In this document: positions 1 through 35,121 of the stretch, piece by piece
How positions within the stretch are numbered: position 1 is the first letter of the stretch
How the letters are laid out: each line of letters opens with the position of its first letter
NCBI GenBank assembly: GCA_013286485.1
Contig: JABDFN010000011.1
Coordinates: 1 to 35,121, forward strand
Direction: 5' to 3'
From: Bacteroidota bacterium
Lineage (GTDB): Bacteria; Bacteroidota; Bacteroidia; Chitinophagales; Chitinophagaceae
DNA: 35,121 nt
Translations under genes and position numbers: made by a program
Notes under the pieces: model-generated
Told to the model about the DNA's origin: nothing
The model's database searches: none
The model's input: the letters and a program-made list of their open reading frames with translations, nothing else

Positions 1-1
1 A

Positions 2-571
2 AAAATAATTCTTTCAACTGATTCCTTCAGGCATATAGTACAGTACGCAGAATATAAATATTATACTGCGCATGTTATTAATAATTCAGTGAACGCCGCT
101 AATAATTACATCACTATCAATCGAGGTAGCAATGATGGTATCAAAGCAGGTATGGCAGTTATTACAGGCGTCGGTGCCGTAGGTAAAATAGTGCACGTGT
201 CATCTCATTTTTCAAGTGTAATATCTATACTCAGCGTAAGACAACCTGTAAGCGCTAAGTTGAAAGATGGTAGCTATGGGTATATTACCTGGGATGGTGA
301 AACCCCCGATGTAGTAGTGATGAAAGATGTGGCTCCGCAGATAAGAGTAAGTAAAGGCGACTCTGTATTTACTACTAATTATTCGTTCTTCCCGGCAGAC
401 ATTATGATAGGAACTGTATACAAGATAGAAGTGATCAAAAAAAACAACATGCAACTATTATATGTGCACCCATCTGTAAATTTCAGGAATCTGCAATATG
501 TGTATGTTGTTGAAAATAAATTTGCAGAAGAACGAAAAAAACTGGAAGATTCTGTAAAGACAAAACCATGA
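2..571 (+). CDS. mreC: Rod shape-determining protein MreC (C-terminal part, cut by window edge)
   Basis: MreC is the periplasmic scaffold of the Rod elongation complex, linking MreB to peptidoglycan synthases. The ORF track starts at GTG 89, but the frame is open back to base 2 and the extra residues (ending YTAHVINNSV) continue the family pattern, so GTG 89 is an internal codon and the gene is 5'-truncated by the window. Visible MreC hallmarks are NNYITINRGSNDGI, GMAVITGVGAVGKIV and the late GDSVFTT...FPADIMIGTV block, which belong to the paired beta-barrel domains. The stop overlaps the mreD start in an ATGA arrangement, the usual mreC-mreD coupling. Confidence 0.95.
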   Translation, partial: KIILSTDSFRHIVQYAEYKYYTAHVINNSVNAANNYITINRGSNDGIKAGMAVITGVGAVGKIVHVSSHFSSVISILSVRQPVSAKLKDGSYGYITWDGETPDVVVMKDVAPQIRVSKGDSVFTTNYSFFPADIMIGTVYKIEVIKKNNMQLLYVHPSVNFRNLQYVYVVENKFAEERKKLEDSVKTKP

Positions 572-1110
572 ACAGCTATGTAAAAAATATGGTTCGCTTT
601 TGCGTTATAATGCTTATTCAGATATTTATTCTGAATAAAATAACGCTGCAATGGTGGTTGCAACCGGCAGGCTTTCCTATTTTCATTCCATATGTTTACC
701 CACTGTTTATATTATTGTTACCTTTTGATACTTCAGTAGTAACATTATTAATACTGGGCTTTATTACCGGCCTTACAGTAGATATATTTACCGGCACAGC
801 CGGTATGCATGCCTGTGCTACAGTTTTGCTTGCCTATCTGCGCACCAATGTGCTGAATGCTTTATTAGCTAAAAATCCGTCTGAATACTATAGCCAATCA
901 CCATCTATTAAGAATATGGGCTGGATGCCGTTTTTGGTGTACAGTGGTTTTTTAATACTACTTCATCATATTGTTTTCTTTATAGTCGAGCTATGGAGCC
1001 TGAATAACATAGGGTATTTGATGCTAAAAATAGTTGCTTCTGCACTTACTTCCCTATTGTTTATTATTGCATACATCCTTCTTTTCACCAGGCAAACTGC
1101 TAGCAGGTAG
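568..1110 (+). CDS. mreD: Rod shape-determining protein MreD
   Basis: MreD is a small integral membrane partner of MreC in the Rod system. The 180-residue product has about five hydrophobic segments: near residues 8-25, 40-58, 60-80, 120-140 and 150-175. It also carries the family's glycine-rich GFITGLTVDIFTG stretch after the second helix. The length fits Bacteroidota MreD. The start ATG overlaps the mreC stop by four bases, which implies translational coupling. Identification rests on position, length, topology and this motif. Confidence 0.9.
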   Translation: MNSYVKNMVRFCVIMLIQIFILNKITLQWWLQPAGFPIFIPYVYPLFILLLPFDTSVVTLLILGFITGLTVDIFTGTAGMHACATVLLAYLRTNVLNALLAKNPSEYYSQSPSIKNMGWMPFLVYSGFLILLHHIVFFIVELWSLNNIGYLMLKIVASALTSLLFIIAYILLFTRQTASR

Positions 1111-1167
1111 TAATATATTGCTTAGAAAGTAATAATTTAGAGCGATTTTTATATTTATTGTGTCTGC

Positions 1168-1857
1168 ATGAAAAAAGTGGCGATCCTTCAGTCGAATTAT
1201 ATACCCTGGAAAGGCTATTTCGATATGATTAAAATGGTTGATGAATTTATTTTATATGATGACATGCAGTATACAAAGCGTGATTGGAGAAACAGAAATA
1301 AAATAAAAACGCCTAACGGATTGCAATGGTTAACCGTCCCTGTAGAAGTAAAAGGTAAATATTTTCAGAAGATAAATGAAACCCTGGTTTCTGAGGGCAA
1401 TTGGGCCAAGGATCATTGGAATACTATAAAAGGGTTTTATGGTAAGGCTAAATACTTTAAAGAATATAAAGAGCCATTCGAAGCATTTTATTTAACCACA
1501 CAGGAAAAATACCTGAGCCGTATCAACTTTGAGTTAATAAATATTGTGAACGAAATATTAGGTATAAAAACTAAAATAAGCTGGTCATCAGATTATACTA
1601 TAGTAGATGGTAAAACAGAAAGGTTGCTTAATTTAGTACAACAGGCAAATGGAACTGAATATATATCAGGACCTGCTGCTAAGGACTACATAGTTGAAGA
1701 TCTTTTTAAAGAAGCAGGTATACAACTAAGCTGGATGGATTATTCGGGGTATAATGAATATGAACAACTATATCCCCCTTTTGAACACGGCGTAACAGTT
1801 TTAGACCTGATATTTAATGAAGGCGAAAATGCGAAACAATTTATGAAGAGTTTATAA
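1168..1857 (+). CDS. WbqC-family protein
   Basis: The 229-residue product opens with KKVAILQSNYIPWKGYFDMI and continues with DEFILYDDMQYTKRDWRNRN, the signature of the WbqC family (PF08889). These proteins are recurrent in O-antigen and other surface-polysaccharide clusters; their biochemical role is poorly defined, though an acyl/aminoacyl-transfer or glycan-modifying role is often supposed. It is the first gene of a compact plus-strand cluster, 57 bases after mreD, and its stop is immediately followed by the next start. No signal peptide or membrane segment is seen, so it is probably cytoplasmic. The family call is firm; the function is open. Confidence 0.88.
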   Translation: MKKVAILQSNYIPWKGYFDMIKMVDEFILYDDMQYTKRDWRNRNKIKTPNGLQWLTVPVEVKGKYFQKINETLVSEGNWAKDHWNTIKGFYGKAKYFKEYKEPFEAFYLTTQEKYLSRINFELINIVNEILGIKTKISWSSDYTIVDGKTERLLNLVQQANGTEYISGPAAKDYIVEDLFKEAGIQLSWMDYSGYNEYEQLYPPFEHGVTVLDLIFNEGENAKQFMKSL

Positions 1858-2475
1858 ATGGCGGACAACATTCTGGATTCGGTTAATAATTATTACACTG
1901 AGAAAATAAAAGAACATGGTGTAAGCCCGCGCGGAGTGGATTGGAATTCCACTGAGTCGCAAGAGCTTAGGTTTGAACAATTATGTAAAGTGATTAATGA
2001 TAAGAATAGTTTTTCAATTTTAGATTATGGTTGTGGTTACGGAGCCTTGTTGCAATATTTAAATAAGTCCGGTTATAACAGTAGCTATTATGGGTTTGAC
2101 ATCTCTGATGAGATGATAGCGCAGGCAAAAAAATCAAATGGCAATGATAATGCGGTATGGACAACAAAACTTGCAAGTGAAGAAACATTTGATTACACAA
2201 TTGCCAGTGGTATTTTTAATGTGCGACTTGGAACGAATGATGCAGATTGGACAAATTATATACAAGAAACCCTTACGACATTGAATAAGTACAGCAAAAA
2301 AGGATTTTCATTTAATATGCTTACTTCTTATTCTGATAAGGAGTACATGCGTGATTATCTTTTTTATGCAAACCCGGCTTACTTTTTTGATTTTTGTAAA
2401 AAGAAATTTTCAAAGTATGTAGCTGTATTGCATGATTACCCTTTATATGAGTTTACAATACTTGTAAGAAAATAA
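1858..2475 (+). CDS. SAM-dependent class I methyltransferase
   Basis: This 205-residue protein has the SAM-binding motif I as SILDYGCGYGALL (about residues 53-65), followed by an acidic end of beta-2 (YYGFDISDEMI). This is a standard Rossmann-like methyltransferase core. It starts at the base after the WbqC-family stop, so the two are probably translated together. The substrate cannot be read from the sequence; the context suggests a sugar or lipid-linked glycan intermediate. The length is short but complete for the fold. Confidence 0.82.
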   Translation: MADNILDSVNNYYTEKIKEHGVSPRGVDWNSTESQELRFEQLCKVINDKNSFSILDYGCGYGALLQYLNKSGYNSSYYGFDISDEMIAQAKKSNGNDNAVWTTKLASEETFDYTIASGIFNVRLGTNDADWTNYIQETLTTLNKYSKKGFSFNMLTSYSDKEYMRDYLFYANPAYFFDFCKKKFSKYVAVLHDYPLYEFTILVRK

Positions 2476-2507
2476 TAACATCAATTAAAATAACTAAATC
2501 AAGTTAT

Positions 2508-3275
2508 ATGCAGAAAAAACATGAATCTGCCATCATCACTTATTCAAGCGAGGAAAGCATAGACGCAAGAAAAGAATTATTTAATATTTTTAATACATAT
2601 CCTGGTACAGATGAGGAAAAAGAAAGGTCCTTAGGGTTATTTATCAGAGGCTCATTATTAGCAAGGATATTTGCAATAAGAGAATTGTATGAAAAAATTG
2701 TAATGCTACCTGGCGTTATAATAGATCTGGGTACATGGAGAGGCCAAACAGCTGTTATTTGTGAAAATTTAAGAGCAATCTTTGAACCACTTCATTTGAA
2801 TAGACGCATAATTTGTTTTGATACATTCGAAGGATATAAAGGGTTTTCAGAAAAAGATAAAGCAACTGACTTGCATAAAGACGGAACCTATTCAGTTGGT
2901 GAAGATTATTCGGAACTTTTAAATGAATTGTTGATAATCCATGAAAAAAATAATGCAATGGGACATAATTTTGGTAAGCATAAAGTTATAAAAGGTGATT
3001 GTCGCATAACACTACCAAATTATTTTAAAGAAAATGCTAATGAGGTTGTGTCCCTTGCCTTTTTTGATGTTAATGCATATGATCCTACATTAGAAGGATT
3101 TCAAGCAATATATAATAGAATGGTACCGGGTGGGGTCATTGCTTTTTGGCAGCTAACTAGAAATGTAATTCAAGCAGAAGGAAGGGTATATGCTGAAAAA
3201 ATATTAAATCAATATAACCATATTATAAATAGATCACAATTTTACCCTGGGCTCTGTTATATTGTAAAAAAATAG
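2508..3275 (+). CDS. TylF/macrocin-type O-methyltransferase
   Basis: Motifs IIDLGTWRGQTA (about residues 71-82) and ICFDTFEGYKGF (about 102-113) match the TylF/macrocin O-methyltransferase family (PF05711), metal-dependent enzymes that methylate hydroxyls of sugars such as 6-deoxyhexoses. The late AFFDVNAYDPT segment contains an acidic cluster where the family places metal ligands. At 255 residues it has family length. It lies 32 bases after the preceding methyltransferase and 4 bases before the oxidoreductase, and is noticeably AT-rich. In this cluster it may O-methylate the sugar made with the WecE-type aminotransferase; that is inference. Confidence 0.8.
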   Translation: MQKKHESAIITYSSEESIDARKELFNIFNTYPGTDEEKERSLGLFIRGSLLARIFAIRELYEKIVMLPGVIIDLGTWRGQTAVICENLRAIFEPLHLNRRIICFDTFEGYKGFSEKDKATDLHKDGTYSVGEDYSELLNELLIIHEKNNAMGHNFGKHKVIKGDCRITLPNYFKENANEVVSLAFFDVNAYDPTLEGFQAIYNRMVPGGVIAFWQLTRNVIQAEGRVYAEKILNQYNHIINRSQFYPGLCYIVKK

Positions 3276-3279
3276 TCTC

Positions 3280-4686
3280 ATGGAGGTTGTAATTGTTGGA
3301 AACGGAATTTTAGGATTAACTGCTGCTTATAAATTAATAAACAGGGATAAGGATATACGTATTAGTATCATTGGACCTGACAATAATAAGGGTTGTGCAT
3401 CACTTGCGGCAGCAGCTATGTTCAATTCTTTTGCTGAACTGGATGGCCACACTCTTTCTAATGAAATAGATAGGAAAAAATTCCTGTTCAACAAATCTGC
3501 TACTCCATATTGGCCAGATTTATTGCAACAATTAGAACATGAATCAGGTAGAAAAATAGAACATGGCTTTGGTACGTTTATTATCAATAATCATGTTTCA
3601 GATGATCTTGAGGACGAAAATTTTGATGCTATTTTAAATGGCCTAAGGGAATTTTATGAACCTTATGAAGTTATTGCACCCAATTCTATTCCCAAATATA
3701 AACCAGCTGCGGCTGCAAGAGCGGGAAGAGCAATATTTATTAACAGGGAGGGTTGGGTAAACCCGATTTCTTTAATGGCAGGATTAAAAGAAATACTTTT
3801 TAAAAGCGGACGTGTAAAATTTGTAAATGACTATTGCAATAAACTGTATAGAAAGGGGGATTTGGTTTCTTCGGTCATGCTTGCAAGTGGTATATTAGTT
3901 TCAGGAGATGTATATATCCTTTCGCCTGGTGCTACATTTACCAATATCATAAATGAATCTAATTTAGAACTGGATTTTCTGAAAATTTTTTATGGTGTGG
4001 GTTGCAGTTTATTGCTGAGAACAGGACCAGACACCTTACCTAATTGTATAAGAACTCCTAATAGGGGTTTGGCTTGTGGTGTTTACTCTGCCCCTCAAAA
4101 TCAGACAGATACTTTGGTAGGTGCAAGCAATTTAATATCTCCTGAGCCTTTTGAAAATGCTAGAATTACTAGCGTATATACTCTTTTAAAATCGGCAATG
4201 GAACAGATCAATTCAGATTATTATCGCAGTGATCTAGTAAAAGTGAATGTAGGCTGGAGGCCAACCTCGGAAGATACATTGCCCATGATAGGCAAGACCT
4301 CTATAACTAACTTGATAGTAGCTACTGGAACAAAAAGAGATGGGTTGCATTGCTCACCTGTTATTTCGGATTATCTTGCTGATATTATTCTTACGGGAAA
4401 ATCTGAACAGGATATGAAATTATATACACCCGAACGTGAACCAGTACGTATGTACACAAGGGAAGAAGCCATTCAAATAACTGTAAGGCATACTATTAAC
4501 GCTGCTTATCAGCATGATTTTATTCCATCAAAAGGAAGAATGGTTGAAGATTTAGAAAAATATTATTCTGATGATTTGAATAAATTACATGACCAGGTAG
4601 GTGCTTATGATTGGGGTATCCCACCTGAAATGATTAATATGTATCGATATGGGCATATATCCAACCGAAAAACAGTTTTACAATAA
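3280..4686 (+). CDS. FAD-dependent oxidoreductase (DAO family)
   Basis: The N-terminus MEVVIVGNGILGLTAAYKL is the dinucleotide-binding GxGxxG of D-amino-acid-oxidase-like flavoproteins. Near the C-terminal third GWRPTSEDTLPMIG and VATGTKRDGL complete the DAO (PF01266) FAD-binding core. At 468 residues it is longer than simple DAO enzymes because of a roughly 80-residue C-terminal helical extension (from about residue 385). The substrate is unknown; an amine or amino-sugar is plausible given the glycan cluster. It is packed between the TylF-like gene and the GT2 gene with gaps of four and two bases. Confidence 0.82.
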   Translation: MEVVIVGNGILGLTAAYKLINRDKDIRISIIGPDNNKGCASLAAAAMFNSFAELDGHTLSNEIDRKKFLFNKSATPYWPDLLQQLEHESGRKIEHGFGTFIINNHVSDDLEDENFDAILNGLREFYEPYEVIAPNSIPKYKPAAAARAGRAIFINREGWVNPISLMAGLKEILFKSGRVKFVNDYCNKLYRKGDLVSSVMLASGILVSGDVYILSPGATFTNIINESNLELDFLKIFYGVGCSLLLRTGPDTLPNCIRTPNRGLACGVYSAPQNQTDTLVGASNLISPEPFENARITSVYTLLKSAMEQINSDYYRSDLVKVNVGWRPTSEDTLPMIGKTSITNLIVATGTKRDGLHCSPVISDYLADIILTGKSEQDMKLYTPEREPVRMYTREEAIQITVRHTINAAYQHDFIPSKGRMVEDLEKYYSDDLNKLHDQVGAYDWGIPPEMINMYRYGHISNRKTVLQ

Positions 4687-4688
4687 TA

Positions 4689-5615
4689 ATGGATAAGATA
4701 TCAATAGTCACATCTTTATACCGTTCGTCTCCTTATGTTGATGATTTTTATTATCAGCATTTGGATTGTATAAAGAAAATGAACGTTGATTATGAATTTG
4801 TATTTGTGGACGACGGCTATCCTGATGATGCAGCTGCAAAAGTAGAGGCTTTGATACGGAAAGATTCCAAAGTAAAACTTATCCTCCTATCCCGCAATTT
4901 TGGACAATATGCAGCTATGTTTGCCGGTATGGCTAATGCCGAAGGTGATTATATTTATGCAACTGATAGTGATTTGGAAGAAGAACCACAAAATATTATT
5001 TCGATGTACAATATTTTAATGGAAAATAAAGATATTGACGTTGTTTATGGAGTATTGAAAAAAAGAGATGGTGGTATTATAAGGGGGTTTTTAGGAAAAA
5101 TTTTTTTTGTAATACTCGATAGTTTGTCGGATGTTAAAATTCCACGTAATCAAGGTTGGCAAAGAGTAATGAGTAAAAGATATGTAAAAGCATTATTACA
5201 ATACAACGAAGCTGAAACATTACCTGCAGGACTAATGATATTAGCAGGGTTTAAGCAGCATCCTATTATAATGGACAAAAATTATAAAGGAAGCACGAGC
5301 TATACTTTTAGAAAAAGGTTGAGGCTTGCTTTAAATTCCATTACGGCGTTTTCAGCTAAGCCGCTCATTTTTATTGGCCTATTAGGCATATCAATTACAC
5401 TAATAACATTTGTTGTTTTGATCCTTGCAATTGTTAGAAAATTTTTTGTCGCAGATTTTCAAATAGGTTGGCTTTCTATTATTACTTCCATATGGTTAAT
5501 TGGGGGTATTATCCTTGCTTCAGTTGGTATTATCGGTATTTATCTTGCTAAAATATTTAACCAGGTAAAAAACAGGCCATTGTATATAATTAAGTCTATA
5601 GTTAAAAGCGCATAA
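4689..5615 (+). CDS. GT2 glycosyltransferase with C-terminal membrane anchor (DPM1/GtrB type)
   Basis: A 308-residue GT2 enzyme: the nucleotide-sugar site shows VFVDDGYPDD (about residues 38-47) and ATDSDLEEEP (about 91-100), with SRNFGQYAAMFAGM between them, as in polyprenyl-phosphate sugar transferases. Two hydrophobic hairpins near residues 225-250 and 258-290 anchor it in the inner membrane with the catalytic domain in the cytoplasm. The likely job is transfer of a sugar to undecaprenyl phosphate or to a lipid-linked glycan. It is followed directly by the aminotransferase gene. Confidence 0.88.
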   Translation: MDKISIVTSLYRSSPYVDDFYYQHLDCIKKMNVDYEFVFVDDGYPDDAAAKVEALIRKDSKVKLILLSRNFGQYAAMFAGMANAEGDYIYATDSDLEEEPQNIISMYNILMENKDIDVVYGVLKKRDGGIIRGFLGKIFFVILDSLSDVKIPRNQGWQRVMSKRYVKALLQYNEAETLPAGLMILAGFKQHPIIMDKNYKGSTSYTFRKRLRLALNSITAFSAKPLIFIGLLGISITLITFVVLILAIVRKFFVADFQIGWLSIITSIWLIGGIILASVGIIGIYLAKIFNQVKNRPLYIIKSIVKSA

Positions 5616-6746
5616 ATGATCGGTTTTAATAAGCCATATCTCACAGGTAAAGAAGGCCATTATATTTACCAGGCGGTCTTATCAGGCAAAATATCCGGTG
5701 ATGGCGTGTTTACTAAACATTGTCATGATTTCTTTGAAAAAAGATATGGGTTCAAAAAATGTTTGCTTACTACATCTTGCACTGATGCGCTCGAAATGGC
5801 TGCACTGCTGCTGAATATACAACCGGGCGATGAGATAATTATGCCTTCTTATACATTTGTTTCCACAGCAAATGCTTTTGTTTTAAGAGGAGCTAAAATT
5901 ATATTTGCCGATAGTGATAAAAAAAATCCTAATATAGATGCGGATAAACTTCAAGCATTAATTACAGATAAAACCAAGGCAATTGTAGTTGTTCATTACG
6001 CAGGCATTGCTTGTGATATGGACAAAATAATGCAGATAGCAGAGCAAAATAATTTGTATGTAATTGAGGATGCTGCACAGGCGATAGACAGTTATTACAA
6101 GGATAAGCCATTAGGTGGTATTGGTCATATGGGTGCTTTTTCTTTTCATGAAACAAAAAACATCATGTCCGGCGAAGGGGGAATGTTGGTAATAAATGAT
6201 GATAAATTTGTCGACAGGGCTGAAATAATAAGAGAAAAGGGTACAAACCGTTCTGCTTTTTTTAGAGGGGAAATAGATAAATATGGATGGGTAGACATGG
6301 GTAGCTCATTTTTGCCTTCCGATATTATTGCGGCGTTTTTGTATGCTCAATTGGAAAACATAGATGTTATACAAACCAGGCGAAAAGAAATTTGGAATGA
6401 ATATTTTAAGGGACTTGCATCTCTGCAGGAAAGAAAATTATTGAAACTACCATATCTTCCGGAATATGCTACCAATAACGCTCATATGTTTTATGTAGTA
6501 TGCAGGAATGCAGGCGAACGGGAAGGACTTATAAGTGCGTTAAAAAGTAAAAATATATTTGCTGTTTTTCATTACTTGTCATTACACAAATCAGCATATT
6601 ATCATAATAAACATGACGACCGTGATTTGCCAATGAGTGATCAGTATAGTGATTGCCTGGTAAGATTACCAATGTATTTTGAACTTAGTAATAGCGAGGT
6701 GAGAGAAATAACACAAGCAATTCAACAGTTTTATGAACTTACCTGA
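5616..6746 (+). CDS. wecE: dTDP-4-amino-4,6-dideoxygalactose transaminase-like (WecE/RffA)
   Basis: A 376-residue PLP-dependent DegT/DnrJ/EryC1/StrS aminotransferase. Long stretches agree with enterobacterial WecE as I recall it, for example PGDEIIMPSYTFVSTANAFV, VHYAG and EIIREKGTNRS...FFRG. The PLP-binding lysine is Lys181 in SFHETKNIMSGEGG, and EDAAQ supplies the ring-stacking aspartate. The enzyme would convert dTDP-4-keto-6-deoxyglucose to dTDP-4-amino-4,6-dideoxygalactose. No rmlA/rmlB or N-acetyltransferase is in the window, so the precursor must come from elsewhere. The 3' end overlaps the next gene by 14 bases. Confidence 0.9.
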   Translation: MIGFNKPYLTGKEGHYIYQAVLSGKISGDGVFTKHCHDFFEKRYGFKKCLLTTSCTDALEMAALLLNIQPGDEIIMPSYTFVSTANAFVLRGAKIIFADSDKKNPNIDADKLQALITDKTKAIVVVHYAGIACDMDKIMQIAEQNNLYVIEDAAQAIDSYYKDKPLGGIGHMGAFSFHETKNIMSGEGGMLVINDDKFVDRAEIIREKGTNRSAFFRGEIDKYGWVDMGSSFLPSDIIAAFLYAQLENIDVIQTRRKEIWNEYFKGLASLQERKLLKLPYLPEYATNNAHMFYVVCRNAGEREGLISALKSKNIFAVFHYLSLHKSAYYHNKHDDRDLPMSDQYSDCLVRLPMYFELSNSEVREITQAIQQFYELT

Positions 6747-7617
6747 ATGGTTACCTGTTTTAACAGATCCTGATACAAAAACTCCTCTATTGTTAGAAGG
6801 TGATAATCTCACCAATAAGGATGGGAAGAAATTCCCTGTGGTTGATGGGAAACCCGATTTTTTAGGTAAAATAGAGGAATCTAAATTCAGCGCCCAACGA
6901 GACTCATTAGATAATATCAAAACGCTATTCAAAAACTTACTCGGCAAGCATTATACGAAGCTCATCTATCTTGTCTCTCCTGTATATCCTACAATACATT
7001 GGAAAACATTGACCACATACTTTACTTATGCTTGTAAAAGGGCAATAAAAAATAAAAAGTATGTGATACAAATAGGTAGTGGAAATGCAAGAATTGCAGA
7101 TAGCATTCTGAATGTAGATATATTCAACTATCCCGAAGTAGATATGGTGGCCGATTGCACCAAATTGCCTTTTGCTGATAACAGTATAGATTGTGTAATA
7201 AGCAGTGCTGTTTTAGAACATGTTTCGAATCCTGAAGCGTTTATTATTGAAGCAAACCGAGTGTTAAAAACGGGAGGTACTATCATTACAGGAGTACCGT
7301 TCATACAAGGCTTTCATGCATCGCCCAATGATTATTACCGCTGGACAAATAAGGGCCTGGTAAGTTTTCATGAAAAACATAATTTTATTTGCGAAGAGAT
7401 AAAGCCACTAGGGGGCCCTACCTCGGGCTTTTTATGGATACTACAGGAATGGCTTGCAATTGTTCTTTCTTTCAATATTGGATTATTATATAAATTCTGG
7501 TGGATAGTTTTTACAATTGTATTAATGCCATTGAAATACCTTGATATTCTTCTGCTTAATTATAAAGAAGCAGATAAGATCAATTCATTCTACCTATATA
7601 TCGGTAATAAACAATAG
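6733..7617 (+). CDS. SAM methyltransferase with N-terminal Trm112-like domain
   Basis: Residues 1-45 (PEWLPVLTDPDTKTPLLLEG, then KFPVVDGKPDFLG) resemble the Trm112/UPF0434 zinc-ribbon-like domain without obvious cysteines. A type-11 methyltransferase follows: VIQIGSGNARIADSIL is motif I, FADNSIDCVISSAVLEHV is the acidic/motif IV region, and ANRVLKTGGTIITGVP follows. A C-terminal hydrophobic stretch (about residues 240-270) may touch the membrane. It overlaps wecE by 14 bases and closes the glycan cluster. Its stop lies only 3 bases from the stop of the convergent phage tail-fibre gene. Confidence 0.83.
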   Translation: MNLPEWLPVLTDPDTKTPLLLEGDNLTNKDGKKFPVVDGKPDFLGKIEESKFSAQRDSLDNIKTLFKNLLGKHYTKLIYLVSPVYPTIHWKTLTTYFTYACKRAIKNKKYVIQIGSGNARIADSILNVDIFNYPEVDMVADCTKLPFADNSIDCVISSAVLEHVSNPEAFIIEANRVLKTGGTIITGVPFIQGFHASPNDYYRWTNKGLVSFHEKHNFICEEIKPLGGPTSGFLWILQEWLAIVLSFNIGLLYKFWWIVFTIVLMPLKYLDILLLNYKEADKINSFYLYIGNKQ

Positions 7618-7620
7618 CTA

Positions 7621-8490
7621 TTATATTGAATAATAATGATTTATATTACTATCTAGGGCATTGTTATTATTTGTTGGATATAATATTACTTCTTTCATTG
7701 ACCCCCATAAGCCGTAAAAACCAGTATTGGATGTAGTGCCGATCGATAAGATATTGCTATTGAGACTCGATGGGTTAGTTCCCGTAATTGTATAAGGGCT
7801 GTTTTCAATACTGTTAAATCTTAATTTAAAAGTCCCATCTGTTTGAATGGTACTGAAATTAGACCATTGTGTATTTATTAAATAGTATGTATTCGTAATT
7901 TTATTTGAATTTCCATCAATTGTACGAGATGATCCTGCACTAAACTCACCTTTAAGCCAGCTACCTATAAAGGTTTTAGTGAATGAAAGGTTTACCATAT
8001 AATTTGAACCATCACCTTGACTTATTAATACATCCCAAATATTATTGCCTCCAGAATTATTGTCATTGGCTTTTGCAACTACATAAATGCTGCCCCCACC
8101 GATATACTGAAAACCATTGCTAAATGAATTGCAAACTAAACCTGTATACGAATGAGAACCCGTATCAAAAAACGAGAGTTGCATGCCATCACAAATAGGT
8201 TGTTTAGCTATAGTTGTTTGACCCACATCCTTTCCGTTCCCACTTTGATCATACCATGTTCTTACATAAGCGGTACTTACACCTACAAAGGCATTAAATG
8301 CTGTTATATCAAAATTGTTAGTGTCTGTAAAGTATATGTCCTGTTCTGCATTATCACTACTGCGACGTACTCTTATCGCCGGGCCATTATACAACCCACT
8401 TAATCTTCTTAATGAATACGCAGCACATGCGCCCGGATTTTCATCGAGTACTAATATGGGTGGACCACCCCATCCAAATGTTGTTATCAT
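7621..8490 (-). CDS. Tail-fibre tip protein with AbfB/GH54-like domain
   Basis: I place the start at 8490, because the upstream gene ends in ATGA there; the track's start at 8514 would add eight residues inside that gene. The first half reads AYSLRRLSGLYNGPAIRVRR then FVGVSTAYVRTWYDQSGNGK, a pattern of the alpha-L-arabinofuranosidase B (GH54) lectin-like fold. The second half looks like a LamG/concanavalin-type beta-sandwich. It is the last gene of the tail operon, where host-recognition proteins usually sit, so a glycan-binding or glycan-cleaving receptor role is likely. Whether catalytic acids are retained cannot be judged by eye. Confidence 0.65.
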   Translation of the reverse strand: MITTFGWGGPPILVLDENPGACAAYSLRRLSGLYNGPAIRVRRSSDNAEQDIYFTDTNNFDITAFNAFVGVSTAYVRTWYDQSGNGKDVGQTTIAKQPICDGMQLSFFDTGSHSYTGLVCNSFSNGFQYIGGGSIYVVAKANDNNSGGNNIWDVLISQGDGSNYMVNLSFTKTFIGSWLKGEFSAGSSRTIDGNSNKITNTYYLINTQWSNFSTIQTDGTFKLRFNSIENSPYTITGTNPSSLNSNILSIGTTSNTGFYGLWGSMKEVILYPTNNNNALDSNINHYYSI

Positions 8491-8930
8491 GTAAATTTTT
8501 TGTTTAAGAGCCAATAATAATAAGTGCCATCATAAAAACAACTTAAGAGGTCAATACTGTTTGCTGTAGTTGATAGTGATATTGCACCGGCACCTGAGTT
8601 TACTACTTTGCTTCCGGAGGGTAGGGCCAAAGTTCTGCCCCCGGTGCTATCTTGTACTATTATCAAGGTGGCAAACTGGCCGGCACTCATATTTGCAATT
8701 GAAAGCGTTCTGTTGCCAGCTAAAGTGATCGTTGCATTGGTCCCATTGCTCATATCCCAGGCAATCGTAGCGGCATCAGTAAGCGTTTGTACCCCAAAAG
8801 TGATATTTGCAACTGGTACGGTGTCTCCTTTCAGAAAGACACTATCCATCATATCGCTAAACTGACTTTGAGTGGGCTGTGCCCCTGTAGTAAAATAATT
8901 TTTTAGCTGCGTTCTTGTTTTTATTGCCAT
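8487..8930 (-). CDS. Small tail-fibre/receptor-adaptor protein
   Basis: This 147-residue protein has a helical N-terminus (TRTQLKNYFTTGAQPTQSQFSDMMDSV) that resembles the baseplate-attachment start of many Bacteroidota phage fibres. A threonine/glycine-rich beta region follows, with NATITLAGNRTLSIANMSAGQ and GRTLALPSGSK, typical of beta-helical fibre shafts. It lies 22 bases after the preceding fibre gene and overlaps the AbfB-like gene by four bases. Cytoplasmic until assembly; no signal peptide. The fibre role is inferred from composition and position. Confidence 0.65.
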   Translation of the reverse strand: MAIKTRTQLKNYFTTGAQPTQSQFSDMMDSVFLKGDTVPVANITFGVQTLTDAATIAWDMSNGTNATITLAGNRTLSIANMSAGQFATLIIVQDSTGGRTLALPSGSKVVNSGAGAISLSTTANSIDLLSCFYDGTYYYWLLNKKFT

Positions 8931-8952
8931 TTCAAAAGGGTTTAATTATTAA

Positions 8953-9783
8953 TTAATCAAGCGGAAGTATACAATTAAATGATACACCATAACTTCCGCT
9001 TGCAGGTTGGAGAGCACCTACATTGAGTAAACCAGCTGTATCCAATTCCATGTTTAGATCCCTGATATAGTCTACACCACTTTGTTCTTTAAGGGTACTT
9101 AAATGATACCGGAATAAAGCTTTGAATGGAATAGCCTGGCTTGCAGGCCTATATGCTGCAGCCAATGTACCCAGGTTATAATAAGTTGGGGTGGCAGAAA
9201 CTGAAGTTGTGATAGCGAGGTTACCACGTATGTGCAATGTATTATTCATTATGTTTTTTCGATAATATACATCACCGCTAATGCCACCGGCAGAAACCGA
9301 TAAATGTGTTTCTGTAGCTTCTTTTCCTCTCAACAAAAAATACTCTTGTGGATAATGAAGTGTTGTTGACAATGGTATAAATGTGCTGCCTAATGTTGTT
9401 CCTGCGGCTATAGTTGCTTGTTGCAGTTTCATTACATTGGGTGTGCTGGCATCATTAAAGGTAAGCGGAGTATCAGTTTCGGTTACTACCCAGCCATATA
9501 CTCCACCGCCACCTAATGCCGGTAAACCGGTTATGTTTATATCGTTCGGGAAACATATAACTGCGCCATTATAATACAACCAACCGGCCTTATATATGTT
9601 CCCAACTATACTCATTCCTGTGAGTACAACAGGAATGTTGGTAGAAATAGTAGTGGCATCAATACCATATGTTGCCAATGCAAGCAATACTTCTCTATAT
9701 CCTTCCTGCATATATTCCAGCGTGTCCTGCGTAAGAGGGAATCCACCTGTATTTGAGAAATCAATTTCTTTCCTGATGTTCAT
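8953..9783 (-). CDS. Tail-fibre or baseplate-periphery protein
   Basis: A 276-residue protein. The N-terminal part (NIRKEIDFSNTGGFPLTQDTLEYMQEGY) looks like a short attachment segment seen at the start of Bacteroidota phage fibre genes. The middle contains YKAGWLYYNGAVICFPN and VYGWVVTETDTPLTF, beta-rich and poor in charged residues, and the C-terminus is again beta-rich. It starts two bases after the tail protein I-like gene ends. No catalytic motif is recognised. Fibre or peripheral baseplate function is inferred from its place between baseplate genes and the receptor-binding genes. Confidence 0.6.
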   Translation of the reverse strand: MNIRKEIDFSNTGGFPLTQDTLEYMQEGYREVLLALATYGIDATTISTNIPVVLTGMSIVGNIYKAGWLYYNGAVICFPNDINITGLPALGGGGVYGWVVTETDTPLTFNDASTPNVMKLQQATIAAGTTLGSTFIPLSTTLHYPQEYFLLRGKEATETHLSVSAGGISGDVYYRKNIMNNTLHIRGNLAITTSVSATPTYYNLGTLAAAYRPASQAIPFKALFRYHLSTLKEQSGVDYIRDLNMELDTAGLLNVGALQPASGSYGVSFNCILPLD

Positions 9784-9784
9784 T

Positions 9785-10267
9785 TTATACTGTTTTTATA
9801 GTGTATGTTTTGCTTGCGAGTTTAAATTTTTGAATAAGTGCATTCATATAAGAAGGGTCAAATGCAATGGAAGAAGGCACCAGTACAATAAAATCATATC
9901 CCAGGGTGACAGTCTCGTTATTGGTGTATAATGAAGTTGGTAAATTTTCACTCGCTTTATAAATGAACACAGCTTTTTCTTCTGCCGATAAGTAAGTATA
10001 TACAGGTTCAAAATCCGGACCATCTACTATTATTATTCTTCGAAGTGCATTATCGAATGCGTCGTTTAAAACAGCTTGTAGATAAGTAACCTGGGATGAA
10101 TGATTAAGCACATACAAATTGTCATACCTGTTGCCCATAAACAAATTGTATACATATACTACCGGGCTTACCAAACTATTTAGCCACGCTTTCATGTTAG
10201 CATTACGTAGCTGTTGAGGTAAAAGTATTTTTACCAATGCGTTATAATCAATATCAAATAGGGACAT
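9785..10267 (-). CDS. Tail protein I/gp48-position baseplate protein
   Basis: The 160-residue product directly follows the baseplate J-like gene and overlaps it by 14 bases, the place where Mu gp48 or P2 gpI is found. Its N-terminus, FDIDYNALVKILLPQQLRNANMKAWLNSLVSPV, resembles the start of such proteins, where a short segment leads into the wedge-binding domain. The sequence YNLFMGNRYDNLYVLNHSSQVTYLQAVLNDAFD suggests an alpha/beta fold typical of Bacteroidota phage versions. Function is assigned mainly by gene order; similarity alone would be too weak. Confidence 0.55.
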   Translation of the reverse strand: MSLFDIDYNALVKILLPQQLRNANMKAWLNSLVSPVVYVYNLFMGNRYDNLYVLNHSSQVTYLQAVLNDAFDNALRRIIIVDGPDFEPVYTYLSAEEKAVFIYKASENLPTSLYTNNETVTLGYDFIVLVPSSIAFDPSYMNALIQKFKLASKTYTIKTV

Positions 10268-11075
10268 GGGGAATAAATGTTATAGTTAAATCATCCGGGT
10301 CTGCTATTCTTAAATATCCTGCATCTGGTTGGTATTCAGATTCTATGATGGATGGAGTAAGTATGCCGTAGTTTGCAGACGCACTTACAATTTCAGGTAT
10401 TATTACGCCGTCTACAGCTGCCAAGGCATTTAATAATCTATAGTTTATATACAAACCATTGAATGGAAGGTTTTCGAGAAATAAACTAATAGTATCTTGT
10501 ACAGGAGTATTACCGGTGCCATCCAATCGTTGACCGGTACTATCGAGCACGAGAGCATTATAATATATTTTCAGGTTCAGGATCAATCTGTCTGCGTTTG
10601 TAGAAGTAATATATAACCGCACACCTGCGTCTTTTATTAAAGATGCGTATGATGTAAATGCTGTCAGCTCTGAGGAACTGAGTGGCGCAAGATCTCCTGA
10701 AGTTGTTTTAGCTACTTTTATCCTGATACCTTTAAATATTTCGGTAGCTGCTGCGTAGGAAACGAGTTGTTTTGTCGTGTCAATTACTGCATATGTATCA
10801 GTATCGGGTATAAGCGCATCTCCGTATTGAAATTGTTTAGCCATATATACATACCATTGCAGTGTATGTGGCTTTTGAGTGATGATAATATTATTCACTT
10901 CGTTTATGTGCTGGTCAAACAACGTTTCTATTGTCCACTGGCAGAATGCTACAATGTATGTCCAAAGCCGCCATATGGCTACGTTGCTGGTACTGGTTAA
11001 TAAACTGCTCAGCGTTGCATCTGCATTCACCTGGTCGAGTAACGCTTGTTGTATTTGTGAAATTGTCCTTGCCAT
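10254..11075 (-). CDS. Baseplate wedge protein, J/gp47-like
   Basis: This 273-residue protein occupies the gp47/J position after the gp25-like and LysM-like genes. It starts RTISQIQQALLDQVNADATLSSLL, a helical opening seen in Bacteroidota baseplate J homologues. The later IYYNALVLDSTGQRLDG...PVQDTISLFLENLPFNGLYINYRLLNALAAVDGV agrees with the J-family C-terminal domain, in which a peptide-like strand is followed by an inter-wedge contact. The product would form the baseplate wedge that triggers sheath contraction. Confidence comes from order plus this C-terminal pattern. Confidence 0.68.
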   Translation of the reverse strand: MARTISQIQQALLDQVNADATLSSLLTSTSNVAIWRLWTYIVAFCQWTIETLFDQHINEVNNIIITQKPHTLQWYVYMAKQFQYGDALIPDTDTYAVIDTTKQLVSYAAATEIFKGIRIKVAKTTSGDLAPLSSSELTAFTSYASLIKDAGVRLYITSTNADRLILNLKIYYNALVLDSTGQRLDGTGNTPVQDTISLFLENLPFNGLYINYRLLNALAAVDGVIIPEIVSASANYGILTPSIIESEYQPDAGYLRIADPDDLTITFIPHVPI

Positions 11076-11076
11076 T

Positions 11077-11352
11077 TTAACTTATTTTAAAGTCTACTTC
11101 TACTTTCCAATAACTGATGCCTATATATAGAGTAGGGTCGTTGCCTGTTGCAATTATAATTTTATTGTCTTGTAAATATTGTTGTTGCGAACTGTCTGTA
11201 GCTGCATCAGCGGGGATCAAATAATTGTCACCAATATGGGGAGTATCTGTAATGCTTTTATCATTTACTAAAAGAATATCAAATACAGATTCCACAGTTC
11301 CGGTTGCATTCATTGCTACATCCAGCATTGTCATATTAGGGGTAATAAGCAT
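11077..11352 (-). CDS. LysM-like tail protein (gpX-like)
   Basis: The 91 residues contain one LysM-like fold: NMTMLDVAMNATGTVESVFDILLVNDKSITDTPHIGDNYLIPA. This has the usual 'persistent element, then helix, then loop, then hydrophobic strand' pattern. In contractile phages small LysM proteins (P2 gpX, T4 gp53) sit near the hub and wedge and act as structural clips without a need for peptidoglycan binding. The start overlaps the end of the gp25-like gene by 17 bases. The family link is by pattern; the exact baseplate position is inference. Confidence 0.62.
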   Translation of the reverse strand: MLITPNMTMLDVAMNATGTVESVFDILLVNDKSITDTPHIGDNYLIPADAATDSSQQQYLQDNKIIIATGNDPTLYIGISYWKVEVDFKIS

Positions 11353-11647
11353 CTACATTCAATTGTCCTGAGTTAGTAATTTCTATTTTATTTACTTTCA
11401 TACCATCACGATTAAATTCTTTACTTGTATCGCGTGATACTTCATTTAGACCCTCATCATCCAGGTATCCGAACACACCCACACATATTGTGGGGTTTTG
11501 TTTAAAGCTGCCTTTATCATTTAACAGCAACTGTCTTTGATGCTGTATAGTTGACTCAATTATTTGAAAATCTCCATTTAAGATTGTCAGATCGTCAGTA
11601 CCATCACCAAGTGTTACTAATGCAGCATCCATCATTTGTTTTGCCAT
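11336..11647 (-). CDS. GpW/gp25-like baseplate wedge protein
   Basis: This 103-residue protein has the size and place of Mu gp46/T4 gp25. The segment DDLTILNGDFQIIESTIQHQRQLLLNDKGSFKQNPTICVGV matches the gp25-like pattern in which a short strand is followed by a helix and a loop containing G-x-F/G-x-x-P. The C-terminal TNSGQLNVDAYYP is also typical. Gp25 proteins link wedge to sheath through a sheath-like handle. It starts 4 bases after the small helical gene and overlaps the LysM-like gene. Confidence 0.65.
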   Translation of the reverse strand: MAKQMMDAALVTLGDGTDDLTILNGDFQIIESTIQHQRQLLLNDKGSFKQNPTICVGVFGYLDDEGLNEVSRDTSKEFNRDGMKVNKIEITNSGQLNVDAYYP

Positions 11648-11651
11648 ATTG

Positions 11652-11870
11652 TTAACTTAAAGTATTTCCAAATGTTCCGGAAACAGCACCACTTGAATCA
11701 GCCAGGCCGGTTGTATAAGTTATTTGCAGTGTCTTCACCCATGTTTCCAGCGCTGCACCAATTTTATCAGCAAGGTCTTCTGCAGCCCCGGTTGGATCTG
11801 AATTGTTTGCCCGTTGATCCAGAAATGCCTGTTTTATTGATGCTTTTAATGTTGTTGTATCTAAAGCCAT
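11652..11870 (-). CDS. Small helical baseplate-region protein, unknown
   Basis: I do not recognise this 72-residue protein as a named family. The sequence (TTLKASIKQAFLDQRANNSDP, then AAEDLADKIGAALETWVKTLQI) is a helix, a break and a second amphipathic helix, then a glycine/serine-rich tail. Similar small proteins occur between spike and gp25-like genes in Bacteroidota phages. It sits one base after the spike-gene stop region and four bases before the next gene, so it is surely in the operon. A virion or assembly role is inference. Confidence 0.6.
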   Translation of the reverse strand: MALDTTTLKASIKQAFLDQRANNSDPTGAAEDLADKIGAALETWVKTLQITYTTGLADSSGAVSGTFGNTLS

Positions 11871-11871
11871 T

Positions 11872-12378
11872 TTATATAGTTAAGAAATTGTCTAAGCGGG
11901 ATTTAATATTTGAAATGGTGGAGCTGTTTATTGGAGTTCCGCTAGGGCCGGTACTTGTAGAAACTGTAAGATTTAATATTGCCTGTAACAAATCATCCAT
12001 TATTTTACCCAGGCTTTCACTTCCATTTACTAATCCATATTTAGTTCCATCCATAGTAAATACCTGGCTGTCTATTGTAATTGAAGCTTTGGTGATATTA
12101 CTGGCTCTTACAAGTATGTATTCGCCGGGGCCATCCACAGAAGCTATAATGACATTGCTGCCCACTTCGGGGTAAAGTATACATCCATTGTTGTTTTCAC
12201 TCACAGCATTCAGACTTACGGTAACAGTTTCTGCATCTGTATCCTCGAATGAACTTGTTCGTGCTTCCATGGTAAGGTCTGATTCGTTCACGCTTATTAC
12301 AACAGCACTCATTATTTCAATATTTGCAGGTAACAGATCTCTTATCCCTGCCCGTATCTTTTTTATGTTTTTGCTCAT
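11872..12378 (-). CDS. Baseplate spike/gpV-like protein
   Basis: The 168-residue protein starts with a helix (NIKKIRAGIRDLLPA) and continues with an OB-like barrel region: VVISVNESDLTMEARTS and YPEVGSNVIIASVDGPGEYILVRAS, the latter a common gpV/gp45 (PF04717/PF18715) pattern. A short beta region (ASITIDSQVFTMDG) precedes a C-terminal helix, and there is no long beta-helical needle or His-metal tip, so this would be the central spike body. It lies between hub and gp25-like genes, as in Mu. The gap to the hub gene is 13 bases. Confidence 0.68.
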   Translation of the reverse strand: MSKNIKKIRAGIRDLLPANIEIMSAVVISVNESDLTMEARTSSFEDTDAETVTVSLNAVSENNNGCILYPEVGSNVIIASVDGPGEYILVRASNITKASITIDSQVFTMDGTKYGLVNGSESLGKIMDDLLQAILNLTVSTSTGPSGTPINSSTISNIKSRLDNFLTI

Positions 12379-12391
12379 ACTTGTGACCGTA

Positions 12392-13444
12392 TTAATTATT
12401 AAACATTTTCCCTATCTCGAAAGTACGGCGTGCGCCATTTGTTCCAAATGACACCTCTGTTGATTCTACCAGGTATATCCCATCTCTTTGCGGGTATCTT
12501 TTATCTTTAATTAATGCACTATAGCCTGGCAAAGTATAGGGTTGTAAAAAGCCCGATATAGTTCCCTCATAACCATTATAGTTTTCCTGAAGCTGTTTTT
12601 CAACAGCCAGCTTTTTCAAAGAGGCTTCATTGGCTACTTGTGTCAGCAACTTTTTATATTGTTTTTGTGAGATAACACTTGTGTATATACCCGAGACTGT
12701 TTGCCCTGTTGATAAACGTTTTTTATACAATACGGCAAGTCTATTATCATCCAGCGTTCGTTGTTTTAAAGTGTTTTCCTTAAGTGTATTATACCCCAAT
12801 TTTAATTGAACACTATTGCTACCGAGTATACTGTTGTTATTAGTCATATCTGTATATGGTAATCCACACCATAATTCATTCGGGTTTATAAAAAATATAG
12901 TCAGTACATGATCTGTAGCCCTGTGAATGTATTCGATGATCTCGGCGCCGGTAAATGATGATAACTGCACATTGCAAAGTGTAATATCGGCTATGCAAGT
13001 GAGTTTGATTTGAGGAGATGTGTTGCCTATATTAGGTAAACCGCTAATTGCCAGTTTTAACAGGTCTTCAACAGAGATGCTTTTCCAACTACCCGATATT
13101 TTATTTTTTTTGAGCAACCAACTATACCCTTCGCATTCAATTTCTAAAGGCATATTCAAATTACGGCGCCTTATAAAACCACGAAACTCTTCCTGCATAG
13201 TTTTATTATAACCCAAACTTATTGTTACAGGGTCTCCATCATTCCAAATAGTGCTTGTTGTCAACTCTATTGGCTCTAATTTGTTTTTGTACTTTACCGT
13301 AGATACAGAAGGCAATGATATCATAGCGGTGTCCACAAAACTGTGTATACTGCGTTTTATGTAAATACTATGTACACCACTAAATCTAAATTGGTTAGTA
13401 CCTGGAATACCTATTGTAATATCGCTGTTTAAAATAAAGGGCAT
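12392..13444 (-). CDS. Tail hub protein (gp27/gpD, late-control-D-like)
   Basis: A 350-residue protein with the four-part organisation of contractile-tail hubs. An N-terminal barrel (VHSIYIKRSIHSFVDTAMISLP, then NDGDPVTISLGYN) matches the part that contacts the tube. An EFRGFIRRRN element and a C-terminal DKRYPQRDGIYLVESTEVSFGTNGARRTFEIGK, typical of gpD-like proteins, follow. Residues 275-300 are lysine-rich and probably form the linker. It lies upstream of the spike gene, the standard order. The product forms the trimeric hub that carries the spike. Confidence 0.7.
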   Translation of the reverse strand: MPFILNSDITIGIPGTNQFRFSGVHSIYIKRSIHSFVDTAMISLPSVSTVKYKNKLEPIELTTSTIWNDGDPVTISLGYNKTMQEEFRGFIRRRNLNMPLEIECEGYSWLLKKNKISGSWKSISVEDLLKLAISGLPNIGNTSPQIKLTCIADITLCNVQLSSFTGAEIIEYIHRATDHVLTIFFINPNELWCGLPYTDMTNNNSILGSNSVQLKLGYNTLKENTLKQRTLDDNRLAVLYKKRLSTGQTVSGIYTSVISQKQYKKLLTQVANEASLKKLAVEKQLQENYNGYEGTISGFLQPYTLPGYSALIKDKRYPQRDGIYLVESTEVSFGTNGARRTFEIGKMFNN

Positions 13445-13446
13445 AC

Positions 13447-14040
13447 TTATATCTCATTTAAATTGAAATCCTCATCACTTACCAATTCCATTATATAGGG
13501 GCATAATTTTATATCTCCCTTTGCTTCGGGGAACAGGAGCGATTTTATTACCACCTTATCGTTTGCACTTCTTTCTTCGCTTAACAGAAAAATATCAGTC
13601 AGCGGACAGATTATTTTTAAAGGCTGTAGATTTTTATAGAGATCATGTAATTGTATTATGCCATCTTCTGGCCAGGAATTGTTTTGTCCTACGAGAAAAC
13701 CACGAATTTTTATTTCATAGTCCTGTAGTCTTATCACTTCTTTTACGGTGCCATTCCTTTCAGTAAGGGCTGTGGAAATGATTGTTTTGGCACAGTTGAT
13801 TGTAATAACGGGGTATGAAAGAGGAATATAATCTGTTGTTCCGTCCGACTGTAAAAATACAGGCATAAAATAAGCCCTGCCAAAAGCATCATCCCAATAT
13901 AATGGCCATCCGTTTTTTGATTTGGACGCTGTTTCAGAAAGCTTGTCCAAACGCTTATCTACAGAAGAGAATTTGTATTGCTGAGGTGTAATACCAAATT
14001 GTTTTTGAAACAGGTCTATTATGCTGAATGAAATTTCCAA
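13447..14040 (-). CDS. Baseplate-associated protein (DUF6046-like)
   Basis: The 197-residue product resembles, from memory, Bacteroidota phage tail proteins grouped as DUF6046; I cannot confirm that by search. Visible features are PLYWDDAFGRAYFMPVFLQSDG, a beta strand block ending ...IISTALTERNGTVKEVIRLQDYEIKIRGFLVG, and QLHDLYKNLQPLKIICPLTDIFLL. The strand-ERNGTVKE-strand motif and the C-terminal part look like the beta-rich fold of tail-adaptor proteins. It is 2 bases upstream of the hub gene in the same operon, between tape measure and hub, suggesting a tube-to-hub connector (gp53/gpU-like place). Confidence 0.6.
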   Translation of the reverse strand: MEISFSIIDLFQKQFGITPQQYKFSSVDKRLDKLSETASKSKNGWPLYWDDAFGRAYFMPVFLQSDGTTDYIPLSYPVITINCAKTIISTALTERNGTVKEVIRLQDYEIKIRGFLVGQNNSWPEDGIIQLHDLYKNLQPLKIICPLTDIFLLSEERSANDKVVIKSLLFPEAKGDIKLCPYIMELVSDEDFNLNEI

Positions 14041-14095
14041 TTTTGAAATATTTGTATTTGTTATTATTTTGCCCTACTTAAATCCCAGTTGTCCG

Positions 14096-14479
14096 ATGAA
14101 ATATTTAATTATTGCAGTATTTTTTTTCATTGCTGCTTGTCAAATGCCAAAACCAAGAAGTGCTACTTATAATCTGGCAAATAAGGCAATAGATTCTGTG
14201 ATTGTGCAAAACAGGCTGCTTGATTCAGTCATGAAATTGAATTGGGATGCGGTAGATATAAGAAGTATTTATCTGACGGCTGTTATAAACCGGTATGTAT
14301 TTGCAAATATTTTTCAGAAAAAGCGGCTTGAGATTGAGGATACTAATGAATACAATACACTTACAAGACGTTATAATGACCGCATTAAAACTCCTCCCAG
14401 TGATTTTTATCCTTATCCGGATATGGACCCTGCTAAAAGAGATGCTATTTTTTTAAAAACCGGATTAGACACTAAATAA
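14096..14479 (+). CDS. Lipoprotein, first of a tandem paralogous pair
   Basis: I start this gene at ATG 14096 (127 residues) and not 14021, because only then is there a clean lipoprotein signal: MKYLIIAVFFFIAAC with Cys15 in an IAAC lipobox. The mature protein is helical and charged, without a known domain. It shares a pattern with the next gene: N-x-AIDS-x-IV-x-N, YL...NRY-x-FA and PS-x-FYP. It lies on the plus strand inside the minus-strand tail operon, between tape measure and DUF6046-like genes, so it must have its own promoter. It looks like an inserted 'moron' gene acting in the host envelope. Confidence 0.72.
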   Translation: MKYLIIAVFFFIAACQMPKPRSATYNLANKAIDSVIVQNRLLDSVMKLNWDAVDIRSIYLTAVINRYVFANIFQKKRLEIEDTNEYNTLTRRYNDRIKTPPSDFYPYPDMDPAKRDAIFLKTGLDTK

Positions 14480-14491
14480 ATTTTTGTTTTT

Positions 14492-14914
14492 ATGAAACAT
14501 ATACTTTCAGTAACTATTTTATTATTCTTGATTATATCTTGTGTTCAGCAACAACCGGTTAGCGGACCTTATGCTGAAGATATTGCCAACACTACTATTG
14601 ACTCACTGGTTGTGGAAAACGACCGTTATACCAGATACCGTAATCCTACTACCCAGGAAGAACAATATCTTTCTTATCAAGCAGAGCTCAACAGATACAC
14701 TTATGCAAAGACATATGAGATGACAGTAAATGATATAAAGGATGAAAAAAAGAAAATGGAGGTCATAAAAAAATATGATAAAGAAGTTGAAGGGATTCCA
14801 AGCAACAAATTTTTCCCCAGCGATTTGATGGCACCTGCTTTGTATGCTATTTTCCCTGATCTTGTTAATTCACCTGATGCGCCCACACCAATGAAAACTC
14901 CGGTTGGTAATTAA
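14492..14914 (+). CDS. Lipoprotein, second of a tandem paralogous pair
   Basis: A 140-residue lipoprotein precursor: MKHILSVTILLFLIISC gives an IISC lipobox at Cys17. The mature part (YAEDIANTTIDSLVVEN, YLSYQAELNRYTYAKTYE, KKYDKEVEGIPSNKFFPSDLM) aligns by eye with the preceding lipoprotein. The pair probably arose by tandem duplication; divergence is already large. It is 12 bases after its partner and ends 19 bases before the convergent tape-measure gene's stop. Function is unknown. The opposite orientation to the surrounding tail genes argues for separate expression. Confidence 0.72.
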   Translation: MKHILSVTILLFLIISCVQQQPVSGPYAEDIANTTIDSLVVENDRYTRYRNPTTQEEQYLSYQAELNRYTYAKTYEMTVNDIKDEKKKMEVIKKYDKEVEGIPSNKFFPSDLMAPALYAIFPDLVNSPDAPTPMKTPVGN

Positions 14915-14933
14915 GTATACTCATTGCTTTATG

Positions 14934-16049
14934 TTAATGAGCTGCAAAAATTTCATGTAATGCCCGCTCAACTTCTTGCTTTATAACAGGGTAGCTTTCT
15001 TTCATTCCCTTAACATGAATGTCAAAATGCTCGATGAGTGATTTGTTCATATTGATAATGATGGAACCACCACCTCGAGGGCCTGCATACCTGACATGCA
15101 ACAAATGATCAGCTACCGCATCATCCTCTCGTTTCTTCCTTTCTTCTTTGCTGACAGGTGTTGCGCTAATTGTTAAAGGTGCATAATAGAAACTTTTTTG
15201 ACCGGCATATCGATGTTCGTTTATAGGCACATTGCTGATTGGAATTTGATGATCTTGTCCAATAATATTATCAGAACCAAAGTCTGCATGCTTTTTTGCA
15301 TTTTCAACACCTGTCAAAACCTCTTGTTGCGATGACACATATTCATATGGTTCTCCTGTTGAAGGCTTTGCAATTTCTTTTTTTCCTGCAAAGTGCGAAT
15401 ATAATGCAGCCCCACCCGTTAGTACAGCGCCGGCTATGAGAGGAAACAGACCTACGCCGGTTTCAGATGTAGCAATGCCAACCCCAATTAATTCTTCACC
15501 AAATGTTGACACTAATGATAGAATGCCACTTTCTTCCATAATAGCAAGACCGGAATCCACCACATAATTTGTTGCCTCTGTTATTACATTTTTCCCGAAG
15601 ATTTTTACGAGCCTTTTTGCCAAATTGCCTCCTTTATAATCAAATGCAAAGTCTGTAACAGTATTCAAACCAACTTTTATAGCTGAATTCAAGAGATCAT
15701 TTCCCGGGTTATTTTGCCCAGGTTGCTGAGAAGTAGCTACATATGGGATGTATGGCAAGCCGGAAGGATATGGTATACTCACCTGCAAGCTTTGAAGCTT
15801 GTTTGATAATTCATCAACATGCTTTTCTGCATTTATTATTTCAGAAATGTCGAGGTGAACATGATAGGCGTTTGACAATATGGAAGAATTGTTAACCTCA
15901 TCCTCTGCGTGGGTAGCAATATTTAAAAGCAGATCACATTCGTTTTGCATTAACTCATTGAATGTTTGCAAAGTTTGCTCTATAGAAGTAATTAATTCCA
16001 TCCAGGAATCTTTGCTTACCAGGTCAATATATGTTGCTATCTCTTCCAC
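14934..16049 (-). CDS. Putative tape measure protein, unusually short
   Basis: The position between tail chaperone and hub-region genes identifies this 371-residue product as the tape measure candidate. It has long helical stretches (SWMELITSIEQTLQTFNELMQNE, INAEKHVDELSNKLQSLQV) and one hydrophobic glycine-rich segment around residues 190-215 (ATSETGVGLFPLIAGAVLTG), as tape measures usually have for membrane passage. The C-terminal third is less typical, with GGGSIIINMNKSLIEHFDIHVKG. The start is a GTG with AGAAAG just before it; ATG 16001 is a possible alternative. If the usual 0.15 nm per residue holds, the tail would be about 55 nm or shorter. Confidence 0.6.
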   Translation of the reverse strand: MEEIATYIDLVSKDSWMELITSIEQTLQTFNELMQNECDLLLNIATHAEDEVNNSSILSNAYHVHLDISEIINAEKHVDELSNKLQSLQVSIPYPSGLPYIPYVATSQQPGQNNPGNDLLNSAIKVGLNTVTDFAFDYKGGNLAKRLVKIFGKNVITEATNYVVDSGLAIMEESGILSLVSTFGEELIGVGIATSETGVGLFPLIAGAVLTGGAALYSHFAGKKEIAKPSTGEPYEYVSSQQEVLTGVENAKKHADFGSDNIIGQDHQIPISNVPINEHRYAGQKSFYYAPLTISATPVSKEERKKREDDAVADHLLHVRYAGPRGGGSIIINMNKSLIEHFDIHVKGMKESYPVIKQEVERALHEIFAAH

Positions 16050-16054
16050 CTTTC

Positions 16055-16213
16055 TTATTTTGTTTGTTGTTTGTGTATGTATGCCAGGTGCGCTAGTTTT
16101 TGCGCAAATGCTTTGTCTGAAAGTTTATTGTGCTCTAATCCCGGCAGGTAATACTCTAAAATGGTTTCCAGGTATCCGAGGAAGTCGTGCTCCGGGCCTC
16201 CACACGCTTCCTC
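16055..16213 (-). CDS. Shifted-frame extension of the tail assembly chaperone (gpGT-like)
   Basis: This stretch is too short for the ORF track. In the -1 frame relative to the chaperone, 52 codons stay open after the chaperone stop and read GGPEHDFLGYLETILEYYLP then LSDKAFAQKLAHLAYIHKQQ, clearly protein-like. No ATG, GTG or TTG begins it near its 5' end, so the natural reading is a ribosomal frameshift producing a longer chaperone, as lambda gpG-gpGT and many contractile phages do. An earlier TAA in that frame (about 16229-16231) confines the shift to the last few codons before the chaperone stop. No canonical slippery heptamer is visible there. Confidence 0.6.
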   Translation of the reverse strand, partial: EEACGGPEHDFLGYLETILEYYLPGLEHNKLSDKAFAQKLAHLAYIHKQQTK

Positions 16214-16527
16214 TATAAGTTTACCAGTTTAGCTTTTTTGCCATCCATTTTACTGCGTATCTGCTGCACTAACCCGAAGAATTTCTGATCATCATTTATA
16301 ACTTCTTCGCTGCCACCTAAAAAGGTAAGTCTTGCCAGCTCTTCATACATATCTAATGCTAAGCCTGATGATGCTTTACTGAGGGCGCAATTCATTTCAT
16401 TCCGGTTAGGGTTTTTAAAATAGCCTACGTGCCCGTCTACCTCTATGGCATAGATACCTTGTTTGTATTGCTGTTTCCAGGTATTTACCTGTTCGTCAGT
16501 TTGCTGTCCTGTTAATTGCTGTTCCAT
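16213..16527 (-). CDS. Tail assembly chaperone (gpG/gp41-like)
   Basis: A 104-residue acidic-to-neutral helical protein located between the tube and tape-measure genes, the invariant site of tail assembly chaperones. These bind the tape measure and recruit tube subunits, and are absent from the finished virion. VNTWKQQYKQGIYAIEVDGHVGYFKNPNRNEMNCALSKA is followed by helices ending in KKAKLVNL. Its start overlaps the tube stop by one base (TAATG). The 3' end carries the frameshift extension annotated separately. Identification rests on position, size and that extension. Confidence 0.68.
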   Translation of the reverse strand: MEQQLTGQQTDEQVNTWKQQYKQGIYAIEVDGHVGYFKNPNRNEMNCALSKASSGLALDMYEELARLTFLGGSEEVINDDQKFFGLVQQIRSKMDGKKAKLVNL

Positions 16528-16958
16528 TATATAGTTACTATGGGGTTAAGTCTTAAGAAGATAATCGGGAGTTTTATTTCCATATGTTTGGCGCCTTGCT
16601 CCCAGCCTTGTTCAAATTCTTTTACCTGCACGCCAACCAGCAAGTCAGTTTTTAAAGCGCGGTTTGATTTTGCTTTATAGGTTATTACTATGTCAAACTC
16701 CAGGTCCAGCACATCCTGCCCAAGGGCTGCCACAGCTGCTGTGTTTATATCATCGAGTGCACCTTTTAAAAGGCTTATTTCACCTTCGTAAGAGCGGTTG
16801 CCACTTTGTATAGCTACCGGTTGGTCGCCTGCTGCGTACAGCTCTTCCTTATCTTTTTTTGCTTTGTATCTGATTCCGCGAATTTTTGTTACCGGCGCAC
16901 CTGCTATCAGCACCTGCATGTCTGCCCATTCGCATTCTTTACTATTGAAAAAGTCCAT
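16527..16958 (-). CDS. Tail tube protein
   Basis: The 143-residue product follows the sheath gene and has the beta-barrel character of tail tube (gp19/FII-like) proteins: DMQVLIAGAPVTKIRGIRYKAKKDKEELY, then QPVAIQSGNRSYEGEISLLKGALDDI. The GNRSYEGEISL segment, a strand-turn-strand followed by a helix, is a common feature of tube subunits in this lineage. The C-terminal QGAKHMEIKLPIIFLRL supplies the last strands. It would polymerise into the inner tube through which DNA passes. The start is separated from the sheath stop by a 94-base spacer filled with palindromic repeats. Confidence 0.75.
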   Translation of the reverse strand: MDFFNSKECEWADMQVLIAGAPVTKIRGIRYKAKKDKEELYAAGDQPVAIQSGNRSYEGEISLLKGALDDINTAAVAALGQDVLDLEFDIVITYKAKSNRALKTDLLVGVQVKEFEQGWEQGAKHMEIKLPIIFLRLNPIVTI

Positions 16959-16967
16959 GATTTATTT

Positions 16968-17052
16968 ACCCTCCTTCTCCCTAAAGGGAGTGTCTTTATT
17001 TATTAGTTTATTGTTTGTTATTTATTCCTCATTTCCCTTTAGGGGTCAGGGG
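16968..17052. repeat. Inverted pair of CCCTAAAGGG-type palindromic repeats
   Basis: CTCCCTAAAGGGAG (16977-16990) is a 14-base palindrome preceded by ACCCTCCTT. A second copy in opposite orientation, CCCTTTAGGGG (17035-17045) followed by TCAGGGGTTA, closes the spacer next to the sheath stop. A third relative lies at 19520. The whole unit can fold as two hairpins or one long imperfect hairpin in the sheath-tube mRNA. It resembles dispersed REP-like elements of Bacteroidota genomes, and may stabilise the 3' end of the sheath message or lower tube readthrough. Confidence 0.65.
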
Positions 17053-18219
17053 TTATGCTGCAGGGTCGCTGAATCCAAGTGTTATACTGATGGTGCTGCT
17101 ATAGCCAACAGGCACAATTTTCAGTACTACATTTACTATATTGGTAGCCAGTACATTCTGCGAGGGGTCTACATAACAAAGCACATTGCTTATTTCGTTA
17201 TTGGCTTTCATGATGAGGCTTAGCTGGTTGATAATTTGCTGCTCCATGAATTTGCAATAGCCTGCATCCAGCGTGCCATCTGCATTAACAAGCACCTCGT
17301 TATCTATTTCTTCCACATAAGTTGCGTAGGCAATTATCTGTGCTTTATCTATTACCCTGCCGCGGGCTACAAAGCAATAATCATCTGTAGTAGCGGTGCA
17401 GGTTGGGTCGCCGGTAAAATAATAACCCGTTTTATTGGCAAATGTGCGCACAGATATATACCCACGATCGTGAATGGTAGATGTTGTAGTATACTGAGCT
17501 GCATCTGTAGCAACAATATATGCCGCAGGCGTGCTGAGCGGACCCGTTTTTACACGGCTTACTTTTCTTTGCACCGGAATAGCAGAAAGCCTGCCTAATA
17601 GTAAACCAATAGCCGCACGGTTAGTAGACGCAACTGTATCGCCTATTAATATGGCCACACGATTTTGGCTTGCAGTTGTTTGATCAGTAAGTGCGGTGGC
17701 TGTGCCACTATAATTTTCACCTGCAATAATTGCTCTAAAAGGCCATTGCTTGTTGAAATATGTGGTAGCCAGTGTTTGCATATTGGTTTTGGCAGTAGCT
17801 ACTTTTGAATTGATGCCGTTTGTAATGGTTGGTGTATAAGCGCCCGGGTCGTCCATGATGCCCAGTATGCGTATTGCACCGGCTGCGAAATCGAGCAGCT
17901 TAGTGGCGCCATTAGCATTGGTTTGATCTGCCATTGCGTCTACTGTTACTGTATTGGCAGTTAATAACAAATACAGTGTAGCGCCATTTCCGGCTTCGTT
18001 GAAAAATTCTGTTATCTCTTTGTAAGCAATGGGGTTATTTGTTTGCGTTAATCCTTTGCTTTGCGCATCGCTCAGGCTGATAACCGTAAGTGGTGTTCCC
18101 TGCACAATGGTTCCTTCGCTTACACCTACCAGCACCATACCGCAAACACCATCTGCAGTTTGTAGTGTTTGCCCCAGTGTACCGTTGGCGAGTGTGATAT
18201 TTACATTTGGTAATGACAT
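17053..18219 (-). CDS. Contractile tail sheath protein (DUF2586-like)
   Basis: At 388 residues this is a compact sheath. It begins LPNVNITLANGTLGQTLQTADGVCGMVLVGVSEG and continues with TVISLSDAQSKGLTQTNNP...KEITEFFNEAGNGATLYLLL, the pattern of Bacteroidota DUF2586 sheath proteins. Late segments TGPLSTPAAYIVATDAAQYTTTSTIHDRGYISVRTF and CYVDPSQNVLATNIVNVVLKIVPVGYSSTISITLGF correspond to the conserved C-terminal sheath domain used for the inter-ring mesh. Presence of a sheath defines the particle as contractile. It is the first tail gene after the lysis genes. Confidence 0.8.
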   Translation of the reverse strand: MSLPNVNITLANGTLGQTLQTADGVCGMVLVGVSEGTIVQGTPLTVISLSDAQSKGLTQTNNPIAYKEITEFFNEAGNGATLYLLLTANTVTVDAMADQTNANGATKLLDFAAGAIRILGIMDDPGAYTPTITNGINSKVATAKTNMQTLATTYFNKQWPFRAIIAGENYSGTATALTDQTTASQNRVAILIGDTVASTNRAAIGLLLGRLSAIPVQRKVSRVKTGPLSTPAAYIVATDAAQYTTTSTIHDRGYISVRTFANKTGYYFTGDPTCTATTDDYCFVARGRVIDKAQIIAYATYVEEIDNEVLVNADGTLDAGYCKFMEQQIINQLSLIMKANNEISNVLCYVDPSQNVLATNIVNVVLKIVPVGYSSTISITLGFSDPAA

Positions 18220-18240
18220 TGTTATTTACAATTTTTTGTT

Positions 18241-18768
18241 TTAGTATTTTATAAAGCCCAGTATTAGCTTATCATTCAGGCTGCGTTTGTGGCGAACTAC
18301 TTCATATCCTTCACGGCTGCCGTTTGTATTACTGTTGCCTTCTATGGTATGTAAAATGCTGCCTTCAATTTTTTCGATGATACCGGTGTGCCCTGCGCCA
18401 TGGCCATAATTCATAATGAACTGGTCTCCGGGTTTTAATAAGGCAGGTTGAGCCCAAGCTTCGCTGCGGGTGATACGCTGTTTTGCATCTGTTTTGTTCC
18501 AACAGTTTAGCGCACCTCCTGTTTTTATTACCGGGTCATCTTCCTGCAATTGTATAGCGGCTTGTTGGTAGCACCAGTACACAAATGCCTGGCACCAGGC
18601 ATAACCGGGTACTAATCCTACTGACGCGAGGTATACATTTACCATGGGGCCGTTATTACTGCCTTTGGGCTCTTCGCACTGCCCCAACTGACCCTGCGCT
18701 GTTTGCAGGGCCAGTGTTGCGAGCGACATAGTGCGGACAATTTCATTCTGTGGGTTTACAGGGGCCAT
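18241..18768 (-). CDS. CHAP-domain endolysin
   Basis: The 175-residue protein is a CHAP-type (NlpC/P60-like) peptidoglycan hydrolase. The catalytic cysteine is Cys59 in PGYAWCQAFVYWCY, the histidine His127 in GHGAGHTGIIEK, with EGNSN (about 143-147) supplying the third polar residue. All three are present, so an active amidase or endopeptidase is expected. There is no signal peptide, so release needs a holin, and a holin-like gene lies two genes upstream. An endolysin within the cassette implies cell lysis as the particle exit route. The position between capsid and sheath genes is unusual compared with Mu. Confidence 0.82.
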   Translation of the reverse strand: MAPVNPQNEIVRTMSLATLALQTAQGQLGQCEEPKGSNNGPMVNVYLASVGLVPGYAWCQAFVYWCYQQAAIQLQEDDPVIKTGGALNCWNKTDAKQRITRSEAWAQPALLKPGDQFIMNYGHGAGHTGIIEKIEGSILHTIEGNSNTNGSREGYEVVRHKRSLNDKLILGFIKY

Positions 18769-18827
18769 TGTACTATGTGATATTATTTATGATCGAAAAG
18801 AAATAGAATGATAATTGCCGCATGGCG

Positions 18828-19256
18828 TTATTTTGATGTAACATATTTTGCTTGTGTGTACAGATCGTAGAGCGCTTGCTTCAATCTTTGGCCATCCAAT
18901 TCTGCGGCGAGCAGGCTGGCGAGCTTTTGCAGAATAGCATCCTGCAATTGCGGGTCGCGCTGCTGTATTTGTGTTATAAAACATTTTAGCTTTTCTTCGG
19001 CGCTTGTGCATTGTTTGCAGTTATCGGCTATGGTCAATACTTCTACCACTTTAATAATGGCATTGAGCAATTGCGCGCGGATGGTATCATCCAGGTTACC
19101 CGGGATAATAGCTGTGATGATATCTGCTGCCGGCGAAGCGAGTGCGTTTTTAATAGCTGTGGTTACTTTAAGCGCAGTGTCTATATGCGCATTTACGTAT
19201 TGATCGAATTGTTTGAGCGCGATCTTTATTTTGCTGCCTGATGTGGGACAAAACAT
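18828..19256 (-). CDS. Unknown helical protein in lysis module
   Basis: I do not recognise a family. The 142 residues are mostly amphipathic helix: IKIALKQFDQYVNAHIDTALKVTTAIKNALASP, then RAQLLNAIIKVVEVLTIADNCKQC, EEKLKCFITQIQQ and LQDAILQKLASLLAAELDGQ. A cysteine pair (CKQC) and one more cysteine may form a local link. There is no membrane segment or signal peptide. It is placed between the holin-like protein and the endolysin in the minus arm. Antiholin, lysis-timing factor or virion-associated helical protein are possible; none can be chosen from sequence alone. Confidence 0.62.
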   Translation of the reverse strand: MFCPTSGSKIKIALKQFDQYVNAHIDTALKVTTAIKNALASPAADIITAIIPGNLDDTIRAQLLNAIIKVVEVLTIADNCKQCTSAEEKLKCFITQIQQRDPQLQDAILQKLASLLAAELDGQRLKQALYDLYTQAKYVTSK

Positions 19257-19272
19257 ATGTAGGGTTTTTGGT

Positions 19273-19575
19273 TTATTGGTCTTTACTTAATTTCATTTCT
19301 ACCGACCGTATACGGTTAGCATGATCGTTGAGGCGGTAATTGAGATTTTTATCTTGTTCCTGCAGCTCTTTTATTTGCTGCTCCTGTACGGCGCTGGTGC
19401 GCGTGAGCTGTTTCAGTTCTCTAACTATTTCATCCAGCTTTTTTATTACCTGGTCTGTAACTGTTTTTATCAGGAAGCCCAGAACAGTGGCGATAACGCT
19501 AACAGCAGTTACTAATATCCAACCCCCTGCTCCCCTAAAGGGGGAATCGTTATTGCTTATTATTTCCAAAAGCAT
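19273..19575 (-). CDS. Holin-like single-span protein with coiled coil
   Basis: The 100-residue product has one membrane span near residues 18-38 (GWILVTAVSVIATVLGFLI) followed by a long coiled coil (VIKKLDEIVRELKQLTRT...EQQIKELQEQDKNLNYRLNDHANRIRSVEMKL). This is the layout of XhlA-like or spanin/holin-accessory proteins, and it stands beside the endolysin. The N-terminal SPFRGAGGW residues are the translation of a dispersed CCCCTAAAGGGG palindromic repeat, so the start of this gene has been reshaped by a repeat insertion. Another start between the repeat and the membrane span is not available. Confidence 0.65.
   Translation of the reverse strand: MLLEIISNNDSPFRGAGGWILVTAVSVIATVLGFLIKTVTDQVIKKLDEIVRELKQLTRTSAVQEQQIKELQEQDKNLNYRLNDHANRIRSVEMKLSKDQ
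19520..19546. repeat. CCCCTAAAGGGG-type palindromic repeat inside a coding region
   Basis: TCCCCTAAAGGGGG preceded by ACCCCCTGC is the third copy of the repeat family seen twice at 16968-17052, here inside the holin-like gene. It is translated in frame as SPFRGAGGW just before the membrane span. The three copies agree in the ACCCC-core and in the TAAA loop. Confidence 0.7.
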
Positions 19576-19625
19576 AGGTATAAGATTTATTAGTTCTAAA
19601 ATATTCTCTTTAATGAGAAAGGGTT

Positions 19626-20534
19626 TTATGCTTCATCCTGGATAATGGCAATAATGCCTTTCTCATCGCTGCGGCGTTTGCGGCCACCCATATGCAGGCT
19701 GATGCTGTAGACATCACCATAATACAAAGGGTCACCGATCTTTTCGTAGAAGGTAATATCGCCCAACGCACGCTCTACCGCATGCCTGTGCCAGCACAAT
19801 ACGGTATCATTGTCTGTATTGGCGGTAGCCCCAACTGCTCTTGTTACAGGTGTGCTGTCATTGCTGTAGATGAGCACACTGCTGCGCAGCATAATATGAA
19901 AACCAAACAATTTGCCGAGCACACCATTTTTTGCATCGAATGCGGCACTGAAATCGCGATAGACAGTTTGTGTCATATCATCTGTAAGCTGCTGAAACAT
20001 ATCTGCACTTATCAGTGCATACCTGTCTTCGAGGGGTATGTTTTGCTTGTTCAGTTGCAATTGCGCGTTCTTCAGGTCTTGTACAGTGAACTTCTTTCTG
20101 TTGCCGGTAGTACCTGAAATATGTGTAGCTACTGATGCACCTGTGGTTCTTACCATATTGGCTAAAAGATCAGGCGCCCAGTCGAGCAGCAGGCTTTCGG
20201 CAGTAGACTCGCGCAATGCAGCTTCACTTTCTGACAATACACTTTCGCGTTTGTTATAGCTCAACTCTATGGTATCTGCATTTGGTATCAGTATCGGGTC
20301 CGTGCTGAACTCATCGAGGTTGTAAGTAACATCAGCATCTGTGCGCTCTGTTACGGTGGCAGGTATGGTAGAACGGTTCTTCTCTACATTAGGTGTAGCA
20401 CCTGCCTGCGGAATATGTACTACTTTTCCTTCCAGTACAAACTGGCCTGCGTCTGTAGATGCTAGTAAGAACTCATTGTTTTTAAAGAGGTTTCCCTCTA
20501 TATGGTCTTCCCATATTTCTTTTTGAATTGCCAT
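19626..20534 (-). CDS. Major capsid protein
   Basis: The 302-residue protein directly follows the protease/scaffold gene, the usual place of the major head subunit, and has matching size (Mu gpT is about 305). It begins AIQKEIWEDHIEGNLFKNNEFLLASTDAGQFVLEGKVVHIPQAG, with an N-arm and E-loop-like start. Later parts include FTVQDLKNAQLQLNKQNIPLEDRYALISADMFQQL, a long spine helix followed by ALIS, typical of HK97-fold capsids (the 'Y-x-l-is-p' element). The C-terminal DITFYEKIGDPLYYGDVYSISLHMGGRKRR fits a P-domain end. No decoration domain is evident. Confidence 0.75.
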   Translation of the reverse strand: MAIQKEIWEDHIEGNLFKNNEFLLASTDAGQFVLEGKVVHIPQAGATPNVEKNRSTIPATVTERTDADVTYNLDEFSTDPILIPNADTIELSYNKRESVLSESEAALRESTAESLLLDWAPDLLANMVRTTGASVATHISGTTGNRKKFTVQDLKNAQLQLNKQNIPLEDRYALISADMFQQLTDDMTQTVYRDFSAAFDAKNGVLGKLFGFHIMLRSSVLIYSNDSTPVTRAVGATANTDNDTVLCWHRHAVERALGDITFYEKIGDPLYYGDVYSISLHMGGRKRRSDEKGIIAIIQDEA

Positions 20535-20600
20535 TTATTGATTCGTTAAATAGTTAAAGGTTAATCAGGTTAAAATGTATTGATTGGAATTAAGAGAAAA

Positions 20601-20704
20601 AGATCCGGGGGCAGATGGGAAAAAAACAAAACCCAATTTCTATGAACATATATCTCACTTCACCACTACGCTGCCGCAGGTAGATACCCGCCAGGACCGG
20701 ATCT
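20601..20704 (-). ncRNA. Candidate structured RNA between protease and capsid genes
   Basis: The 179-base gap between the protease/scaffold stop and the capsid start contains an 8-bp perfect closing stem: AGATCCGG and CCGGATCT 88 bases apart (20601-20608 and 20697-20704), followed on the minus strand by TTTTTCTC. Inside, on the transcribed strand, GCGGGTATCTACCTGC folds into a 6-bp hairpin with an AUCU loop, extended by CTG/CAG. A short UGGG/CCCA hairpin lies opposite. This is a multi-branched fold, perhaps a leader or processing element setting capsid versus scaffold levels, or a partial terminator. Evidence is base pairing only. Confidence 0.4.
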
Positions 20705-20713
20705 AATTTTTAT

Positions 20714-21700
20714 TTAAGGCTGGTTGCCAAATTTCTCTTTGAATATCTCTTTGTATCGCTCAGTATGATTTGCTTTGAGCTCTTTTAGTTTTTTACCGCC
20801 CGGGTCGTTGCGCTCATAATCATCCCAGCTCCATTGTAATTCTGCTTTGTCGCGGGTAGTTGCTTTTAGGTGTTCGGATATGCTGCGGTAGGCGGGCATC
20901 GCATCGAGCAATGATTTTAATGATACAGGATTGGTAGCATAGTCAGTAGCCAGTTTATTTTTCAGCGCTACTGTTATCTTTTTGTTTTCCAGCGCTTCGT
21001 CCAGCAATGCCTTCACTTCAAATTTTACATGATTGCTGTTCAGGTCTGCAAGCTGTTGCTGCAATTGGTAGATATCATTCAGCAGGGTTTTATTTTCTGA
21101 GGATAATTTTTTCACACTCGCTGCTATTGTTGCATTATCAGCATCTTCAGTAAGGTTCAGTGCCTGCAAACATTCTTCTGTAAGTACAAACTCTTTTTGC
21201 ATTTTACCTTTTACATGTTGCATTTGAAAATCTGGGAGGTTCAGTTCATTTTCCTGTGCGTCATACAATTGCGTCAGCGCATTGCTGTTGCCGGGAATAT
21301 CTACCAGGCTGCATTCTTTATTATACCATTTGGTGATGGTAGGTCCTGTTTGCCCGGGTAGCATTTGTTCCGGGTCAGTGCTGTATTCCAGTACCACTAT
21401 ATGGCCCACGCTGGCTGCATTCAGAAAGCCATTCTCTGCTTCGTCGCAGGTTTGCGGGCCGCGATCATGAGACAGGTTGATAACAGGCGTGCCATAGAGT
21501 ACATCATTTTCAATGCGCAGGTTATCCCATTTCAGCACTACACCATCTTCACGGCGGTGCATATAATAGCCAATGGGGTTTTTCTGAAAAGCATCGAGCT
21601 GGTAGCCGGATGTGAGCAGCCGGAATCCATATTCATTCACAGAGCTGTCGGAGAGTATATACTCTTTATCAATTTTCTTGTATTTGTCGGTCAGGGTCAT
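20714..21700 (-). CDS. Prohead protease fused to scaffold
   Basis: A 328-residue two-part protein. The first 150 residues resemble an S78/U35 prohead protease: NPIGYYMHRREDGVVLKWDNLRIENDVLYGTPVINLSHD carries candidate histidines, and ENGFLNAASVGHIVV supplies the candidate catalytic serine. From about residue 165 the chain is charged and helical with a leucine-rich coiled coil (LSSENKTLLNDIYQLQQQLADL), as expected of a scaffold. It ends with a lysine-rich capsid-binding-like tail. It is the first gene of the minus arm; a promoter and triple operator lie directly upstream. Confidence 0.72.
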   Translation of the reverse strand: MTLTDKYKKIDKEYILSDSSVNEYGFRLLTSGYQLDAFQKNPIGYYMHRREDGVVLKWDNLRIENDVLYGTPVINLSHDRGPQTCDEAENGFLNAASVGHIVVLEYSTDPEQMLPGQTGPTITKWYNKECSLVDIPGNSNALTQLYDAQENELNLPDFQMQHVKGKMQKEFVLTEECLQALNLTEDADNATIAASVKKLSSENKTLLNDIYQLQQQLADLNSNHVKFEVKALLDEALENKKITVALKNKLATDYATNPVSLKSLLDAMPAYRSISEHLKATTRDKAELQWSWDDYERNDPGGKKLKELKANHTERYKEIFKEKFGNQP

Positions 21701-21724
21701 AGGTAAAAACCGTTATTTCGGGCA

Positions 21725-21756
21725 CAAAGATGAAACGGATATTTACGCCTGCCAAA
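21725..21756 (-). promoter_or_regulatory. Promoter of the minus-strand structural arm
   Basis: Read on the minus strand there is TTTG (21756-21753), exactly 20 bases, then CATCTTTG (21732-21725), a 7/8 match to the Bacteroidota -7 box TAnnTTTG. Start of transcription would fall near 21720, giving a leader of about 20 bases to ATG 21700. The first T of the -7 box is replaced, which suggests a weak promoter in need of activation by the operators just upstream. Confidence 0.62.
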
Positions 21757-21763
21757 TCGTTTT

Positions 21764-21818
21764 GATAACTTACCCCTGCAACTGCGGTAACTTACCCTTT
21801 TATCTGCGGTAGCTTACC
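21764..21818. promoter_or_regulatory. Triple 22-bp-spaced operator upstream of minus arm
   Basis: Three 11-base palindromes GATAACTTACC (21764-21774), GGTAACTTACC (21786-21796, perfect) and GGTAGCTTACC (21808-21818) have centres exactly 22 bases apart, two DNA turns. The segments between them are also alike (ending CTGC). The nearest palindrome lies 7 bases from the -33 box of the minus-arm promoter. The same arrangement occurs at 22445-22499. This looks like the binding array of an activator common to both arms. Confidence 0.7.
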
Positions 21819-21914
21819 AAAATCTTTGCGCGCAACTGATTGATAGTCTGTAATAAATACATAGATGTGTAAGTGTGGAGATTTTCAGAAGTGAAAATGC
21901 AGAGATAAAAGATA

Positions 21915-22325
21915 CTATCTGACGAAATGATAAAACTCTGCCCTGCCTTTAAAAGTATCTGCCAGGTACATGGTGTTGGTAGTAAGTGAGTCTATATGAT
22001 ACAAGCTGCGCGGTAAATAAGGCACATATATAGGAAAGGATAATTGTAAAATATTAGATGCCTGCAGATTCCATTGAAATGTAAGTGGTTGAAAAAGATC
22101 GCCGGTATAATTGCCCGAACCATCTGTATTGAATTGCAGGCGTATATATTGGTTTTGCAGATTGGTTATTTCATTAGATGTGAATACGCCATTACTGTCA
22201 TAGTCCACCCCATACTCAACGTAAGACCAATTGGCAGCTACCACAGGTGAGTTGGGCGGTGTATCTGTTTTTGAACAGGATACAATTAGGGTAATAATTA
22301 TAACTGTAACAACAAATCTAATCAT
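21915..22325 (-). CDS. Lipoprotein between the two divergent structural arms
   Basis: A 136-residue lipoprotein precursor: MIRFVVTVIIITLIVSCSK with Cys17 in an LIVSC lipobox. The mature protein starts with proline/threonine residues (TDTPPNSPVV) and then has beta strands with WSYVEYGVDYDSNG, IRLQFNTDGSGNYTG and FQWNLQASNILQLSFP, reminiscent of the small lipocalin-like lipoproteins common in Bacteroidota. It lies alone between the two operator arrays, with its stop 97 bases from the left array. A weak promoter-like pair (TTTC-N20-GATATTTG) lies upstream. Role unknown; an envelope 'moron' is the likeliest class. Confidence 0.7.
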   Translation of the reverse strand: MIRFVVTVIIITLIVSCSKTDTPPNSPVVAANWSYVEYGVDYDSNGVFTSNEITNLQNQYIRLQFNTDGSGNYTGDLFQPLTFQWNLQASNILQLSFPIYVPYLPRSLYHIDSLTTNTMYLADTFKGRAEFYHFVR

Positions 22326-22444
22326 AGGTGTATTCAGTGGTAAAAATAATCAGAATTGCATTACAAATATCACTCATTCTAAAATGGCTCTGAAAATTTA
22401 GCATAAAATATAGCTAAAATGCGCGTCCGGAGGGCATTTCTTAT

Positions 22445-22499
22445 GGTAATTGACCCCTATAACTGCGGTAATTTACCCCCCGGAAAGGGGTTAGTTAAA
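22445..22499. promoter_or_regulatory. Triple 22-bp-spaced operator upstream of terminase arm
   Basis: GGTAATTGACC (22445-22455), GGTAATTTACC (22467-22477, perfect) and the degenerate GGTTAGTTAAA (22489-22499) repeat the palindrome of the left array with the same 22-base centre spacing. The segment between the first two agrees closely with the left array (CCTnnAACTGC). The last palindrome ends 7 bases before the -33 TTTG, the same distance as on the left. The third unit is weak (8 of 10 specified positions). Confidence 0.68.
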
Positions 22500-22506
22500 A
22501 ACCCGA

Positions 22507-22538
22507 TTTGCACAGTTTTAAAACCCGTTGGAACTTTG
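22507..22538 (+). promoter_or_regulatory. Promoter of the plus-strand packaging arm
   Basis: TTTG (22507-22510), exactly 20 bases, then GAACTTTG (22531-22538), a 7/8 match to TAnnTTTG that departs at the same first position as the left promoter. The ATG of the small terminase lies only 4 bases beyond the -7 box, so the message would be nearly leaderless. The hicB promoter has a similar arrangement. Confidence 0.55.
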
Positions 22539-22542
22539 GGGC

Positions 22543-22992
22543 ATGAAAGACGAATTTACCAACGAGCAAAAGAAAGATCATGCGAGACTTTTGTTCACCT
22601 ATCAGCAAGAAAGTATTGCCAATATATCCAAAACCACTGGCATAACCGAAGATCAAATAAAAGACTGGATAAAAGAAGATAAATGGAATGTAAGAAGGGA
22701 GGCTAACCTGCTAACCAAAGACAACCAGTTGCACCGATTATATAATATGCTGCTGCATATAACCGATAAAATAAAAGTAAATAAATACGCACTAAAAGAT
22801 ATCAAAGACCTGGATATAATGCTGAAATTGACGGCATGTATACGAAACCTGGAAGATGAGGACAGCATAGCCTATACTATAGATGTGGCAAATGCATTTA
22901 CCGGCTGGCTGAAAGAAGAAGCCCCGAAAATGGCGCTGCCCTGCGCCAATGCTTTTGAAAAATATATTAATTACTTAGAGCGGAAAGAATAA
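22543..22992 (+). CDS. Small terminase subunit (HTH DNA-binding)
   Basis: I start at ATG 22543 (149 residues), not at the TTG 22528 of the ORF track, because the product then begins KDEFTNEQKKDHARLLFTYQ, a natural N-terminus. An HTH follows: ESIANISKTTGITEDQIKDWIKEDKWNVRREANLL (about residues 24-58), characteristic of terminase small subunits that recognise packaging DNA. The remainder is helical and probably oligomerises. Its stop is one base before the large terminase start. It is the first gene of the plus arm behind the operator/promoter block. HTH and location support the call; a regulator role is less likely. Confidence 0.72.
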   Translation: MKDEFTNEQKKDHARLLFTYQQESIANISKTTGITEDQIKDWIKEDKWNVRREANLLTKDNQLHRLYNMLLHITDKIKVNKYALKDIKDLDIMLKLTACIRNLEDEDSIAYTIDVANAFTGWLKEEAPKMALPCANAFEKYINYLERKE

Positions 22993-22993
22993 G

Positions 22994-24559
22994 ATGAGTA
23001 TAAAGACACTTCCTAAAACCCGAAGAAAAAGAAAACTGAAATTTGAAGATACCCGGCAAAACCTAAAAGATGCCACTCCTGTAAAGGCAGAAACACTGGA
23101 GGAAAAAAGAGAACGCATAGCAATGCTGGAAGCAGACCCTGAGGAATGGTTTCGCTATTACTTCCCTAAATATTATTATTCAGAGCCTGCACAGTTTCAT
23201 ATAGATGCAACCATGCGTGTGCTGCAACACCCTGAATGGTATGAAGTGCGCATATGGAGCCGCGAGCTTGCCAAGAGCACAAGAACAATGATGGAAGTGT
23301 TTTACTTGGTATTCGTACGACGCCTTCATCCCTCCCGAATTTTCGGGACCCTCTCCGAAGGAGAAGCCGCGGTACAAAAGAAGAAATATGTATTGATGAT
23401 CAGCAATAGCCTGGACAATGCAGAAAGATTACTATACCCTTACAAGCTGAACCTGGAATGCAACCAGCGCATTATCAGCGATTACGGTTTGCAGGAACAG
23501 GCAGGCAAATGGAAAGCTGAAGAATTTGTAACGATGGACGGTGTGGCATTTCGCGCGCTGGGCGCGGGGCAGAGCCCGCGCGGCACAAGAAACGAAGAGG
23601 CAAGGCCCGACATTATTTTGTTTGATGATATAGATACAGATATGGATTGCCGCAACCCCGACCTGATCGCTAAAAAATGGAAATGGATAGAAGAGGCTGC
23701 TATCAGCACACGCTCGGTATCAAAAGGCACACTTATTATTTTTTGTGGCAACCGCATTGCCACCGATTGCTGCATAACAAGAGCCTGCAAGCTGGCAGAC
23801 CATGTGGATGAGGTGAATATAAAAGATGAAGAAGGAAGATCTACCTGGCCTGAGAAAAATACGGAAGAAGATATAGAACGGGTACTCAGCCAGAAAAGCT
23901 ATGCAAGTGCGCAGAAAGAGTATTATAATAATCCCGTTACAGAAGGATCGGTGTTTAAAGAAATGGCGTACAAGCCCGCAAGGCCTATGCAAGACTATAA
24001 ACTACTGGTATGCTACACTGACCCTTCTTTCAGGGATACTAAAAAGAACGATTATAAAGCTACTGTGCTGGTAGGCAAGTGGGAGGATGAATACCATGTA
24101 CTAAAATGTTACCTGGAACAAACCACTACCGCCCGCATGGTAGACTGGCATTACAACATTAAACAAATAGTTGGCAACTGCAATTGTTATTATTATATGG
24201 AGCAGTGTTTCTTGCAGGATATTTTAATCAAAGAGTTTTATGACATCTGCAACCAGAGAGGCGGTACCATACCCATGGGTGGAGATAGCCGGCACAAACA
24301 GGATAAATTTACCCGCATAGAAAGTTTGTTAGAACCACTGAACCGGAACGGTAAACTTTTTTTAAACGAGAACGAACAACAAAACCCGCATATGCAAAGA
24401 CTGGAAGAACAATTTCTCGCACTCTCACCCCAGAGCCGTGCGCATGATGATGGCCCGGATGCGGTAGAAGGCGCGGTGTGGATGCTGAACAGTAAATTGG
24501 CAGCAAGCGCAGGCGGCATTGTATCTGTTGCGAGACAGGGGAGGAGGAATGGGTGGTAA
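22994..24559 (+). CDS. Large terminase subunit (packaging ATPase-nuclease)
   Basis: The 521-residue protein has both terminase domains. ATPase: a Walker-A-like SRELAKSTR (about residues 89-97), Walker B PDIILFDDID (about 205-214) and a coupling motif GTLIIFCGNR (about 245-254). Nuclease: CYTDPSFRDTKKNDY (Asp343), YYMEQCFLQD and HDDGPDAVEGAVWM near the C-terminus, the acidic triad of the RNase H fold. All key residues are intact, so DNA packaging should still be possible. Residues about 111-128 (HPSRIFGTLSEGEAAVQ) look like a translated repeat insertion. It follows the small terminase by one base. Confidence 0.88.
   Translation: MSIKTLPKTRRKRKLKFEDTRQNLKDATPVKAETLEEKRERIAMLEADPEEWFRYYFPKYYYSEPAQFHIDATMRVLQHPEWYEVRIWSRELAKSTRTMMEVFYLVFVRRLHPSRIFGTLSEGEAAVQKKKYVLMISNSLDNAERLLYPYKLNLECNQRIISDYGLQEQAGKWKAEEFVTMDGVAFRALGAGQSPRGTRNEEARPDIILFDDIDTDMDCRNPDLIAKKWKWIEEAAISTRSVSKGTLIIFCGNRIATDCCITRACKLADHVDEVNIKDEEGRSTWPEKNTEEDIERVLSQKSYASAQKEYYNNPVTEGSVFKEMAYKPARPMQDYKLLVCYTDPSFRDTKKNDYKATVLVGKWEDEYHVLKCYLEQTTTARMVDWHYNIKQIVGNCNCYYYMEQCFLQDILIKEFYDICNQRGGTIPMGGDSRHKQDKFTRIESLLEPLNRNGKLFLNENEQQNPHMQRLEEQFLALSPQSRAHDDGPDAVEGAVWMLNSKLAASAGGIVSVARQGRRNGW
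23333..23364. repeat. Palindromic repeat pair inserted in large terminase
   Basis: TCCCGAATTTTCGGGA (7-bp arms) is followed by TCTCCGAAGGAGA (5-bp arms). The same TCCCGAA..TTCGGGA family is found at 25731 and 25950. Here it is translated in frame as PSRIFGTLSEGE and does not break the gene. Confidence 0.7.
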
Positions 24560-24596
24560 CTATAATATGATAACAGTATTTTAATAATAATTCTTT

Positions 24597-24604
24597 TAAA
24601 TTTG
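24597..24604 (+). promoter_or_regulatory. -7 box of hicBA promoter
   Basis: TAAATTTG matches the Bacteroidota -7 consensus TAnnTTTG in full and lies 5 bases before the hicB ATG, in a 50-base AT-rich gap after the terminase. No clear TTTG stands 19-20 bases upstream. It suggests that hicBA is transcribed separately from the packaging operon, with a nearly leaderless message. Confidence 0.5.
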
Positions 24605-24609
24605 TACAT

Positions 24610-25002
24610 ATGAGTAAGCAAGGCCGTGTTACAGGAAAAATAAAAGTCGCTGATGCCGGTACGGTGGAAGTGAACCTGCCTGTAATTATTTTTAAAGAAG
24701 ACGGATCAACTATTTCTTATTGCCCTGCGCTTGACCTCGCAGGTTATGGCAACACGGAAAAAGAGGCGAGTGAGAGTATGAACGTGGTAATGGAAGAATA
24801 TTTTTCATATACCATTCACAAAAAAACGCTGGATAAAGACCTGAAAAAATTGGGCTGGAAAGTGAAAAAGAATATGCACAAAAAAATGACACCGCCTTCT
24901 GTTAGCACCTCTTTAGAAACAAATGAGAATTTTAAAAGGATATTTGATAATAATTCTTTTAAGAAGGTAGATACTACTTTTCAAATTCCCGCTGTTGCTT
25001 AA
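24610..25002 (+). CDS. hicB: HicB-family antitoxin
   Basis: A 130-residue antitoxin. Residues 1-75 form the HicB partial RNase-H-like fold: VNLPVIIFKEDGSTISYCPALDLAGYGNTEKEASESMNVVMEEYF, with the typical CPALDLAGYG motif. The C-terminal 50 residues are basic and irregular (KKNMHKKMTPPSVSTS), without a clear HTH or ribbon-helix-helix. It would bind and neutralise HicA. It precedes hicA, overlapping it by one base (TAATG), the reverse of the classical hicA-hicB order but common in this subfamily. It has its own -7 box. Confidence 0.88.
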   Translation: MSKQGRVTGKIKVADAGTVEVNLPVIIFKEDGSTISYCPALDLAGYGNTEKEASESMNVVMEEYFSYTIHKKTLDKDLKKLGWKVKKNMHKKMTPPSVSTSLETNENFKRIFDNNSFKKVDTTFQIPAVA

Positions 25003-25232
25003 TGAGCCTGAAAAATATATCACCCGCGGTTTTCAGGAATTTTCTGAAATATAAGGGACTGAATCATATTGGCACCAAAGGAGGACATGAAAAATGGTCA
25101 AAAAAAGACATGCTTCGTCCTGTTATTTTTCAAACACATATAAACCCCATACCCGAATTCATTATCAGGAATAATCTTCGTAGTATAAACAGCAATACCA
25201 AAGAACTGGAACAATGGCTGCATTCTAAATAA
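25002..25232 (+). CDS. hicA: HicA-family mRNA interferase toxin
   Basis: The 76-residue product has the double-stranded-RNA-binding-like fold of HicA: SPAVFRNFLKYKGLNHIGTKGGHEKWSKKD, then IPEFIIRNNLRSINSNTKELEQWL. The catalytic histidine is His29 in KGGHEKW. The length is standard for HicA. Translational coupling to hicB through TAATG keeps antitoxin synthesis ahead of toxin. Placed inside the packaging arm between terminase and DUF1320 genes, the pair may stabilise the locus or act in phage defence. Confidence 0.88.
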   Translation: MSLKNISPAVFRNFLKYKGLNHIGTKGGHEKWSKKDMLRPVIFQTHINPIPEFIIRNNLRSINSNTKELEQWLHSK

Positions 25233-25276
25233 TAAGCAACCTATCAACCTTTTTACCAATTAACCCTTTAACATAA

Positions 25277-25711
25277 ATGCCCTACATCACGCAATCAGAC
25301 CTCAGCACACATATCTATGCAGAGGTCATCAACGAAATAACAAGAACAGACAATACCATTGTCACCAAAGCAATTAACACCGCCATACAGGAAACAAAAA
25401 TGTACCTGGGCAGGTACGATCTGTTGCAACTATTCGGCACAGATACAATAGCACCCACAATAACAGATGAATACCTGAAAAGTATTGTAAAGGATATTAC
25501 CTGCTGGCATTTGATACGGCTTGCCAATGTAAATGTAGATTATACTGCCTACCGCAATAATTATTATGATGCCATCAATGCGCTCAAAACAATTATGAAT
25601 GGCGGTGCCAATCCTGATGGCTGGCCGTTTAAAGACACTACCGGCGAATCTGTTCCCGATGGCGATACCATCACCTGGAGCAGCAACCCCAAGAGAGAAA
25701 ATTATTATTAA
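25277..25711 (+). CDS. Head-tail connector, DUF1320/Mu gp36-like
   Basis: A 144-residue protein: MPYITQSDLSTHIYAEVINEITRTDNTIVTKAINTAIQETKMYLGRYD is a clear DUF1320 (Mu gp36-like) beginning, with a short strand and two helices, followed by LKSIVKDITCWHLIRLAN and YYDAINALKTIMNGG. The C-terminal tail (GDTITWSSNPKRENYY) is typical of the family. These proteins join portal and tail. It lies 44 bases after hicA, showing that hicBA interrupts the usual packaging-head order. No sign of decay. Confidence 0.82.
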   Translation: MPYITQSDLSTHIYAEVINEITRTDNTIVTKAINTAIQETKMYLGRYDLLQLFGTDTIAPTITDEYLKSIVKDITCWHLIRLANVNVDYTAYRNNYYDAINALKTIMNGGANPDGWPFKDTTGESVPDGDTITWSSNPKRENYY

Positions 25712-25716
25712 TGAAT

Positions 25717-25779
25717 GTCATTGCGAGGAGTCCCGATAATTCGGGACGACGAAGCATCCGAAGTTTCGGATCTCGCGAA
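25717..25779. repeat. Cloverleaf-like nested palindromic repeat
   Basis: Outer arms TTGCGAG (25721-25727) and CTCGCGA (25772-25778) enclose two palindromes, TCCCGATAATTCGGGA (25731-25746) and ATCCGAAGTTTCGGAT (25756-25771), joined by CGACGAAGC. The frame GTCATTGCGAGGAG...CGACGAAGC...TCTCGCG resembles the dispersed 'TCATTGCGAGGAgcgAAGCgACGAAGCAATCT' repeat known from many bacterial genomes, here with extra palindromes. It lies between DUF1320 and a 40-codon ORF. Confidence 0.75.
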
Positions 25780-25800
25780 ACACAACTAATTTGTAAACCA

Positions 25801-25923
25801 TGAACAACCTATTCTCCTATTACGAACACGGCTTTAATATCTATATAGAGATATATGAATTCGCCTTCAAGGCCATACTCATCCGCAGCATACCCGAAAC
25901 TTTCCTGGTGGGCCTGAATTAGT
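25801..25923 (+). CDS. Possible 40-residue small protein
   Basis: An ATG-started ORF below the track's length limit: NNLFSYYEHGFNIYIEIYEF...ILIRSIPETFLVGLN. It lies in the packaging arm between the repeat element and the secreted-protein gene, has codon use like its neighbours, and ends before the next repeat. No family is recognised and there is no membrane span. It could be a small phage gene or an unselected ORF; I lean slightly to real because of its aromatic, structured composition. Confidence 0.35.
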
Positions 25924-25949
25924 ATAGTATGTGTCTGCGTTTTATCTGC

Positions 25950-25965
25950 CCCCGAATATTCGGGG
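25950..25965. repeat. Perfect 16-bp palindrome CCCCGAATATTCGGGG
   Basis: A perfect palindrome of the TCCCGAA..TTCGGGA family in the gap before the secreted-protein gene. Two relatives lie at 23333 and 25731, so the plus arm carries three copies within 2.7 kb. Confidence 0.72.
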
Positions 25966-26006
25966 TCTGCGGGATATTTGTTTTAAAATCGTATAACTTT
26001 ATACCA

Positions 26007-26432
26007 ATGAAACATTTCTTATTTATAGCGCTATTGTTTATTACCTCTACCGGGGCACAAGCCCAGAACATTTATATAGATGTACAATGCAACTGGTATG
26101 CGCAGCCACCACGCATGGAACTGGATCAACTGGATACGATAGTGCTGGTAAAAGAAAAGCCTGCCGATGATCCTGCAAAGCCTTTGCTTTTATGGCAATA
26201 TGCCGGCAACGAAAAGTATCAGCCGCTGTTGGTATATAATCCCACGCCGGGCATGCAGTTTATCTATTCAATAGAAAGATGGAAAATAGAACAAATAGCA
26301 CCTACCCAATATAAACTTAGTATGAGGGAAGGTGAAAAATTACTTTCAGGCAAACAAAGAAAATACAATATGGTACTCTTCCGCGACGACCATTTAATAC
26401 TGCAAAAAATAATACTCGTGCGCAGGCCCTGA
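26007..26432 (+). CDS. Secreted protein of unknown function
   Basis: I start at ATG 26007 (141 residues), since the longer ORF start would put 26 cysteine-rich residues, partly the translated palindrome, before a clean signal peptide: MKHFLFIALLFITSTGAQAQ with cleavage after AQA. The mature part (VQCNWYAQPPRMELDQLDTIVLVKE, YQPLLVYNPTPGMQFIYSIERWKIEQI) is probably a small beta-rich periplasmic domain. It lies between DUF1320 and portal genes, where Mu-like phages have head genes, so it is an inserted moron-type gene. No known family. Confidence 0.7.
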   Translation: MKHFLFIALLFITSTGAQAQNIYIDVQCNWYAQPPRMELDQLDTIVLVKEKPADDPAKPLLLWQYAGNEKYQPLLVYNPTPGMQFIYSIERWKIEQIAPTQYKLSMREGEKLLSGKQRKYNMVLFRDDHLILQKIILVRRP

Positions 26433-26468
26433 TCACATTCACGCACATTATCACATTAAATAAACCCT

Positions 26469-27593
26469 ATGTCAGTAACAGTAAAAAAAGCCCCCGAGGG
26501 CAAAACCGAAATTATTGTAAACGAGCTCAACCTGCGTTCTATAGACCGTACCCGCAAAGATGTAGGCACATGGCGGCATGCGCTTATGGCTGCAGAGTCT
26601 GTTTACAATCCCAATCGCTCCCGTTTATACGATATTTATGAAGAGATATTGCTCGACGGGCATTTATCAGGCATTATAGAAAAACGAATAGACGCCATTC
26701 TGAATAAAACTATTTTCTTTGAGCAAGACGGCAAGCGAATAAAGGAGATGGACGCTTTTGTGAACAGCGCAGCTTTTCGCGAGATCATGCGCATTATTAT
26801 GCAAACACGCTTATGGGGTATATCAGGTATTGAATTTATCCCGGGCAAAACACCCATGTTTGCTCAAATCCCGCGCAAGCATATTAAGCCCAACCTTGGC
26901 ATTATATCATTCGATCAGTCAGATACAGAAGGTATAGCTTATGAAGGCCTGCCCAATGTTTGGATCTTAGGTGATGCAAACGACCTGGGCTTGCTGGTAA
27001 AATGTGCGCCCTATGCGCTCTATAAAAAAAGCAATCTCTCAGACTGGGCAGAATATATAGAGATGTTTGGGCAACCAGTAAGAATTATAAAGTATGATTC
27101 CTACGATGAGCAAACAAAGCAGGAACTAAAAAAAGTACTGGACGAAAGTGGCAGCTCGCTCGCCATTATGCTGCCCAAGCAAGCTGATTTTGATATGAAA
27201 GATGGCAGGCATTCATACAATGATGGCACATTGCATTTACTATTCCTGAACGCATTGAATGCCGAGATGTCTGTTATTATTCTCGGCAATACCGAGACAA
27301 CGGTCAGCAGTCCTAAAAGCGGTTATGCACAAAGCAAAGTGCATGAAAGCCAGCAAAATGAAATAACAAAAAGCGATCTTATCTATACTGCTAATATGCT
27401 CAACAGCGAACAATTCCTGAATATACTGGCAGGCTATGGCTACCCTGTTGCCAACGGGCAATTTGTATTTGCTAAAGAAATGGACCTGCAATACCTGCAG
27501 GCAAGAATGGCTATAGACAAGCAGCTTACTGAGCTGGTTCCCATATCGCATGAGTATTGGTATGATAACTATGGTATTGCCAGGCCTGAATAA
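26469..27593 (+). CDS. Portal protein, DUF935/Mu gp29-like
   Basis: The 374-residue protein matches the DUF935 portal family: LRSIDRTRKDVGTWRHALMAAESVYNPNRSRLYDIYEEILLDGHLSGIIEKRIDAIL at the start. Then come TRLWGISGIEFIPG, DWAEYIEMFGQPVRIIKYDS and LNALNAEMSVIILGNTETT, a hallmark region. The portal forms the dodecameric ring at the capsid vertex. It is shorter than Mu gp29 (about 510) but typical for Bacteroidota versions. No Mu gp30-like head-morphogenesis gene follows; an outer-membrane-type gene stands in that place. Confidence 0.82.
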   Translation: MSVTVKKAPEGKTEIIVNELNLRSIDRTRKDVGTWRHALMAAESVYNPNRSRLYDIYEEILLDGHLSGIIEKRIDAILNKTIFFEQDGKRIKEMDAFVNSAAFREIMRIIMQTRLWGISGIEFIPGKTPMFAQIPRKHIKPNLGIISFDQSDTEGIAYEGLPNVWILGDANDLGLLVKCAPYALYKKSNLSDWAEYIEMFGQPVRIIKYDSYDEQTKQELKKVLDESGSSLAIMLPKQADFDMKDGRHSYNDGTLHLLFLNALNAEMSVIILGNTETTVSSPKSGYAQSKVHESQQNEITKSDLIYTANMLNSEQFLNILAGYGYPVANGQFVFAKEMDLQYLQARMAIDKQLTELVPISHEYWYDNYGIARPE

Positions 27594-27644
27594 TATTATT
27601 CGTATTTTTACGTTATGCATTTCTAACCTTAAAAACGATCCTAT

Positions 27645-28313
27645 ATGAAACCTATATTCTTAATAGCAATTGCATTTTTTGTGATCAATACAAGCTTCGC
27701 CCAAAAATGGGAGCTTGGTACCGATGGTGGTGTTGTATTTAATACTATCCCTTCGTTTACAAATGCTACAAGTCTTATCAGGCCTTCAAAGCTTTCTCTT
27801 ACAGGCGATGTAAAGCTCATTCGTAATTTTAAAAAATGGCAATTGGGTATTGAGGGTAGTGCATTGCGGTTAACTTATATTAATAATGGCGTTTACCTGC
27901 CATTAACAAACGATAATATACCCGGGCCTTTCTCAAAAAATTCCGATTATAAAACAATTATTTTGGCAAACCCTGCTGTCCCCGTTACGATTTTTGCAAA
28001 TAAGATATTTATACACAAAAACCAATTACAAATGTATGCCGGGCTTTCTGCAGGTTATGCATACTTGTCACAAACGTTTTCGTACCCTTCCAATTTTTAT
28101 TTCGTACATGTTCATAACGAAGGCGATGGATATACATTCGGCTTTCATGTAGGTGGTACTTATTACCTGACAAAACATATAGGTTTGAATGGCGAAATAG
28201 ATGCCAACTATATTCATCTGCATTACAGCAAGTGGAATGGTTTTAACGAGAACGTACATTCTTATTATGTATTTGCTTTCCCTGCAACTTTAGGCATTCG
28301 CTATCGTTTTTAA
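27645..28313 (+). CDS. Outer-membrane beta-barrel protein
   Basis: A 222-residue precursor with signal peptide MKPIFLIAIAFFVINTSFAQ, cleaved after FAQ. The mature chain has alternating strands with glycine and aromatic residues (KWELGTDGGVVFNT, WQLGIEGSALRLTY, LQMYAGLSAGYAYL, YTFGFHVGGTYYLTKHIGLNGEIDANYIHLHY) and ends in GIRYRF, with the terminal phenylalanine preferred by the BAM machinery. An 8-stranded barrel is likely. It sits between portal and tail-terminator genes, so it is a cargo gene in the packaging arm. It might change a surface receptor. Confidence 0.8.
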   Translation: MKPIFLIAIAFFVINTSFAQKWELGTDGGVVFNTIPSFTNATSLIRPSKLSLTGDVKLIRNFKKWQLGIEGSALRLTYINNGVYLPLTNDNIPGPFSKNSDYKTIILANPAVPVTIFANKIFIHKNQLQMYAGLSAGYAYLSQTFSYPSNFYFVHVHNEGDGYTFGFHVGGTYYLTKHIGLNGEIDANYIHLHYSKWNGFNENVHSYYVFAFPATLGIRYRF

Positions 28314-28336
28314 ATTTCTGTTAATTCTATAAACCT

Positions 28337-28858
28337 ATGAACTCACCTTTCGCCAATATATTTTTGGCAATACAACAGCGTATACAAAACAATGTTACCG
28401 GTATCAATTATATCGATCAGGACCTGGGACAATTAAAAAACGACCGTAATACAACGCGCCCAAATATTTCTTTTCCATGTGTGCTAATAGACTTTGAAGA
28501 TTTTAACTTTGAAGACATTGCTGAAAATGCACAAACTGCAAATGCAACCATTGTACTGCGACTTGGACTTGCACCTTTCAGTAATAGCAGCCAGGTAACA
28601 CCAACGGGCTATATAGCAAGCGCAATTAGTTATTACGACCTGGAATGGTCGCTTCACAAAGCTATTCAAGGCTGGTCACCCATTGACGACACGGGTTATA
28701 TGATGCGCACTGAAGTGGCTACACAAAAACGCAACGATACTATACGGGTGCGCGAGATCAGGTATAGCCTTGCATTTGAAGACTATAGTACTGCAAACAA
28801 TATTCAAAGGGTATCAGAGCCTGTGCATATATCTCCGCAGATACAATTACCACTTTAA
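28337..28858 (+). CDS. Tail terminator/head-tail joining protein (gp37-like)
   Basis: The 173-residue product has the tail-terminator look: helical MNSPFANIFLAIQQRIQNNVTGINYIDQDLGQL, then FPCVLIDFEDFNFEDIAENAQTANATIVLRLG and later WSLHKAIQGWSP, with VREIRYSLAFED as a closing strand. This corresponds to Mu gp37-like/minor tail proteins of Bacteroidota phages, which cap the tail and join it to the head. It is the last gene of the plus arm. Its TAA and the stop of the convergent HTH-like gene share the four bases TTAA. Confidence 0.65.
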   Translation: MNSPFANIFLAIQQRIQNNVTGINYIDQDLGQLKNDRNTTRPNISFPCVLIDFEDFNFEDIAENAQTANATIVLRLGLAPFSNSSQVTPTGYIASAISYYDLEWSLHKAIQGWSPIDDTGYMMRTEVATQKRNDTIRVREIRYSLAFEDYSTANNIQRVSEPVHISPQIQLPL

Positions 28859-29163
28859 ATTTTCCATATTAAATGCCCCCATTTATTCTGAAAATAAAAT
28901 ATACCCGGCTTATTTTTTTTCAGGTTGACAAGGTAAGCTGATTGCGATTGTATAATATCAGAGATCGTTTCCCGAGACAGAAAGAATTCAGACATTATAT
29001 TTTCAATAATTATATTGTAGCGCTTGTCAGTAAAATGTGAGAAGTAATAGTAACGGTCAGCAAGACATTCATTTCTTTGCAACCGTAATTTGTTACTGCG
29101 CTTGCGGGTTTGCTGAACGCCCGGCTCTTTTATATCGTTCTTAAAATTGGTTTCGCCTCTCAT
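28855..29163 (-). CDS. Small HTH-like DNA-binding protein, candidate regulator
   Basis: A 102-residue basic protein. KLRLQRNECLADRYYYFSHFTDKRYNIIIENIMSEFFLSRETISDIIQ has an HTH-like core (about residues 48-72), with LSRETISDIIQ as the likely recognition region. I recall similar small 'RNExL..RYYYY' proteins in Bacteroidota near phage genes, without assigned function. It converges on the tail terminator with a shared TTAA and has its own promoter containing a palindrome, suggesting autoregulation. It may belong to the phage-like locus or to the host; it is the only non-terminase DNA-binding candidate here. Confidence 0.6.
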   Translation of the reverse strand: MRGETNFKNDIKEPGVQQTRKRSNKLRLQRNECLADRYYYFSHFTDKRYNIIIENIMSEFFLSRETISDIIQSQSAYLVNLKKNKPGIFYFQNKWGHLIWKI

Positions 29164-29173
29164 AGTATAGGTC

Positions 29174-29216
29174 TTTTTGCTGTAAAACTATTATGCTATA
29201 TATGTAGCAGCAAAAA
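29174..29216 (-). promoter_or_regulatory. Promoter with internal palindromic operator for the HTH-like gene
   Basis: On the minus strand TTTG (29214-29211), 20 bases, then TAGTTTTA (29190-29183). The 20-base spacer contains the palindrome TGCTATATATGTAGCA (29194-29209). Outside it, TTTTTGCTG (29174-29182) and CAGCAAAAA (29208-29216) form 9-bp arms around the -7 box. An operator between the promoter boxes is the typical site for repression, so self-repression is likely. Confidence 0.6.
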
Positions 29217-29319
29217 AACATATTCACCTTATTAGCGCAATATCCCATGAAATGCATGCCAGGCAATAAGTGTAATAAAAAACAAAATGAGAGTATTTAT
29301 TTTTTTGTGGATAAGCAGG

Positions 29320-30984
29320 CTACAATTGCTCTGTTTTTTTGTTGTTCAGGTCCACTGTTTTCCACTGTCCGTCTGCCATATACAGCAGCAAATAATTATC
29401 AGCGGGCTTTTTTAAGCTAAGTATATAATCACGGCCAGCTTTTATTATATGTACAGCATAATCTTCATTTTCATAATCAACTGCTCCATGAGCATGATAC
29501 CACCACCACGAACCCGATTGATTTAATGTTACGTGTATCGTGGTATCGTTTAATACTAATACATGTGCCCCGTCATGAATACTGTTCATATTGAATGAAA
29601 CAACATCATAAACAACATTCTTTATTTTTTCAGGAACCAGTTCATTATGCATCAGCTTGTATTCGCCTTCGGCAGTAGCGTCTATCATATAAATGCCCTT
29701 GTAGTTTTCCGGCAGATCAAGTAATAACACCTTTTTATTATTGGCATTAGGGAGATCATATAAAAGTGTATGAACAATGTCGGCCGATTGTTTCCAGAAT
29801 TTGTTCAGTTTAGAAGTAATGTACACATTCATTAATACATACAATGCTACCAGCACAATAAATACATACCTGTTAACGAGCGTATATAGAATCAGGCAGG
29901 TAAGCATATATATAATTGCAGAAAGCAGGTATAAGTAACGATCGCAAAATATATACTGCTCAGATTCAGGGAACCATAAGGGCCCCATAATAATGAGAAC
30001 GGGGAGTATCCAAATAAATAATAATGAGATGGTCTTTGCTCTTGGCTTGAAGCTCTTAAATCGAAATGCGATATATACAGAAGTAGCAAACAATGCAAAT
30101 AAGATGATGAAAATACCCAAATAGCTTTGACAGACGTCATAGACTTTTTGTTTGATATCAGCAGAAAAGAATCGTCCGGAAAATAAAAGGAAGAAAATGT
30201 ATTTGGCAGGTTTACTTAAGTAATACCGCCACGAATTGTGTAAGGCTGTGTCTTTTAAATGTGGCATCCATTCTCCATAAGTAATATGATATACAACCAG
30301 GTAAAGCGCGCATAAGATCAATTGGGGCAACAAAAACCAAAGCAATGTTTTTTTAAGTAAGGTTTTGTCATAATGCAGTGCCAACCTATAATAGAGTGCC
30401 AGCGTACATACAAAAAACGGAGTGAGATAGAAGATCTCAAGTGAATAAGTAGATAGAAAGAAAACAATACCGGAAAACCAGGCATATTTTATATGAGAAG
30501 AGTAGTGAAACTTTTGCACCCATAATAATATGAGCAGTATCAATAAAAAACCCTGCAGGTAATGAAAAGAAGGCTCCCATACTATTACTTCAGACAAGTA
30601 AGGGTTTACGCAGAAGATCAGTGTTCCGGCAAATGCTACTAAGTTTGCGTTCTTAATATTTGAATCGGAAAATATACGGGAGCATAGCAAAAACCACAAA
30701 AAACTGTTGATAGCCTGCAGACTTATATGTAGTAAATGCCAGTATAAAGCATGTATACCAAATAGCCGGTAGAAAATGTAAGTGGTAAACTGTGTGAATT
30801 GATAAAGGCTTTTAACTGAAAAATGTGTTCGGTTTATATAGTCCCAAAACCCGGAAGTTCTTATATCATTCAGCCAGCCGGTAAAGTCAGCAACAAAGCC
30901 GGCATGTGTGGCAGGAAGGTATAAAAAAAACAATACCAGCCAGAGAATAATAAATAGAAGATAATGGTTACCCCTGTATCTCAT
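29320..30984 (-). CDS. Polytopic membrane protein, GT-C-like, copy 1
   Basis: I use ATG 30984 (554 residues), not 31074, because the paralogue at 32879 aligns from there and the longer form would overlap the divergent reductase gene. About ten membrane spans fill the first 400 residues. The first loop (HAGFVADFTGWLNDIRTSGFWDYINRTH) contains acidic residues of the kind used by GT-C glycosyltransferases. A roughly 150-residue soluble C-terminal domain ends YENEDYAVHII...LSLKKPADNYLLLYMADGQW. It could be a lipid-linked sugar transferase of glycan assembly. No named family is certain. Confidence 0.7.
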   Translation of the reverse strand: MRYRGNHYLLFIILWLVLFFLYLPATHAGFVADFTGWLNDIRTSGFWDYINRTHFSVKSLYQFTQFTTYIFYRLFGIHALYWHLLHISLQAINSFLWFLLCSRIFSDSNIKNANLVAFAGTLIFCVNPYLSEVIVWEPSFHYLQGFLLILLILLWVQKFHYSSHIKYAWFSGIVFFLSTYSLEIFYLTPFFVCTLALYYRLALHYDKTLLKKTLLWFLLPQLILCALYLVVYHITYGEWMPHLKDTALHNSWRYYLSKPAKYIFFLLFSGRFFSADIKQKVYDVCQSYLGIFIILFALFATSVYIAFRFKSFKPRAKTISLLFIWILPVLIIMGPLWFPESEQYIFCDRYLYLLSAIIYMLTCLILYTLVNRYVFIVLVALYVLMNVYITSKLNKFWKQSADIVHTLLYDLPNANNKKVLLLDLPENYKGIYMIDATAEGEYKLMHNELVPEKIKNVVYDVVSFNMNSIHDGAHVLVLNDTTIHVTLNQSGSWWWYHAHGAVDYENEDYAVHIIKAGRDYILSLKKPADNYLLLYMADGQWKTVDLNNKKTEQL

Positions 30985-31027
30985 AGAAGTGGTAACAAAT
31001 ATACGTTTCAAAATACCAAGACGGTAA

Positions 31028-31035
31028 TATCTTTG
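31028..31035 (+). promoter_or_regulatory. -7 box of reductase gene
   Basis: TATCTTTG is a full match to TAnnTTTG, 11 bases before the ATG at 31047. A GTTT stands 19 bases upstream in place of TTTG. The short space to the divergent membrane-protein gene holds both starts. Confidence 0.55.
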
Positions 31036-31046
31036 CTGTTCAGCCA

Positions 31047-32085
31047 ATGTCATTACGAACAACATACAACACAATTCAAATAATCGCCATTAGGGAAGAA
31101 GCTAATGGTGTAAAAACTTTCTTTCTAAAACCACAACTGCCATATCTGGCAGGCCAGTTTCTTACTTTTGTTATTCATCACCATGGTAAAGAAGAGCGCC
31201 GTTCTTTTTCAATTTCAAGTGCTTCAATTCTTAATGAAGAACTAAGTATTACCGTAAAACGAGTGGATAATGGGGTGTACTCCCGCCTGCTTATAGACAA
31301 AGCAAAGATTGGAGACGAGCTAATAACAACCGGTGCTGCAGGATTGTTCACTTTACCTGCAAACATTGAAAATTATAAACAGGTTTTCTTTTTTTGCTGC
31401 AGGCATTGGTATTACCCCCATCTACTCTTTATTAAAAACCATATTGTACACATCTGTTCATACACATATTGTCCTGGTGTATAGCAATAGAAACAGGAAC
31501 GAAACTGTTTTTTATAATGAATTGATCGAATTAGCTGAAAAATTTAAGAACAGATTCATTGTAGAGTTTTTAATTAGTTCCGATTTTGATCTGTCCAAGG
31601 CAAGATTAAATAAAGAGCTTTTACCGGAATTAGTAAAACAATACGCTGTAGGAAATGCAGCTGATAACTTATTTTATACCTGTGGCCCCTATAGTTATAT
31701 GAGAATGGTTGTATTGGCTTTGGAAGAAATGGGCATAGCTGCAGATAGTATAAGGAAGGAAAATTTCAATACGGAACTAAAACCAATAATAAAAGCAATT
31801 CCGCCTGATATTGCATCACATAAAGTGGTACTCAGGTCACAGGAAAAGGAGTACAAGTTTATATCCCAATACCCCGATACTATTTTACAGGCAGCTCGTA
31901 AAAATGGAATAAACCTTCCGTATAGCTGTGAAACAGGCAGATGCGGAAGTTGTGCAGTAAGGTGCACAAATGGCAAAGTATGGATGAGTAATAATGAAGT
32001 GCTGACAGATGCTGATATTGCCAATGGCAATATTCTTACTTGTGTTGGCTATCCCATTCAAGGAGATATAATTATATTGCTATAG
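31047..32085 (+). pseudogene. Ferredoxin-type oxidoreductase (PaaE-like), frameshifted in a T run
   Basis: Two track ORFs (31047-31484 and 31333-32085) are one gene of about 345 codons. Domain order is FAD (RRSFSIS, residues 51-57), NAD(P) (AAGIGITPIYSL), then 2Fe-2S ferredoxin (CETGRCGSCAVRC plus a late LTCVGYP cysteine), as in PaaE/Hcr-type reductases that feed electrons to oxygenases or desaturases. The frame breaks at T7 (31389-31395): with six T the product reads VFFFAAGIGITP without interruption. All cofactor motifs are otherwise intact, so this is a recent mutation, a homopolymer read error, or a slippage-controlled gene. Confidence 0.82.
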
Positions 32086-32196
32086 TATAGCTCATTTATT
32101 TATTTATTGATATAAATATTTTATAAGTTGACTATTAATATTCGCTTACTATCTTTATTGCACCACAACTACTAAAATAATTTAACTAATTAATCA

Positions 32197-32874
32197 GTGA
32201 CAACAGAGAAACAATCGCCTGAAATAGAGATACTGCAAAATGAGAATATTGAATTAAAAGAAATGCTCAGGCAACAACAGGAAAGGTTGGATGACATCCT
32301 TTCTTCTGTAAATGAGGTCATTTGGTCCAGGAGAGTTGAAGATTTTTCATTGGCTTCAGTAAATAATGCCTGCTATAAAATATTTGGTTACACGGCTGAA
32401 GAAATGCTGGATAACGGCGGTGTCTTATTTGACCATATATACCCTGATGATAAACCAATGCTGGCTGAGCAAATAAAAAGAACTATTCACAAAGGATATG
32501 GGGAATTGCGCTATCGTATCATTCACAAAAACGGGTCTATAAAATATATCTACAGTAACGCAACTTTAAAGCGCGACAGTACAGGCAGGCCTGTTATCTT
32601 CAATGGCTCTTCTATTGACGTTTCTGAATACACAATTCAGATACAGAAGATACAGGAGCAAAATGAAAAATTATCTGAAATTGCCCGGGTATTGTCACAT
32701 CAGGTGAGGGGACCGGTTTCAAATATTTTAGGCTTAGCCCAGATATTTAATAATGAATACTATGCCGACCCTGCCAATAAAGAAATATTAACCGGAATTA
32801 TTTCTGCTGCCACAGAATTGGATAATATTGTTCGCGATATAATAAATAAGACCGGTACACTCGAACGTAAGTAG
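32197..32874 (+). CDS. PAS-domain protein with H-box but no ATPase domain
   Basis: GTG-started, 225 residues. An N-terminal coiled coil (EILQNENIELKEMLRQQQERL) leads to a PAS_3-type domain (about residues 34-145: NEVIWSRRVEDFSLASVNNACYKIFGY, then YRIIHKNGSIKYIYSNATL). A second coiled coil and a dimerisation H-box (ARVLSHQVRGPVSNILGL, His168) follow. The gene stops there; the HATPase_c domain of a histidine kinase is absent and is not encoded downstream. Such orphans are known in Bacteroidota and may be phosphorylated in trans or act as plain sensors. It converges with the membrane-protein gene, 4 bases apart. Confidence 0.78.
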   Translation: MTTEKQSPEIEILQNENIELKEMLRQQQERLDDILSSVNEVIWSRRVEDFSLASVNNACYKIFGYTAEEMLDNGGVLFDHIYPDDKPMLAEQIKRTIHKGYGELRYRIIHKNGSIKYIYSNATLKRDSTGRPVIFNGSSIDVSEYTIQIQKIQEQNEKLSEIARVLSHQVRGPVSNILGLAQIFNNEYYADPANKEILTGIISAATELDNIVRDIINKTGTLERK

Positions 32875-32878
32875 CTTA

Positions 32879-34555
32879 TTACTGTTTATTCTTTTTATTC
32901 AAATCTGCTACATGCCATGTATCGCCTATAATGTATAGGAGTTTGTATTGTTGTGCAGGTTTTTTCAGTGTCAATTCATAGGCATGCCCTACGTCTGTCA
33001 TATTTATCCTGAAATCTTCGTTTTCATAACTATGCCCGCCCATGTGCTGATATTGCCACCATGTACCCCATTGTTTCAGTGTTACCTGTATTGTACTGTC
33101 ATTTAATGTAGCAACATCTGCGCCATCATTCGGTGTTATCATATTATAGCACATTACATCATACACTTTGTTATTTATTTTGTGAGTATAAAATGTGTTG
33201 TTCATGATCTTAAAACCACCTTCAGGCTGTGCGCCAATAAGTGGGGCGCCATCTAAACATTCGGGTAAATTCAGCAATAGAATTGTTTTGGAAGGATCAT
33301 TAGGAAAAGTTTGTATCAGCTTATCCATAATAGCAGCAGATGTTTTCCAATACCATACAGCCTTATGTGTATAATAAATATTGATGGATACATACAACAG
33401 CCACAAAGCAACAGCTACATACCGTATTGTTATATAGCTTACTAATACTGCGAGGTTCACGTATAAAAAAGCATCGAGTACATACGTATACCTGTCATAG
33501 GATATCAGGAAATAATCCTGCCACCACAGTGGTGTAATGAGTGCCATACATAACCATGTCCATACAAAGAACAAACTTGCTGCTTTTGCTTTCTTCCCCA
33601 TTTTTTTGAACCACCACACTATAAAAACAAATGCCAGTAATACCAGCGAATAAAATACTTCAAGTGCCAGGGTAGAATCAAGAAAATTGTACATCCTTAT
33701 TTTCCACCCATGAAAATATTTGCCAAAGAAAAGTATGTTGAAGAAATACTTTGCAGGTTTTTGTAAATACGATGTAGCAGGCTGAATTGCATTTTGTCCT
33801 ATATGTGCAAAGGCGATGTGATATACATGCTGTAGTAGGATAAAATGGTTTGCAAAAAATAATAATTGTGGCAGTAAAAAATACAGCAGGCTTTTTCTGA
33901 ACAATATTCTATCATAATGTAAACCAACTCTGTAATAAATAGCTAACGTAAATACGAACCATGGTGTGAGGTAAAATAATTCAAGCGAAAAAGTAGATAA
34001 GAAATATAAGATACCGGCGAACCATGCGTATTTTCCCTTACCGCTGTTATGAAATTTTTGTACCCACAATAATATAAGCAGTATCATTAAAAATCCCTGT
34101 AGATAATGATAAGCGGGTTCCCAAACAACAACTTCTGAAATATGCGGGCATATTGTATAAAGAAAAGCTCCGCCAAACGAAATAAGCCATGCCCGGCTTA
34201 TGCCTGAATCTGTAAGAATACCTTTGCACAGTACAAACAGAAGAAAGCTATTTATTGATTGCAATGTGATGTACAGTAAATGCCAACCCCAATAACTGTT
34301 ACCTATCATTTGATATAACAGGTAAGTAATAAATTGTGTGAATTGATAAAGACTGGGTATATGCGATTCTGTGCGATTGATATAGTCCCAGAATTTCATG
34401 GTAGTTACGTTATGTACCCAACCAATAAAATCCTCTATAAACCCTGCCTTTGCTGCGGGCAGATAAAGTAAGAATAGCACCACCCAAAACAGGAGAAAAA
34501 CAAATACCCGTGACTGAATAAATGCCTTTAAGTTTGTTTGATTGCTTTTATGCAA
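32879..34555 (-). CDS. Polytopic membrane protein, GT-C-like, copy 2
   Basis: The 558-residue paralogue of the 29320-30984 gene. Shared stretches include FLYLPA-x-x-AGF, FWDYINRT, SLYQFTQF-x-TY, SEVVWEP-x-(Y/F)HYLQGFL and the C-terminal YENEDF...LTLKKPAQQYKLLY. About ten spans precede a soluble C-terminal domain, and acidic residues of the first loop (GFIEDFIGW) are kept. Both copies are on the minus strand, 1.9 kb apart, enclosing the reductase and PAS genes. A sugar-transfer function at the outer face of the inner membrane is inferred from topology only. Confidence 0.7.
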   Translation of the reverse strand: MHKSNQTNLKAFIQSRVFVFLLFWVVLFLLYLPAAKAGFIEDFIGWVHNVTTMKFWDYINRTESHIPSLYQFTQFITYLLYQMIGNSYWGWHLLYITLQSINSFLLFVLCKGILTDSGISRAWLISFGGAFLYTICPHISEVVVWEPAYHYLQGFLMILLILLWVQKFHNSGKGKYAWFAGILYFLSTFSLELFYLTPWFVFTLAIYYRVGLHYDRILFRKSLLYFLLPQLLFFANHFILLQHVYHIAFAHIGQNAIQPATSYLQKPAKYFFNILFFGKYFHGWKIRMYNFLDSTLALEVFYSLVLLAFVFIVWWFKKMGKKAKAASLFFVWTWLCMALITPLWWQDYFLISYDRYTYVLDAFLYVNLAVLVSYITIRYVAVALWLLYVSINIYYTHKAVWYWKTSAAIMDKLIQTFPNDPSKTILLLNLPECLDGAPLIGAQPEGGFKIMNNTFYTHKINNKVYDVMCYNMITPNDGADVATLNDSTIQVTLKQWGTWWQYQHMGGHSYENEDFRINMTDVGHAYELTLKKPAQQYKLLYIIGDTWHVADLNKKNKQ

Positions 34556-34590
34556 GACGGAATGGTGATTTTATGAACAAATATAAACAA

Positions 34591-34620
34591 GAAAGCCATC
34601 CGTCGCTACGGATGGCTTTC
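34591..34620 (-). terminator. Strong hairpin terminator after glnN
   Basis: GAAAGCCATCCGT and its exact complement ACGGATGGCTTTC form a perfect 13-bp stem with a CGCT (minus strand AGCG) loop, 17 bases after the glnN stop. On the minus strand TTGTTTATATTTG follows, T-rich though not a pure run. It separates glnN from the downstream membrane-protein gene. Confidence 0.8.
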
Positions 34621-34637
34621 CACACAATTAGAGTGAA

Positions 34638-35121
34638 TTAACGTAAGAACAATAACTCGCGATACTTTGGTAATGGCCACATTTTATCATCTACAACCAA
34701 TTCCAGTTTATCTGCATGGTAGCGTATCTTTTCAAAATATGGTTTTACATCATTACAATACATTTCAGCGCGTTTGTGAGAGTTTGCGGAATTATTGGCT
34801 TTTTTACGGGCTTCTATCATGGCTTCTACATTCTTATTGATCTCCTGTATGTGCCCGCTGATATTTTCAACAAGATTTAGTTGTGCTGCATAGCTCTTTT
34901 TATCCAGGCCTATTTCCTTCAAGCCCCTGATGTTGTGAATAAGCACATTTTGATATTCAACCGCAGTAGGTAGAATATGGTTAGTAGCCATATAGCCCAG
35001 TATGCGTGCTTCTATTTGTACTTTTTTTATATACTCTTCCAGCATGATCTCGTGGCGTGCGTCCAGTTCGCGCTCGCTAAAGATGCCATTGTTGAAGAAT
35101 ACTTGTTTGCCTTTTTCTGTT
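34638..35121 (-). CDS. glnN: Type III glutamine synthetase (C-terminal part, cut by window edge)
   Basis: The track ORF begins at an internal methionine (35045); the frame stays open to the window end and the added residues (KGKQVFFNNGIFSERELDARHEI) continue the family. The visible part is the helical C-terminal region of GSIII (GlnN): YIKKVQIEARILGYMATNHILPTAVEYQ and the closing DDKMWPLPKYRELLFLR, a signature end. The complete enzyme, about 730 residues, makes glutamine from glutamate, ammonia and ATP. This dodecameric type is typical of Bacteroidota. A terminator hairpin follows. Confidence 0.93.
   Translation of the reverse strand, partial: TEKGKQVFFNNGIFSERELDARHEIMLEEYIKKVQIEARILGYMATNHILPTAVEYQNVLIHNIRGLKEIGLDKKSYAAQLNLVENISGHIQEINKNVEAMIEARKKANNSANSHKRAEMYCNDVKPYFEKIRYHADKLELVVDDKMWPLPKYRELLFLR

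Follow-up and report, generated by a model that had tools for sequence, protein, structure and literature searches.

The window analysed here, a stretch of 35,121 nucleotides, is one contig (G000:C11) of a Bacteroidota genome that is 60% complete. It carries prophage tail genes, all on the minus strand, in the order sheath, tube, ORF1, an open −1 frame and a 371-aa ORF. The tail sheath gene (DUF2586; 17053–18219, minus strand) encodes 388 aa and matches phrog_907 (2.4e-40) and PF10758 (1.9e-55), and the 143-aa tail tube protein (16527–16958, minus strand) matches the tail protein family phrog_4579 (3e-10). The top-scoring family for the tube protein, at 3.1e-26 (first 165 of 501 positions), is phrog_9206. 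Its label, 'major head protein', makes it look like a family that is fused or wrongly named, and the gene in the tube position of Bacteroides phage BS-TP1 is similarly labelled 'portal protein'. ORF1 (16213–16527, minus strand), the putative G-like tail assembly chaperone, encodes 104 aa ending in LVNL* and matches phrog_19076 (unknown function; 1.9e-14). Beyond it lies the 371-aa ORF (14934–16049, minus strand), a presumed tape measure protein by position, given that a tape measure is annotated beside the homologue gp36 in BS-TP1. A family search with this ORF gave no match, and a detectable homologue occurs in only 3 of 68 loci of the survey described below, the window's own counted, while tube and chaperone are kept. 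The other ORFs in this slot of the relatives vary in length, and the slot at 14934–16049 may be occupied by short tape measures that vary among loci, or by some other product.

ORF1, read from 16527 to 16213, ends with the codons AAA CTG GTA AAC TTA TAG. In the −1 frame a TAA at 16231–16229 bars any upstream shift, including one at the A6 run at 16239–16234, so that a shift is confined to CTG GTA AAC TTA TAG, between this TAA and the 0-frame TAG; on both points the original prediction was right. After the TAA the −1 frame stays open until a second TAA at 16057–16055, and the open frame (16055–16228, minus strand) reads TGKLIEEACGGPEHDFLGYLETILEYYLPGLEHNKLSDKAFAQKLAHLAYIHKQQTK*, with no ATG, GTG or TTG ahead of its conserved part. 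Openness by itself is not significant, given that at least 52 open −1 codons follow the stop in 13 of the 64 window ORFs of ≥100 codons. The extension is therefore judged real because it is conserved among homologues, not because the frame is long.

Conservation of the −1 frame

Homologues were collected from 299 genomes of the family, GTDB contigs, IMG/VR and a DNA pattern scan (CTGGTAAACTTATAR), which pooled gave 97 distinct loci with a relative of ORF1. The closest named relatives are Flavipsychrobacter, Taibaiella and other Chitinophagaceae or Bacteroidetes records. Conservation was counted in a set of 68 loci, identified through protein similarity and thinned to <90% pairwise identity near the site; loci fetched by the CTGGTAAACTTATAR pattern were excluded from these counts because they had been selected for the site.

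A homologous extension is present in 94 of the 97 loci, each time in the −1 frame and never in another, and two of the three loci that lack it are truncated by the end of the contig or a stretch of N. Substitutions in the extension fall on −1-frame codon positions 1/2/3 in proportions of 27/15/57%, compared with 24/12/64% for ORF1 in its own frame; the extension is thus biased by codon position as a genuine reading frame would be. The proposal that a protein-like −1 frame continues past the ORF1 stop without a start codon of its own is borne out, and the codon-level conservation it called for is present; neither outcome that would have spoken against it was found, namely a second frame that is random or interrupted by a stop in the homologues, or an independent start shared by them. 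ATG, GTG and TTG are missing from the frame in 51 of the 68 loci and the others have none in common near the site. A +1 shift was rejected, as the +1 frame is soon closed in nearly all relatives. Pfam and NCBIfam searches with ORF1 and with the extension returned nothing significant.

The slip site and the 3′ hairpin

The candidate −1 slip heptamer is G_GTA_AAC (16219–16225, minus strand), with GTA re-pairing to GGT in the P site and AAC to AAA in the A site. It is unchanged in 56 of the 68 non-redundant loci, none of them chosen for the site. The surrounding end of ORF1, CTGGTAAACTTATAG (16213–16227, minus strand), has its first 14 bases unchanged in 53/68 of these loci, where CTGGTAAACTTATA is followed by G or A (44 TAG, 9 TAA). 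This constraint acts on nucleotides: in the 58 loci with the site, the commonest codon accounts for 98, 100, 100 and 97% at L, V, N and L, compared with a mean of 55% and a maximum of 80% for the commonest synonym at 39 other conserved ORF1 codons. In the slip model neither GGT nor AAA is decoded as a −1 codon, so the constraint on the third bases in CTG and GTA would serve the slip rather than −1 coding.

By the canonical X_XXY_YYZ rule G_GTA_AAC fails at XXX, which is GGT. The original prediction was therefore literally correct that no such heptamer exists here, but G_GTA_AAC is one base from the textbook G_GGA_AAC. Exactly this textbook form (CTG GGA AAC) occurs once, in locus L018. On a protein tree, 4 label changes suffice for the G_GTA_AAC loci, compared with 13.0 for shuffled labels, and L018 is nested among the G_GTA_AAC lineages, although tree details are unsure because of long branches. 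Close variants include TTG GTA AAC, GTA AAT, GTA AAG and TTG ahead of the stop. In more distant relatives the same two codons carry A_AAA_AAG (L228), T_TTA_AAA (L028), G_GAA_AAG (L019, L227) or T_TCA_AAG (L025), and G_GTA_AAG also replaces the heptamer at this place; in L024, T_TTA_AAA sits one codon upstream. The textbook heptamers that relatives such as L018, L028 and L228 have at the same spot pin the putative slip to G_GTA_AAC. Four other distant relatives (L021, L022, L023 and L026) have G_GGG_GAR instead of G_GTA_AAC, its GGG lying 18 nt upstream of the stop of ORF1, and L224 and a few distant relatives show no obvious heptamer at that place. An RF2-like CTT TAG site in distant relatives was considered and rejected, given that the +1 frame is short and the upstream GGGGGAR accounts for the −1 frame.

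Downstream of the heptamer, a 5-nt spacer (TTATA, 16214–16218, minus strand) separates the A-site codon from a hairpin at 16178–16213 (minus strand) with outer stem GAGGAAG/CTTCCTC and a minimum free energy of −18.9 kcal/mol, a putative stimulator. Across loci the hairpin starts 5–7 nt past AAC, and its structure and spacing match the structured RNA, about 5–9 nt past the A-site codon, that is typical of −1 programmed ribosomal frameshifting with a 3′ stimulator. When synonymous codons were drawn with the −1 protein kept, the stretch from −3 to +47 was more stable than its shuffles in 69 loci, some of them pattern-selected, with a mean z of −1.85, which is no formal probability because the loci are related; three later stretches gave +0.3 to +0.5. 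In 40 sequences that share one register, 94.4% of cells are paired and double-sided changes occur in 7 of 9 pairs, although register and rows were picked by fit from the same sequences, which tends to raise the percentage paired and, to a lesser degree, the double changes. The covariation score of these 40 sequences is 0.375, compared with 0.185 when shuffled (0 of 500) and ≤0.148 when slid. A sister group of 11 loci, including the window, has the hairpin register off by one base. Five loci (L225, L061, L093, L100 and L143; all except L225 found by pattern) keep CTGGTAAACTTATAR and lack a hairpin in the usual register. A pseudoknot between the hairpin loop and CCGGG of the LPG codons, considered by eye, was set aside, as it is not kept in L034.

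Comparison among relatives thus establishes, at the level of sequence, −1 coding, nucleotide-level constraint on the heptamer and a conserved hairpin. With homologues, a near-textbook site and a putative stimulator, the proposed atypical −1 recoding site stands, but not as a shift without a recognisable site; its atypicality is milder than first described, given the aligned textbook heptamers of relatives and the covarying hairpin, which had been missed.

Frameshifting and its alternatives

We consider it highly probable that a contractile-tail assembly chaperone has a long form here, produced by −1 programmed ribosomal frameshifting on G_GTA_AAC. Most ribosomes would read ORF1 through to TAG and release the 104-aa protein. 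A minority, delayed by the hairpin that begins 5 nt further on, would slip back by one base on G_GTA_AAC, tRNA-Val moving from GTA to GGT and tRNA-Asn from AAC to AAA. Reading would then continue as CTT ATA GAG..., yielding a 157-aa fusion (...AKLVN-LIEEACGG...) that ends in the extension LIEEACGGPEHD...HKQQTK (16055–16219, minus strand), the frame conserved in relatives. Counted from CTT at 16219 the effective extension is 54 aa long, not the 52 codons originally given. We infer slippage itself, its rate and the joint slip of both tRNAs, and likewise that the long form would couple the tape measure to the tube protein. In E. coli reporters the tetramers that were clearly prone to shifting did not include A_AAC, and G_GGA_AAC was rated as low in efficiency (PMC4066793), so the shift rate may be low; this would fit a GT form that is scarce relative to G.

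The interval between the −1 TAA and the 0-frame TAG spans only five codons, and a real −1 shift could also take place at another of them, at CTG/GTA or at AAC/TTA by the stop. G_GTA_AAC would then be kept only through dual coding (LVNL, GKLI), which could freeze the same bases. This is very improbable: the codon ahead of CTG varies freely, −1 re-pairing is poor for CTG and TTA, the textbook heptamers of homologues fall exactly on the GTA AAC codons, and the hairpin is spaced as expected for an A-site AAC. Slippage during transcription (RNA polymerase stuttering) instead of translation might be suspected in the window from the A6 run 8 nt upstream of the heptamer. However, the −1 TAA follows that run, relatives have AAG AAA, AAG CGG or GCG AGG in its place, the longest run within CTGGTAAACTTATA is three, and a hairpin 5–7 nt downstream suits ribosomes, all of which leaves transcriptional slippage with next to no probability.

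The −1 ORF could instead be a separate gene, translated by termination–reinitiation or from a non-standard start at the ATA (16216–16214) that overlaps the TAG. This −1-frame ATA is nearly invariant and overlaps the stop in the manner of ATGA start–stop overlaps, yet a TGA stop would supply a true ATG, at the cost of one Ile to Met change in the −1 product, and the stop is TAG or TAA in every locus with the CTGGTAAACTTATA site (79/79). Loci with TTG TAR have GTA there, which provides no start, and the general scarcity of ATG, GTG and TTG in the frame also speaks against reinitiation. It further leaves unexplained why the third bases of CTG, GTA and AAC are so constrained and why relatives have textbook heptamers at the same place, and we regard a separate gene as very improbable.

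Relation to known tail-chaperone frameshifts

We infer the chaperone identity of ORF1 from position and weak fold matches. A tube gene match lies directly upstream of ORF1 in 65 of 68 relatives, and in BS-TP1 the homologue gp36 lies between the sheath/tube genes and the annotated tape measure, with an unannotated gap that contains a −1 frame between gp36 and the tape measure. The AlphaFold model of ORF1 (pLDDT 88) has no match in the PDB at E ≤ 0.001; its weak fold matches are 3fgx (E 0.039, TM 0.56–0.60) and 5ir0, and the tail assembly chaperone of Bacillus phage Gemini is likewise a weak match (E 0.012, TM 0.50–0.54). Tube synteny, the BS-TP1 gene order and these fold matches together point to a G/GT-type function. 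In the BS-TP1 record (L229:4276-4564), which annotates gp36 only, the −1 frame is open from 91 nt before the gp36 stop to 167 nt after it; a textbook A_AAT_TTA lies near the gp36 end, and a PG..DDLDDEEFA motif resembles the extension in the window.

Tail-chaperone frameshifts are widespread in long-tailed dsDNA phages (Xu, Hendrix and Duda 2004, as summarised in PMC5009743). As in lambda gpG/gpGT, two overlapping ORFs adjoin the tube gene and precede the tape measure, with a −1 shift near the end of ORF1 and a short C-terminal extension; unlike lambda, no sequence kinship is detectable (no Pfam match) and the heptamer here is off-rule. The conserved 3′ hairpin also contrasts with certain tailed phages, whose shifts are described without stimulatory signals (PMC5009743). 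Off-rule XXX triplets are documented in RNA viruses, with GGU in EMCV, GUU in equine arteritis virus and GGA in insect flaviviruses (PMC3542737), and G_GUA_AAC itself was proposed for Circulifer tenellus virus 1 (CiTV1), whose relative SpFV1 has G_GGA_AAC (PMC3832450). The site described here shares the GGU P-site mismatch with EMCV, and with CiTV1 both the identical heptamer and a textbook relative. However, those viruses use eukaryotic ribosomes and the CiTV1 site is a prediction, whereas here the site lies in a bacterial prophage gene with many homologues.

Closer in setting are the tail-chaperone shifts without X_XXY_YYZ that PRFect lists for actinobacterial phages, where the motifs named in the main text include fivetwo (GGGGGAA) and twoonefour (PMC10885494). 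The GGGGGAR of L021, L022, L023 and L026 is of the fivetwo kind, whereas G_GTA_AAC matches none of the motifs named in that main text, the name twoonefour suggesting four identical bases at the end. The PRFect sites were derived from annotation, whereas the site here was put through tests on homologues and on the hairpin. In the open-licence literature we found no description of G_GUA_AAC in a phage.

Taken as recoding of the lambda G/GT type, the locus very probably combines a conserved off-rule slip site with a hairpin, as judged from sequence comparison. More tentatively, and as a possibility we hold at rather less than even confidence, G_GUA_AAC may be selected over the textbook G_GGA_AAC (56 loci to 1). 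Its P-site mismatch would then set the G to GT ratio, or modification of host tRNA-Val or tRNA-Asn would make G_GUA_AAC efficient, and the conserved hairpin would help to tune the tail-chaperone shift.

The site would represent a natural, deeply conserved bacterial −1 frameshift with a mismatched P-site codon, kept in dozens of related prophages, and it gives phrog_19076 a likely function. Tail-chaperone recoding in Bacteroidota seems little described in the literature searched, and a motif-based search restricted to X_XXY_YYZ would overlook the long product in prophages of this phylum. The heptamers that occur naturally at one place (A_AAA_AAG, T_TTA_AAA, G_GAA_AAG, G_GTA_AAG, G_GTA_AAC and G_GGA_AAC) make it possible to ask how a slip site can change without loss of its product.

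Follow-up and report, generated by a model that had tools for sequence, protein, structure and literature searches.

Paired operator arrays before the divergent particle arms of a Mu-like Chitinophagaceae element resemble docking sites of a small phage activator

Mor and C of phage Mu are small helix-turn-helix (HTH) activators; at the promoters that depend on them, they bind inverted repeats immediately upstream of −35 (PMC4390567, PMC4461284). C acts on late promoters, the gene I promoter among them, and its sites there lie upstream of −35 (PMC4461284). In the Mu gene order, the C gene directly precedes the late genes. ORF14 of the Flavobacterium columnare phage fF4 has been reported as Mor-like by HHpred (PMC7761591), and no mechanism for late-gene switching in the common Mu-like phages of Bacteroidota was described in the literature searched.

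The window analysed here, a 35,121-nt stretch of DNA from a Chitinophagaceae genome, carries a cluster of head and contractile-tail genes in two divergent arms (Table 1). The matches to the Mu-type portal and I protein are both above curated cut-offs, and relatives of the large terminase (TerL) in the phage collection include transposable Bacteroidota phages (Elizabethkingia phage TCUEAP3, Porphyromonas gingivalis phages and hankyphage p00); to judge from these proteins, the locus is a descendant of the Mu-like transposable phages of Bacteroidota. The ORF at the tape-measure position (14934–16049) has only 371 aa, versus 545–1157 aa in related loci L049 and L143, a length that could mean a short tail. 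Two small ORFs located between terL and the adaptor gene (24610–25232) resemble a HicB/HicA pair by eye, the first without Pfam confirmation.

Table 1 Features of the window and related array and DnaA-box loci
Feature	Position or locus	Strand	Remarks
Remaining left arm: tail chaperone-like, short tape-measure-like, DUF6046, baseplate-like and fibre-like genes	7621..16527	-	roles partly by position
Two small ORFs inside left arm	14021-14914	+	
Tail protein	16527..16958	-	sits at tail-tube position
Contractile tail sheath	17053..18219	-	
Endolysin	18241..18768	-	
Major head protein	19626..20534	-	
Mu-like I protein, head protease/scaffold	20714..21700	-	first left-arm gene; PF10123, E 6e-7
Left promoter -7 box CATCTTTG	21725..21732	-	identical box in relatives L035, L047, L082, L205-L207
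Left promoter -33 element TTTG	21753..21756	-	
Left operator array	21764..21818	-	units 21808-21818, 21786-21796, 21764-21774; faces head/tail arm
Small lipoprotein-like ORF between arrays	21915..22325	-	
Right operator array	22445..22499	+	units 22445-22455, 22467-22477, 22489-22499; last unit weak
Right promoter -33 element TTTG	22507..22510	+	
Right promoter -7 box GAACTTTG	22531..22538	+	
Small terminase-like DNA-binding protein (TerS), phrog_4151	22543..22992	+	first right-arm gene
Large terminase	22994..24559	+	
Head-tail adaptor	25277..25711	+	
Portal protein, Mu type	26469..27593	+	PF06074, E 7e-61
Conserved last right-arm gene, phrog_6911	28337..28858	+	function unassigned
Candidate activator, 102-aa HTH protein, phrog_17154	28858..29163	-	end of right arm; function unassigned in PHROG
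Perfect DnaA box TTATCCACA upstream of candidate activator gene	29306..29314	-	
Further own-genome arrays	C2:42051-42105, C17:3476-3530, C21:22852-22906		
Single-array loci	L149, L151, L159, L161, L169, L171-L176, L183, L184		
Perfect DnaA boxes upstream of terS	L089, L093, L097, L101, L104, L106, L108-L110, L113, L117, L121, L136		domesticated-looking clade

Divergent clusters of the same type occur in many Chitinophagaceae. None of the window's proteins resembles MuA or MuB, and a MuA search was negative in its own genome (a draft of 1.93 Mb, 60% complete) and in G034, G063, G080, G006 and G179 (drafts, 60–99%). In G070, which belongs to another genus, the host genes beside the left arm are the same (degT, glycosyltransferase, methyltransferase, wbqC-like, mreD, mreC), as are the membrane-protein and ferredoxin-reductase-like genes beside the right arm, and their order matches the flanks of the window, which argues for inheritance with the chromosome; the G070 arms are now ~36 kb apart, and the left arm is decaying, with a broken protease gene. 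The membrane proteins adjoining the right arm in both genomes are a pair of similar large proteins of unassigned family (29320–31074 and 32879–34555 in the window). The element looks domesticated, since the 60% of the genome that could be searched yielded no MuA and the host flanks are common to another genus. Values of dN/dS against G034 are 0.21/3.2 for TerL, 0.19/1.6 for the major head protein and 0.24/2.5 for the protease; dS is saturated, so that dN far below dS indicates protein constraint only.

Each divergent arm is preceded, within 21725–22538, by an array of three 11-bp palindromes with centres 22 bp apart, followed in order by 7 bp, TTTG, 20 bp and a −7 box. The left array reads, on the − strand (5′ to 3′), GGTAAGCTACC-11-GGTAAGTTACC-11-GGTAAGTTATC, AAAACGA, TTTG, 20 bp, CATCTTTG, and the right array, on the + strand (5′ to 3′), GGTAATTGACC-11-GGTAATTTACC-11-GGTTAGTTAAA, AACCCGA, TTTG, 20 bp, GAACTTTG. 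Direct reading of both strands bore out the palindromes, spacing and positions given in an initial annotation of this DNA, as well as the exact promoter distances and the off-consensus first base of the −7 box that it had described on both arms; the arrays, which it had placed ~630 bp apart, are separated by 626 bp, and the third right-hand unit, rightly called weak, has at least three mismatches. The 22-bp triple was found in 0 of 100 first-order Markov shuffles of the window, and single palindromes with up to two mismatches are at chance level (16 found, 17.4 expected).

Bacteroidota promoters are usually numbered with TTTG at −33 and TAnnTTTG at −7. Under this numbering the unit centres fall at about −48, −70 and −92, and both arms show the layout of a Bacteroidota primary-sigma promoter (these two elements with ~20 bp between them), each having TTTG, 20 bp and NANNTTTG, which deviates from TAnnTTTG at the first base. 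A sigma-70 promoter scan is uninformative for Bacteroidota, and an Rfam search gave no match. A conserved spacer (CCTATAACTGC), common to the window and G070, suggested reading the arrays as direct repeats; this reading was dropped because the ends of the palindromes vary together from lineage to lineage. In our view, the operator arrays and promoter geometry are settled at the sequence level.

Searched for directly, GGTAAnTTACC at 22-bp spacing gave 10 forward pair matches in the window's own genome, making five arrays (control pattern, 0), and no pairs in relatives. With these letters absent, the conserved layout in relatives is visible only in letter-free scans. Letters differ by lineage (GGTATSATACC, GGCACCATGCC, TGCATCATGCT and others) and the palindrome is generally kept. 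An unbiased scan of 157 loci, with selection by palindrome and repeat score alone and promoter information unused, identified 21 non-redundant arrays, compared with 0 of 157 shuffled regions at that score. Of the 42 flanks of these arrays, 26 have TTTG at offset 35, counted from the end of the array, and four have it at offset 36; no offset other than 35 is represented on more than four flanks. Homologous loci thus conserve geometry and spacing, while the palindrome letters change between lineages.

In Mu-like prophages and phages, including Elizabethkingia phage TCUEAP3 and Flavobacterium, Pedobacter and other prophages, a single symmetric array lies between the protease gene and terS, with the promoter layout on both sides (Table 1). 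G034 and G168 have two arrays, one per arm, and G070 retains one at each arm although its arms have moved apart. Two arrays are probably the derived state, related Mu-like phages having one array for both promoters. A second operator class, ACC-N5-GGT (ACCGTCANGGT), was seen at the same terS position in L051, L053, L142 and L217, and in loci of the other clade (L037, L050, L052 and L053) the region in front of the protease gene contains a further conserved block that resembles a promoter, ATTTGGYAAGGGTTTCAG...ATTGCAATTTTAC.

Elsewhere in the window's own genome, the arrays on contigs C2 and C17 have the full layout (7 bp, TTTG, 20 bp, GAACTTTG or GAGCTTTG), and that on C21 has lost the −7 box on the promoter side examined. 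The C2 array faces a gene for a surface protein of the type IX secretion type (1201 aa), with PorP/SprF next in order, and the C17 array faces an ORF of 161 aa that has no Pfam match. Sequence shared by the C17, C21 and left-arm copies extends past the array itself; on the far side of each, a back-facing AATCTTTG lies close to the array (L066 3468–3530, L067 9345–9407 and window 21808–21830) and might serve as a divergent promoter, which the protein would cover when bound. A looser three-unit pattern matched five places in G034 and seven in G070, with none in the controls of these two genomes and one control match in another genome; one G070 match, inside a gene (C35:32954), is probably due to chance. 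Arrays accompany TerS-like genes away from the particle locus in G034 (C125, C33, C281, C466), G070 (C20, C23, C39) and G080 (C778), and two G070 arrays lie near paralogous lipoprotein genes, where the −7 box is not convincing. The dispersed TerS-like paralogs have 150–370 aa and number 7–10 in some genomes, several with a promoter array (L277, L278 and L279 in G034; L272 and L276 in G070). A switch for packaging and structural genes, as first proposed, is therefore too narrow, since arrays also lie outside the particle locus in this genome and in relatives.

The candidate reader of the arrays belongs to a family of ~100-aa proteins found in 86 loci, where its gene as a rule directly follows the last right-arm gene and is convergent with it. 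The AlphaFold2 model of the 102-aa protein is helical (mean pLDDT 87), with helices where an HTH would be expected. A structure search of this model against the PDB returned nothing significant (best E 1.3), although HTH proteins are frequent among the weak top hits, and Pfam gave no match, so the HTH assignment is based on the sequence pattern and the model. For 21 loci, distances between operators correlate with those between recognition segments (rho 0.60, p 0.0002), also with TerL divergence removed (rho 0.49, p 0.0004), although Mantel tests on related sequences overstate independence and the operators were hand-picked from the array scan, before the correlation was seen, in a choice that was not blind. 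The rest of the protein gives 0.13 with TerL removed (not significant). A sliding covariation profile peaks at the HTH, with a second, weaker peak in the N-terminal helix, and the peak falls to rho 0.29 when close relatives are removed (nine non-redundant loci). L110 is a full-length locus with an array and without the 102-aa protein nearby, no array is recognisable at some loci that encode the protein, and in some relatives its gene is unlinked. The covariation supports, rather than proves, that the 102-aa protein reads the arrays.

The array layout suggests a docking site for a small and so far undescribed phage activator, which would turn on the particle genes, and activation by the 102-aa protein is the best-supported explanation, with a probability of about 0.75. 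We infer binding, oligomeric state, activation and timing as follows. A domesticated Mu-like phage would have two late promoters that depend on an activator, with the arrays as their operators, and each 11-bp palindrome would be bound by the 102-aa protein, probably as a dimer. Three dimers, at two-turn spacing, would align on one helix face at the unit centres and recruit or activate RNA polymerase at weak −33/−7 promoters, so that a single protein would switch on the packaging genes along with those for head and tail. Both divergent promoters would be fired by one symmetric array in related Mu-like phages; in the window's clade each arm would have its own array, with further copies controlling genes elsewhere in the chromosome. 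The earlier proposal of one DNA-binding activator serving both arms from two-turn arrays gains support from the geometry conserved in homologous loci and is corrected as to operator letters, number of arrays and breadth of the regulon.

A host transcription factor encoded elsewhere might instead bind the arrays, the 102-aa protein having another role, as the arrays outside the element, the unlinked gene in some relatives and the absence of a significant structural match would allow; we consider this unlikely, given that arrays are found, with letters particular to the element, in phages and prophages from different host families, and that the covariation favours the 102-aa protein. A repressor of the late promoters (lysogenic silencing) could also use symmetric operators placed between divergent promoters, but every unit is located upstream of −33, at a constant distance and without overlap with the −33/−7 elements, and the −7 boxes are off consensus, as expected for activated promoters, which makes repression quite improbable.

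It is very unlikely that the small terminase recognises the arrays, whether as pac-like sites or for TerS autoregulation: TerS is annotated as DNA-binding, and arrays precede terS and several dispersed TerS-like genes in relatives, but its recognition helix does not track the operator letters (rho 0.04), the distance from array to −33/−7 elements is exact on both sides, and arrays are also found in front of the protease gene and non-terminase genes. That the arrays are a mobile repeat copied around the genome, with no regulatory function, would fit the extended likeness of the C17, C21 and left-arm copies and is nonetheless scarcely credible, as relatives keep the geometry and change the letters, for which copying alone is insufficient, and controls gave zero or near zero. 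The analysis provides a named candidate protein, its operator and an exact promoter layout, all testable in culturable hosts, and the covariation of recognition segment and operator across lineages is a natural data set for DNA-recognition rules.

The DnaA-box sequence TTATCCACA occurs 43 times in 1.44 Mb of examined loci. It lies within 260 bp upstream of terS 13 times in 31 loci, against about 0.24 expected, on a single strand and at recurring distances; these 13 are not independent events, because the loci are related. Six further boxes, including one in the window, lie upstream of the activator gene.

Mor and C of Mu resemble the proposed system in that each is a small HTH activator whose gene lies close to where the early/middle genes end and which acts at inverted repeats in front of −35; C in addition controls late operons, that of gene I included (PMC4390567, PMC4461284). 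Mor has one site, centred at −43.5, whereas the arrays here have three sites spaced by 22 bp, which in the phages are symmetric with respect to two promoters, and the promoters have Bacteroidota-type −33/−7 elements, unlike those of Mor/C. The tests do not place the 102-aa family in Mor/C: 0 of 64 family members match the Pfam Mor domain (PF08765) at E 0.1, Mu Mor and C matching at about 1e-33, and hhalign profile comparison aligned only 23 HTH columns (probability 3.8). The transposable Bacteroidota phages (p00, TCUEAP3, the P. gingivalis phage and F. columnare fF4) share the divergent protease/head and terminase arms and a related TerL; p00, TCUEAP3 and the P. gingivalis phage encode 102-aa homologues, TCUEAP3 together with an array, which the array scan did not find in p00 or the P. 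gingivalis phage, and the F. covae locus L150 has no detectable homologue. The window differs from these phages in lacking MuA/MuB genes and in having a separate array per arm.

Phage structural and packaging genes, an apparent lack of mobility genes (as judged from the 60% draft), a probably fixed chromosomal place and putative targets elsewhere in the genome recall gene transfer agents (GTAs) of the RcGTA and CcGTA type. We tentatively suggest, as a possibility rather than the expected outcome, a Mu-derived GTA-like element inherited with its Chitinophagaceae host, in which a former phage late activator would run a dispersed regulon (particle arms, TerS-like packaging paralogs and surface proteins), with host DnaA input suggested by the boxes before terS or the activator gene, and which might mediate gene transfer. 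If so, it would also give a route for extending a phage switch over a host regulon and, if the domesticated form makes particles, a GTA-like system in a phylum where a limited literature search found none. Set beside RcGTA and CcGTA, the particle here would be of a Mu-like contractile type, in Bacteroidota.
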